A stretch of DNA of 64,000 nt from Amblyomma americanum (taxonomy: Eukaryota; Arthropoda; Arachnida; Ixodida; Ixodidae): NCBI RefSeq assembly GCF_052857255.1, contig NC_135497.1:183868204-183932203 (forward strand). The letters run 5' to 3'. The position numbers and the translations under genes were made by a program. Positions 1 to 64,000 of this stretch are shown in pieces. The stretch's first letter is position 1, and every line of letters starts with the position of its first letter. Below the pieces are notes generated by a model, which saw only the letters and a list, made by a program, of their open reading frames with translations, was not told where the DNA came from and did not search any database.

Positions 1-239
1 TGCAGTGCAGGAAGATGCGTAGCAGTCCTGTGACTGATATGCAGACTTTTCACAAAGGCAGTGCTGGCGCCTGCGCACACATCAGCTCTCGTCTGCGTAC
101 GCCGCTTCCCTGGGGAGCTGGCTATTACTGGTTGCGCACTTTTAAGGCAAGAGCCTTAAGTGGCACTTTAATGCGATACCCGGCTATGTTGTCGATGTCC
201 AGGAAAAGTGGTTCACAACCCCCAGTGACATCATCAGCA

Positions 240-335
240 AAGAGAAAAATTTCTTCCGAGGGTGCAGGGAATTGAACCAAGGGCCTTCAGACTGTGAGGT
301 GATCGCGCAACCCATTGGCCACAAAACAGCGTTGC
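240..335 (-). repeat. tRNA-like sequence, probably SINE-derived
   Basis: Read on the minus strand, the segment has a B-box-like GGTTCAATTCC preceded by a tRNA-like arm. The acceptor stem does not pair, so a functional tRNA is unlikely. It is probably the head of a degraded tRNA-derived SINE. Confidence 0.3.
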
Positions 336-505
336 TTCGTGGCGAGTAATGATTCATTTAATGTGTTGCCCTATGACTGTATGCTAATGAGTAGGTGTGT
401 CACTAAAAAGGAAGGAAACAATATAAATTAAAAAATGAATGTTTTTCGCCTTCAAAGCATGGAAGTAGTCTCTAGTGCCTTTGTAATTTATTTTATCTAT
501 GGGAG

Positions 506-745
506 TCCCCGCTGTGGCTCATTGGTTATATGGTGCTCGGCTGCTGACCCGAAAGACTGGTTTGATCCCGACCTCAGCAGTCTCATTTCGGTGGAGGTGT
601 ACTGCTATAGGCCCCTGTACTGTGCGATATCAGTGCACTTTAAAGAACCCCAGGTGGTCAAAATTCCTGGAGCCCTTCACTATGGCATCCCTCATAGCCT
701 AAGTTGCTTTGGGACGTTAAACCTCATAAACCAAACTAAACCAAA
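506..745 (+). mobile_element. tRNA-derived SINE, family 1 (Ruka-like), copy 1
   Basis: The head resembles a tRNA gene: an A-box-like GTGGCTCATTGGTTA, then a B-box-like GTTTGATCCC. It is followed by a family-specific body with TTAAAGAACCCCAGGTGGTC and GGGACGTTAAACC. The same body recurs at 12264, 27396, 46984, 51991 and, inverted, at 54607. This copy is diverged. The resemblance to the tick SINE Ruka is from memory, not from a search. Confidence 0.85.
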
Positions 746-898
746 GCAAATCTTTGTAGCATTTTTTAGGACATGTTCAGAAAATTTGGGACATTATACC
801 CCCATATACCCTACCTTTGCTTTGTATATGCTCATCTCCACAAACATGAGGCCAAAGCATGGCAGATGCGAGGAGAAGCATGGACTCAATATGCAGCA

Positions 899-1062
899 AA
901 AGTAATATTGCTAGTAATTAATTACTTTTCCGTGAAATTACTGCTTGAAAGTAGTTCACTACATTACTAAATTTCCAGGCTACAAAAGTAATGAATTACA
1001 TTAGAAATTACCGAGAAAAGTAATTTAATTACTGTAATTATATTACAGTAATTTAATTGCTG
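899..1062. repeat. AT-rich self-complementary GTAAT/ATTAC repeat tract
   Basis: Many copies of GTAAT and its complement ATTAC alternate over about 160 bp, so the tract can fold on itself several ways. No coding capacity is seen. It is probably a low-complexity derivative of a foldback element. Confidence 0.5.
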
Positions 1063-1219
1063 GCTAGTCTGCCACGCACTGATTTCAAGGTGATTGCACA
1101 CTGCTTTTCAATGAATGCGAAATCCTGACATGATAGCTTCTGCAAATGGTACGAAACAAGGCCTTTTGCATTTTTAAGGCAAAGGTTTGTGCCACCTTCC
1201 CTTTTATTTTTTTGTCTCG

Positions 1220-1238
1220 CCCCCCCCCCCCCCCCCCC
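1220..1238. repeat. poly-C run, 19 bases
   Basis: An uninterrupted run of C is followed by CT-rich sequence. Such runs are unstable in sequencing, so the exact length is uncertain. Confidence 0.9.
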
Positions 1239-1239
1239 T

Positions 1240-3260
1240 CCCTCCTTTTCTCCCTTCATATTTTTTTTGGATGTTATGAATGCAATGTTTTAGCAACAAG
1301 CTTGAATTAGCCCCTATGAAAAATTTTTTTGCTGGTCTGCACGTGACTGTCTCTATGTCCAGGTTTTGAGCCATTTCCTAGTCCCTGGCATTTATTGGCA
1401 CTTTCACTTCATTAAAACCTTTGTGAATGTGCTGGCACAAATTTTGAAAAGTTCCTTTTCTAGCGCTTGCAAGTTGTTTCCATATTTTTGTTTTCCATGG
1501 GGGTGAAGTTTCATGGCATGTCCAGTCCGTCAAATATTTCTTACCGTTCTCAGATACTTTGTCCCATTACACTTGTGCATTGTGGAAGAGCCGCAGCTGC
1601 TCTTAAGATGCTTTGTGTCTTTGCCTTTGTGCAGGACAGCAGCGGCGTCTTCTCCGCAATGCTCAAATGCATGTGGGCAAAGCATCCAAAAATGATGACT
1701 AGCTTGGCTGGCATTTTCTCTTGGTATCTGAATGCATCATATGGTCAGAATTTGGCAAAATTATGGACATATATGCCAGGGAATCATTTCAAAAAGTTAT
1801 CCAGGACTTGTATTGTGAATAAAAATAGCACAACACGCATAATTTTTGGTTTTGTGATACTGCAGATTACACGAATCAAGAACAGAACAGCAAGGTTATA
1901 CTGTATTTCTTGGAAGGGCTGTGACGTTTTTAAAGGGTGTCTAGCAATCTAGAATTGTCAAGAGGAATTTCGTTTACCTGGAAAAATCGGGGAGTTGTGA
2001 GGGATACCATCAAGAAAGTGGTCAAGTCTAGGAAAACGACGGGCTGAAATTAACGCAGAGGTCTGCTGCGAGTTTTAACGATACTGTGAGTGTCCAGCAC
2101 ATGGTCCGTTGTTATTGACATGACATATTTTTGCTTCTAATGAGTATTAGGCATGGCAGCCTGTCTGTTTTAGCTGTCTTTTTCTTGTCTTCAATTAAGT
2201 GAGCATTGTATATACTGGTTGGTTCTGTACAGGTTGCCACACTCCTCATTAAATTTGGTCTGGTGCATATGAATAGACACAGCTACGTTCAAAAGTATTT
2301 TCTGTGGAATAAGCCGTAGTCATAGTAATGTGCAGAATTCATGCACTTTCAGTATGCTGATGCGAGGTGCCACGTCACCCCAGTGTGGCATCAAAATCGA
2401 TCTGTAAATCTTGCTCTCAGGCCTCGTCAATCTTGTAGGCTATTGCAGAAACAAATAAATAGAGGCTAGTTTCTCTGCGGTTCGAGCTGTGATGACGAGG
2501 TCGTATAAAGCTGTTACTTTTTGTGGAAATCGCTTGATGCTTGTCCTGTGCCATTGCTGCTATCGAAAGGGATGCCATAGTGTGCCTTCACTGGAAAGGC
2601 AGTAAAAGGCAGTGCTTCTCAGTGATGAGCAAACCAACCTTTGTCAGCCCTCTTGTTCAAGGGTTCCTTCTTGAAAGCCTGAAGTATTCTTTTGCAGTAC
2701 AATGAGCAGTGTATGGAGCCCCTGAAAGCATGCAGAGTGTTCCATTTTGAAATTTTCCAGAATTTTCTCAAAGTAGAGTTTTGTTTCTTTTGTGAAAGCA
2801 CATGTAATGTCAGCACATATGGCCACCACTCTTATGAACCATTAAAAGAAAGCAAAAACTTGTGAGCATAATATTAACAAACTTCCAAATCTAAGACTCC
2901 GGATCACCCAGGCGCTTTTCATCTAGTGAGAAGGTAAACAGCTGCTGAAATTCCTGCACAGATTCCTAGTTGAAATGTGCGAGCATCTGTGGGTCCGTTA
3001 CAGCCAGGGATTCCAGTGTGGTGAAACCCATACACAAGAGTTAAGCGGCCCATGTCCCGTCAAGAATGCTGCATTTGGGGCAGCATTCCACAGCTGGAGG
3101 TGTCACAAGGGAGTGTGGAAGAGGTCGTCTTGTTAATGCTCTCACTTTTGTTGTATCTTAAGCTGCTGTTCATAGATTTTTTGTGTCATTAATGTTTCTC
3201 AACAATGCCACATCACGTCATGCGCCTTTTCAGTGTCTGAACTGTGACAAGAGCATCTCC
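1240..3260. other. Intergenic, nothing recognised
   Basis: Only short reading frames of low-complexity composition occur here. I see no splice-supported exons, no family similarity and no recognised repeat. Confidence 0.5.
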
Positions 3261-3560
3261 ACCGCAGCTGTGGCCTCGTGCTTAAGTGCTCGCCTCGGCT
3301 ACGGGAGGTCGTGGGTACGATTCCCGCGGCCTCCGGTCCACCAGCCAATTAATCCAATAGGAACAGGCGGTCCCCCGGCCTAGTGCTCGGCTCTCCAGGG
3401 GTGCACTGCGTGGGAAGGATAGCCTGCGCCTCAAAATTCCCGTCAAATGCGGGCACAAAAACGTCTCCGCGTGGTTAAAACCCGCAGTCCAAAACTCTCG
3501 CCTTGTGCCAGTTACAAAACTTACGTTCACTTCTCTAGCCTCAAGAGAGATGTACCATAG
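3261..3560 (+). mobile_element. tRNA-derived SINE, family 2
   Basis: A tRNA-like head (TGGCCTCGTGCTTAAGTG as A box, GGGTACGATTCCCG as B box) is followed by a GC-rich body containing GCGTGGTTAAAACCCGCAG. The body differs from family 1. The right end is placed by composition change and is approximate. Confidence 0.55.
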
Positions 3561-3689
3561 CTCTCTCCGCTCACAAACCGCCTTCGAGCAAAGTGCAGCG
3601 GTATTTGATTGCTACCGTTGTGGCTAGCGCACACGCATCGGCAGGTGTGCAGTGTGCATGATGGGTTAAAAAAAAAGATGGGCTTCTAC

Positions 3690-3985
3690 TGCACGAGGTG
3701 GATTTAGGGTTGCTTGACGGCGGAACTTATCTCTGATCCGTCAAGGCAACGGTTTGGTCGAAGACCCTTCTCCCAAGCATCTCACCCTGGATGAACTTAT
3801 CTCTGATCCGTGTCAAGGCAACGGTTTGGTCGAAGACCCTTCTCCCAAGCATCTTACCCTGGATGAGCCGAGCACCATGGCGGGGAAATCTTAAAACCGG
3901 TGGGTACCCGCCGGCACTGGGAATCTAACACAGCACCTCCCGAATGTGAGGCGGATGCTCTACCACAAGGCCGCGCTTCGGTGCT
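3690..3985 (-). mobile_element. tRNA-derived SINE, family 3, with internal duplication
   Basis: On the minus strand it begins near 3985 with a tRNA-like head: A box TGGTAGAGCATCCGCCT and B box GTTAGATTCCC. The body runs leftward and contains a tandem duplication (3723-3864). This head is a good tRNA match, but it continues into repeat body, so it is not a free tRNA gene. Confidence 0.6.
3723..3864. repeat. Direct tandem duplication of about 71 bp
   Basis: Copy one is 3723-3792 and copy two 3793-3864. Both start GAACTTATCTCTGATCCG and end CCTGGAT. Copy two has two extra bases (TG) and one substitution. Confidence 0.9.
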
Positions 3986-6250
3986 ATGATCTTTGCCAAA
4001 AGGCTGAGAAATGAAAAGCCGAAAGATTGTCGTTCGGCAGCTTACAAAGTCAAGCTGTCATGTTTTTTCCTGAACACAGTTATGGCTCAGACTAATTGTA
4101 CCATTCTACATGATTTTCCCTCATTCATTGAGATGCTCAATAAGCTTTAGGATGCGATAAATTATGAAGAGGAATGAAATGTCTCTTTTCATCACTGCAT
4201 TTTGTGGAAACATGTTTGTATTGTAATTTCAAATATCTGTTTTATAATTTGAACTACTCGAAAATAAAGCATATCGCAGTACTGGCCGGCATTTCGAAAG
4301 GCCCTGATATGCACAGCATGTGTACGAGAGCAGACGATGCAGCGGTCCCTGTGTCATTACTTTTGCAACCCACATGACGAGGGTTGCTGCTCTTCCTCGG
4401 GAGTGACGTCGTAATGCACTCAGAAACCGAAATCGCTCAGTATAAATAATGCGATAATATTTAATGTGCATATTTGAATTGTGGAGCACGTATCACGCAC
4501 CGAGTGGGAGTATGCAATGTTTGAAACTAAGAACACTCCAACCAAAAATTTGATGTCTCCGCCCCTTTAAGGTTTTGGGTTTAGCATATGGAGCTTGTGA
4601 CCGCCTGTGTGCCAGCGTCAGAAGCCTTTCAGAAACCCTTTCGTTGTTTGTCTTGACTATTTTTATTCATTCTTGGTCTCTGCCTTGTACACACTTCTTT
4701 TTGTGTGTGGTTTCTCTGGCACATCTTGAACAATGTTCCTTTTATCCTTTTTTTTAAGGATCTTTCTAACGCCACTACAGGAGTGCGTGGGCTGCTGCTG
4801 TAGCCTGTTGGGAGATGTCCTTATCTTTTTTCCCTCATATGCATTCCATTTTTTGTGTATTTGTTTGTGGGTTTCCCTTAGTGGTTTATTAATTGAATTT
4901 TATTGTTTTGAGCTTGCATACTTTTTTCTCTTTTCATGGCATCCAACCCTGTGTATGACTGACACTAGTGGAGGGACTGCAGCAGCCGACCTTGCATGGC
5001 ACGGCATTCTCTGGTCCAAGGCACCTATTCCCCGTTCCAGGCTACTGGCTCAAGATTGTGCCCACAATTCTGCACCTTGGCCTACAGGCAGAGTCGCATT
5101 ATGCCCACGTCGGCCAGGACTTCTTTGCCAAATAAAGTATTCCTACCGACGCGCCTTGTCAGTAATTGATGAAGCGTGTGAATAAATGAGTAACAACTTC
5201 GTTGGCCGTATAGAAAAACCGTGTTACAAAGCAATTTTTTTTTAAGGCCATACCCAGCCACCACATTGTTTCCTCTGAGCAACCTACTCATCTTTGAGGT
5301 AAGTGCTTGCTGTGTGTCTCATCACAGTCTGAAGTGTTGCTGCAGAACCGCATATTGCCTTCCTGTTTATGCCATTGCAGCAGAAAATTCTCCACAAAGC
5401 TAATGAAAAAAAAAGTTTCGCCAACATACTGCTTGAGACAACTGCTAAATGGGTGCTGAAGCCCAGTGAACATTGTAATTGAGGCCCTTTGAATTGAATG
5501 TTCTTTGTAGGTATTTTACAAAGGCAAGATAACAGCCCTAGCAGTGCTACTGGGATTGCAACTCTCTGCAAACGAGGCGGATTCTGTAGCATTGGGCTCT
5601 TGCTGGCAGTTTTTGAAATTCGCATTACCCGAAACTGCACTGTAAAAGCATAAAGAAAACGATGTCTTCCTCGGTAATTCATGCCATGCAACATGACATG
5701 GAAACCATCACATGGCCAGTTTATCCATTGCCTTCAGGTTCAAGACATCTGCCAGTTTCTATACGGTAGCTTCAGACTGTTGCACTGGAAAATTACATTT
5801 CTCTAGAAGGCACTTTTTGAGCAGGAATTGCGTTTACCCTGGTTTTCATGATTTATGTTTCGGGTGCACAAACTGGGTAATATCAGGCTTTGCTAACAAG
5901 AGGCCCTAAATATTTGCTAAATTTGATTTATAATCTTCTCTTACTGTTGTGACCTATCTTTCCTCAAGCAGAACAGTGGTCTGAGGTGGCTGAGTGAATT
6001 CGCATCACCTGTTAATGTCAGATTAATTATTTTCTTTTCTCGACTGCTGAGGGCCATTATTGCCAGAGGGGTATGTAAGGTGTGAACTGTAGACAGACAG
6101 GGAAATAACTTAATTCAAACCGGCGGTATTTACAAACTGGCACTTCGCTCCCGTCTCTCCATCGCAGGCAATCAAGAATCGTTCCGTTACGACGCAAGAA
6201 AATCGAGCACTCCTACAACCTCTACCACACAAACACATTAATTGAAATAA
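3986..6250. other. Intergenic, unassigned; possible retroelement tail near 4.9-5.2 kb
   Basis: No gene is supported. The stretch 4970-5220 is more GC-rich than its flanks and carries an AATAAA at about 5132, like the end of a retroelement, but no terminal repeat or target duplication was found. A strong donor-like GAG|GTAAGTG at 5300 has no convincing exon. Confidence 0.35.
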
Positions 6251-6534
6251 AGATGTTTTAACTACTTTTAAATTCAAAATGTCGAGAGCACAGCAGACAG
6301 CACAGCTTTGTTCGATTCGGACGTGGTTCTCTACGCCGCCGGCACCGGTTCACGGTGCGCTGCACCAAAGCCCACGATTCACAGCGCCTCGATCCTGCAC
6401 CACTGTCCGCGATTGATTTGGGTGTAGCAGTGGTGTCGCTGTGGTGCAAGGAAAAGGAACCCTGGCAACGCGTCCACGAAGGAGGTGCAGGAAAGTTGTG
6501 CACATGCGGACAGCTTTGAGCAGACGACGCTAGC

Positions 6535-6826
6535 ATGCTCGTAAGTATTGAAGGTGAATTGAGGGAGGTCTTCGCTGTCGTCGACGGGTCCTATGCCATT
6601 TTGCGAGAAAATGACGCTGAAATATACGCGACAGCAGGTAACTTTGTGTTTTTTTGTTGTACCTACTAATTCAGATAGCTAAGCCGTCCGCGTGCGTGCG
6701 AGTTCACACAAAACATTTTTTTTTTTTTCAGACGGGGCAACAATGGTGTGTGGGCTGTTGGAAAAATACGGGCAGGGCGAATCGCGGGCGTTTTGCTGGC
6801 GCCGGTACCCCTGCCTGCTGCACTAG
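6535..6826 (+). CDS. Candidate two-exon small protein, 65 aa, unknown function
   Basis: Exon one (6535-6637) opens with ATG after an in-frame stop at 6517 and reads MLVSIEGELREVFAVVDGSY before a donor AG|GTAACT. Exon two (6732-6826) follows an acceptor with a nearly unbroken T tract (TTTTTTTTTTCAG) and continues in frame to a TAG. The joined residues have ordinary protein composition, unlike the low-complexity frames around them. I do not recognise the family. A Harbinger-like transposase remnant lies just downstream in opposite orientation, so this could be a transposon accessory ORF rather than a host gene. A longer protein is possible if a donor lies before the stop. The exons are inferred; no transcript evidence is available. 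Confidence 0.35.
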
Positions 6827-6899
6827 CATGCAGACATTATTTCTGCTGCGGCTACGGGGATGCCGGGGCTCGCGCAAAGCAGCGAGGTAGCTTCTAAAC

Positions 6900-7247
6900 T
6901 GCTTATAAAGACCTAAATGAGCGAGGCGGGCTCGATGGTAATTTGTGGGCGCCCCCCTATAGGCGTCGGAAAATATGCAGGGCCTTGAAGCGCGCTGAAA
7001 GTTCTTCGAACGACTCTCTAGATAGTCTGAAGAGCCTCATGAACTCTAAATTGAAGTAGCAATTGCAACCACGCTTTTGCAGTACTTCGGAATTCGGCTT
7101 CAATTGGTCCAAACAAGTGAGTTGCGGCAAAGGACAGCACGGAGTCGGTTTCCTGGTATTCACTGTCGTAATAGTAGAACTACTCCATAACAAGGAACTA
7201 TGTGATGTCCCCGTCGTCGACCATGGCCAACTCCATGGACGACGCAA
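6900..7247 (-). pseudogene. Harbinger/PIF-like transposase N-terminal remnant
   Basis: The minus-strand frame 7247-6957 contains FNLEFMRLFRLSRESFEELS. This resembles the motif near the N-terminus of PIF/Harbinger nucleases (an FxxxFRMSRxxFxxL-type motif, from family memory). No catalytic DDE part follows, since the frame degrades below 6957. The upstream half of the same frame is not recognisable. It is treated as a dead fragment. Confidence 0.45.
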
Positions 7248-7490
7248 GTCTCGTTATGCACGAAAGCGACCGCACACAAAAAACACGCGAGAACTGCGCC
7301 ACTGAACACCTCCACGGCGAGCAGACGACAAGAGCTGCCTGCACGCGCTCGATTGAAAATTGCCTCACATAAGGTGCGGCGCTGCTGGCGAACTGCACCT
7401 GCGCCACAGAACTGGTTTTGCACTGCGCTGGCACCAGCGACACTTTTTCAGGACTGGTGCCGTGAACCAGCTACGAATCGGATAAAGCTA

Positions 7491-7649
7491 CATATTGGAC
7501 ACTAATGTGGGCAAAAGTGGGCAACACCAAGGACCGGAGCCGCAACCTGCCACTACTTTTAAATTCAAAAAGTCGAGAGTATAGCAGACAGCACATTGGA
7601 CATTAATGTGGGCAAAAGTAGGCAACACCAAGGACCGGAGCCGCAACCT
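7491..7649. repeat. 58-bp direct repeat, period 101 bp, upstream of CDT1
   Basis: Copies at 7491-7548 and 7592-7649 share CAAGGACCGGAGCCGCAACC. The 44-bp spacer (7552-7595) is itself related to 6261-6304. The block is therefore a small nested repeat cluster 400-560 bp before the CDT1 start codon. Confidence 0.85.
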
Positions 7650-7659
7650 AAGTGTTCGT

Positions 7660-7706
7660 GTATATACATATACAGCATGCATATATATATGCTGTATATG
7701 CATAAA
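7660..7706. repeat. AT-rich palindrome
   Basis: CATATACAGCAT and ATGCTGTATATG flank an alternating AT centre, giving a perfect hairpin arm of about 12 bp. Confidence 0.7.
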
Positions 7707-7950
7707 CAGCAGGACCACAACAGCCACAGCGACCTTGCGACCCATGGAGGAAGGAAAAAAAATGTGTGACCTTTCATGCACCCACACAACAATAAAAAAA
7801 CCCAAACTTGCATAATTTTTTTATGTTTTGCAAAGCTGTAAAGAGTGTAAACAGTGCAAATATTTGACAAAATACGCAATTTGGCACATTTAAATTTTGT
7901 GCTGGCCACAATGTGGCAACTTTTGTTGTGCTTTTTTGTTTTTGCGTCTG

Positions 7951-7960
7951 TTTTCGCGCG
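7951..7960 (+). promoter_or_regulatory. E2F-like site, distal
   Basis: TTTTCGCGCG matches the E2F consensus TTTSSCGC in its TTTCGCGC form. It lies 96 bp before the CDT1 ATG. Confidence 0.5.
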
Positions 7961-8024
7961 CGTATGTGGCACTCCGCGCGCAAATAAGCCTTGGGTACCC
8001 TTGTGGTTCCGTTTCTGTTTTTTC

Positions 8025-8036
8025 TTTTGGCGGGAA
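8025..8036 (+). promoter_or_regulatory. E2F-like site, proximal, CDT1 promoter
   Basis: TTTTGGCGGGAA is a close match to the optimal E2F element. It ends 19 bp before the CDT1 ATG. CDT1 is a known E2F target in animals, so position and identity agree. Binding itself is inferred. Confidence 0.7.
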
Positions 8037-8055
8037 CGTGTATTGTGAGTGCGAA

Positions 8056-9702
8056 ATGTCTTTGATGAAGCAGGCTGCTCTCACGCGCTATTACAGCGCA
8101 AAGAAACAGGGTTCTGCCTTGAAGGACAAAGAAACGGGACCGTTTGGAAACAGCATCGATGCTTTGAGAACGCCACAGACGGTCACTCAGGCTTTGAGAA
8201 GCGCCGCTTCAGGAACTGCCAGCTTGCCTCACAAAAGGAGACGTATCGGCGCCGCTGAGAAAACGCCTGTCACCTCGAAGCAAGGTGATAGTGTGCCAGC
8301 TTGGCGACCTCCTTCATCAGTTCGTAAACGCCTGCTTCTTCATGAAGAGACTGAAAAAGGTGACGTACCAAGCTTTGCTGAAGAGACCATTGCCACACTA
8401 CATACATCAGTGCTTGAAGAGACGGAAGAAAAGCATGTAACGTCTCCGTTGAAGCAAACGCCTGATGCTGTGCAACAGAAAGCTGTCCTCATGAAAAAGC
8501 TGGCGGCCTCCGGCAAGCTGCAGGAACTGCAAGCTAGGTTAAGGGCTATTGATGATGCGAAGACGGCCCTAAGCAGCGCACAGACAGTTAAGAAGGCTCA
8601 ATACAAAACCGTGGAGGACCCGGCGTACGTGCGGTTTCACCATCTCACGGAGCCACGGCCACCAAGCCTGACCCTACCATACAGTTACAGTGAACTGGCT
8701 GAAATATTCCGGTGCTGCGACACGATCGTTAGGTTATTGTTCAACAGGAAGGAAGTCTGCACATTTGACAAACTCAGGCGCTCTGTAGAGGAAATGTCAA
8801 AGAAAAGCTTCAGCAAAGCAAAGCTTGGCCAGATTACAGCAGTCTTCCCAGACGCCTACATTTTGAGCCAGGAGAAGGTGCTGCAGCGCGGAGTTGGAGA
8901 CGGTGGATACCAACTAGTTGTAACTCCCAAGTTGCCCCCTGAAGGTGGTAAGCTGCTCACTGCAGCCCACCTACTGCACCGGAGGAAGCACTTTCACTCC
9001 GTTTTGCTTTCTGCTGTTAAAGAACACCACGAGAAGTTTCTTCTGAGTTTGACTCCTCCAGTGAATATTTCTTCTGACATTTTAACTCGCTGGCACCCAA
9101 AGTTTCCTTTGGACAGTGTACCCGCCATATCTCCAGCAGCTCTGCCAGAATCGCCACTGAAGAGGTCATTCTCATCAGCACAGGATGTGTTGGACAAGGT
9201 CAAGGGAAGGCTCGGTGAGCGCATTGAAAAAGCACTGTTGGGCCTTAGTGCGGGCCAACAAGAAGCTGTTGTCACAGTGATGCCTTCACGGAATGACGAA
9301 GTGGCCAGCACGTGCCTGAAAGGGATCTCCGAGGACCTGCTTGCTCGTATTCGTGCAAGAGAATCATTCAAGCTTGTGAAAGAGATGACACTTCACCCAG
9401 AGGATGAAAAAGAGCAGGCAGAACTGGCAAAGCTTCCAGAGTTCATCAGAATCACTCGGTCCCATTTTCTTGCTGAGCAGAAGGCGGCTATACTGAAGGA
9501 TGACCTTGTGCAGAAAATCAGAGAAAGCTTTTCATCAATCCAGGCTGTGGCCGAAGTTGAGTCCCTCATCACCCTTGCGTCCAAAGTGTTTCCCGACTGG
9601 TTTAAAGTGCTAACCATAAGAAGGGGCACATTTGTTAAGATTGTGAGAGAGACTGATATCAATGGCCTTATTGCTCGTGTGACAAATAAGCTGAAGAAGT
9701 AA
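8056..9702 (+). CDS. CDT1: DNA replication factor CDT1, intact and intronless (548 aa)
   Basis: CDT1 loads the MCM2-7 helicase at origins with ORC and CDC6 and is restrained by geminin and by CRL4-Cdt2 degradation. Residues 6-17 are QAALTRYYSAKK, a PIP-box degron with a basic residue at the +4 position. Residues about 50-140 are a basic, disordered tail with HKRRRIG, which could be an NLS or cyclin-binding motif, and TP/SP sites. The geminin-binding winged helix spans about 205-350 (YSELAEIFRCCDTIVRLLFN, then FDKLRRSVEEM). The MCM-binding C-terminal winged helix spans about 440-548 (VFPDWFKVLTIRRGTFVKIV). Length matches animal CDT1. This start is chosen because the degron sits near the N-terminus; the frame stays open upstream to 7897, but that part includes the E2F site. 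No intron interrupts it, which is unusual beside the intron-rich gene downstream. The frame is intact, so it appears functional. Confidence 0.93.
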   Translation: MSLMKQAALTRYYSAKKQGSALKDKETGPFGNSIDALRTPQTVTQALRSAASGTASLPHKRRRIGAAEKTPVTSKQGDSVPAWRPPSSVRKRLLLHEETEKGDVPSFAEETIATLHTSVLEETEEKHVTSPLKQTPDAVQQKAVLMKKLAASGKLQELQARLRAIDDAKTALSSAQTVKKAQYKTVEDPAYVRFHHLTEPRPPSLTLPYSYSELAEIFRCCDTIVRLLFNRKEVCTFDKLRRSVEEMSKKSFSKAKLGQITAVFPDAYILSQEKVLQRGVGDGGYQLVVTPKLPPEGGKLLTAAHLLHRRKHFHSVLLSAVKEHHEKFLLSLTPPVNISSDILTRWHPKFPLDSVPAISPAALPESPLKRSFSSAQDVLDKVKGRLGERIEKALLGLSAGQQEAVVTVMPSRNDEVASTCLKGISEDLLARIRARESFKLVKEMTLHPEDEKEQAELAKLPEFIRITRSHFLAEQKAAILKDDLVQKIRESFSSIQAVAEVESLITLASKVFPDWFKVLTIRRGTFVKIVRETDINGLIARVTNKLKK

Positions 9703-10156
9703 GTGCACGAGTGGTGTATGCACTTTTTTTTTGCAAGGGCTTTCTCTATTGTCTTTTGACTTGGAGGTTTTATGACGTGCAGTCTAATGCATTTTTAAAA
9801 TCTTGACAAGAGGCATATATTGTCATGCATGACAAATGTTTTGTGTTATGCATTTCAAAGTGCCTGTGTTTACAGCGATTTCTCGCTTTCAGTTCATATT
9901 GCCTTTTATTCTCTTAATGTCAGGCTTCTGTACTTTATTCTAGCTTTTGGTGCACATTTTTGTGCTTTTATAGTATACACCTCTACATGCCACATTTTTT
10001 AATGCTAAAATGCACTGCCAGCACCTAGACCGGGGTAACTGTGTTTGTGGACACTCCTGCTTGATTTTGTATTTATATCTGCAGAACCTCATTGCTCATG
10101 CTCATATTTGTCCTTTTGCTGTACTCTACTCTCATGTTCGTAATTGATTCAAGCCA

Positions 10157-10162
10157 AATAAA
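10157..10162 (+). terminator. CDT1 polyadenylation signal
   Basis: AATAAA lies 455 bp after the CDT1 stop codon and is followed by T-rich sequence. A second AATAAA is at 10216-10221. The 3' UTR would be about 0.5 kb. The stretch between stop and signal holds no other feature. Confidence 0.6.
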
Positions 10163-10330
10163 GTATACAGTTCCATAATTGTGCATTTTCATCTGTTATT
10201 GCAAATCTCTGCAATAATAAACTATAAGGTTACAATCTGAGCCAGGAAACCATAAAGGCAACTATTTAGAACGAATTCTTCCTCTAGGTTATGTACTGCA
10301 TCACAGACTTGCTCAGACTGACCGTGTTTG

Positions 10331-10908
10331 TTAAAGGGACACTGAGAACAAATAGAAGTTGAGAATCGACTAATGAGCGAGTTGGTGCATGACTCGAAGG
10401 TGCAAGGCGCAGGAGTAGACAGGATGAGCAAAGAAGGAAAGCGCCTTGTCCGTGTTCCTTCTTTGTTCGTCCTGTCTACTCCTGCACCTTGTATCTTCGA
10501 GAAATAGAAGTTGGCCTGTATCGATAAGGTACTGCATTCTAATCGCCAGGAGACCACCCACCGGAAACGGAGCTCTATAAGCTAGAACGGACAAAAAACG
10601 AAATGCAGGTGTCGTCATCACTGGCACATTTTGTAAGTAAAGTGCTTGCGCCAACAACGATTTTTTGGCACAAATCCCGGAGGCTGTGCTGCCCTGCCAT
10701 TCACTTGAAAACGGAGGCAATGCATTCTTTTTTTTGTAAACTATCTTGAGCTTGAATCAGCTGGTGGGAACATTTTTAAATCAATTTTCTCTGCAATAAA
10801 TGCTTCATTTGCTGCCAGTGGTAAACGTCAACTCAGCGAAGAAGGGCCAGAGAATCGATTTTTACTGCGAACAATAATCAGATAGAGTTGTCTTCAGTGC
10901 CCCTTTAA
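10331..10908. mobile_element. TTAA-flanked inverted-repeat element (MITE), 578 bp
   Basis: The ends are inverted: TTAAAGGGACACTGA at left and TCAGTGCCCCTTTAA at right. Both are bounded by TTAA, the piggyBac-type target. No transposase is encoded. Related ends appear at 31143/31683 and near 49871. Assignment to piggyBac is inferred from TTAA only. Confidence 0.75.
10393..10501. repeat. Long hairpin (47-bp arms, 15-base loop)
   Basis: Arms 10393-10439 and 10455-10501 are complementary with about five mismatches and share the core CAGGAGTAGACAGGA. The hairpin sits inside the 10331-10908 element and may be a second foldback insertion. Confidence 0.85.
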
Positions 10909-12263
10909 GACTGATGTTACATTTAGCTGGGTGTGCCTGAACCCTTCCAGATGTAGGTGACTGAAAAAAAAAGCAGTATTATTTAGCTCCCGGCCTAATG
11001 GAACCATTAGGAAGGTGTGTAATGTGACTGTCAAGTTTTGAAGTTCTTGGATAATGATTAATGGAATGGAAGAGCAGGTTGTGCCCACTGGTGCTAATGT
11101 CTTTTAAACATTTCTGTGCGAGCAGTTACAGGAATGCTTTAGGCAACTGTGAAGGAATAGTTTCGTGGCTACAAGCTGAGGTTTCGAGTAGCTTGTGTCT
11201 GTACATATATTTACATATAGCCTAATGTGGTCGTCATTGGGTACCATTGTAGGCTAATGATGGAAGAAAAGCTAAGGCTCTTTGTAAATATTCGTGTATG
11301 AACATTACCGGTAATGGAGGAGTGTTTTGTCAGACTCATTCATTGCTATGGCTAGTGACCGTATGGTGCATTGATTGCTTTTGAAGTAGCCAAAACTGTG
11401 GGAAGGCTGCAAGCCTTCACTGGCATTCAACCATGAGTTATGTACTCCACACTGGTGTTGCGAATTTTGAGGTGCAGAAATTCCGTCACTGCACAATAAG
11501 GTAATGTTTGTGAATGGTTGCTGCATTGACTGTTGGTGAACAGTCATTGGTGTGCAAAGTAAGGAAAAATTATAAGACGGGCATTCGAAGCATGAAAACA
11601 TGTTGAAATGCTGGTCACCTAAACTATATACTTGTTCATTTACTTAATCCAACACTGATTAGATGGTGTGAGTTCCCTTCCCTGGATTATGCAAGGTGGC
11701 TCGTTTTCTTTTCACAGGAACTGGACAGTTTACAATCGGACGTTGATATGTAATGCAGTTGAAACAGGCACTGAATTTTTTTGTTATAATCACTGTTTCC
11801 TTGTAACTGCTATTGACCTTTACTTCAAGTGTCATGTACTGGAGAGTTGTGCCTGTGACAAGTAAACCAAGGCCAGCATAGGCTGTTTCATGGCTGAGCA
11901 AACTGCATGAAGGATGCAGTTCTAATGAAACTTGCTAAGCTTGCATGAGGTATAAAAAGAAAAGCAACTGTTCATCTTGCTGCACAGACATAGAAATGCA
12001 TCATTTTCACTAGATGCACAGCCACTGTAGCTCTTTATGCTAATTCTGTCATGATATTTCTTGAACAGACACTATAAAACTTCGGATGTTTGGGTTGCCA
12101 CGTTGAATGAGCACAGATGTTGCATACCTATTTCAAAGCAAATGAGCTGTACAGATCGGCTAGTGAATCTTGAAAAATGGTTTATAGTCTTATGCAACTA
12201 GAAGAGCAAAGTGGCAGATGCCCCTCTAAGGATGTTCTCTAGGCAATTACATCAACCAGTATA
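10909..12263. other. Intergenic, nothing recognised
   Basis: There are no supported exons. No copies of the repeats found elsewhere in the window were noticed. Confidence 0.45.
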
Positions 12264-12490
12264 AGCCGCCGTGGCGGCTCAATGGTTGTGGCGCTAGGCT
12301 GCTGACCCGAAAGACGCAGGTACGATCCCGGCCGCGGCGGTCGAATTTCGATGGAGGTGAAATTCTAGAGGCCCGTGTACTGTGTGATGTCAGTGCACGT
12401 TAAAGAACCCCAGGTAGTCGAAATTTCCGGAGCCCTTCACTACGGTGTCCTTCATAGCCTGAGTCGCTTTGGGACGTTAAACCTTCATAA
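12264..12490 (+). mobile_element. tRNA-derived SINE, family 1, copy 2
   Basis: A complete head (B box GGTACGATCCCGG) and body (TTAAAGAACCCCAGGTAGTC, GGGACGTTAAACC). The tail abuts ACGAACGGGACATAGAAGGACA, a fragment related to the hairpin sequence near 50.6 kb. Confidence 0.88.
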
Positions 12491-14282
12491 ATCGACAAGG
12501 TAAGTTGTTGGGCGAGTTGGTTTCGATATTCCATGACTACAGCGCAACGAACGGGACATAGAAGGACACAACACAGCGCTGTAAACATAAACATCAACCA
12601 GTTTGCATGACTTCATGGTTAAGCCCCTTGCTCCTGGTAGCTAGATATCCCAAGGAAGTTGGCAGGTGCAAGGGGATTAACCACAGATTAAGGGATTAAC
12701 CATGACATCATTACAATCAGTCAACCCCATTGGCTGAAGGGCCTCCTTTGAGGAGCATTTGTTGCTCGGATCTTGAGTTGGATGCCATCATAGTATGTCC
12801 GGTGCCAGGAAATGTTAGCTTTATTAAAGGTGGCAATGAATAACTGGGTTTCTGTTGGGGCATTTTTAACAGTAATTGGCCATTTGTGTTAGATGCTCCA
12901 CAAGACTTGCTTTCCAGCTAAAAGGTGTCATTTCCAGGTAAGACTCTCGCATTCTTTGGGGAAACGAGAACAGGGAGGTGTGCCCTTAATCAGCGTAAAC
13001 TCCGGACAGTCCCATCATTGTGTACCATTCATGCCCTTGTTGGTGCTTGCGCAGTTTCCTATATCAGGTATGTCTAGTTTTTGAGGTGGAAGACGTCAAC
13101 TATAATCTCTGGACTACTGAGAGATGGTTAGTAACTGCATACCAAGGCACATGAATTCAGTATCGCTCCATAGAAATCTGGTGTTTCCTGTATAGGATCA
13201 ATGTTTCTGAAATCAACAGAACATGATTATGTGCTTGTATCTTAATAGTTTTATTGGTTGCTTCCTTCGCTTTGCCTCTCGTAGCTACTGCTCCTACTAG
13301 AAAGAGTTCGCTCTTGAAAGTAATTTTCATTACTGAACAGGTCTTTCTTTCAGTATGGCCCCATTTGGTGATGAACTGTTACTATTTGTGACCCTAACAT
13401 GTCTACAAACCATGTTATGAATTTTAGTCAAAATACAGTTTCAATTTGACACATGAATGTCATTCATTCTATTCTTATAGTGGCACTTTAGTTGCCTCGT
13501 TTACGTAAAGTTGTGCATAATAAAGAGCGGTTGTTTGTTTTCAAAGTATACATAAAAATGAAATGTTATGTTACTAGCTCTGCATCAGGGATGCTTCTCT
13601 CTTTTGCTAAGCACTGCTTCTTGCATTGCAATTTGACTTTTGCCAAATTTACTTCACGCTAAAATATATGCAGCATAATGATTAATACAGATTTAGTCAA
13701 GTGTACGCTTGCTTCAGCATGCTCTCATATTTTGGTCACTTCAAAGCAGTTACGAGGTCACTTTAACACTGTTAAAACGATGGCACCCATCAATTTCATA
13801 ACAGTTTCTCCAACTTTCCGGTCGCACAAGGACTTAGCGACTGTATTCTCAGAATTGCGTGTAGCCTTACCTCACCCCACACCTTATGGTCAGCCCATTA
13901 CGCGAATATCACCTGAATATTAAAAAGTGACTTTTAAAGCACAGCTGCATGCACACTTGCAGCCCTAAAATCTTTATGAAACAATTTTCCAAACAGCGCA
14001 TTCGGTGTGGTCGCTATGTCTGCTGTGCGCATGCTTGCCGTGAGCTCCGCAAGGCATGGTACTGCCTTTATAGCGAAAGTACGCGCTATAATCAAAAGTG
14101 CAAGAGCAAGATGGCCGCCTATAGCGGAAAGATGCGTCCAGTTACTGGCAACACTGGCATAAACAAATGGAGGGTTTTGACGTTTTAACCAAAGCATTTG
14201 ATGTTCGCTTTTTACGCGTGTTTGCCCATCAAATGGGCATCCTTTGACTAGATTATGAAGTGCTGATAGGGGGGCCAGGCGG
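12491..14282. other. Intergenic; small foldback, otherwise unassigned
   Basis: The bases at 12615-12710 contain GGTTAAGCCCCTTGC and, inverted, GCAAGGGGATTAACC, so a small foldback is present. The following stretch with GGGCCTCCTTTGAGGAG recurs at about 37.43 kb. At 14108-14119 AAGATGGCCGCC resembles a YY1-type promoter motif; it is placed sensibly for the gene that starts downstream but is weak evidence alone. Confidence 0.4.
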
Positions 14283-14335
14283 CGTTCGCTAGGGCGTCCT
14301 ACGGCAAGCGTCTTCTCTGCAGAAACTGCAACAAG
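14283..14335 (+). other. Inferred noncoding first exon of the pogo-derived gene
   Basis: A GC-richer stretch ends in AACAAG|GTAAGC, a near-consensus donor at 14336, upstream of the first ATG-bearing exon. No long open frame precedes it. The 5' end is unknown. The link to the next exon at 15059 is inferred from spacing and orientation only. Confidence 0.4.
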
Positions 14336-15058
14336 GTAAGCTTTTCACAGTAAACGAACCCCCCTCGCCCCATGTTTTATCTGCGCCAATTATTTTCATA
14401 AACGCGCCAAACACGTGCTACAAACGACGTGCTTTTGCGCGCACAGAACACAAAAAAAAAGCGATGCCGCAGTGTGCTTTTTCTTGTGAACTACAGCGTT
14501 ACGAAAACAGCGTTTGTCTCTTGGTACGTTTTGCACAAAGATGAAAACATGGCGTCCGTATTAAGGATGCTTCTTTTATAGGAACTCCAGTGACATTATA
14601 GTCGACGATTATTTCAAACATTTCAAACGTTTTGCTCTTACAATCCCGACTAATTTGCTCCGAACTTTGACTGCATGCAGTTAAATTCAGTACGCTGCAC
14701 CGGGAAATGTGTCTGGCGTGTATGAAAAGCGGCGAAAGTGAAAATGTTAAATCATGTTTGGGCTTATTGTTCGGCGGCAGTACGGAGAACTTCAAACCAG
14801 AGTCGTGCATGGAGATTCACTTCTTTTTGGCGATGAGACCACCCGCAAACTGGTGCTGTAACTTTGCTGCAATCAGAAATGCATAGAACTGTTTGATAGC
14901 CGTTTGCAACCGAAGATCATCGAAAATGTAGCGCGCTTGCAGACGCGCGCAATTTTCGGAAGCGTTCCGACGCTCATCTCTGTGCGCGATGTCGGATCAG
15001 TGCTTTTTCATCAACGAAATGAATTCTCAGTAAATTTTTGTTTTTCATATACTTGCAG

Positions 15059-15094
15059 CTATGGACACAAACTTGGTTCTGGGAATGCATCAAG
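15059..15094 (+). CDS. Exon 2: start codon exon of pogo-derived gene
   Basis: Acceptor TACTTGCAG at 15058, ATG at 15061, donor CAAG|GTAAGT at 15095. It encodes MDTNLVLGMHQ and ends in phase 1 (G), as the microexons require. The terminal GMHQ matches the same tetrapeptide in the 18058 unit, so this exon may share ancestry with the repeat units. Confidence 0.55.
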
Positions 15095-18000
15095 GTAAGT
15101 GCGTTTCTGTGGTGCTGTCTTGCGACGCGAAATGATGCGTGCCCCTGCAGTTTGGGCTGCTCGCTTTTGGCACTTTTTGGAAAGAGTTTGGGCATCCGCA
15201 TGCTGTCATTATATTTTTTAGCCATATTCCTGAAGGCTGGTCGCATCAAGTTGTGCCCGTTGCTAGTAGCAAGCAGTCATGCTGGAGCGGGAGGATGGCA
15301 GGTGGTCCAGATGCATGGCGTTATATTTGCGCTTATGAAAAAACCTGGAAGTTTTTCTTTTTTTTACCAAATTCATTAGGAATGTATAACGTTTCAATCG
15401 CGGTGCACGCTGCGGTGCGAACATTTGCATGTGCGTACGAATATAAAGGGCTTCTTTTCTCAGTGCTTTGCTGTTATGCTTCGTGCGTAATGCTGACTTG
15501 TTGTCTTGGCCGCGTGTCGTGATCTCTCAAGCTCTCGCTTTTCTACTCTTTTATCAGCGCTGCTCGTATTTTGAAGAAAAGGTGCTTTATTGTGTTCTTA
15601 TATGCAGGAATGAGCTGTAGCAGCATGGATGGTAGCGACGTGAGGGGTCTGCACCCATCTAGTGCTGCCAGCCACATGGGTAATATATGCGCGGCATTAC
15701 TGTTCTGCAGTGCTAAAACATAATAAATGTAAGCAGTCAACCTCTCTGGAATATTTATGGAGTGCCACCTGGTGTTGGTCAATTCACAAGCAATGCGATA
15801 CTTACCTATTGAAGCTCATAAAGTGACATACAAATCAGTTGCATAATGCAGGTAGTTTTTGTTATTTGCATTATGTTACTGAAAGCTCGACAGCCGGAAT
15901 GCATAGATTAAGTGTGCATGTTTGACTAATAAGTTGTTTGGCCAGGGGTTTCATTTCCAGCTGAAATCTGAAAACTCTTACGTACCGAGGTGATGGTGCA
16001 TGGGGAAGAACTCCTCGTTGTCCAAATAAACTTGAAGCCCATCTGTGGCTTGCTTTATTGGCCATAGTGCAGCTTTGTCACATAAGAACCAATTTAATCA
16101 CTAATGCATTGTTGTATAGGACCCTCTGTTATGATTTTTCTTTTAAAGCGTATGAGAACTGTTGCGTATGTGTTGCAGATTCATCATTGTTGATGAATTG
16201 AGAAGCAAGGTGTTCAAAGGTGGGACCTAAAATTGTTTAACTGTGGAGGCAAATGCATGGTGTTATTTGTGGCATAAATTGTTTTTATGTGTATGTACAA
16301 AAATTTGTCGATATATTGCCTGGCCTTTGTTGAGCCTGACTTATTTTTGCAGATGTTATAAAACGTGCTCCAAGTGGGCAGTGCAAAAAGTCCATGTGAT
16401 ACTTTATGCTCACTGTGGCCTTTTGTTTGAAACTACTCAGCCTAATTTTTAAATTTCTGCAGGGTGTTATAGTAATCATAGTTATGGCGCATTTAAGACA
16501 GGTTTATAGAAATGTTTGGTACCTGCTCTGATTCCTTCTTTAACATTACTCCTTCAATTTGGTTGCAGTGAGCAGCATGCCTTTTCTTTTTTCCTGTTTG
16601 TGATCTTCGTAATGTCTTGGTCTGCATAAATTTAATGAGCTTAGAGACGTTTGTGAGCAGCCAAATCAGCGATGGGAAGTGCATTTTTGTTTTGTTGCTT
16701 CTTGACTGGACTGAATGCTGGCTTGAGTGGTGCTTCCATCACTTTGAACTAGGTTGCTTGATAGTTTGGTTGTTTTGGTTTCTTACAATTGTCACCATGA
16801 GTTTTTTTTCTAGAATTTAGTTATCATTAAAGGGACTGCATGACCAAAATTTTGGGATTCTCACTGAACCTGGTGTACTTTAGGTGCGTTTCCATCGTTA
16901 GAGGTGAAGCATCAGCTAGGGTGATTCCTTTGATTTTATAGTTTAGTGCATTTTCTGTTTCAAATTTTTTTGTTTCAAATCAGTATGAAGGTAGTGCAGC
17001 GGATTTAATATGCAGATGTTTCTTGTCACCTGTGTGACAAACGTATCTGTTCTTGGCACTGAAAGTTGCATTAATCTTTGTGCCCACTGTGGTCCCTAAG
17101 GTTATCTTTGCATACATTACGTGTACACTCTCTCATCTGTGCACGTGTAGCAAGACGTCCTCTTCTTAGATTATGCGTGCTCTTGAAGCTTTTGTTGCTA
17201 CCTCCACTATCTGATTAGCATGTCATATGTGCGCTAACACCCCTGCTACGCGGTGCCGTATGGACTGAATCTCTTGTGCCACCATCTTTTTTGCATCTTT
17301 GGTGTGGCCATTGTTATCAAAAGTTGCTGTGCTGGCTTCCTTTTGTTGAGTGGAACAGGCATCCCAGTGGTTCATAAAAACTGATAAGCAGTTATCCATA
17401 CTCTCTATCTGCTGCTCTTCTGTGAATGGTGTCTGCCTCTGTGCTCTAGAGTTTCGATCTTTGGATGGCGTGACCTGGCTGTGCTGTTGCATGGCTTCAT
17501 TTTATCTTGTGCGAGGCGCTCGGTTAGAGTGACTTGGGTTGCCTGCCCCTTTATAGGAGGTGGATGTAGGTGAGGTTATGCTAAGCTCTTGCTTAACATC
17601 TGGTGATTCACTATTTTAGTTATAGCACCTGATCATTGCAAAAAAGGATAACTGTAGAGTTATAATTAAATAGCACAGAACTCTGTAGTTCATCTTTCTA
17701 AGCAATACAGCTCAGAAGAATGATTTTCTTGGAAAGATTTAAAACAGTGTGCTCATAGAACTGTGCCTTGGTGTCAAATCTGGCAAGGAGGTGCATTTTG
17801 TATTTATTCTTTTATGGCTCTTAGTTTTAATATATATACTTCTAATACAGGTCTTAAGAACCAGTTGAATGTTGTCTGTCAACTGTACGGCTGCTTTGAA
17901 GTGCTGTAGATATATTACTGGAAAAGGACTTGGTTTATTATAACTTATTGTCTACACTAATCATGTAAGTTTTGGAGTGTTGGACGTTTTTGAGGCAGCC

Positions 18001-21000
18001 GATCTGCATTTTTGCTGGATGATTGGGCTGCATCTTTGTTCTTTCTTTTTGGAACAGGCATGAGTTGCAGCAGCATGTCACCTGGGGATGTGAGAGGGAT
18101 GCACCAGACAAACCAGCACGCTAACCCGACAACTGCACTGGGTAAGTCTATGCTTTTCATGGCCCCCTCTTACTTCCAGTGCACATTTTCTGTTTGGTAA
18201 CTAAACGTTGTGCGTATTCTCGTATCTCCAGGCATTGGCTGCAGCCCCATGGGGAGTAGCGACATCAGAACACTTCATCCTTCCATTGACTCTGACCGAG
18301 GTAACTTTTCTTGATAAAAAATTTAGTGCAAGGATTCATTGCAGTTGTTTCTTTTTTTTGTGCGGCATTTCTTTCTAAACTGAAATCGACTTACTCACCC
18401 TGCATGTCTACATGGAATAGTAATTAATTTGTGCAGTGTCCACATGTGAACATGCATTTTAGGTTTGAGCAAAAGGCATTTGCAGAAAAAAATGCAGTCT
18501 CAAGAAAGAAATAAAGCTATCATATTACAAAAAATAAAAACTCAATGCATTTTTTAGTGACTTCTTGTTTTGTTCTTTTGTATCATATGTTATATCTTTT
18601 CTTATTTTTGCTGTACCAATTGTATGCCGTTATTCAAAATGCGCTTTGTCATCTGCCCTTCCTGCTTGGGCCACATGAGGTCTGCTGTAATATCTATTAA
18701 TAAAATAAATAATTATGCATGAAACGTATGCTTTTGCCAGTTTTGTGATCAGTTTTGTCAGCATATCAGGTTTTCCATACTCTTGCCCACTCAAGGACCA
18801 TGTTCTGACCATGATCTCTGTGAGGATTTTCTTGTAGTATGCTTTGCTTGGCTGAAGTAGTGAAAACAGTTGCAGCCAACCATTTTCAGCGAAAACCGTC
18901 AGCAGACAGCATTAAGGAAGTTGCTTCAAGGTCTCCGAGATTTTGATCAAACAGTGGTGTCCATGATCTTGGAAGTATGCCACTATCTGGAGGACGCCAT
19001 TTGCCGCTTTAACACATTAGATTAGCTGGATATACAGAGCTTCCAGTGCAGGATTTGCAACTGTGAACAGAAATACAACTGTATGTTTTAGTCAAAAAGG
19101 CAGCTGTTCTCAAACCGCATTTTTATGAAACTTAACCTCAAGTGGTGCGAACTTTACCCTGGGAAAAAAGAGGGTTGAACTTGTGTTAGCTAACAATACT
19201 TCCAGTGGTTGCTCTCTGAGGTTATGGTGCTTGACGTTTCTGAAGGGAGGGCAGGACATTTGCTAGCACCTTTAACATGACAGTTCTTTCCTGAAAATGC
19301 TCCCGTCTCGGTTGACCTTATATTAGAATCGTTTTGTCTTTAGAAAATTGTTACAGCAGTCAGCATTATTTAGCCTTCACTCTATTGCATTTCCCTCTCC
19401 AAAATTTTTTTGTGATGGCTATGAGCTACGCATTACCTCGTTTAAATTTTTTTGGCCACCGCTCTACATTGTAAAATTCGTTAATGGTTCATTCTCAGGG
19501 ATGGGAGGAAGCAGCCTTGCGGGGGCAGGTGTACGCTCTGTGCATTCAAGCTTGGACTGTGACCGAGGTGCTGTAAACATTTTTTATCCTTTCGTTTCTT
19601 TCTTCGTGTTATCACTAAAGCCTAAATTTAAGGTGGTGGTGTTGCATTCTAGGCCCTAAGTATATTAGTTTGAATGTAACAGCCGTTGAATACTATTTCT
19701 GGATTAATTAGGATGGGAAGCTGGATAAGTTTGGGTCAAGCTGAATAAGTGTGAATATCTTTCGTCATGCCCAGTGACTTTCTGGCTTTATTTTGTAGCA
19801 GATTTGGTTTGTGAATTGTAAACAGGCAATTTAGTATGCATGAACCCACATGTCAAGCCATTGTATGAAAACTGCTGATAGCCGTACAGTTTTTTTGCTG
19901 GTAAAATGCATCAAAGTGCATTATTGTGCTAAAGTGGTACCTTGTATGTATAAGAAAGAAATTTTTGATGATGCTGGCAGAAAAGTTTTTCAGGTGCATC
20001 TTCCACCTTCCACGATTTTAACTGCCTTCTCCCATGTGAAAATGGTGCCATTGCTTGCTTAAATCACTTCAAGTAGCAAGCAAGCTCTGTACCGCAATAC
20101 ATAAAGTAGGACATTGCCACCGTTATGGCTCTGGTTTAATCACTGATTTAAATGGATTCACTTCAAAAATTTCAGAATGCCACAAAGGTCTGAGTTATGC
20201 TGGCAGCTATGATTGGCGTCATCCATAAAGCTTCCAAACTGCTGAAAACATGTAGTTGGGTGTACGTGCTTCCAAGCCCAAATTGTGTGGAATATTTGAT
20301 GCAGTGATTATATTCGCCTATCTTCCTGTTCTTATGACTATCTGCTGTTTAGAAAACTCTAGAAGCTGCAGGCCGTGTGAGGTAAGCTTGTAGGAAACGC
20401 TTAGAATCAATTTTAGTGAAAACATTTCCAACTCTAAGGAGGCTCCCGTATTGATTCGCACTCTTTTATCCAAAATTTTAACCTGGGTTAAGATGTCAGA
20501 GCAGTCCTGTCTTTCAGCATTTCAGTAGTAAAGATAACAGACCATGGAAGAGCAGCTTAATTGCTCTTGCAGGCAGCCTAGTGGAAACTTAGGTACTGTT
20601 GTAGATTCATAGTTCAAAGTACCTGTGTAGTCAGTGCAAGGCACAGATCATGTAACTGCTGTCTGAAGAGCGAACATTTCTATTGTGGCTTGTCTTTCGA
20701 ATGGTCTCATTATAACATTAATCATACGTTAATCATTCCTACGCATTACCTCGTTTAAATTTTTTTGGCCACCGCTCTACATTGTAAAATTCGTTAATGG
20801 TTCATTCTCAGGGATGGGAGGAAGCAGGCTTGCGGGGGCAGGTGTAAACTTCGAAGTGAAGGTCATTTAACTCTGGAAATCCTCAGAACCTATGAAGTCG
20901 TGATATCTGTTTAAAGACAGTATTTCTAAGCATCCTGATATATATACTATTGTGCTCACTTTGACTGCAACGGTAGGAGTGAAAGAACTAAGCTCTCCAT

Positions 21001-24000
21001 TTTATAGTAAATTAATGCACTTTCTTAGAGAGCACCTAACTTGCACAAGTATTCAGAGTACTTTGTTCGCTGCATTGATGGCAAAATGCATACAATTTTT
21101 ATTGCGCTGAGCTTACATTACTTGCGAAACGGATCCGAGCGTGGTAGTTCATACAGTCACACACACATTTATGTACAGTCGAGGACCGAAAATTTGGCCT
21201 CCGATTGTTTGGACATGCTTGATTGCTCGGACATTTTTGCGGCGCCGCGGCATGGCTTATAAAGCCAATGTATAAGAGTGCCTAAAATTTCGGATGCACC
21301 GCAACTGACTGCTTGATTTTTCTCGCCGCCAATATCCAAGTCGCCATATAATGTGTACAGTGGAAGCTTGTTAATTCAGACTGCAAGAGAGGTCGAAAAC
21401 TTGGTCAAACAAAACGAAATTCAAGCCTAAAGGGAGCAGCTTAAATTGTGGGGTTGAAGTTCTCCATGAGTCAGCACATTGCGCCTACGTGGTTTGAAAT
21501 TAGTACTGTTCTTGGGTGTCGCGTGCAGCGAAAACTTGAACAGTAGTCGCAGTTCGTGGAACTCATCTGTGCCGAGTCCTTCGTCCTGATTACAAGAACA
21601 GGCAACAGTGAAGCGCGTGGGATGTGCACAGCTTCACGAAGACTGCAAGCACGGAAGAAAAAGAAGAAAATGGTGGTGCATTTCAAAGCGAAGACAGCGT
21701 ACCCATGGCCAAACGCACCGCAACTCTTACTTTTCTATCATAAAACAGTCAACAACGGGCGTTTCGATGACAGACAAGACACCTCTCACTGTATGCAAGC
21801 CAGCACAAGGTGCATATCGCCGGTTACGATGCTGACTTTGACTCTAATCGCTAGGCCTAATTATGAAGGCCAACACCAACAGAGCGCTCGCTCACTTCGG
21901 CCGTTCGTCGGTTCTTATCGTTTCACCATCTTCGCCTTCTCATTTCGGGTTCTTCTTACTGCGGGCGCAGCGCAGGCCTTGCAGCGGCAGGTTCGTTTTC
22001 ACGTCTAGACTTTGTCCCAACCTGGGCGTTTGTCGGCGGCATGCCAAAGGCAGCACAGCCATCATAGGCCGAGCTTGTGAAAGCGGGTGCCGCCCGTCAT
22101 CTGTATACACGACGCGTGGTGAGATTTAGTCATGAAGAGGTCACCATGTGCACAAAACTACCGACCTCTTCCTCTGCCATATTGGCAATAAGTTAAGTGA
22201 TTTTTGGTTAAATTTGATTTTTAAGACGTTTTTGCAGTCCCTAGAGAGTCCAAAAAATTGGTCATCAACTGTATTTGAATTATTCTGTGAAAAATGAAAA
22301 TGTGTCCTATGAAGTACAAGACATGGCTCTGTATTGTTCAGGACAGTTACTCGAGGTGAAGCAACAACAGAGTCGCTCGCATAACTCAGTACTCATCATA
22401 CCACTAAAATTACACATAACCAAAGGTTCACCGATAACAAAATATAAATGAGACATATTTCTGCAGGAACAACAATCGTAACATTTTCGTACTCTAAAAA
22501 AACAACAGTAAAACTCCGTTTATTCAGATTTCAAGGGACCAGAGATAATGTCCAAATTAATGGAATGTCGAATTATCAGGGGTCCGAAAGAAACTGTATA
22601 AAAAAGTGCTACACATGAACATAACCGTTGGTTGCTTGGTGCAAGAAATTTGTGTGGAAATCATTATTTTTAACAGTTTTGCTATATGATAATGTGTGTG
22701 CACACTGTTGGATGAACCAACATATGTTCTGGAGGACGCTGAGGATATCACAGCCTCTCCCCCACCCCCTGCACACACACACAAACAGACACACGCACAC
22801 GGGGGAAAAAAACTGTGTAATGCCAAACAATTACAGTCTCTGCAATAACACGAATAGCACGGTTCACGATGTGCACTCAACAAAAACAAAGAAGAAAATG
22901 GCGAAGGGCAGTACAAAAAAAGGCATCCCATCGTACATCCTCAACTCATAACCATAACTATGGGTACTGCGCATTTACATTTCGGTTTGGCACCAATGCC
23001 ACTCGTCTTACACTTCTGGCTGCCTGTCCGAATTAACTGAAGTGCAGCCATATTACTGTAAATTAATTAGTTTCACGCAATAGAATAATGCATACGTTTG
23101 ACAGGACTGGACGTGGTGTCTGAATTATTCATTTTTCCGAATTAACAGTGGTTCAGTTAATGAGGTTGTATTAGAAAAGACACGTTTAAACAGGTTCAAA
23201 GCAAATATGAAAAAAATTGTTTTTGGCAAGGCTTATGAAATTAATTGGTTAACATCAGTCATTTTGATGCAGTACTTGTGGTGTTCTAGATTTAATAACC
23301 AGGACTTTACTTTGGGTTGACCTTATTGAGGAACTGTAATGTTAATAATGCAGCTAAATAAAATTTTAGATTTATAGAGCATTTGACACCTCTTTTCATT
23401 AGTAAATATCTTAGAAAGTTTGAATGTCTGTGGACTTACTATTTTTGGCTTGTTCTCGGGATATTAAATTTAACTGGAAGAGTAGTGTCTGCTAACTTCT
23501 ACAGGTACAAATAAATCGTCGATAAAGTATACATCAGCAGCAAGCATCTTTGCAGTGTTATCTGAGCCATCTATGCACTTACCATGCGAAATATTAGATA
23601 TGATGCTATGTAATAGTCAATCCGTGGCAACGTACAAGAGCGATAAACAGTGACACCATACCTTAAAAATAACATGTTGCTGCGGCCTAAATAGGGCATT
23701 GAATTTAATCATGTACAAATGCATAGAAGTTATACAGAGATGATTAATTAGATATCGCAAAAACCAGCGTATAATACCATCCCGCATATAATACAAGGTG
23801 TAATGGGGTAGGAAAAACGGAAAAAAATTTTGGTCCGTGTATAATGTCAGGAATGCACACCAAAGGCATTTATTTGCAGTGCATTTCACGCATGACTCAG
23901 TGTCTCAATAGACACTCGCAAGACGAACCTAGCAAGCCGTCGTATGTGAGTGTTTAGGCTTTTCGTCAGCCTCTCATATTTTCTTTTCATTAATTTTTTT

Positions 24001-27000
24001 AGCTCCCCTCCATTCATTCCTCTTCTTTTCCTTCCATATAATTTCCTTTCTCCTCTACCGCTACTTCCCCCACAGCATTATTTTCTTTTTCTTTTCACTC
24101 TCTGAGCCTTTGCCTAAGTAGTTCCACCCCTCACAACATTCTCAATTACCTAGGAATTCTTCCTCAGGCAGACCCGTTCGGTCGACGCACTTGTGGCTGG
24201 CTTTGTGTCGCGTTGCACCACATGTGTAGGCGGGCGTTCGCCACAAATCTTTTTTATATTTTTCTACTTCTTTCTTCACCATATTTTCTTATCCCCTCCC
24301 CTTCACTTTGCTGTTTTGCTTTGCTTCTTGTTCTTGGGCACCCTTCTCATTGTGTTGTCTGCTCTTTTTCTCGTGCTTTGCTACTTGGAAATAGATGCCC
24401 AGCATAAAACCAGAGCTCATCATTGTCTCTATATCTTGTGTCTTGATGTTTCCGCACTGTTTATCCATCGCTATGTCACTCCAGCTAGCCCAAATCACCA
24501 CCACTTCGCTGTTACGATCACGAAAACTTTCTCATGGCTGCCCCGACTGCGCGCGTGCCAAACCCAGGCGGTTACAACTCTCCCAAACGCATTTGCTCCG
24601 GCGCTCACTAGCGGCACTGCCTGTTCACCGTGAGTGATGCCCCTGGGTTCCTGCACGGTGCTTATAGGCCTTATTCGTGTATAACCCACACCTGAGAAAA
24701 TTTGATGAAGAAAGTGCGGCTTTTACACGAGTATATACGGTAGAACAGGTTTGAAATCGCTGGACTTGTCTTCATGCTACCTGAACATGGTTTGAAAAGT
24801 AGGTAGAGAAAAAAAAGTTTTGTGAGAGCCCATAAAATTTGATTTTTTTTCTAATTGCTTTAGTAAAATGCTGTGGTCAGTTGTGTCGAAAGCGCTGGTT
24901 AAATCTAAAAATAATCCATAGACAATATTATTTCTATCTATACGCATGTTAATCCTATTGCAGAAATCTTCAGGAAGACCCACTGTTTTGCTGGACTCAC
25001 GCTGGAAGCCATATTGTGCAGTATTAACTAGAGGGAACCGATCATAGACTGGTACCATACTGATATAATTTTCTCAGTTAAAATGGTAATGGTTGACAGT
25101 ATTTGGATTGGTCAATGGTTTTTTTATCTGATTTTTTTCCCAGATTATGAAGGGGTCTTATAACAGATATCTTCATCCTTTTCAGTATTTTTCAGTATTT
25201 GTTTGTTTTTTTAATCCAGTGATCTGATTTTATTGTATCCTCATCGTTCATACATTTTATTATCGGTTCAAAGGCAGAGTTTGGAAACTTCGAACTGTTA
25301 TATGGCACCACAGAAGGCTGGGACTGTGCATTTAGTTCTTTTTCAGCTGCAGTGAATTGTTCTCTGAATGAGTTTGCTGTAGAACAATCGCTTTCACAGT
25401 TAAAGGTACAGGATACAGTAGAATCTTGGTAACGAATCTCATAGTGTCGATAAAATGATCAGTATCATCCGAAATTCGTGTCGTCTAAAGCAAACAAATC
25501 GTTGTGCATAAGCACGGGCAATGCATTTATGCAGATATCTTTTTGGCTGACAGGATTCATTTACGCCACGTGCCTCCATTCACTCACTACATCGGTGCTA
25601 TGCCGCCCAACCACCACTGCTCACTGCTCACGATGCGCACCACACGACTGGCTATCCTGTGCAGGGCCTGTGCGCCACTGCTCATTACTCGCAGTGCGTG
25701 CCACGCGACTGGTGATCCTGGCGATGGTGGTGTATGTGAAGCACTGCAGTTGTGGCTCTCACATTCATATCATCCGCTGTGGTGTGGGAGTGTGTTCGGA
25801 GCATCCAAATTTCTGCACGTTGTACACAATAGTATACTCTGGCCAGGCAGGACAAATTCACATCATCCCGAAATTCGTATCAACAGGGATCCTATTGAGA
25901 TTTTACTCCAGTGCAACATCCAAATTTCTGTGGTTTGGTTTCCTCATTAGATCATGCTGAAGTCCAGCATGCTTTTTTAATTTTTTCATATTACAGCAGC
26001 ATTTTACAATTTCAGCAGAAAAAAAAAAAGCTCCTTTCCAACAGTAAACCAGTAAACTGAAATGTGAGCCTGTCCTGATTTCTGCGGTACTGTTTCCAGG
26101 GGGGTGAAACCTCCTATACCTCCCAGCGGCCATTAATAGCAGACTGTAGCGCCAAATTCTCTTTCAGTAACATTCCCACTGGTTGGTGTACGTAGTGGGC
26201 TGAACCATTTAAGTGGGGGGCTGTTTGGGGCGGTCCAGAAAACTGCGCCTGGAGAAGGGGAGGGAATTGGTCAGTGTTTCCGGAGGTCGCATGCAGCACG
26301 TGTGGCATGCATGCCAGCGAGTTCGTTTTACCTGCACTTTTTTAGTGAGAAAAACACTACTTCACTAGCAAAGCTGAAACACCCGTGGTATGTGTGAAGC
26401 CTCAACCTTTGACAAAGCGCCAGCTGCTCCGTCAACGTGCGGAACAGGCACCCTCTCCACTGCCCGCGCGCAGCGAGGGGGGTGGAGGAGGTGCAGCCCC
26501 AAATGTGTACAACGGTACATATATACAGTGTAAAATGATGCACCACCACATGCCACCGGTCCTTGTGCTCAGTAACTATGTTTCAAAAGAAAATGGATGT
26601 GTAAAAGAAGAATAACTGGTGTTATTATTAAAATGTTATTTATGTGGAGAACCACGTAATCTCACCATTACCAGATTGAACATGGTGGCAATGCGAAGCA
26701 TGCTGCTGCCACACCTAGCCCAGCCAGTTATTCATAATTTCTTAAAGTTTTGATATCTGCATCACATTCGTTTGGCTTTGCACACATTGTGTATTGTTGT
26801 TGCTCAACATGATTCTGCCTGCGAGGCGAAGGAGCTACAATCCAATATTCAAGTTGCGTGCTGTTGAGTATGCGCTGAAGAATGGGAACTGGGCAGCAGG
26901 GAGACAGATCAACATGAGAGAAGAAAATTATCCATGGCTGGCATAAACTTTCAAGAGCGCTCCGGTCGATAAGGCCAACAAAATAGATAGACCATGGGAG

Positions 27001-30000
27001 AAGACACGCTGGCCAGAGCTCGAGAATCATCTCCACACGGCAGCTGTTGTAAGCATATGATTTTGTTCGACTCTGACGAACAGATCCTCAGCGCATTTAT
27101 ACAGTGCGTTTATACAGCGCTTACCGAATGAACAGGTGCGTCTTGTACAGCAGTGCGACTTGCATGCAACAATTTTTTTCAGAAAACTGCTGTGTGCGGG
27201 GGGTGGGGGGGGGGGTGGGGGGGTGGGGGGGGGGGTGGGGGGGGGGACTCATAGACCGGAAACTATGGTATGTGTACAGGCTGTGCTCGGGCTTTTAACA
27301 ACTTCATATAAAACGTAGCGTGATGAAGCTGGTGCTACCTTGGTTTGTTGTGCAAGGTGCTCCATGCAGTTGTAGCCACGACTCAAATGTTTGCTAGCCG
27401 CCGCGGTGGCTGAGTGGTTACGGTGCTCGGCTGCTGGTCCTAAAGACACGGGTTCGATCCCGGCCGCGGCGGTCGAATTTCGATGGAGGCGAAATTTTAG
27501 AGGCTCGTGTACTGTGCGATGTCAGTGCACGTTAAAGAACCCCAGGTGGTCGAAATTTCCGAAGACCTTCACTACAGTGTCCCTCGTAGCCTGAGTCGCT
27601 TGGGGACGTTAAACCCCCACAAAACCAATACCAAATCAAATGTTTGCTCCTGCATTAAGTGTTATTTCAAATTCTAACGTTTTTACTGTATTTTGGGAAA
27701 ATCTTGTAGTGTTATCAATTAAGGTAGGCTATTAAATGATACAGTCAGTTTTTACCTATCGACTGTGACTGAAACAAATCAGGTAGCAGTGGTGGAACTG
27801 CTGCGCCATTTGAACCAAACTGTGCCAATTAACAAATTCTGCTGCGCGCTGCTACAAAATCCAGTTCTTGCTTAATTCTGCACCTTGTCTGCATGAAGTT
27901 TCACTGAAGAACTCTGGCAAGAACAAAACCGGAACTGAATGTTTTGTCTCGGCACACTTTACCTGCCCACCATGCTGCTTCATGTCCGCCAGTGGACTCT
28001 CAGCATAGATGGGTGCTTCTCAGCTGTACTGTCTCTGTCAGATCTAAAAAGTCTAAACATACTACCCAACATATGTTAAGGGGAAACTTTCTGTGGCATT
28101 GCAATGCAATATTTAGCACCAGGTGTCAGCTTCTGGTGCTGTGTGGTCAGTTGACATGCTCGTGAGAAGCTGGCACTTCCAAAGTTGGTGGTTTGCACTT
28201 TTAGCTTTCATAACAGTGCCACAGAACATAGGGGTTCGCACATATTCGAAGTTTCGAGTAGGTTGTGAATGTTGATTTGCACTGCATTTATGCCATTCAA
28301 AGTATTCGAATGAATACACGAAAATCATGGTTTTTCTTGTTCCCTAAACTCTTGGTCAAACATTGTGGCATTTCCGAATGGCACTCACTGGTGTTTATAC
28401 ATGATACTGTGCAGGTCACACACACACACTTAGAAAGAAAAAGAGCGTAATGCTTTGGTCAAAGGTCTCGTGAGGAGGAACTCGTGTTTGCTAAGTAAAC
28501 ATTCACTGCGTAGCCCCTTTTATAGCTGGCCCACCAGGAAAAATCCTGCTCATTTGTGCATAAACAATGCTAGCTGCAGCACGCTTCATACCCGGAGGGT
28601 ATACTTACAAGGTGACAAGCTCTAAATGAGAAACAGGTGCTTTGAAAAATTAAAACCTCACCTGGTACATGGATGGCAAGTGATGTGCCTTGAAGCAGGC
28701 ACAGAAAATTAACAGTAGTTGTATGGGTGGCGGCAAAGACGGAGAAGATGGAAGAGTGGGGAGGGGATAGGGAAGAAACCTGTCGCCAGGCAGAAAGGAA
28801 AGAGAGAGGAGAGGGGCTGGGTTGTCGCTTCGGGAGTTGGAACTTTGGGCCATAGACAAGCTGCCATGAAGATGAACAGCACTCAGTGTTGTGAACAGCT
28901 GGATCTTTGTGCAGTCATAGAATTTACGGGATGCGGATTTGTGGACAAATATTAACTTCTGTGCGATCAGGCAAAGCAGACCAATGAAAGCTACAGAATT
29001 ATTAAGAGACGTTTGGAAGGTTCCAAAGATGTCTTTTTTTTCTTTATTGTAGAGCCTTTAATGGAACTTCTCATCAAGCGTACGTGGGCGAAATGCTGCA
29101 TGATTTTTCTTAGTGCTGAAGTACTAGGTGCATATCACTATACCTCATTGCACCACATTACTGTCACAAAATGTTTTGCTTCTATAAAAGTCCTGTGAAG
29201 TGCTCTATTTAAAGCTGTGAGATGCCTAATCATGCAGAGCACCGGCGGCATCAAATATATGTCTTGTATATTTTACTTACAGGGCTGAGTGGAAACAACA
29301 TATCTAACAATGCCAATATGCATACAACTATGGAAAGGGAAAAGGGTGAGTAAAAATTCTTTTTGTAATTTTCTTATGTGATAAGCCCAGGACATATTGC
29401 TAAACAATTAGGCATCTTAACCACAGCAAAGTTCAAAGAGTGCCAGGATTTCTTTGTTGTAACCGTTGTTTTGTTGGAGCCATAGATGAGCATCATGCAG
29501 ATGTATTATTTACCTACACTGCAGCCCCATTAGGGGCTATTGCACAAGTGGTGATAAAGAAAAGCATCAGCATCAACAAAAAGTTTCAGCGGCAAAATTG
29601 TTGCAACCATAAAAATGCAGCATGCAGAACTCACAGGAGTGGGAATACACAGGACATATGTGAAGTAGAATCTCTGAGTTATAATCACGGCTGCTATGAA
29701 TTAGCAAAATTCTCTAGCTGAAGTGCATTGTGTACAGTGTGCAGAATGTCGGATGTTCTGGATGCACTCCCTTGCCGCTAATGATGCGAACGTGGGAGCC
29801 GGCTGTAATTGGGCGAGGAGGCCGCACTGAGTGGTATTTTGGCATCAGCAGCATGGCAAGCTTTGACATGGTAAAGACATGTCCAAAAAATGAAGGTGGT
29901 ATGGAGGGTGGGATGGCGTTAGGATGCTTTTAGTTTTGTGTACCATTGTAACCATGCTGTTTGTGCATTGGCAACGCCGTGACCTGCACACACATTCGTG

Positions 30001-33000
30001 GGCAGACTAGAGGAATGATTCTTGCTGTTGCACCAGCCTGAGCAGCTATGTTCAGGCTTGTGCCTTGAACATATCACAAATGGTTACATATGTGTGCAAT
30101 TGTATGTTTAGCTTTGCAAGCATTATGAATGTTTGGAAAAATGGATAAGCTTAGTATTAGAGTGTCCACAATTCAATTCATCCATTAAAAAAAAAATTCA
30201 CGGGCAATCAGAACCTTTAATGGAACCTTTTTATTCTACACTAATTGATTCAGAGGGGAATGCGTTAACATGTGGGCTCCGATTTCATAAGCCTTTTGTG
30301 TTGACAAACAGAGTTCGTTCACACCAATGACAGTTTAAGTTCTTTGTTGTCCTTCTGCAGTGGTTCAAATCTCCCGCCATTCTGTGTGACTTGCTCCATG
30401 CTCATCAGATGGTGCTTCTTTCCCGCTGTTTCATGTGACTTGCTCTATGCTCGTTCGATGGCACTTCCTTGCGCCTTTTTTTGGAGAGGGTGTTTTTGGG
30501 GGAGGGTGGGGTTCAAGTGTTCATGTGCTCTTGCATTTCAAAGCGGTCGCACAAAACCGGCCACACTTTTGAACTTGGGCCCGCACATGCAAGTGCCCGT
30601 GTGCTCTTGCATTTAGACTTACACAAGCACGGATGAAAGTTGATGAACACGATACCCAAAGTACAGTTTAGCATGCAGTTTAGCATGCAGGGAGAAAGGC
30701 TGTGGTGATGGCTGAGTGGTCTAAGGCAGCGGCAAGCGAAGCTGATCTGTGGCACCGCCTTGGGTTCCAATCCCATTTGAGGTTATAAGTATGGTAAGTT
30801 CTTTAAATGCCAGTTCTGTCTATGAGGCCTCACGCGGACGACAGAGGGTTGGAATTCGCTTCAGTGGGGTTCTAATGCTAATGCATTAAAAATATGCATG
30901 AATGTGTTTCTTGTGCATCAACTTACAAATTTCATTAGTTTCTTGATGATATGAAATTTGGATGATGCAAATGTTTTTTGTGACCCAGTGAAATTTGTAT
31001 CAAGATTTTACTGTATCAAAAAATTTCATTGTCATCCAATAATTGTTCAAGTGGCGGTGAGTGAACGTAACCGGGTAAAGAGTTCCAGCATTCAGTGACT
31101 GATAGGAAAAAGTACTTGAATGTGTCTGTACATGCAGGTCTGTTAAAGGGGCTCTGAAAGGGGATATCAATAAAGGTGCGGTATTCCTGAGATGTTAAAG
31201 GATGGCGCTTCACGAATATCCTCCTGCAAAAATGTTTGTAATGCGTTACGTGGAAGCTGAGTTATCTGTAGTTAAAATTTGAATTTCAATGTCTTAGCAC
31301 CTTTCCTTCTCCTCTCGTCAGTTCTTGCATGACCAGAGATTGGCGCTCCTCTGCCGGCCCTAACGTGGGAATTCCTCAGGAGACAGAGCTTCCTGACCCA
31401 CCAGAGCGATGCTGCTAAGTGGCCGCGGCCATGGTAGCTGCGTAACACCTGAAAGAATCTGACCAATAGCCATCTCTTAACAGAACTACGCAGCAGCGTG
31501 CGGCGGAGGAGAGCGCGAGCATGAAAAAGTCACCGGAAAGTACTCACCAACTTTCACGTGCAATTGTGGGTTCTCTGCTGCATGTAGAAGTGTATTATTT
31601 GGCTCAAGTGTTCATGAAAAGAGAATCTAGTGATTGAGCGAGTTTATGTACTCGCCTCAGAAGGTGTTTCAGAGCCCATTTAATTACAGATCTGCAATGC
31701 GTTCTTTATTTCATAAACTATTGCAGCCTAGTATGGGCAACTACGACAAAAGCTAACATCACCAAACTACAGTTAATACAGAAAGAAAATCATCATACAG
31801 TCAGCTAATATAGATTACTTTTCATTCATGCATTCATACGTATTTTTAATGCATTAGCATTAGAACCGCACTGCAGTGAATTCGAGCTGTCCAGTCATCC
31901 GTGTGGGCCCTCATAGATGGAACTGGAATTTAAAAAGCTTGCCATACTTATAGCCTCAAATGGGATTCAAAACCAAGGCAGTGCAAAGAGATCAGCTTCC
32001 CCTGCCACTGCCTTAGACAACTCGGCCATCGCCACAGCCTTTCTCCCTGCAAACCGCATTTTAAAAACACAATATGGTTAGCCATTTACTTGCCAGTGTT
32101 TAAAAATGGGAACATGTGAAACGCTATTTTTATTTCTCTTCAAAATACACCCATGTTCGAAATGTTTATTTTCGTATGCTGTACAATGATTGTGGAAAAC
32201 ATCGCGGTTATAAGAGTTATTATCAGCTTATTTAAAGAATTTGAATTATTGCAAGCAAACGGACACATTTTAGGCTTTGTCACAGTGGAGTGTTTGTGGA
32301 ACCATTTCACAGGGAAAAACAACTTTGAAATGAACAAAACAGAACAAACTTCATGGCAAATAGTTGGTGATTTTGTGAAAGAAAAAAATAAACTGAAGCC
32401 TCTGTGTCTTTCACTGGCAGTGAGTTTTATGGAAATGTTTCATTTTTGGAACATTGGCATTTGGCAGTAACAGAATTCAAGGACAGGTGATATTCCACTC
32501 TTAGGGCCTCTCACATTACGCTGGCTGGAGTAAACAGTGCCCCAGTCTGTCTAACAAATATGTGAGAACGGATATGCAGGAGCTTTGGGGCGACGCCTTT
32601 GTGGGCAGTGCTCCAAGTGCATGCTGGGTATGTTCGAATCGCCGCATGTCTTCGGGCTCTTGCCTCCGGTCTATATGTGGCATCTACGAGGCGTTTCGAA
32701 GCACTTGGGATGTCTCACAACCACGCGTCCCAACCTATAACAGCAAAGATTGCACTAAGGGAAAGGCGGCGTGCATACACACACCATGTGGTCATGCACT
32801 GTCTTCCGCCCCTAGTGCCCACCCCACCTGAAGATGGCAAAGGCAGCACAACGTACAGAGCACGATGGTCCCATGATCACAGAATGGAGCCAAGCATGGG
32901 TCGTTCTTAGAGTCACCTGCATTATCTGATTGATGTAATTGATGTCCCATTTCATCTATAAAGTGTGTAGACACAGATATGGGGATATTTTTGGGCAGCG

Positions 33001-36000
33001 TGTTTGTTGGCAGTGTCTCAAGCTTATGCTCGTTATGTTGGTCCCACCGCGTGTCTTTGGGCTCTCGCCTCCCGGCTACATGCAACATCTGAGAGACATT
33101 TCGAAGCGTTTGGGGCATCTCATGGCCACGACTTGCACCCGATGACAACAAAAGATAGTGCTAAGCGAGAGATAGGGGCATGTAGGGTGTAGTCAGACGC
33201 CTTCCATACCCCTCCCCCAGCGTGCACCTCATTGAAGACGATATAGGCAATGCGAGGCATATGCAGAGGGTGGTCACGGGATCGTGGAATGAAGCTACAC
33301 GTCGGTCATTGTGGGACGTGTATATCATAGTTATGCTGTGAAAGCCATATCTCAAAAAATACTTTCCTGCCTACCATGTCTTCTGAAGCGCTGTATGCGT
33401 ACAGCTCACACGGTTACAGGAAAAATTATTCAAGCATAGTGGTTTTCTCTATAATCTGCTGTCTACAATTAGCAAAGGCGTTGTAGGCAGCCGTAAGGTT
33501 CTTAAAAAAAAATAGCGTAAAGAGAGGACGTCCCGTTTTTACGCTATGTTTTTGTTAAGAATGTATGACCAACTGTCCCTACAGTATAAGCCTGTTATAT
33601 GTAGTGGCACAGGCAGGGGCCTATTGGTTTACATTCTTTTTCTGGCTGCCCCACCATACTTTTTGTCCCTACAGTATACAGTGGAACCTCGATTATACGA
33701 CTTTGAGGGGACCACGCAAAACCGCCGTATAATCCGGGCGTCCTATAATCGAAAAACGAAGAATATCGGCAGTAGCATTCAGTCTTGTCCGAAAAACCGG
33801 TAGCAACCGCCTGAATAAGCGCGTGGTAAGAATCAACACCACTCTAAGAAAGGTAGATCAAATTATTTTAAAAATGTCAACACTCAAGCATTTGTTCGGA
33901 GGCACGGCAATCCCCGAACTGCGTGCCTGGCGCAACCACTCCACGAGGGCGTTCTCCAAGGCAGCAAACTTTCCGTCCTTCGCTCCCTTTCTCTTGAGGC
34001 CGAACTTGCTTGCGTTGAGCAGAATGGTGTCCTTCTTGGCAAGGATGGTTTTCAGAGACGACTCTGGAATATTGAGGTCGCGGGCGATGCTGGCTCTTGT
34101 AGCTCCCTTCCGTTTCTCGGCCTCTTCTATTATTCGAAGTTTTTCTCCCAGGGTCAGTGGCTTTCGACTCCGCGACATCGTGAGCCGCACTGATTGCAGC
34201 CAAAAATACGCCAAATTCCACGCAGACCAAGAAGGAGGGCACGTTATTGGAACACTCTGCAGCACAAAGAGAAGCAGTGGCCCACACCAGATAGAGCAAG
34301 TGGTGGCGCATTACAGTGCACGTGTCAGTTTTGTATCTGAAAATAAGACTTATCTGTTTCCCATTTAATTTTTTATATTTGTATACAACTAAAGCGGCGA
34401 TAAATGTCCTTGCAGAATACTTCTTTGACATCACAGATTTGATCCTGCTTTTTTTTTTTTTTCGTAGCTGAAATGCAGTAGTACAACATTCTTGCTGCCA
34501 GAGGGCTTGCTGTTAAAAAGAAAAAAAAAATGCAGGCATGGTGCGCGGCCGGCGCGGCTTTTCTTTATGCCACGGCTGCCGCTGTGGTTGACTGACGGGA
34601 GCCGCCTTTCCGAGTGCTTTTGCTTTCTTTTGGGGGAGATTATTTCGCATTCATTATCACCCGGCTACAATGTGCCTACAGGACAGCCTGCATCTGCTTA
34701 GAGCTTTTTTTTTTTCTCTGTACCAGAGCCGTCGTACGAAGCGGGGTCGGCTTAAAATTGCGTTATATAATCGATGATTTTGATACATTTTCTCTATGGG
34801 AGTTTTGCCGGGACCAAACCAATTCGTCGTAAAATGCGGGTCGTCGCGTAACCAGGGGGCCATATAATCGAGGTTCCACTATACTTTTTTAAGCTGTAAG
34901 GTTGTCTTCAGATAGCAAGAAATTCACACTGCACAGACCATAGAAGCTGTTTCTGACAACATTAGTGTTTTGTGTATGAGAAACGCCAATTCCAAAAAGG
35001 GTACATAGAAAAAACATGCTTAGTCATTTTAAACATGGCTACCTTTTTTTTTTCACAGTTAATTTAGAAAGCATATGTCAGTTGTCAATAGGAATTTTTG
35101 GCGTTGTAGCATTGCTTCATAGTGTGTCATATAAGAGGGCTCACCAGCTACAAGACAACTCAGATTTGAACTTTTTCTGTCGATAGATGGGAGCACTTAA
35201 GTACCACAAAAAGGAGGTAACTTTTGCTTCCCCTCCAGGTGTGTAAATTCTGCCACGACCACGACAGTATTAGTTCTTCCGCAAACAAAAAGTAGGGCCC
35301 AGAACTTTCTGTGTATATGCTGCCAAAGCTGGGAGATGGAAGCAGTGTTTGCTTTTCATTGTCTTTGCTTTTGTTGACCTTACTTTTCCTTAAAGCATCC
35401 GGCCGATGATTCTTTGAGAGAGAAGTAATGCTGCAAAACTGTTGTAGTGCTTTTTTGTTATAGTTCTAAACCGGTGATGCGCGGGTATATCACTTCATTA
35501 CCCGAGATGCGATCAGCGGTATCTGGAAGGATTGCAGCCAGGCACAACTATTTTGACAGTATTCTGGGTTGTTGTAGTTGCTTTTAGCACCTTATCTCGA
35601 AGGCTCCTCTTCGATGACCACCGAGCACATTTGTTGCTATCGGTGTCGGCGAATTCTTCAGTTTATTTATGGGCGATAGTCAATTCAATAACGACTTTGT
35701 TCCAAGTTAATGGGCTCGTCTGTTTTTTCATGGCATTGTCATCACCTCCTGACAGTATTAAACTAAATCATTACTGAAATGCTTAATTTCATGTCTCATC
35801 CCTTTGTGTCGTCGTTCTCTCGCCGTGTTTGTCTTTTTTAGCGCTGACCTGTTTCAAACGAAATCTCCTTCACTGCTTATAATTTCACAACGGAGCAAAT
35901 CAGAGTTGGGTAAAAGGGTGAAGTTCGTGGTTTGCAAAAGCACTGAGATCGTCTTGTTGCTATTCGTGGTGACTTTGAACGCAAATTTCGTCATTGCACA

Positions 36001-39000
36001 AGCGACTTCCAACTGTTCTGGACAAAGTTGCTATTACTGGTTTATTTTTAAAAAATAATAAAAATTGCAATTTAATGGAAGAAAAAGTAGGCGCTGACTC
36101 CACCAACCGCGTGTGCTCTTTCTGTACATAAAAACAGCAGCACACCTGAATTGTCATGACATCACGGGATTACAAGCGAAAATTCCATACCTACTATGGT
36201 GTCCGGGAAAGTTTCATTATGCGCCCTGCTTCGCGATGTTTTTCTTTTTTATCTCTCTGTATTTATATAGTGTCCCTTCAGAGCGTTTTTCTGATTGAAA
36301 TATGCGACTTTTGGCAGCGTAGTGCAGGAGGTGCGACTAGGTGTGGCGCATACTGAGGCGGCTCTAATTGGGAGAAACAAGACGGCTGGTTGGGGAACGC
36401 TTGACACATGCGAAACCGGTTCAGAAGCAAAACTGGATGATTTTGCCAGCCAGGCCATCAACCTTTGACATCACGTTGTTTACGCCACGGAGATGTCTAT
36501 TCTGGAGTAGGGGGCTTGGAAAACCGCGAGCTCCTTTTTTGCAGACAGGGTGCACCCACGCTTACCCGCGTACAGCCGACAGCACCTGCACTGATAACGT
36601 GAACATTTTGGCAAAGATATGCGTGGTCAGGAGGAGAATTAGAGAGAAAAGAGCGACACTCGACCAAAGATTGATTAGAGAACCGATGTTTCGATGCCGA
36701 TCCGACACATTCTCGTTTCACTAGTTTGGAGCCAGAGGCGAACGCCTCACTTTCGCCTCACTTTCGCCTCACTTGGCTTCGACCAGTTCTCATGATGTCG
36801 CAGTTGCAGTGCAGCAGAGGCTAAGCAGGAAAAGGAAGGGGACAGTCCTTTCTCCCTTTGATGTGGGCTGTGGCACTGCCATAGATAGTTGTCCGTTAGT
36901 ATAGCGTGAAATCGCAGGTGATTGGCAAGTGCCTCAGGGGAAGGGGGTTAACCGCTACGTCATGACAATAGGTCTACGCCATTAGCCCTGTTTATATGAA
37001 CCTGATAGCGTCGAGTCGATTCGGGGGTCGGGCTGAGCATGGTCAACCCAACTCGACCAGTGCGTGTTTACATGAACTCGATTTTAGCGAGTCGAGACCG
37101 GTTCAACTGTAGCAACACCAAGCGTTGAGCAAGCAAGCAGTGGCAGCCTCCAAGATTGCTGTATCAGAGGCACGACGGCGCACGTAAAAAAACAAGTTCG
37201 CATTTATCCTCCCCCCTCCCACTAACCCTACTTTTCGACTCGATAGCGTTTACAAGCACATTGGGTCAGGGTCGAGCTGAGTCAACCTACCCCTTGCGGC
37301 GGAGTTGACTGCAGCCGACCCGTCGACTCCCGACCCGACTCGGCGCGCGTTTACATGAACAGTACCGGTTTTTGGCCCGATAACTCGACAACCAGGCCCT
37401 GCAGGGTTCATGTAAGCGCTGCTATTGGCTCGAGGGCCTCCTATGAGGAGTATTTTCAGCTAAATTCTTGACTTGTATCGTCACCTGGGTCACTGCGCCC
37501 CTGCACTGGGGAAGGAACAATGCTGTTCTCCCACACTGTCCTGAATAGGGAGCCACCTTCCTGTGTTTTGGCACTAACAGTGCCTTATTGTGTGCCAGGA
37601 GGGGAGGGGAGGGGGGGGGGGAGCTTTTGGGTGTCCTCTTGCATCCCACTTCCTTTTTGCACCACAAGCTAGAGCAGAAAAAAAAAAGCAAAAATCGTTT
37701 TTGAATACAGCCCAAGCAAGAAAAAAAGGAAAGAAAGAGTTCAAGTCCGTGCAAGTTATGAGAAAAACCTGTGTGCACGAACACAGACAACTAAGAGGTT
37801 GGTAGTAGAGTGTAGTAGCGACAAAATATTCTGATGCCAGATGGAGACACGTCGCATTAATTAAATTTGGCGCGAATTTGAAATCCCTGCAGAAAATACA
37901 TGCACAACTTTCAGTGCCTGTAAAACGCAAACACTAGGCTCGATGTGGATGAAAATTGCGGCTTAGCAATCAAGAAAAAAAAAGAAATGTTGCAAACGAA
38001 ATTTTGATATTTAGCTGTTTTCTCACGAGATGACATGAAAGACCGACATATCTAAAGTGCAATTTTTCTCGATATTTACCTCTGGTTTGTAAAAAAAAAT
38101 TTAAATTACAAAATAAAATCTGTCTGCAACATTTTCTCTATTCACTAAAGAAGAAAATGCTGCCACAGACCTCATGAAAATCTAACCATATGTAGACTCT
38201 CTATTGCTTCTGAAAGTTTCCATGTATTTCCTATGTACACTGTCACTGGTGAACCCTCTTAAAAGGTTAAACTATTGTATGGGCATCATTTTCGAATCTT
38301 ATTTTTTTTTATTTCTCCTGTGGTGACCAAGACACCACATACACTTGAAGCACGGGTCATTCCGACGTTCCGCAATAATTACAAAATTCAGGCATTGCAG
38401 TATACACTAAAACATTGTTATTTCAAACTCATTGGAACTCCGAGAAAATTGAGTATTAGGTGGGGTTTCAAATTAACCAAGCACAGCAAAAAATTGTGAC
38501 CGAGGCAGGAAATTTCGTTGCGGGAGCATGCTACCTTTATTTGATGACCTTTGTGATTACTTAGGGAAAGCCGCGGGTCTTGAAATGGTAAAAAAAATGT
38601 GAAAATTTATGTTTGAGAAATGGCATATTCGAGTTCAGTATACACTAAAGTGCCATCAGGGCCAAAAGTAACAGCACTTCTGCTGTCAAAATGGACTCAC
38701 TGCGCCGGTCTCGACACCAGAAGTGTTCTGTCAGGGGGCGCCCCCACGCAGAGTGGCACGGGCCGAAACTTGGATGGGGTCTGCTACTTTTGCCTCCAAT
38801 GGTACCTACCTACAAAGTTTAAAGGTCTAATTTGACCTCCAACTACTGAAAAATGATACATTTGACTCCTCCGAAGCTTCGAAATAGTGATTTCGGAACT
38901 AAATATGGCTGAACTCCGCACCCGTCGCTTCCCGCAACTGCGTCCCCGATGGCCGCAATCTTTGTCTTGTTCAATAGCTAGCACTCTTCTCAACATTCCA

Positions 39001-42000
39001 GTATTACTCACATCTATGAAATATTCATGGAACATCCACATTTTGCCATTTTATGATGCCGCTACAACGACCTCCAAATGGCTAGTGCACGGACTTCATA
39101 TGCGCTTTTCTCAACTTCATGTTTTTGCCAACATGACTTGCCTTATGGAAGTTTTCGTTACGTTTTTATGATGCAATTTCAATTTATCTTGTACCGTTGA
39201 ACTCGGGAAGAACTAAGCTATGGAGCTGTGCTATTTTTTTATGGCTGAGTAGAACATATCAAATATTGTGAGCAGTGTCACTTAATTATGTTTCATAATT
39301 ATGGTGCTTCAACATAACTGACCATTTTTATATGATAGTATACTTCAATAGCAATATAATATCACACAACAGGTCTTTGACTGTAGCTCCATTTCATTTG
39401 GAAGCGAAAGTTATTAAGGGAAAGTGTCTTAATGCCCCTTAAGGAATTGCCTCATTAGGCTTCAGATATTTTATCATAATATAGGAATTGAGATGTACTG
39501 AAACTAATTATATTTCTGAAAACAGGAGGAAAAAATACATATACGCACATAATTTCGATACGATATTTCTAATAATAAAAATTTTCATTTTAAGAGCAGT
39601 GTCTCGGCTTAAACTAATTAGAGATACTGTTAACCTAACCCATTAATCACGGCACACCACAAAAAGGAAGGGAGCAGGCTGGTATGGTGTGCAGTCTACC
39701 TTTTGCGGGTGCGAAGCAAGACTGACTGATGTTGCTGTGGGATTGTGAGGGGGGGGGCACAGCATTGCCAGGGCCTTCACTAGATGCCCTGATGAAATGC
39801 CAAGAGCATGTGACATTGAAACATTGAAAACAGTGTATCCTGCTGTGTTGCAGTGAAGCACGTCTTCTGCTCTGCAGGCGCGCGCTTTAGCAGTTTGTGA
39901 GCCGTACCACAAACCAGTTTTTTTTTTTTTTTTTGCTGGGAGTTTTGAGGCTGTGGTACTGTGCATATCAAGCATCGGCATCGCTCTGCAGTGCTGCCTC
40001 GTGGCTCTGAAAGGCCGGCATTTCACCGGGTTTGCAGTGAAATTGGGAATGGCCGTTCTTGCTAGCACCACAAACCTTCAAATTAACAGCACTGGTGCAG
40101 GCCGCCACCTAGAATCATAGAGTAAAATTTGCATTAGAAATTACGAGACGCAGAAATTCTTTGGATTGTCCGGGATTTTGAAGTAACCAAGTTCGAATTA
40201 TCAAGGTCTTACTGTAATTTTCCACGCAAGCTTAATAAATATAAAATGTCAGAAAAGCTCATTCTGAAAGATGTTCTATTGCTTTTCGTAAGCGTGGAGT
40301 AGGATGAGATGTAAACATAGATGCCACAGTTCAATTTATAATATATGCTGACGACAGTACCATACTTATTCCCGAGTACAATGTGGACCGACTAATAATA
40401 AAATGCAATGAAGTCCTCCAGAAGTTATCCATATGGTCTCAGCTCAACGTAATTAAAATAAATACAATGAAAACAAAAGCAATGATATTCCGTGCCCGGA
40501 ATAAACCTGTTGAAATACATCAGTCTATTAATTTTCAGTGCCATAACATAGAAATTGTGGACGTTCATAAAATCCTCGGTGTACATTTTTCTCAGAACTT
40601 AAGCTGGGATGCACACACTCACTATCTTAGGAAAAAACTATCCTCAGTTGCAGGCATGATATCGCGTTGTCGGAGACTGCTTCCAGTAAAAGCTAAACTT
40701 CAAGTCTATAATGCTTTATTCAATTCCTATTTAAATTACTGTTCGTTGGTATGGGCCACAACAACAAAGACAAACTTAGACAAACTCCATTTGTTACAAA
40801 AGAAGGTTATCCGCTACATTGGAAATATCGATCCAACAGCCAGTACTAAAGATGCGTTTGTTTCCTTTAACATCATAAGGGTTGATAACTTATACAAATA
40901 TCGATTACTCCAAACATTCTTTTTTTCCTCTACTGAAGTCAAGAACTTACTCTCATCTCTGGCATTTTTAACACTACGTAGCACAGATATACACACAAGA
41001 AGTAAAGATGTCTGGGAAATCCCCCACTTCCGCACTTACTATAAACATCAATCATTAGCACATAACCTGCCATCAATGCTTAATATGTACCAAAACACAA
41101 CTCGTCTGAATCCCAAGAAATTGCGCACGTACTTCATAACATTGTGAACCACATTTTGATGTTATACTTAGTTTTTTCTACTGTGCTTCCTTTGTTTACA
41201 ATTTCGTACTGTTATTTATGTCAACTTGTACTATTTTTAACTATTTTTAGCTCATTTTGGCGAATATGGTGCATTACATACTGTATTATGTTGCCGCAAT
41301 ACTGTATTATGTTGCGTATGGTGTACATTGCTTTATATTCACATTATTCTTTTTTTCTCAACTTCACTGTTCTGCCATGTAACGGTCTCCTGGGCCTCGT
41401 CAAGCTGCTCACCCAGCTTTTAGCCCAGGAGACCATTCCAGTTCTTTCTGGGAAAAATAAAGAATGATTGATTGATTGATTGTTGTGTACAGTTGCAACT
41501 AGATTCCAGGGGTACCTTTTGCATGTTCAACTGAATTGTATTCTAGATAGTCTAGCCCATACCTGTCATATTGTACATATTAGCTACATTTAGCAATAGT
41601 AGTTGCGGTTTACTAAAATAAAAAAGGCCTGCGAGGGCACCTTGAGTCTCACGGTGATAGTGCTTGGCGCCACCACGAACCCTTAGCCCACATACCAAAG
41701 CTGTAATCCACACCATGGCAATAGGTTGTAAGGTGAAGGTTAGAAACCGTGAACGGTGGCAGTCAAGGCCATGGTCAAGCCCCGGCCTATGGGCTGCCCA
41801 TCTGTATACCAGGTGGGGAGCTCTAGGACATTCTTGTGTCTATAAGGGCGAAGCGCAAGTGACAGAATAGGAACTCTTCATCCATCTGTACCGTATGGAT
41901 TCTCCATTCGCCCCCCCCCCCCCCTCCCCTAAAAAAACTATTGGTACCGGAAACGGTACCGAACTGGTGGAATCTGTGAGGTTGCAATAGGGGAAGATAA

Positions 42001-45000
42001 ATACGTTCTCCCCACTTAATCGCGGCTGACACAGTTCAAAACCGCCAGACTCCACCCCGTGATTGCGTATGCTACCGAGCGCACGCCGACCACGGCGGGC
42101 CTTACTCTGAGGGAACAAAGGAACGACACATTGGCTGACACAAACAGGCATTTAGTGCTATAACAACAGTAATGCCAGCTAGCAACAAAATATGTTAAGG
42201 AATCGAGATCGTCCGACTCACCAGCAAGGTTATGAGCAAATGTTCGCCCGCGCTAGGGCAAGGGATACTGCGCAGCCAGACAGGACGAGATACGAGAGCA
42301 GGTCTCCCCGCCACTTCCTCGCCCCGCTGGCGAAGAGCGGAGCCGCATGCGGCACGTCCGCTCGCACCGACGATCCCAGCTGAAAAGCGTGATGCTGTGG
42401 GCTGTGTCCCGCACGCGCGCGCAAGCAGACTCTCGCGCTGCGACGCCAGTGCCCTCCCTTGTTAGTTAAGTTAACCAGGGAGATTCATGTGGTGCCCCGC
42501 ATCGAAGCAAAGCTGTTGCTGCAGGGTGCATCCTGGGAAAGCCATGAAAAGATCGTCTATGTCGCGTGACCTGCTGTTACGGAGAGTCAGAAGGCAAGCT
42601 TTGATTTGATTGGCGTCCGTTGCCATCAAGAATGCCTTAGAAGAAACCCGCGAGTCGAGGCAGTTGATATTCTGGGGGCCGTGGTTGCCATCTACCAGTG
42701 ACGCGTAGAAATCATTAAATTTTCCCTCTGACTGGTGTGTTATCGACGAAGACCTCGAGCATGCCGCTGGCATGTCCACCTCAGTTCAAAACTTCATTTA
42801 TTGCTTTCCATACAAAGTCACTCCTTTTACATACGTCTGGATTAAATAGTTTTTCCATATACTCCTGCTTTGTTTGGCGATGAAAAGAAGTGACTTGATT
42901 TCGATACGCTTTAAAACGCGCGAGGTCATTGAGGGATCGGCTTTTGATAAAGTAGTTGTAAAGATTCATTTTTTGTTTTATCTTTTCAAGGCATTCTTTT
43001 GTTATCCAGGGCTTGCGGGCCTTGCGGGGTTTTTTTATAAGTCACAAGTGGAAAATTTTGGTCATAGACAGACCTGGCATTCGCGGCAGGATGTTGAGCT
43101 GCCTAAAAGACTTCTTGTCAAACCGTTCATCCTATGTATACCTCGGTTCAACCCTCTGGAGAATTTTTATTTAAAAAGATGTAGTGCCTCAAGGGTGTAT
43201 TTTAAACACAACCCTCTTTGCTGTTAAAATAAATCCTATTAGTAAAATAATTCCAAGGTCTATAATGTATTCAGTCTATGTCGACGATCTTCAGATATCT
43301 TGTACGTCCTCAAACATGTCAACATGCAAAAGATATGTGCAGTTAATAATAAATAAACTTTCAACATGGGCTGACCGAAATGGTTTTCGGTTCTTCCCAC
43401 AGAAAACAGTGGCCATTCTTTTCTCACTCAAACGTGGCCTACAGACAGATCCTAGCCTACACCTGAACGAAACCGAATTTTCACTAAAGAGTGACCACAA
43501 ATTCCTGGGAATCACTTTTGACAAAAAACTGACCTTCTTGCCCCACATAAAGAACCTGAAGAAGAAAGCTACTCGAACATTATTATAGGACTTGCCTTTT
43601 ACACATCTGGCGCAGCATAGTTTGCTTTTGCCTAGATTATGGGTACATAGTGTGCAATTCAGCTTGGCCGTCCTACCTGAAGCAATTAGATCCAGTACAT
43701 AACTCAGGTCTGCGTCTTGCAACTGGGGCGAGCAGGACTTTGCCCATAAACAGTCTATGTGTACAATGTAACGAACCACCCCTTGCAGATAGAAGAGCCA
43801 TGCTGACATGTGTGTACATCCTAAAAACCCATCCACTACCAAAACATCTTTACTACTCTCTAGTTATGTAGTGCCTGTCAAAGCAGTTCTTCAGTAATGA
43901 ACCCAATACGAGACCCCTCATCGAAATTTGCCAGGAATTAGGTATTCTGGACACTCTACCTGATATTGCCCAGAGACTCGAACCACTGCCATTGTGGTAT
44001 ACCTTTCCCGCTGTAGGCGACTACACACTGACACAATTTAATAAAAAGTGAACTCCACGTGAACACATATTACAAGAATTTTTGGTGCTAGACAAAAAAT
44101 TCAAAGAATACACAGCATTTTTATACACACGGTTCTAAAATGCCAGAAGTGCTGTGGTGCAAGATAAATGGAAAAAAGTGGTCAGGTTGTCTCATTGCGC
44201 GTCAATTTTCCAAGCTGAATGTTATGCCATTTCCATGGCTGTAGCAAAAATAGTCAAAAAGAACATTCAAAACAGCATCATCTACACGGACTCGCTGAGT
44301 GTAATCACAGCACTGCACGCCAGAAATGTAAGAGAACCTTTAATAGGAGATATAATACATAACATAATAACTGCTGAAACACAAGGACATGAAATTAAGC
44401 TCTGCTGGGTACCAAGCCATCTTGGAATTAGTGGCAATGGGAGAGCTGACGCGTGCGCTGCTCAAGCTCACCGTAGGGAAGTCAGGACTGTAAATATACC
44501 GTATGCAGATTGCACAAAATTAGTAAAATACAAACAAAGAAAAATGGCAGTCTACATGGAATTGGGAATAAAATAGCAAACTACATTTCGTAAAATCCAT
44601 TCTGGGAGAATCTAGATCATGCATTCATCAGGAACGTTTTATAGAGGTAATTTTATGCCGTCTGTGCATCGGACACACACACCTAACACACAACTTTCTA
44701 CTGACAAAGTAAGACAAACCTTTATGTGAGAAATGTGGAGATGAGCTCACAGTAAATCACATTTTATTTTCGTGCACAGAACTCGAACGGCTAAGGAAAA
44801 ATGTTTTACTGTATTTTACAATGAACACATTCCTTTCCACCCCAATTTACTTTTAGGAGGTAATCAACTTGTAGATATTTCATCTGTTTTTAGTTTCCTG
44901 AAAGAAGCGGTGACCTTATGCAAACTATAATATCACAAAACTATTAATTCTAAAAATTCTTACCCTGTGCTTTGACGCATTTCGTGATGCACCTCATCCA

Positions 45001-48000
45001 TTTTCTCAGGCCTGACAAGAAGGCTCAGGTCTTTTTGATTTGTTAGGCACCTCGGAGTCCTTGTCCGGACAAGGACTGTCGCTGAGGACACCCAATTTTT
45101 GGAAGAAATTATACCACATGTTTGGCACATGATAGCCTGAGTTGCTTATATGTCATAAAACCCAATACAATAAAATACAAATACAAACAAAAAGAGTGGA
45201 AAAGATGTTGCCATCTGCAGCAACAGTTGCTATCTAATATCTTAAGCACCTGAGCTGCTGCTGTCGGAAATCTAAGGGACAGTGAGAGGATAGTGAGAAG
45301 TACAGAGGAGAGTGATGGCGAGAAAGGAGAGGGGGTAGCTATCACTACATACAAAATACAAATAGTAAACAAATTAACTCCGCTCGCTTTAAGTGTTCAG
45401 GCACTGTTTGAAATATAACCGCATGCAGTCTATTTCATCAGAGTGAGCTTTGCACTTTTGTTGGCATGCTGATCTGTGTTGCATGTTGCCATTAGTGCAC
45501 CTTTCCTTCAGTTGTCTACCACTGTTGTCATAGAAAAGAAAAGGTGCACCACCGCTATTCTCTTCTAGCAATAATTTCTCACAATGGGTGGTGAATGGGT
45601 GGTGAAAACGTGGTTTTTATTCGCCTGATTTTGGGTGTGTAGAAAGAACACAGCAGAGCCGGTGTCATCTTTGCTCCAGCAGTGCATGTTCCCAAATGTG
45701 GATGACATATTTGTGCTTTGTGCCTTAAAATTCATTACATTCTGCACAAGGTTTTCTACAATTTGGCCATAATTAATCAGGGTATGCTTGATTCACAGGA
45801 GGTGACGGAGGGGAATCAAAAGAACCACTCTTTCTTCGAAGTTGGACATTGTTGTTTTGTTAAGATGCCTGTGTGTCTCTTAGGTATTATAAATGTTTTT
45901 ATTATGTTTTGATAACTGGCATGGCATGGACTTTTACTCAGTATATATTGTTTATATCGCATACATTAATAATCAAAGATAATTTGGCATCAGATTTTAC
46001 AGTACATTTTACAGAGTGTTTTAGATGGGGGGACCCTATCGGTTTAGAAGATTGTGGAATAGCCGGGCACCAGTGCTCATGCACAGAATGCGAACACCCC
46101 TTGGTACCCTTGGGTAGTAGGCCGTAGAGAATAGGGAGAGTCCTATGAACAGTGGTGGGAATGCTGCGCCAATTGCACAGGTGCACATGTGAAATGGCGC
46201 AGGTGCGCTATTTTATTAAGCCTGCTACATGCTGCTACAAATTGATTTTTGATGAAATTGCACCAGTGCAGCTCCAAAATGCCGTTCCAGCAACCAAGAA
46301 CTGCGGAAAATCTAAGGTGGCTCAGGTAACTGCTGAAAATGAACAGGCTTGAGTCTGGTTTCTTCTCTCAATGTATGATGAGAAAGATGAACTATGGAGC
46401 CTAGATCTGCCCCGTTTTACTTGTTAGCCCTTTGCCGCCTGCAGTTAGTGCACGGCATGCATGTGTTTTGCATATCTACCTCGAAAACACTGCCAACATT
46501 GTCCAAAACGAACATGGCTAGTGCATATGCAAAAAAAAAGTGGTTTTGAAGAGCCTTATATAAGGCTTGCACAGTACCATCCCCTGCCCCGTAGGGCAAA
46601 TGTTTGCCCACGATTAAGGGTTGGTATGTGTTATAGCTGATACCTCTATTTCACGGACCTCGTTCGTGCTCGGTGTAACCCCGGATCAGGAAGAATTTTT
46701 CTTCAACTGTCAGGTTTCTGTGAGATCTGTTTTGCATTCCTTTGTAGCTGTATGGCTGTGCTTGTGTGGATGGTATTGAGTAATTACTTCGGTCTGTTTG
46801 CACAGTAAAGCCATATAGTAATTCAAACTTTCGGGGTAGAAAGTCGGTTCGTTTAAATAGGAGTTCAAATTGAAGCACTGACAATGATAGGGTTGGCATA
46901 CCATGCCCACACTGTGCACTCGTAATCTGGAGCTTGTGTTCTTACCTGATGTCCTCTGCCATGTGAACATGTGAATTATAAACCTACCACAGTGGCTCAG
47001 TGGTTAGCATGCCTGGCTACTGAGCCGGGGTACCTGGATTCAATCCTGTTCATAGTGCCCACGTTTCAGTGGATGCGAAAAGCGAATTGTCCGAGTTTTG
47101 TGCGATGTCAGTGCACATTAAGGAACCACAGGTGGTCTATATATTATTGTGGGCCCTGCACTGCAGTGTCCCTCATGCCCTATGTGTCTTTTGTCTTTGG
47201 GATGTTAAACGCCACAATTAACAATTTTAATTATAGTCTCAGTGCAAGAAAATCATCTGAACAGATTCTCTTTGTCAGCAACACGTAATATTTTTTTTTT
47301 GTTCGCAGTAAAGCTTGAATCACTTTTTGGGTGGGTTGGTGCTTGTCCAACAGCAGAATATGTGTTTATTGCTCGGGAAATTGGATTTAAATGTTTTTCC
47401 GCCACTCGATTCAAACTCGTCCTGTATACTCCGAAATAACCCTGTTATTTTGAAGGAAATGGTGTTGCAGCCTAACCTTTGGAATCCACGCCCAAGAAAC
47501 TGGGGACGTGCTCTTTAGTTTCAAAATCAGCCGGTGGCTACACCTGTTTTTCATTTTTTTGTCTTTTCTAGCTTATCAGAGCTCCGTTCTCAGTGAAAGC
47601 CTTTGTCGTTAGAAAAAAGGTAATCTGTCGAGACAGGCCAACTTCTCAGTCCTCAGTGTCCCTGTGATTAAAAAATTTAGGAAGCAGTGAACCGCGTGAT
47701 ACACGCTTAGTAAGTCCGAGATAATGAGCGAAGGAAAACGGCGCTCCTCTTTGAGTCAAAAGTCATGCGTATGAGACAGGACGCTTCGTCGCGAGAGGCA
47801 TGGCCATATTGTACTGCAGGAAGTTATCTGTGATATACGGCATGGTGAGGGTAGCTTTGGTGGCTACCATAACGGGAGCATAGCTCTGCAGTGTCGTAAT
47901 GCTACCCAAGCAAAGTGCTCGTGCTCATCCTGGAATGATCACTGTGACCCAGGCTGGGACGGGTGGTGGCCTGTTTATTAATTGCGGCTTTCTGTAACCA

Positions 48001-51000
48001 ATCTCCTTCAATCAGAGCAGGTGAAGGTGCCAGTTAAAATTGTGACATGGGAGTGAACAGTCACGTGACACTTTTCAAATCTCGCAGGCATTAGTTTAAG
48101 CTTAAATAAAGAAAGTACTAAATTTAAACTGAAAAAAACTGAAATGGGCATTTCTAAACTTTCTCTCCAGCTTTCATAAATAAAGTTTTGCACCTGCGTT
48201 AATGATACAAAGGTTAGCTACTTTATCTTTGCTGAGCAGTTGGCAAGTTAGTTGCATTAAAAATATCCAGATGCATCCACTATGGCAATATAGCATCCAC
48301 AAAACTCGCAGATATTTTTTTTAGAGTGCAAATCAACATCTTTTGTCACTATTCTTCAAAAGTTTATTTTCTAGGTGCATATTATCGCAGCAGAACTAGC
48401 ATTTGTTGAGTACCCGTGCTCTGGGAGAAAAAATTATCGATGCAGAAGGCCCAAGAGCATTAAAAAATATTCAGAAGCCAATGGATTAAATGTGATGAAC
48501 TGTTGAATGGGCAGTATATGCATCTCCTTTGCTGCTTGCATATGCACTGTCTGTTTATCAACCAAGGGACATTTCTGTTTCCTGTTGCCTCATAGCTAGT
48601 ATTGATTACATTCAATTATGGAATGATCTTCTCAGGGTCTGAAAATGGCATTTTGGTATGGGCATTAAAAAAACTAAAGTTATGTGATTTACCACACAAA
48701 CTGAAGTTCTTAATTATTTGAGGGGCAGTCAAAAAAATGACATATATTTTTGATTGTGAAAAAAATGCAGAATTACGAGGAAAATTGTTTCACCTTGTTT
48801 TAATTCAGCCCGCATTGTGTTCAGCAATGGTTTGCCAGTGCTTCACCAAAGCCTGGCGCACCTTTGCAGGTAAGGCAGTGGAAGGTATGAGAGATCATCA
48901 GGGGTTGGTACCCCCATTGACCACTTGAATGTGCTGCCCAATGCAGTGGTGGGAATGCTGAGCCAATTTTGCAGTTTGCGCCATTGTATTAAATCTGCTA
49001 CATGCTGCTACAAATGGGTCATTTTTGATGAAATTGCTCCAATGGTGTGCAAAATATTCTTCCATAAAACAAAAGCCTTGGGACAATTGTGAGGGGGCAG
49101 AGGCTGCAGCCTAATGTGCACAGGCATGGCTCTGGTTTCTTCTCTTGATGCATGATGAGAAAGAAGCCCGATGGACCTCTTCCCTGCTCTGTTTTGCTCT
49201 CTAGCCCTTTACTATCTAGAGTTCTTACACGAGGTGCGCATATATTGATCGTCTGCCTTGACGGCACTGCCAACATTGTTCGAAACGAATAGGGCGATGG
49301 CACGACCGTGGCGATCATCTGACCAGCCTTAACAGGCTTTTTCAAAGGTTAACTAGCACTTGAAGCGGCACTTGGAGTTCCTCTGCTGTTCGGCGCTTGT
49401 AAATCGAGGCGCGTCAAAAACAAAACCACGGGGCATGCAAAGCTCATAGACGTGAAGCGCCATAACAAATCAAAACTCTCCTGGCCGCTTGTGGCGCCAC
49501 CAAGCATCGGTTTTCTTTGCTTCCAACATTCAGGTTGTCTTTTGTCTGTTTTCCTTGTGTGATAAAAGTGCACTATCGGTTTTAAAACAAAACTTACTTC
49601 AATATTGAACCGCGCAACCTTCCTTTGTCAGCCTCAGAGATGCGCGGCCCCGTGTAGGAAGGAAAATTCTTCCAAGGTGGCGTCTCTTGTCCTATGACGT
49701 CACTACGCTTGCACTTGCGAGATTGGCCTGTGGCGGCGATACCTGTATTTTGGTTCTTGCTATGTTCTACCTTACAAACCTTTGTTTTCACTAAGAGCGG
49801 CATTTTTGTGATCAAGAGCTGGTATTATATTGATACAGACCAACTTCAATTTCTCCTCAGTGTCCCTTTAACTGGCCACACTTCTAGTTTCGTAATTCTG
49901 GAGCTACATGCTTTTAATGAATGTGCAGTTAAAAGGTAACGAAGACACCAACTCATGCAGCGTGCAGCCACGGGTAATTTGCATTAGTGCAGTTTATAAA
50001 TATGATTAAGTTTATTGATATTCGAGCAGAAATAAATAAACATTGGCAGGGCGTACAGTGCAAAGAACAGATAACTTATGGCCCATTAGTGTGGATTCCA
50101 AGAGAAGTGTGGATTCCAAGAGAAGGTAAACGCTGAAGGGGGCAATGGAAAATTAGGTGGTTAGATGTAATTAGGAAGTTTGTGGGCATAAGGTGGTTAC
50201 GTCTGATGCAGGACAGGGTTAGTAGGAGGGAAGTTAGTGGGGGAGACCTTTGTCCTGCAGTAGGGGTTAGTTAGGCTGATGATGATAAATCTAGGCTGGC
50301 AACACTGATCACTTCAAAATGCCTTTAGGTGATGTCTAACCATGGTGCCTTGCAATCATGAGAATAGTGTGGTGTACTTAACGCTTTTCCTTGGCCTGCT
50401 AGAAGAAATTTGCCAAGCCATACCATGCTGTAACGGTTATTTCTGTTTCAAAGTGAGTTTTTAAATGAAGGGTAGCATACAGGTGAACTTGCTCAAAATG
50501 AATTGCTGGTCTAGTTGGTACTTCATGCTTACATTCGCACAGCACGACAATGAACACGAACAACAGGGAGACACCACAAAGTGCTTTGTGGTGTCTCCCT
50601 GTTGTCCGTGGTTGTCCGTGTTCGTTGTTGCGCTGTGTGTATATAGGCATGCAGGTGTGTTACGTATGGTCGGGTATCATTTGCTTCAGCTTTGAATGTG
50701 TGTTCATGGCCAGTTTTATTCTCTTTGGGCATTAATATGATTGGCATCATGGTGTGTGCAGCTGCAGTCCATAGTGGCAGCACCAGTGGTGGGGGCAGCA
50801 GCAGCAATCTTGGCAACCCATCTCCATCTGGTGAGAACATGGGCAGCTCTGGCGGGGCTGGCGGAACAAACAGCAACTCTCCTGAGAACTCGGCTGGTGC
50901 ATCAAAGGATGAAGAAGAACACAGTGGGCCTTCACAACCTCCAGCCAACAAGACTGGCAAGGAGCTTGTCTTGGCGCCTCCCCGTGAAAGCAAACGGCCC

Positions 51001-54000
51001 AACATGAAGAAACGCATGGACCTTTCCTTGGCAGACAAGGTGAAGATAGTCTACTCTCTCAAGGAGCCTGGAGCAAAGCATGGAGCAGTAGCGAAACTCT
51101 ATGGCGTTGCACGGTCTACTGTCTGCAAGATAAGCCAGGTATGGTGTTCACTACCATTAACTGGATTATCTGTGAGATTTGCAATGTTCCAAATCAGAAG
51201 TATTAGATTTTTATGCAAAATGTCTAGAAAAAGGTGTGAATCTTGGGGCGAAAAAACAACATAGCGTACATTGCACAAGCATAGCACAATGTTTGCAGGC
51301 TGTAACAAGAAGTTGGAGCATGTGTTAAGATCACACTCTAATGGGCTTGTCATGCAGGCACTTTCAGTGCTTGATTTCTTTGAATTCTTGCTACATACTC
51401 TGGTTGAATGCTGATTGCAAAACTGGCCGGCTGTATGTAAGGTTGTGCTGGATGCATGAAAAGTAGCTTGGCTTTAGTTCACAAACTCTCCGTATATTTA
51501 CCCAAAGGTGATGTTACAGGGGATATTTAGCAAGAAACTAAGCATGAAATTGGGCGCATAAAGCACCCTTCAAACTTATTTTCTTCTTCAGAACTCAGCT
51601 TGGCATTCTTGGCAACTTAGTTAATCAAATTGTCACTCTGTTTGCAACTGCTGAAAGGGGTGCATAGTGGTCAGACATTAAGACGTAAGGTTGAAGAGCG
51701 AGTTCAGAAAAGGTGAAAGATTTTAATGTAGTAAAACTGTTGAGAGTTTTGTGACAGTACATATTTCTGCTGTTTGATTCCTTGTTTCCATTTAACTATT
51801 GGCTGTCTATGAACTTGACAATCATAGTTACACAGGCACTTTAAAATTTTAGCTTTGTTTCATGAGCCCTTGTTAAACAAAGCACAATCAGTATCAATTA
51901 TTTCAAAATGGTTGTGTAGCAGTGACTGATCAGCAACAAGTTTAATTACCATTTGCTCAACAGGTAATAAAGAAACTAAAAAGTGATTTAGATCCCGGCC
52001 GCGGCGGTCACTTTTTGATGGAGGCAAAATGCTAGAGGCTCGTGTACTGTGCGATGTCAGTGCATGTTAAAGAACCCCAGGTAGTCGAAATTATCCAGAT
52101 CCATCCACTACTGCATCCCTCATTGCCCGAGTCGCTTTGGGACGTTAAACCCCATAAAACCTAGAAACACCTAAAAAGTTATTTATTTTTTATTAAGATC
52201 CTTCTTTCCTGTAGCATGGTGGTAAACTGTGCACCTAAAATGCCTGTTTCCATAGTAAATACATTAAATGTGTGACATTTAAAATAGAATTTTGCCACCT
52301 GTGAACTCTTAGTTATTATAAATAGACCATTCTGAACTAAGTCATAACTAAGAGTGTAGTGATTGTGTGCCAGCGAATGAGGAACTGAAAGTTACTCTCT
52401 CCCCAGCTGTAGCAAGTTAATCATTTTTTTCAACATTATGGTTGCAACCCTAACAAATATCCTTCAGGTGTAACAGACCTGTGAGTTATTTTCAATGCCA
52501 AGGGGACAGTTTATGGTGAAATTCATTACTAGTGAGTTATTTTAGAGACTGCTACATTAGCTTCACTATGTGCACTGTCACCTTATCTGGGCCTCCATTG
52601 TTTTGCCATTCTATTCATTGGCGTGAATTCAGTGCTGTTTAACTCTTTCGTTACCACGGGAAAAGGACTTTTTTTCATAGGTCTCAAACATTTTTTCTAG
52701 AAAAAGTATGATAGGTAAAATTATACAAAATGCATAACAATGATTGGAATAGAATGCGCTTTCTAACCAAGTTTATTTAAACAGAATTACTTGTTTAAAA
52801 TATTGTGAAAAAAAATAGAAAAACAGCAAAAAATTTGAAAGGAACAAAAAAAATCTGTATTTACATGACAATAACTCTACAAAATAATTTATTTAAAAAA
52901 TCTAGCAATTACAAAATGAATCAAATTCTTTTTATAACTTGGCACTTAAATGTAAAAGTTAGAACTCAAATACTTTTCGAGCTAGAAATTTTTTCTTTAC
53001 GCTCTTTGAAAAGGCTGATTTCAGTGTGTCCTCGATATTATTTTTACAGTGTGACAGAAAACTTTGGAAGTGTTATGTTATGTGCCAAAATAAAAGCTTG
53101 ATATGCGTGCTTTTTAATTTAAATATACGAATTGTAACTAATATCATTTCAGGATAAACCGAAAAAAATTATACAAACACAAATATTATACAAATACAAC
53201 TAACAGGCCAACGTTCCAGGCTCTCTTTGCACCTTTTCAGTGTCTGAACCAAAATCTCATCGTCAGAGGCCCTGATACTCAATGCATCGAAAATATCTGC
53301 TGCCGATGCAGTAGAATCGCGTGCAGCGGGGTTTTTTCAAGTGCGCTCTTTCCCCACGCTCGACGCCATGCTTAGAGCGACTTACATCGTAACCTCCACT
53401 TCAAGAGCACTGCAAAAATTCGTGCCTCGTGGAGAAATTGCAATCTACACAGAAAAATGAAACTAGTTTCTATACAAAAAACAAGATGGCACCGCATTAT
53501 TGTATAGACTTCATATCCTTCATATGCTTCATAGCAGTGTTCCGCTCCCACAAGCGTACCGAAAACCGAAAGCGAAACTAACAGGCCAACGTTCCGAGCT
53601 CTGTTTCCGCAGTTTCGAGTGTCTGAACCAAAATCCGACGCTGCGATATCATCATCAGAGACCCTGCTACTTGATGCATCAAAAATACGTGCTGCCGATG
53701 CAGTAGAATCGCGTGCAGCGGGGTTTTTGTGGAGCGCGCATTGTCACCGCGCTGGGAGTGCCCTGCGCCATAACCTCCGCTTCAACGGCATTTAAAAAAT
53801 TCGCGACTCATGAGAAAATCGCAGTCTACGCAGAAAATGAAACTGTAGTTTCTGAAGAACAAACTAGATAGTGCAGCATCACCATAGCGGCTCCATATGA
53901 GCACTCCAGTTCACGCAAATGGACCGGGAACAAGAAAATAAACTAACAGGCCAACGTTCCGGGCTCTGGTTGTGCAGTTTGAGCTTCGGAATCAAAATCT

Positions 54001-56403
54001 GATGATGCAACATCGTCGGCGGTGTCCCTGCTACTCGATGCATCAAAAATAAATGCTATAGATGCAGCAGAATTGCAAGCAACAGGGTTGTTTCGAGCTC
54101 GCACCGCTCCCGGCCATGACGCCTTGCTTTGAGCGTTGGACGCCGCACCCTCAACTTCAAACGCATTTCAAAAATTACCACCTCGCGGCAAAAATCTAAG
54201 TTATGCAGGAAATGAACAGTGCGTGAACAACAAACCAGTTGACTCGGCAAGTTCTTAACGGCCGCGGTCGCACTGTTGCAGCAGTTTGAATTTTTCGATC
54301 ACCCGTGATCGATGCCTAGTCACATGGTAACGAGAGAGTTAACAGCATAGAGTATTTTTCATCTCAGAAACCTCATTCGAAAGTGTGCAAACATAAAATG
54401 CAATTTTTTTATCAAATCAAAGCACACCTGAATGTGTGGTACATGGTGCATATTTGATGATGAAGTTTAACCAGAGAGCATTGCTTTTCTTGTTTAACCA
54501 GTAATATTTTGCCTGTTCTAGTCATGTAAGGCACAACTTTTTTTTTAATTGCACTTTTATCATGCGCTTTGTTTAGTTGGTTGTCATTTCTATTACAGTA
54601 CCTGCTTTGGTTTTGGTTTATGGAGGTTTAACGCCCCAAAAGGACTCGGGCTATGGTGGACGCTGTTGGGAAGGGCTCCGGAAATTTCGACTACCCGGGG
54701 TTCTTTAACATGCACTGACATCGCACAGTACGCAGGCCTCTAGAATTTCGTCTCCATCGAAATTCGACCACCGCAGCCGGGATCAAACCCACATTGTTCG
54801 GGTCAACAGCTGAGCGGCATAACCACTGAGCCACTTCGGCGGCATTGCTATGCATTACCTTCGTAGCAGTAGTATGAGACATGTGGGGTAAATAGGAAGT
54901 GTTGATTTTGATTGGCTAGAGGGAGATTTGAGGTTATGGAGTGTGCTGGGCCCGATGAAACAATGCTTTATTGCACAATGATCCATATTTAACTTCTGTT
55001 TGTTGCTCTTTGAGCACTTTTCTGATGCTTTATATTGCTTTTCGCTTTTCTTTTCTTATTCCCCTCAATGACGATGGCCAAAACAGAAATCTGAAGAGAT
55101 TCTTCTTCAGTTTGAGACAGACAGCAATCACGATCGCAAGCGCCGGCGTGAAGGCAAGGAACGCCAGGTAGGCGAAGAGCTGTATACGTGGTTCCAGAAT
55201 CAGGTTGCTCAAGGTTCTCGCCTCTCGGGCAATGATATTAAGGAGAAAGCACGTCTTCTGGCTGCCCAGAAAGGCCATCATTTTGAGCCCTCTGATGGCT
55301 GGCTTAGTCGCTGGAAACAGCGGCATGGACTGTCAACACCACGCAAGGAATCCTCCGCCTCCCAGCACCACTCGTCCCAGTTGAGCGGAGTAAGTGCTTC
55401 CACCCCTCCTCACTGGGTCTCCAGCGCAGAACTTGTGGCGCTTTTAAAACAGTACTCGGCCGACAACGTCTTTGCGGCTGCTGAAACGGCACTCTATTAC
55501 TCAGCATACCCGGCCGATCGCTGCCAGCAGGAGCTGGTTAAAGACAAGAAGGCAACTGAGCGCATCACTCTTCTCATATGTGCTAATTTGTCTGGCACCG
55601 AGAAAAGGCCACTACTCTTAATTGGGGACAGTGGAGCCTCTCGATCCTTTCCAGATGACCCCTCACGGCTGCCTCTGATTTGCAAGTTTGCGCAGAAGGC
55701 ACGCATGAATGCTGCCATTTTTATAGAGTGGCTTTCATTTTGGGATTGGCAGTTGGGACTGCACCAGCGCAGTGTGCTGCTGCTTGTTGAAAACACACCT
55801 GCTCACACATCAAGTGCCCACCTGGAGAATGTGCGACTCTACTTCCATCCACAGCCAATCTTGAAGGGGGTTGCACGCAACCTTAAAGCCCACTATCGCT
55901 CTCGGCTGTATGGCCGGGTCTCAGCATCCCTAAGTGTCCAGCGAAACACACGTGCTGCTGACTTGATTCGAAAGACTACAGTGCTTGACGCTCTGTATTT
56001 GGTGCGCGAGTCGTGGGATTCTGTCAAAGGCGACACTGTGTCTGGTGTCTTTGCTCAGGTGGGGCTTCCATTGTGTGGAACACCACTGCCGCGAGGGGGT
56101 GCTGGTGTAACAGGCATGCAGGATGTCTCAGTACCACCGGGGCTGACGTATGATGAGTTTTGCCGCTTTGTCAACCTGGATGACTTCTTGGAGGGTGTGG
56201 TTGATCGGGTAACGGAAACCCATGAAGATGAGTACGAGATAACAGATGAGGAAGCACTGAAGGCGATCGACTTCCTGCGTACGATGGCTATGCGGGAAGG
56301 ACGGGATGAATGGTACCGAACTAGCCGGGAGATGGAGGACTTCTGGCTGCAAAGAATGGCCAACAAAAAAAAGCAGCAACAGCAGCAGCAGCAGCAGCAT
56401 TGA
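15061..56403 (+). CDS. Domesticated pogo/Tigger transposase gene with microexon-repeat N-terminus (694 aa, inferred join)
   Basis: Inferred join: 15061-15094, 15608-15679, 18058-18141, 18232-18300, 19499-19567, 29283-29345, 50762-51138, 55087-56403; the total is 2085 nt, in frame throughout. Residues 12-130 are five related units from phase 1-1 exons. About 131-205 is Gly/Ser/Asn-rich with an acidic patch. A CENP-B/pogo helix-turn-helix covers 212-265 and a second CENP-B-type DNA-binding domain about 272-340. A DDE-like domain follows from about 375. The usual DETG is AETA (388-391), the second Asp is Glu491 in VENTPAH, and the third Asp region is shortened to QPILKG. The protein ends with an acidic segment and eight Gln. 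It is likely a nuclear DNA-binding protein without transposase activity, like CENP-B or Jerky family members. The microexons may be alternatively spliced cassettes. The two 3' exons are well supported; inclusion of each microexon is inference. Confidence 0.65.
15608..15679 (+). CDS. Microexon unit A (24 codons, phase 1-1)
   Basis: Acceptor TTATATGCAG, donor ATGG|GTAATA. Encodes GMSCSSM, then DVRGLHPSS. The unit is nearly the same as unit B over its first 16 residues. Symmetric phase means it can be skipped or duplicated without a frameshift. Confidence 0.65.
15680..18057 (+). other. Intron between units A and B
   Basis: No extra unit was found. TTAAAGGGACTGCATGACC at about 16828 resembles the end of a TTAA-type element, but no partner end was identified. 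An unrecognised minus-strand frame (17492-17223, 89 codons) has ordinary composition and might be a transposon protein remnant. Confidence 0.45.
18058..18141 (+). CDS. Microexon unit B (28 codons, phase 1-1)
   Basis: Acceptor TTTTGGAACAG, donor CTGG|GTAAGT (strong). Encodes GMSCSSM, then GDVRGMHQTN, with a longer tail than unit A. It is followed by only a 90-bp intron before unit C, suggesting a local tandem origin. Confidence 0.7.
18232..18300 (+). CDS. Microexon unit C (23 codons, phase 1-1)
   Basis: Acceptor GTATCTCCAG, donor CGAG|GTAACT. Encodes GIGCSPM, then SDIRTLHPSIDSDR. The DSDR end is shared with CDR at the end of unit D, linking C and D as closest relatives. Confidence 0.7.
18301..19498 (+). 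other. Intron between units C and D
   Basis: No further unit or recognised repeat was seen. The sequence at 19426-19498 is copied at 20739 (see the duplication). Confidence 0.45.
19499..19567 (+). CDS. Microexon unit D (23 codons, phase 1-1)
   Basis: Acceptor TCATTCTCAG, donor CGAG|GTGCTG. The donor is weak (no A at +3, no G at +5), so this exon may be poorly or conditionally used. Encodes GMGGSSL, then GVRSVHSSLDCDR. The Cys of units A-C is replaced by Gly at position 4 of the unit. Confidence 0.55.
19568..21159 (+). other. Intron after unit D, first part
   Basis: Apart from the truncated copy of unit D at 20739-20846, no recognised exon or repeat was found. Confidence 0.4.
20739..20846 (+). 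repeat. Truncated duplicate of unit D and its acceptor
   Basis: These 108 bases match 19426-19533 with a single difference (C at 19515, G at 20828). The copy includes the intron end, the acceptor AG and the first half of unit D, then breaks into unrelated sequence. Read as an exon it meets TAA shortly after and has no donor, so it is a dead or nascent exon. Confidence 0.95.
21160..23180. mobile_element. Cluster of degraded Tigger/mariner-type inverted-repeat elements
   Basis: Several end-like sequences occur: TACAGTGGAAGCTTGTTAATTC at about 21356 (22 bases, of which the first 13 resemble Tigger ends), ACAGTAAAACTCCGTTTATTC at 22507 and the inverse GGTTCAGTTAATGAGGTTGT at about 23152. Reading frames within are not recognisable. 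Element borders could not be settled; nesting is likely. Confidence 0.4.
23181..24669. other. Intronic, mostly unassigned
   Basis: Pyrimidine-rich sequence at 23980-24400 and AT-rich sequence elsewhere. No exons are supported. The part at 23760-23860 contains short ATATAATA stretches that may belong to the element ending at 24742. Confidence 0.35.
24670..24742 (-). repeat. DNA-element terminus
   Basis: On the minus strand this begins ACCGTATATACTCGTGTAA and continues into GGTGTGGGTTATACACG, a terminus type seen in repetitive pogo/mariner-like elements (from memory). The partner end was not found. Confidence 0.35.
24777..25400 (-). mobile_element. Non-LTR retrotransposon (LINE) fragment, RT domain
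   Basis: The minus frame 25058-24777 has YGFQRESSKT, then GLFLDLTSAFDTTDHSILL, a reverse transcriptase palm motif (FLDLxxAFDxxxHxILL). Upstream on the minus strand, more diverged linker-like sequence runs to about 25400. Stops and frameshifts show it is dead. Confidence 0.75.
25416..25908. mobile_element. Small inverted-repeat DNA element (MITE)
   Basis: The left end CAGTAGAATCTTGGTAACG and the right end GAGATTTTACTCCA are inverted relatives, with ATCATCCGAAATTCGT matched by an inverted copy near 25870. A related end lies at 30985-31017. It encodes no transposase. Confidence 0.5.
26809..26946 (+). pseudogene. Pogo-like transposase N-terminal fragment (45 codons)
   Basis: The frame reads MILPARRRSYNPIFKLRAVE, then YALKNGNWAAGRQ, resembling the N-terminal helix-turn-helix of pogo-type transposases. 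It stops at TAA where a full protein would continue. An element terminus related to TTTTCCGG/CCGGAAACTATGGTA lies to the right (ending near 27270). Confidence 0.6.
27198..27246 (+). repeat. G-rich tract (49 bases, G runs broken by four T)
   Basis: Consecutive runs of three to ten G separated by single T can form G-quadruplexes. The exact length may be affected by sequencing error. It sits in the right part of the pogo-like element. Confidence 0.9.
27396..27635 (+). mobile_element. tRNA-derived SINE, family 1, copy 3 (young, perfect TSD)
   Basis: Full-length copy with head GTGGCTGAGTGGTTACGG and B box GGTTCGATCCCGG. It is bounded by a perfect 13-bp target duplication, TCAAATGTTTGCT, at 27383-27395 and 27636-27648. 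This makes it the best-preserved copy in the window. Confidence 0.95.
27649..29282 (+). other. Intronic, nothing recognised before unit E
   Basis: There is short CA-rich sequence at about 28421 and purine-rich sequence at 28725-28815. No exon or repeat family member is supported. Confidence 0.4.
29283..29345 (+). CDS. Microexon unit E (21 codons, phase 1-1)
   Basis: Acceptor TTTTACTTACAG, donor AAGG|GTGAGT (strong). Encodes GLSGNNISNNANMHTTMERE followed by K. It is the most diverged unit: Cys and the VR pair are gone, but G-x-[SG] at the start and MH in the core remain. It lies 9.7 kb from unit D. Confidence 0.6.
29346..30690 (+). other. Intronic, nothing recognised
   Basis: No exons, SINE or LINE pieces were recognised. 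Confidence 0.4.
30691..30893 (+). mobile_element. tRNA-derived SINE, family 4, forward copy
   Basis: The head GATGGCTGAGTGGTCTAAGG resembles a Ser/Leu-type tRNA A-box region, and GGGTTCCAATCCCA is its B box. The body contains TGAGGCCTCACGCGGACGAC and ends TAATGCTAATGCATTAAAAA. An inverted copy is at 31843-32050. Confidence 0.8.
30960..31017 (-). repeat. MITE terminus, same family as 25416
   Basis: On the minus strand it starts ACAGTAAAATCTTGATACAAA, close to the left end at 25416. It is truncated on the other side. Confidence 0.45.
31016..31140 (-). mobile_element. LINE fragment, C-terminal part of ORF2
   Basis: The minus frame reads KYFFLSVTECWNSLPGYV, then PPLEQLL, typical of the end of CR1/Jockey-type LINE polyproteins (FFxRTxxxWNSLP). 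The fragment is cut at its upstream side by the element beginning at 31143. Confidence 0.65.
31143..31683. mobile_element. TTAA-flanked inverted-repeat element (MITE), 541 bp
   Basis: Ends are TTAAAGGGGCTCTGAAA and TTTCAGAGCCCATTTAA, inverted with one mismatch and bounded by TTAA. It shares its first bases with the element at 10331. It has no coding capacity and has inserted between two LINE fragments. Confidence 0.8.
31687..31800 (+). mobile_element. LINE fragment, RT C-terminal region
   Basis: The plus frame reads YCSLVWATTTKANITKLQ, closely matching YCSLVWATTTKTNLDKLH in the LINE at 40328. It is therefore the same family, heavily truncated. Confidence 0.75.
31843..32050 (-). mobile_element. 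tRNA-derived SINE, family 4, inverted copy
   Basis: Reverse complement of the 30691-30893 copy, with the same tRNA-like head (TGGGATTCAAAACCAAGG on the plus strand is the B-box complement) and the same TAATGCATTAGCATTAGAACC tail. The pair forms an inverted repeat about 0.95 kb apart. Confidence 0.8.
32051..32560 (+). other. Intronic, nothing recognised
   Basis: AT-rich sequence with a short open frame (32153-32470) of no recognisable family. Confidence 0.4.
32561..33316. repeat. Diverged tandem pair, unit about 350 bp, period about 406 bp
   Basis: Copies at about 32561-32912 and 32967-33316 share GTCTT(C/T)GGGCTCT(T/C)GCCTCC and AAGATTGCAC/AAGATAGTGC blocks in the same order. One frame keeps similar residues in both copies (ALASGLY against ALASRLH), but neither is a complete ORF. 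It could be an old transposon piece or a satellite-like unit. Confidence 0.75.
33317..33678 (+). other. Intronic, small foldback only
   Basis: AAAATAGCGTAAAGAG and the inverted TTTTTACGCTATGTTTTTG near 33505-33555 form a short foldback. Nothing else is recognised. Confidence 0.45.
33679..34881. mobile_element. Tigger/pogo-type DNA transposon, internally deleted (1203 bp)
   Basis: Left end CAGTGGAACCTCGATTATAC and right end ATAATCGAGGTTCCACTA are inverted, with TA at both flanks, the pogo/Tigger target. It carries an N-terminal transposase piece on the minus strand (34178-33858) and lacks the DDE domain, so it cannot move by itself. Confidence 0.9.
33858..34178 (-). pseudogene. Tigger transposase remnant, N-terminal DNA-binding part (106 codons)
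   Basis: It starts MSRSRKPLTLGEKLRIIEEA and continues through a CENP-B-type helix-turn-helix to ALVEWLRQARSSGI of the second DNA-binding domain, then ends abnormally. Same superfamily as the domesticated gene whose intron it occupies, but not its direct copy: the sequences differ widely. Confidence 0.85.
34882..40327 (+). other. Intronic, mostly unassigned
   Basis: A GC-richer repeat at about 36940-37450 has GTTTACATGAAC and inverted GTTCATGTAAGC, plus several GTCGAG/CTCGAC blocks, and ends in GGGCCTCCTATGAGGAG, shared with 12.73 kb. Three short CGCCTCACTTT copies sit at 36744-36776. No coding sequence is supported between 35 and 40 kb. Confidence 0.4.
40328..41490 (+). mobile_element. LINE, 5'-truncated, RT YADD to 3' tail
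   Basis: The frame opens with FIIYADDSTILI (YADD catalytic motif, 40344-40355) and runs uninterrupted to the stop at 41147, through YCSLVWATTTK and the C-terminal region. A 3' UTR follows with AATAAAGAATGATTGATTGA, the short tandem tail typical of CR1/I/Jockey-like LINEs. The frame is intact but lacks the endonuclease and RT N-terminus, so the element is 5'-truncated and inactive. It is one of the better-preserved copies. Confidence 0.88.
41491..42470 (+). other. Intronic; CpG-rich stretch, unassigned
   Basis: The part from 42040 to 42460 is distinctly GC- and CpG-rich. It holds no reading frame with recognisable family. A poly-C run lies near 41911-41925. It may be a transposon terminus or an inactive promoter. 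Confidence 0.35.
42471..43065 (-). mobile_element. LINE fragment, minus strand, linker before RT
   Basis: Minus frames include ITKECLEKIKQKMNLYNYFI, then KAYRNQVTSFHRQTK, then FLMATDANQIKACLLTLRNS. These match the segment between endonuclease and RT in CR1/L2-like LINEs. A frameshift lies near 42780. Confidence 0.75.
43120..45000 (+). mobile_element. LINE with RNase H (I/R1-like), broken
   Basis: RT fragment 43184-43588 has VPQGC and SVYVDDLQIS (YVDD). A later frame, 44154-44576, carries an RNase H domain: FQAECYAISMA, IYTDSLSVITAL and WVPSHLGISGNGRADACA, including the TDS and ADxxA residues. Further on PLCEKCGDELTVNHILFSC is the C-terminal CCHC-like motif. Several frameshifts and stops separate the parts. 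RNase H places it with I, R1 or LOA-type LINEs, a different clade from the 40328 element. Confidence 0.88.
45001..46144 (+). other. Intronic, nothing recognised
   Basis: The first part may be the LINE 3' UTR (GTCCTTGTCCGGACAAGGAC palindrome at 45057-45076). No exon is supported. An acceptor-like TTCACAG|GAGGTG at 45799 has no donor. Confidence 0.4.
46145..46525 (+). repeat. Dispersed repeat R370, copy 1
   Basis: Matches 48938-49305 throughout with many substitutions; shared blocks include GCTACATGCTGCTACAAAT and ACACTGCCAACATTGT/GCACTGCCAACATTGT. No coding potential or termini identified. Confidence 0.8.
46984..47220 (+). mobile_element. tRNA-derived SINE, family 1, copy 4 (old)
   Basis: A diverged but complete copy: AGTGGCTCAGTGGTTAGCAT head, TGGATTCAATCC B box, GTCAGTGCACATTAAGGAACC body. 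Confidence 0.8.
47221..48937 (+). other. Intronic; one TTAA-element end, otherwise unassigned
   Basis: At about 47638-47670, CAACTTCTCAGTCCTCAGTGTCCC resembles the right end of the 10331-type element, truncated. No coding sequence is supported. Confidence 0.4.
48938..49305 (+). repeat. Dispersed repeat R370, copy 2
   Basis: Second copy of the repeat at 46145, same orientation. It is 2.8 kb away, so either a segmental duplication or two insertions of an unnamed family. Confidence 0.8.
49570..49871. mobile_element. Right part of a TTAA-type MITE
   Basis: It ends CTCCTCAGTGTCCCTTTAA, the inverse of the 10331 left end. No matching left end was found, so the element is truncated or its left end is diverged. 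Confidence 0.5.
50085..50290 (+). mobile_element. LINE 3' end fragment
   Basis: Contains a diverged end-of-ORF2 pattern (IPREGKR, then MQDRVSRREVSGG, in broken frame) and the TGATGATGAT tail found at RTE-like LINE 3' ends. A 15-bp stretch, GTGTGGATTCCAAGAG, is doubled at its start. Confidence 0.55.
50536..50640. repeat. Imperfect hairpin just upstream of the HTH exon
   Basis: GGGAGACACCACAAAG faces CTTTGTGGTGTCTCCC with almost no loop; outer arms GAACACGAACAAC/GTTGTCCGTG and CGTGTTCGTTGTTG extend it with an insertion of about 11 bases. Related sequence lies at 12525-12580. Confidence 0.85.
50762..51138 (+). CDS. Pogo-derived gene: Gly/Ser linker and first HTH exon
   Basis: Acceptor GTGTGTGCAG at 50761 (a second in-frame acceptor CTGCAG six bases on), donor CCAG|GTATGG at 51139. 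The exon starts in phase 1 and ends in phase 0, so it accepts any number of the microexons before it. It encodes AVHSGS, a Gly/Ser/Asn-rich run with an acidic DEEEH patch, KRPNMKKRMD as a likely NLS, then DKVKIVYSL and GAVAKLYGVARSTVCKI, a CENP-B/pogo helix-turn-helix. An ATG inside the intron frame (50692) could give a shorter isoform. Confidence 0.85.
51139..51990 (+). other. Intron between HTH exon and last exon, first part
   Basis: No recognised feature before the SINE at 51991. Confidence 0.5.
51991..52170 (+). mobile_element. tRNA-derived SINE, family 1, copy 5 (5'-truncated, with TSD)
   Basis: Begins within the tRNA-like head at GATCCCGGCCGCGGCGG, so the A box is absent. It is flanked by a 15-bp target duplication, CTAAAAAGTGATTTA, at 51976-51990 and 52171-52185 with one mismatch. 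The duplication at the truncated edge shows that it inserted already truncated. Confidence 0.9.
52639..54342. mobile_element. PiggyBac-like element, TTAA ends, with internal triplication (1704 bp)
   Basis: Left TTAACTCTTTCGTTACCA and right, inverted, TTAACTCTCTCGTTACCA are bounded by TTAA. The inside has three tandem units of about 370 bp. Minus-strand reading of the units gives IFDASSSR with acidic DD/SDF stretches, like the acidic N-terminus of piggyBac transposases, but there is no complete frame. Assignment rests on TTAA, end sequence and the acidic piece. Confidence 0.75.
53198..54300 (-). repeat. Three tandem units of about 370 bp inside the piggyBac-like element
   Basis: Units start at 53198, 53576 and 53941, each with AACTAACAGGCCAACGTTCC. 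Each contains a minus-strand segment encoding F-D-A-S-S-S-R or a variant and a conserved GATGCAGTAGAATCGC-type block. Spacing is 378 and 365 bp. Confidence 0.9.
54607..54843 (-). mobile_element. tRNA-derived SINE, family 1, copy 6 (inverted)
   Basis: Plus-strand reading shows the complement: GGTTTAACGCCCCAAAAGG, then GGGGTTCTTTAACATGCAC and the head complement near 54830. Intact length; it lies about 240 bp before the last exon. Confidence 0.88.
55087..56403 (+). CDS. Pogo-derived gene: last exon, second DNA-binding domain and degenerate DDE
   Basis: Acceptor CCAAAACAG at 55086, phase 0, open to TGA at 56401. It starts KSEEILLQFE. HDRKRRREGKERQ is a probable NLS. LYTWFQNQV through GWLSRWKQRHGLS is the CENP-B-type second DNA-binding domain. 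TERITLLICANLSGTEKRPL and IFIEWLSFWD are recognisable DDE-domain blocks of pogo/Tigger proteins. Catalytic positions are lost: AETA for DETG, VEN for VDN, and a shortened QPILKG where QPMDQG is expected. The tail is acidic (EDEYEITDEEA) and ends KKKQQQQQQQQH. The frame is long and uninterrupted, arguing for selection on the protein rather than decay. Confidence 0.92.
   Translation, partial: KSEEILLQFETDSNHDRKRRREGKERQVGEELYTWFQNQVAQGSRLSGNDIKEKARLLAAQKGHHFEPSDGWLSRWKQRHGLSTPRKESSASQHHSSQLSGVSASTPPHWVSSAELVALLKQYSADNVFAAAETALYYSAYPADRCQQELVKDKKATERITLLICANLSGTEKRPLLLIGDSGASRSFPDDPSRLPLICKFAQKARMNAAIFIEWLSFWDWQLGLHQRSVLLLVENTPAHTSSAHLENVRLYFHPQPILKGVARNLKAHYRSRLYGRVSASLSVQRNTRAADLIRKTTVLDALYLVRESWDSVKGDTVSGVFAQVGLPLCGTPLPRGGAGVTGMQDVSVPPGLTYDEFCRFVNLDDFLEGVVDRVTETHEDEYEITDEEALKAIDFLRTMAMREGRDEWYRTSREMEDFWLQRMANKKKQQQQQQQQH
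56374..56397 (+). repeat. CAG repeat encoding eight Gln near the C-terminus
   Basis: Mostly CAG with one CAA, located just before the stop codon. Length is likely to vary among individuals. Confidence 0.9.
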
Positions 56404-58683
56404 GCTGTGTTTGTTGTGAGCTGCTTAGCACTGCTGTGACCAAATCATTCTTTAAAAAATTGGGAGCCTGGCTGCTGAATTGAATGTTCTGGGTCAGCTC
56501 CTAACCAGACGGTGCTGGAAAGTGTGTGGTCAAAACCATAAATGCTTTCTTTTATTTTATTTTTTACTGCTTGAAAAGTCAAGTCTCTACTAATGTCCAT
56601 AATTTCCCAGGGGTGCCATGGAGTAAAGTGTCAGTTGTAAGCATTGTTAAGTTAACATGCCAAATAGCATGGACAGTTTTGCAACTTATGCATATGGTAC
56701 CTGCATTGCGCACTGAACATCCAATGTATATTAGAACATACCACTTGCATAGGTAGTGAAACGTGTTGTATTAAGCAATAGTAAGATCTACTAATTGCCT
56801 TTGGAACAGTTCTTTCTTTATGGGTGCAGTTGTATTAAGGAAGCGTTTTATTAGTATTTTCACTTTTTTATTTATGTCATTTCAGGCCTCAGTCAAGGTA
56901 TACTAATGTTCCTTTGGAATTTTGTCTTATGTTTTGTGTGAAACCCTGCTAGAAAGCGTTGTTACAACAAAGTGTAGAGGAAACAGAACTACTTCTATTG
57001 TAATTGTTACTTCGTTACTACTTCCACCGAGCTTTAGTCACAGCTATCGAATGCCAAGATATCTGCGTTAAAATCGCAGTTTAAATTTCCTATTATTTTA
57101 ATGCAAGAAGAAACTGCTTGTGCTTTATTTATTTTCAGAGAGTAATTTTTGGTTTTTTTAAAGCAGCCTGTGCTGCTGTGTGGCAACAGCTGCAACCTGC
57201 TACACGGTGTCATCTACTTTTCTTCCTTTTCATTTGGCTGCGGCGATTCTTATATTGATAGCAACAGATGCAGCATGTACCAGCATCGGGAAGAAAAAGC
57301 CAGCAGTTGGGTTGAAGGTATTAAAAAGGTAAAGAAAAGTGAGGATTTTATTATTACTTTTAGTCCACTTTTCCTTCTATTTTTTTTTTTTTCTGGGAAT
57401 TTTATGTAGTGTTAAAAAAATGGGATTGTTACTGCATTACTAAGAGTGGTCGGAGCAGTCTACCCCGCTTGTAGTGTGGCAGGGAACAAAATGTGATAGA
57501 GCAAATGAACCATTTGGTGCAAAATGTATAGCTGTGTGAGCCTTGTCATCATACTGCATCCCATGAAGATATGCGCTTCAAGCAATTGCTGGATTCACTG
57601 GGACCCAAAAGAAAAGGACAAGTTTGATATAAGTGTGCAGAAATTAATGGATTACAGTGGCACATACAATCAAAGTTGTGGCTTCAAAGCCTTTTTTAAA
57701 TTATCAATTCTTTTAGTGTGAAATGTGCACCCCTGAATATACGTGGCACCCACTACTCACAGAAAGCAGAGGCTATATGTTGAGGGCCTTCGTTGGTTCT
57801 GTAGTCCATTTAATGTGCTGCAGTTTGGTTCCTTCTCTCTTTTTTAGTTTTTATTTTCGAACTGCTCACAACTGGAATGATATTTGTCATTCATGGAATA
57901 CGACGGGTGAGAAATACTGATCGCCTGTGGCCCTAAAGCATAAAAGGGGGAAGCACAAAGAATGCATTAGCAAAAAAAAAACACTCCTGTAACTTGCGCA
58001 AGTGGCAGGATACTAGATGAATGAGACAACCATGACTACAGATTGAAATGAAATGAATTTTTAATTGTCAGCAGCACATAAACCATTTAATGCACGTTTT
58101 AGTTGATTTGTTTCTGTTACAAGCATGTTTATACTTGCATTTTAGTGGGGGCTCACAGACAGAAGGAAATAGACCATTAGAGTGGTTGTGTTTCTTTCAT
58201 GGTGCTTTACGTAGCAAAAATTGGGAGAAGTAGTGTGCTCGTGTTCAGCTGTAATCAAAACAAGCACATGAGCCCATCGTGCCTTCTAACACCTGCTTTG
58301 ATGTTGGAAGTTAAACACCGCTACCACACATCATTTACGTTTTGCTGCAGGTGTATTTTGGTGAAACCTTTGTGCAAGTGCATCTTCATTCACCTGTAGT
58401 GGAGTTGTTCGTGAAACACTTAAGAGCTTACTGGTCTAAATATGACATGTTCAGCATGCCTGGAAAATGGGGGACATATTTGTGTGATGGCCACACTGTT
58501 TTGCTGCAAACTGCTAGTTAGACACAGACAAGAATGCACTACTTTAGTGGTCATAAGCGGTTTTCATTAATGTTTTTATCAGTACCACCATTGCTCGTTC
58601 AGTATATATGATGAAAGTGGAGATCACAAACTGTGCTTATTTTTACCTTATGGTGAGACTTCTGATAACGATGGACACAATGA

Positions 58684-58689
58684 AATAAA
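58684..58689 (+). terminator. Possible polyadenylation signal of pogo-derived gene
   Basis: AATAAA 2.3 kb after the stop codon, the first clear one noticed in the sense orientation. Others farther down could be used. Confidence 0.35.
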
Positions 58690-61600
58690 GCTTGCCAGTG
58701 CATGTCTGCATGTTATGGGGGTCACAGATTAATTTAACAGTTTTATATAGCGTTAATTGCTGTTCTGTACATTGTAGGAGTATATTTTAGCCGCTGATCT
58801 TCCTCATTTTTATTTACTTGGAATAGTACAGCAAAGTTGAGATTGAAAGAAAGAAAAAGAAGCTCACCACTCTAAAGGCTTCTCAAACAGCGTTACCTTG
58901 CTGTGTGACCTACACAGGATTAATGTTGAGAACTGTCTTACGCTAGGTATGAAAATCAGTTTTTTATAGTAAGGTAGCAAGTGGAAATGGAGAATGTGCA
59001 TCACCTGCTGTATAGAAAGTGGCATCTAAAGCATGCATTTCTACTGGCTGTATATGACTTTCATTGATGCGGGTTTCATTTGAGGCATAAGCAGTTATAT
59101 TTTTTCTGCTTTTTCATCAGCTGTTTGAATGTTAAATATCGCCACACAGCAAGATCTAATTTCATTTTAAATCATTGACATTAGCTGGTGATGTCACTAA
59201 TTTGCTGCTATACAGGAAACTTTATTATTGTCATTAGACTCGGGTGGCATTCACGGTCAAGTGAGGTTGGCAGACTCATTGAGTTTGGTTTCAAACGGAA
59301 TGCTATCCTCTCCACCTCTGGTCAGCTGTGAAAACCAACACCTCAGTGATAGTCTCAGTGGCATAAAATAAATTATTTTTTGTGTTTTGTAACACTCAAC
59401 TGGGCTTCAGCAGTTGAGGTGGCTTCGGCTGTCAGAGAGAGCTCGACCAAGGTAGCCCATAGGCTTTTCCTTGTGAGGTGCCTTTTAATTTGCACAAGCT
59501 GCTTGGGCTTAGTTGTTGCATTCACGTAGTGTTCGATACGATTGCAATGTGCCTGCCTATGAGCAGAGCGTTTCACCTCTTGGTTGCCTGCCCTAAGCAC
59601 CATGTTGTTTATTTTGTATTTATCAAATTTTTGCATGACCTGTTTTTGTCCTAATTTATGATGGGTGGATACTAATGAAGTAATTCTACAAAAATGAAGC
59701 GTTGTCCTTGGATTAATGTAAAAATCACCTTGAAATATTTGAATAGCACTTCATTACAGCTTAAAACATTGCTATCATTAAAAGATAAAATTCTTTTTAA
59801 TTTGTAGCACCGAAACAGTGCAAATTAATTAATTAGTCCTAAATAATAATGAGGTTATGATGGATTAACTGTGTGGCGTGGCTGCTTGCACTGGCCATCC
59901 GCTAGCCACACTGCATCAATTTTACCCTTGCCTTCCTTAAATTTTTGGTGCTAATTGGAAAGGATGCACTGCATATATGTACTTTAGCAATATGTGCTTT
60001 GATTCTTGGGTTATATTTACACAGGTCAAAATCAAGTTCTGTTTTCCTAAAGTAAGCAAGTTTTTTTTTTTTTTGCGATAACTTGACGTGGAACTGTCAT
60101 GCTCTTCTAAATCAAAAATAAGCATAGTTACTAAATCATTGTGCTTTTGAAGATGGCCTGTGATGCTTGGAAAGCTCTAGTATTCATTGTTCCATGGTGA
60201 AAATGTTCTATTGGGATTTACTGGCCTGACTAGATTTTTAGGTCACCTCCATTCGTAAGCATCTAGAATCAACCATAGCCAGCAGGGACCAAGTGCTGCC
60301 CTTGTGAATGGGTGCCTAAAAAGAGGAGGAAAAGTGAAAGGGGTCTTTATTTTAGGTGCAAGAAATTTCTCTTAAGATGCTTCCTCTTAAACTGATGCTT
60401 GTGAGCTCAACTTTTTGTTCTGGAAACAAACCTACTTGCTCTGAATGATTAGTGTATGAAATGCACTGGAACAAAGTTAATGTGACTAGCTTGATATGCT
60501 GGACATTGTAGAATTGTATTTGTAGCACTCATGTTTTAAATGTCAGTCATTGGCAGCTGCGCCAGTTTAATTTTCGAGTGCAGTTTTTTAAATATAATTT
60601 CCATATAAACACAGCTAGATATTTGCACGAGAATAACTTTTGGCTGTACCAGGTCTACATTTTACTTGCGCCATGTGATCAAATAGTGCCACTTTTCTCA
60701 CCCAAAACATGTTTTCAATAAAATACACTGCGAAGTTCAGTTCTTGTGTAAGAGTCAAAAGTGGCTGAGGCAAGGTTTTTTTGTTTTTTAACAGCTCATT
60801 TTTCAAATTTGTCAGGCCAAATATGCAAGTCCCTGTATGCAGAGCATAAACTAAAGCTACTTCCTGAAGAAAAGGAAAAAAAACACGGACTGAGCACGTT
60901 TGTGAGCATGGTCACACTTTCTATTTTGATGCGAAGTTTAATGTACATTTGGCGTATATCTGAGTTTGGTCAATAACTTAAAATGCTGGTGCTTGCAGCA
61001 TTTAGCTTTTGTGAACAGGTTCACTCTTGCATAATCTACACTATATATTTTTCCATATGCAGAATGATTTCTGTGCAGTTTTAGTAACCCCTTTTCAGGG
61101 GCAAATTGAAGTGGAACACAACACCATTTGCTGGAGCCCAGCTTTCCTCATCATCAGGATGGTGAATGTCTTGAAAGATATTCCTATCCATCTGGTGCTT
61201 ATCTCTGCACTGTTTTAAGACAAAAGTATCAACTACTTAATTGTTCATTTTTACACACTCAGTGCAACAAACCCCATTACAGTGAGCGAAAGTGCTGGTA
61301 TCTATTTTTTGTGCAGTCTAAAAGTGCCAGTGTGGTCAGGAGAAAAGTGTGAAAAACTCGTGGCTTTGACAGCATTGTTGCATGCAACAAGCACCTACCA
61401 GGTCGAAATCCTAAGTGAAGGTGTTAGCCAGCAGCATGCCGCAGCAGTGTTGCTTTTTTGCCCATCTTGAGATGTCATTTGTGGCAGTTGTTTCTAGTTC
61501 ACACATTTACGTCCTTTATAAATGTGTTGTGGGGTGCAGTACTTTGAGATTTAGATGTTGAGGTTTCGCTCTGAGCTAAACATTTCTTCGTGCAAACGTT

Positions 61601-63801
61601 AAACCTGTGCTTTCTTTGTTCTGGTCAACGCACCTACACATGGAGGCTATGGAAACAATACCAGTTTTGGCAAATTGTAGAATGCCAGTGCTACCTTGGG
61701 GCACTTGTTCAAGCAGAAGGTACTATCTCAGTCAAAAGTTCATGGAGTGCATGTTTTTTGGAAGAAAGTTTATTGTAGCTCTGCCTCACGACCAAGTCGC
61801 ATAGTATTTTCACCAGTGGCTAGAGCATGCGTGTTTTCTTATACCTTGACATGTTTCCAAAATAAATTTTTTTCTACACCCTCACGTCCTGTAAACTTTT
61901 GATCGTGATAGTACATAATGAGGCATAATTTGAACAGAAACAACAATATACAGTCTCTGTGCACTTGCGTAGACTTAAGGCATTGTTAGGATTGTGCTAA
62001 GCACTGTTGATGGTGGCAGATGGCAGTGGGCATAAAAACACATGCTTGGTGGGTTTTCGGAGAAATGCAAGGCATCTACAAATAAAACTTGACAGAAGTC
62101 AGCTTTGTTCGTAAACTGTGATCAGTGTTTTGCATTAATGTCATTCATTAATGATATGAACCCATCGTTCAGTTTTGAACCAATATAGCTGACTAAAGTT
62201 TAGGTTTAGGGTTACCTCACTTGTAGTTTAATACCTAATTGATAGTGACATTTTTACAACAGCAGGGTTCACAGCCGGGTTCATCTTTTCATGCACTGCA
62301 AAGGAAGTGGATTCAACATGAGATGTTGCATATGGGCAGCTACGTTCACCTTTTTGTTATCCATAATACACATTCTTTATCGGTGTAACCTCTTGCACTT
62401 ACAGGCTTTACTAAGCAAGGGTTACCCAGATCAGTTTTTTTTGCTGCACTGAACTTCACTGGGGTGTCCATGTTTGTTTTCACGTCCATATCTCCTTTCC
62501 TTGCATCTGCAAGCCTTCAGCGCTTTCATAAACCCTTCAGACATATGTAGTCAGGCACTGCTAATCAAATGTGAGTTACAAGTTCAGCTGTGTGAATTTT
62601 TATGAGATGATTCTAAAATTACTTGAGGTCTGATTGAAAGTATTGTTTTTGATGAATTATTGAACATATATATGCATATAATGGAGAACTAAATGATTTT
62701 TTTCAATGCTTCTATGCATGTCTGTGTAACCTGGTCCTATTTTTTTGTTAGCTTTGGTTGCAGCACAACAGTTGGCCATGAATACAGTGTCGGTGCAAAA
62801 GAAAATGAGGTTTTAAATTATCCATTTGCACTTGGTACACATTCTTTAATTTTACTTCAAATTGTGCCCAACATGTTCCAGCGTATGTAAAGATGTGTGG
62901 TAATGTTTTCTTTATCTATATAAAAGCATTCTTTTATTACCTATGTGCCATGAGTAAAGGTGTGACATTTCCAAGTGCTTGATGCATCCCACAGCTTCGA
63001 GCGCGAAATGTATATAATTGGCATTTTGGCATAGTATCTCTCTTCCTACAATCTTATGATTTTGCTACAAGGTTATGAGACTGTATATCACTTGATTTGT
63101 GCTTTTGGGAATTGTGGAAGTTTGCTTGGAACAACATTCTTTGTGCTTAGTGAACTATCCAACTGGCATGAAGTAAACGTGTAGGAAGGGGATTGCACTA
63201 CTTGCAAAAAAAAAATTGAGAATCTTGCATTTTGTAGCTGCTAGTATTCTTGAAAAACAATTTTTTTTCCACAGGTTGTATCAGGAAGTCATTTCAATAG
63301 GTGTAATGCAGGGTAGAAAATAAAGGGGCCTTTGTACCCTTTTCTTTGTTTGTTGAATCCTAGCCATAGTAAGAGAAAGGTTGAATGTCTGTCCCAGAAC
63401 TTTGGGCATTGGTCTTTATTGTGAACAAGCCTCTAGTCGAAGACCTCTTAACGAAGTTCAGAGCTCACTCTTTTGAGGTTTGCAGGCTTCACTCGGTCAT
63501 AGCTAGAAATTGCGTGAAAGGCTTGACCGTACGTTTTATGTGTACTTGTTTTCACAATTGTCATCTATTCATCCCAAAAGTGGAAGTTTTTTGTTAGTGT
63601 AGCATTGGTTTTGTTGTGTGTGTGTTTGTCATGACTGTTCCATAACATCTTTTGTTAAGAGCATTTGAATGTCAAAGGCCTTTGTTATCATGTCCTTTTC
63701 TTTCCCATTTGTGAAAAAACATATGGATGTATCTTGGTGTAAATGAATTTGATGGATGTAATATGGCCTATGAGCTTAAAGACACTCAGTGTCCAAATGC
63801 T

Positions 63802-63822
63802 TGTGTGTGTGTGTGTGTGTGT
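63802..63822. repeat. GT microsatellite
   Basis: About ten GT units in an otherwise non-repetitive stretch. Confidence 0.9.
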
Positions 63823-64000
63823 TGTATAAGGTTGGTGATAATCTTTTGCAACAGTATTGTTTGCTGTGAGACTGCCATTGCTATGACTCTCAAGTTAGTT
63901 TTTGCAAGAAGCTTCAGCATTTCTGTTCAGCAGTGTGAAGACTATCTGCTGTTTTGTTTTTTTTGTCACCCTCACTACATGCTTTAACACTGTGGTCTTA

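Follow-up and report, generated by a model that had tools for sequence, protein, structure and literature searches.

Exon structure of the locus

The locus raises the question of whether a row of short exons encodes the N-terminal part of a domesticated pogo-type transposase and whether splicing can vary the set of units they encode. The window, i.e. the whole 64,000-nt stretch of Amblyomma americanum DNA analysed, had been described as carrying five such segments (A–E) starting at 15608, 18058, 18232, 19499 and 29283 and measuring 72, 84, 69, 69 and 63 nt. All five were found with these starts and lengths, each with an AG acceptor and a GT donor, in phase 1-1, opening with the last two bases of a Gly codon and closing with G. 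A sixth related exon, E0, was identified beyond the five first noted, and two large exons complete the gene.

15059..15094, + strand: exon E0, 36 nt, phase 1-1
15608..15679, + strand: exon A, 72 nt, phase 1-1, GMSCSSMDGSDVRGLHPSSAASHM
18058..18141, + strand: exon B, 84 nt, phase 1-1, GMSCSSMSPGDVRGMHQTNQHANPTTAL
18232..18300, + strand: exon C, 69 nt, phase 1-1, GIGCSPMGSSDIRTLHPSIDSDR
19499..19567, + strand: exon D, 69 nt, phase 1-1, GMGGSSLAGAGVRSVHSSLDCDR; weak donor
29283..29345, + strand: exon E, 63 nt, phase 1-1, GLSGNNISNNANMHTTMEREK
50762..51138, + strand: exon F, Ser/Gly/Asn-rich linker, then the CENP-B_N/HTH DNA-binding domain
55087..56403, + strand: exon G, HTH_Tnp_Tc5 and DDE_1 domains up to the stop codon; catalytic triad lost

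Joined in the order E0-A-B-C-D-E-F-G, the eight exons gave a frame of 694 aa with zero stops. The gene spans 41 kb of the window, with an intron of only 90 nt between B and C and one of 21 kb between E and F (29345 to 50762), and the unit exons contribute 391 of the 2,085 coding nt. The first codon of E0 encodes Ala if the preceding base is G; the exon contains an ATG at 15061, and its peptide, MDTNLVLGMHQ, was found slightly changed in Ixodes, Dermacentor and Ornithodoros. On a home-made splice-site scale the donors of A and D were weak, and a splice filter (Gly start, acceptor 3, donor 4) was passed by three of the six exons and by 31 segments in all. The initial label of microexons had to be dropped, as exons of 36–84 nt lie above the microexon size (<30 nt) given in an excerpt of PMC8627023.

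Relatedness of the unit exons

The window contains 4,954 phase 1-1 open AG..GT segments of 30–120 nt on both strands. Among these, 219 started with Gly and ended with G, and after removal of 10 overlapping the exons on the + strand, 209 were used as decoys. None of the 209 equalled A, B, C or D in its match to the remaining units. The level of E was reached by 13 decoys in best match and by 8 in mean match, and that of E0 by 3 and 17, respectively; judged from the window by itself, neither E nor E0 is set apart from the decoys.

In a second control, tick orthologs were compared with column-shuffled sequences and a z value was calculated for each unit pair. Strong relations were obtained for A-B (13.9), A-C (10.5), C-D (9.2), B-C (7.9), D-E (6.4) and E0-A (5.8), B-D (2.8) was weaker, and even with orthologs the pairs A-E (2.5), E0-C (1.0) and E0-D (0.4) were weak. 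The kinship originally claimed for all five units is thus far beyond chance for A–D, and E, like E0, joins the family only with ortholog data. Chance or composition behind the similarity of A–D was ruled out by residue shuffles, decoy segments and column shuffles; for E and E0, where the decoys gave no separation, it was ruled out by the column shuffles and by the occurrence of both exons in orthologs.

Neighbouring exons are mutually homologous, as in tandem exon duplication. Because the own unit type was the best match for all 28 unit sequences compared, the duplications are older than the split between hard and soft ticks. For pairs among A–D, pS was 0.75–0.96 and pN 0.21–0.47 over 19 hand-aligned core codons, the protein sequence having been kept while silent sites became saturated. 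Intron sequence shared between units was looked for as a remnant of the duplication, and the flanks of A–E (400 bp on each side) had no match longer than 12 bp in common, the long matches between the B and C flanks being the same DNA, since these exons are 90 bp apart. The proposed [LMV]-H core requires correction for D, whose His is replaced by Arg in the other five proteins having this unit; D also diverges fastest among E0 and A–D.

Conservation across ticks and loss of the catalytic triad

Seven protein clusters share the gene, matching 68–99% of its 694 aa at 74–92% identity. Because scoring in the protein searches was confined to the candidates with the most shared words (7,997 and 7,998), some relatives may have been missed. 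The named tick clusters come from Dermacentor, Ixodes and Ornithodoros and are annotated as TIGD3 or TIGD3-like; P0002, P0004, P0005 and P0007 were counted as ticks by similarity. The contigs of these four are at most 5,260 bp long, compared with a 41-kb gene, and are therefore probably spliced transcripts.

Unit sequence was present in six of the seven clusters with its order unchanged. The order E0, A, B, C, E is common to Ixodes, Dermacentor and Ornithodoros, and D occurs in two of the three. Conservation of the unit frames in other ticks, as well as the joining of the units to the exon at 50762, was observed in the orthologous proteins. The amplification reported in the preliminary description is real but ancient: the array is nearly fixed across ticks and not ongoing, with the exception of one fresh partial copy of D.

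The two large exons identify the transposase part. Pfam detected HTH_Tnp_Tc5 (53.0 bits) and DDE_1 (85.9 bits), both above their cut-offs, and CENP-B_N at 19.7 bits, slightly under the cut-off of 21.2; precomputed annotation has this domain in P0006 and P0007. The catalytic triad was lost in all seven tick proteins (A/E/L in five and S/E/M in two), the degenerate state found in TIGD3-type or pogoR-derived domesticated genes, and D/D/D was retained in seven of nine aligned outgroup proteins. The units joined in frame, the tick orthologs and the lost triad support placing the units at the N-terminal end of a pogo-type transposase gene that has been domesticated.

In the tree, a long stem (1.69) leads to the tick clade, whose inner branches are very short. 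The nearest outgroups in this set include intact DD30D-like transposases, which suggests an independent domestication, apparently common to hard and soft ticks. Residues 1–221 of P0004 were predicted to be disordered, and its later parts mostly fold in the predicted structure, matching Mos1 and CENP-B(1-129). Compared by sequence with solved structures, the C-terminal part matched CENP-B alone, and weakly (E 0.007).

Alternative use of units and the copy of exon D

Phase symmetry had been taken to mean that one gene could produce many N-termini. Such variety was not seen in the proteins compared: A, B and C were found in every protein reaching them, and D was missing from one of the six spanning proteins. 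P0001 (Dermacentor, 'isoform X4') lacked exactly D, present in the other five; Dermacentor may have lost the exon instead of skipping it. P0002 contained two extra cassettes with junctions fitting phase 1-1. The source names, from three species, mention isoforms X2, X3 and X4. Alternative use is thus suggested, from the protein sequences, only for D and the two extra cassettes in P0002, for one of which a candidate was found in the window.

45799..45840, + strand: candidate cassette, 42 nt, phase 1-1, GGDGGESKEPLFLR; fair acceptor, weak donor

This segment resembles the P0002 cassette between E and F (GVDGVDTKEGLFR) and lies on the right strand and in the right intron. Among 2,883 candidate segments it scored highest (a global score of 30, with 22 for the best independent one), but by tblastn alone it was not significant (E 0.19); as far as seen, it has no kinship with the A–E units. 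A second look-alike at 36504 was rejected because it has no AG at that place. No counterpart was found for the P0002 cassette between D and E: the best of 2,611 window candidates scored 15 and lay outside the D–E intron. A scan of the window for further units revealed none that was convincing except the partial copy of D.

20739..20846, + strand: D copy, 108 bp, 107/108 identical to 19426-19533
20812..20841, + strand: candidate nascent exon within the D copy, 30 nt, phase 1-1, GMGGSRLAGA

The copy takes in the acceptor region of D and the first 35 nt of the exon, and possibly holds a nascent unit of 30 nt, a length to be set against the <30 nt of the microexon definition in the same excerpt (PMC8627023).

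Origin and possible role of the array

The explanation that we regard as probable is that of a tick host gene derived from a pogo-superfamily DD30D-type transposase, with old duplicated unit exons forming what may be a docking tail tunable by splicing. The transposase has lost its catalytic residues and kept a two-part CENP-B-like DNA-binding region. The six small phase 1-1 exons, encoding an N-terminus of about 130 aa, arose by exon duplication before the hard/soft tick split, and each would then have been held distinct by selection. The protein presumably binds DNA via its CENP-B_N/HTH_Tc5 pair, and several short motifs of one kind in the disordered tail, centred on D-[VI]-R-x-[LMV]-H, may let a partner dock repeatedly, a role that we purely infer. 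Since the units are frame-neutral, splicing could alter the number of docking sites with the DNA-binding part untouched, and D would be the most plausible place for such control. A stronger version, in which the number of homologous exons sets partner recruitment and the array is still growing, with the D copy as a seventh unit at birth, seems unlikely.

It is quite possible, if short of an even chance, that the exons, although duplicated and old, are always all included and merely lengthen a disordered spacer, phase symmetry being a footprint of how they duplicated. Such symmetry is expected from any in-frame exon duplication, and the nearly fixed number and order of units from Ixodes and Dermacentor to Ornithodoros, together with the constant presence of A–C, agrees with a constitutive tail. 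Against it speak the isoform names from three species, the absence of exactly D from P0001, the two cassettes added in P0002, one of them with a look-alike here, and the shuffle controls, by which the units keep a specific motif and not composition only. Somewhat less probable is an origin of the units in an older host gene, downstream of which a pogo element inserted and was joined by splicing. The 21-kb intron separating the units from the transposase exons would fit this, as would the outgroup relatives seen, which have no unit region and start at or near the CENP-B domain or later, P0011 and P0017 having an unrelated-looking extension. However, a search with residues 1–131 returned the tick gene itself only (6 of 315 candidates, E up to 1) and no relatives of the array outside ticks; this single search was word-limited and would overlook short diverged motifs as well as proteins differing greatly in length.

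The two remaining readings are scarcely credible. That the segments are intronic look-alikes, neither exons nor a family, could draw on the abundance of open phase 1-1 segments and on E and E0 being indistinguishable from decoys in the window, but it was refuted by the tick orthologs, which contain all six peptides, and no decoy reached A–D. A live Tigger/pogo transposon would explain the Pfam HTH_Tnp_Tc5 and DDE_1 domains, and was ruled out by the triad loss in all seven tick proteins and by the tree, which places the tick proteins in one clade with very short branches; the gene also has eight exons.

The DNA-binding region of this probable host gene is nearly frozen between hard and soft ticks, which implies an important, so far undescribed role. 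In the open-licence PMC literature, the tick gene is undescribed in the titles and abstract starts among the matches listed, and the sole match listed for tick and 'tigger transposable element-derived protein' (PMC10449191) has, in its excerpt, a TIGD6-like annotation. For tick biology, it is a conserved gene and a candidate for knockdown tests. It is, moreover, a clear example of a disordered tail added to a former transposase by the duplication of exons, and the old units and the fresh partial copy within one locus open the birth of frame-neutral exons to direct study.

Comparison with known systems

The domain order CENP-B_N, HTH_Tnp_Tc5, DDE_1 of the tick protein is that of vertebrate TIGD3, TIGD4, TIGD6 and CENP-B. 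According to excerpts of the papers cited here and below, the triad is not recognisable in TIGD3, TIGD4 and CENPB (PMC7386202) and mammalian TIGD3 is DA30P (PMC7325037). TIGD3 is about 470 aa long (PMC7386202), whereas in the tick protein a stretch of 211 residues, some 130 of which are encoded by the array, precedes the DNA-binding domain. The dating of TIGD3 to lobe-finned fish and later (PMC7386202) argues against orthology between the tick and vertebrate genes.

In host-transposase fusion genes, transposase domains are spliced to upstream exons of other origin (Cosby et al. 2021, cited in PMC8290160); the upstream part of the tick gene differs in being a repeat array with no Pfam domain. 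Schistosome MEGs resemble the tick gene in their rows of short symmetric exons between introns. Their exons of 6–36 bp (or 3–81 bp) form most of secreted or membrane-anchored proteins and are thought to yield protein variants by splicing (PMC5825161, PMC10526429). In the tick gene, by contrast, the exons are mutually homologous and 36–84 nt long and account for only the front fifth of the coding sequence (391 of 2,085 nt), and the product, with its DNA-binding domains, probably binds DNA; this sets the gene apart from those of the schistosome type. Tandem duplicated exons likewise arise by duplication inside one gene (PMC9741552); the tick units co-occur in one protein and are not mutually exclusive substitutes.

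Exon organization and the predicted protein

The acceptors and donors assigned in the preliminary description to five short segments (units A–E) were all found in the window sequence, and its interpretation of the anatomy was largely right. Position 15059, the start of the described range, is also the first base of exon E0, which is 36 nt long, has phase 1-1 and holds an in-frame ATG at 15061. The name microexon does not hold by size (36–84 nt from E0 to E). The exons are as follows:

15059–15094 (+), exon E0
15608–15679 (+), unit A
18058–18141 (+), unit B
18232–18300 (+), unit C
19499–19567 (+), unit D
29283–29345 (+), unit E
50762–51138 (+), exon F, Ser/Gly/Asn-rich linker and CENP-B_N/HTH
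55087–56403 (+), exon G, HTH_Tnp_Tc5 and DDE_1

A–E have lengths that are multiples of three and are all phase 1-1, and in all five the first two bases complete a Gly codon and the last base is G. The frame was open from E0 through A–E and on through F and G, giving 694 aa with zero stops from a gene spanning 41 kb of the window. In the predicted protein, Pfam placed HTH_Tnp_Tc5 and DDE_1 above their cut-offs and CENP-B_N slightly below its own. Upstream of E0 by about 5.4 kb, the same strand carries an ORF (7897–9702, +) whose CDT1 and CDT1_C domains are those of a DNA replication licensing factor.

Tick orthologs and their unit content

The gene is conserved in ticks. When the predicted protein was used as query against about 5.8 billion proteins, scoring of 7,997 candidates yielded at least eight clusters, seven with 74–92% identity (P0001–P0007) and one distant Globisporangium protein. 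Named sources of the ortholog clusters were:

Dermacentor albipictus, TIGD3-like isoform X4 (P0001)
Ixodes scapularis, TIGD3 isoform X3 (P0003)
Ornithodoros turicata, soft tick, TIGD3-like isoform X2

P0002, P0004, P0005 and P0007 were taken as tick proteins from their sequence similarity; since they derive from contigs of 2,081 to 5,260 bp, against the 41-kb gene here, we infer that they represent spliced transcripts.

The protein alignment gave the common order E0, A, B, C, D, E and F linker. P0001 lacked exactly unit D, which was missing from one of the six proteins spanning its position; absence of A, B or C was not found in any ortholog protein reaching them. P0002 started inside A and contained B to E, with two insertions, D/E and E/F, whose ends were compatible with phase 1-1 junctions. 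P0005 started in B and P0007 at the DNA-binding domain, and both may be truncated.

In P0001, the E0 peptide is preceded by MVK (residues 1–3), which implies an additional upstream exon or a different acceptor in Dermacentor; a short-peptide tblastn found no location for this stretch in the window. Two extra residues (EC) open unit D in P0003 and P0005, where exon D is therefore 6 nt longer or uses another acceptor.

Homology and age of the units

The units are homologous. In composition-preserving shuffles of the window data only, A-B, A-C, B-C and C-D each gave p 0.0002, followed by A-D (0.0015), E0-B (0.0020), E0-A (0.0022), B-D (0.0040), D-E (0.0070) and C-E (0.036), and the other 5 of 15 pairs were at noise (p 0.20–0.73). 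The window contained 4,954 phase 1-1 open segments of 30–120 nt, 219 of them with a Gly start and G end; the 209 without exon overlap served as decoys. None of these equalled A, B, C or D in match to the other units, E was reached by 13 (best match) or 8 (mean match) and E0 by 3 or 17, respectively. With tick unit sequences added and alignment columns shuffled, z-scores were 6.4 for D-E, 5.8 for E0-A and about 4 for B-E and C-E; A-E (2.5), B-D (2.8), E0-E (2.1), E0-C (1.0) and E0-D (0.4) were weak even then.

The amplification of the units is ancient. All 28 distinct unit sequences compared had their own unit type as best match, so the duplications predate the hard/soft tick split, roughly 200 million years ago or more, and the units have been kept distinct since. 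Pairwise comparison of A–D (19 hand-aligned core codons) gave pS of 0.75–0.96, with silent sites near saturation, and pN of 0.21–0.47. Around units A–E, a search for homology between the introns found none.

Unit D is the odd one. Its identity to the three hard-tick-like orthologs having it was 12–15/23, compared with 22–24/24 for A, 27–28/28 for B and 21–22/23 for C; relative to Ornithodoros the values were 8/23 for D, 16/24 for A, 19/28 for B and 17/23 for C. The donor scores of D and A were both 3.5 on our simple scale. The segment 20739–20846 repeats the 108 bp of 19426–19533 at 107/108 identities, the highest among 21 self-matches found in the window, and holds the acceptor region of D and the first 35 nt of its exon. 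In this copy, 20812–20841 with a CAG/GTGTAA donor-like end would be a candidate 30-nt phase 1-1 exon (GMGGSRLAGA); a similar donor-like CAG/GTGTAC is present inside D itself. About 0.7% of random 108-bp segments would cover one of this gene's acceptors plus 30 nt of exon, which makes the overlap suggestive, though it is a single event noticed post hoc.

Additional cassettes and other repeats

The insertions of P0002, a 712-aa protein, both have junction codons fitting phase 1-1 exons:

D/E cassette, SRAQLEIVDLKPVIE
E/F cassette, VDGVDTKEGLFR (search query GVDGVDTKEGLFR)

Among 2,883 phase 1-1 open AG..GT segments of 27–60 nt on both strands of the window, the top global match to GVDGVDTKEGLFR was 45799–45840 (+), GGDGGESKEPLFLR, within the E-F intron, scoring 30 against 22 for the best independent segment. 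Its acceptor was fair (3.38) and its donor weak (2.50), and tblastn alone gave E 0.19; the segment is a candidate counterpart of the E/F cassette. No comparable segment was found in the window for the D/E cassette.

Other repeats were:

43184–44576 (+), LINE-type remnants in the E-F intron (reverse transcriptase, 43184–43588; RNase H, 44154–44576; fragments)
509–756, 12264–12491, 27396–27646, 51978–52161 and 54603–54843 (-), dispersed repeat from window self-comparison, about 170–250 bp, copies 76–88% identical, SINE-like in size
53192–54176 (+), F-G intron, repeat blocks diverged to about 71% identity, from window self-comparison

A fragment of a pogo/Tigger element other than this gene lies within the E-F intron at 33858–34265 (-), opposite to the gene (CENP-B_N, E 8.7e-13), with no long transposase frame seen beside it within 30000–34500.

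Loss of the catalytic triad

With the C-terminal part as query, a profile search (7,998 candidates scored) yielded at least 17 clusters, the seven tick clusters and ten more distant, nine of which entered the alignment of the three catalytic positions (P0017, a fragment, was left out). D/D/D was kept in seven of these nine, and in P0009, a distant relative, 30 residues separate the second and third positions. All three catalytic residues were gone in all seven tick proteins (five read A/E/L, whereas P0006 and P0007 read S/E/M). In the midpoint-rooted tree, which does not resolve the order of the nearest outgroups, the tick clade had support 100/100; its stem was long (1.69), and no tick branch exceeded 0.06.

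Predicted structure and possible function

The AlphaFold2 model of ortholog P0004 (16 sequences, mean pLDDT 60.8, pTM 0.42) had 337 of 691 residues at pLDDT ≥70; residues 1–221, with pLDDT <50 and mostly about 30, are predicted to be disordered. Foldseek gave seven matches at E <0.001, six Mos1 chains and CENP-B(1–129), all with low TM-scores; the latter was the CENP-B(1–129)–DNA structure 1hlv. In CENP-B, DNA binding is the job of the CENP-B_N/HTH_Tc5 pair.

A partner might recognize short motifs that recur along the disordered tail (D-[VI]-R-x-[LMV]-H and neighbours), and the frame-neutral units might let splicing change the number of sites. Such splicing control is faintly suggested, and a constitutive tail would answer the splicing question nearly as well; the many N-termini proposed in the preliminary description are conjectural. 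The unit array may have been added after domestication or captured by the transposase; a search with residues 1–131 returned nothing beyond the tick gene itself (6 of 315 candidates).

No published description of this tick gene was found in a literature search of titles and abstract starts of open-licence papers. TIGD domestications in vertebrates are described in PMC7325037 and PMC7386202, whose main texts contain none of the terms tick, Ixodes, arachnid or Chelicerata. The tick gene is a lineage-specific build upon a known theme.
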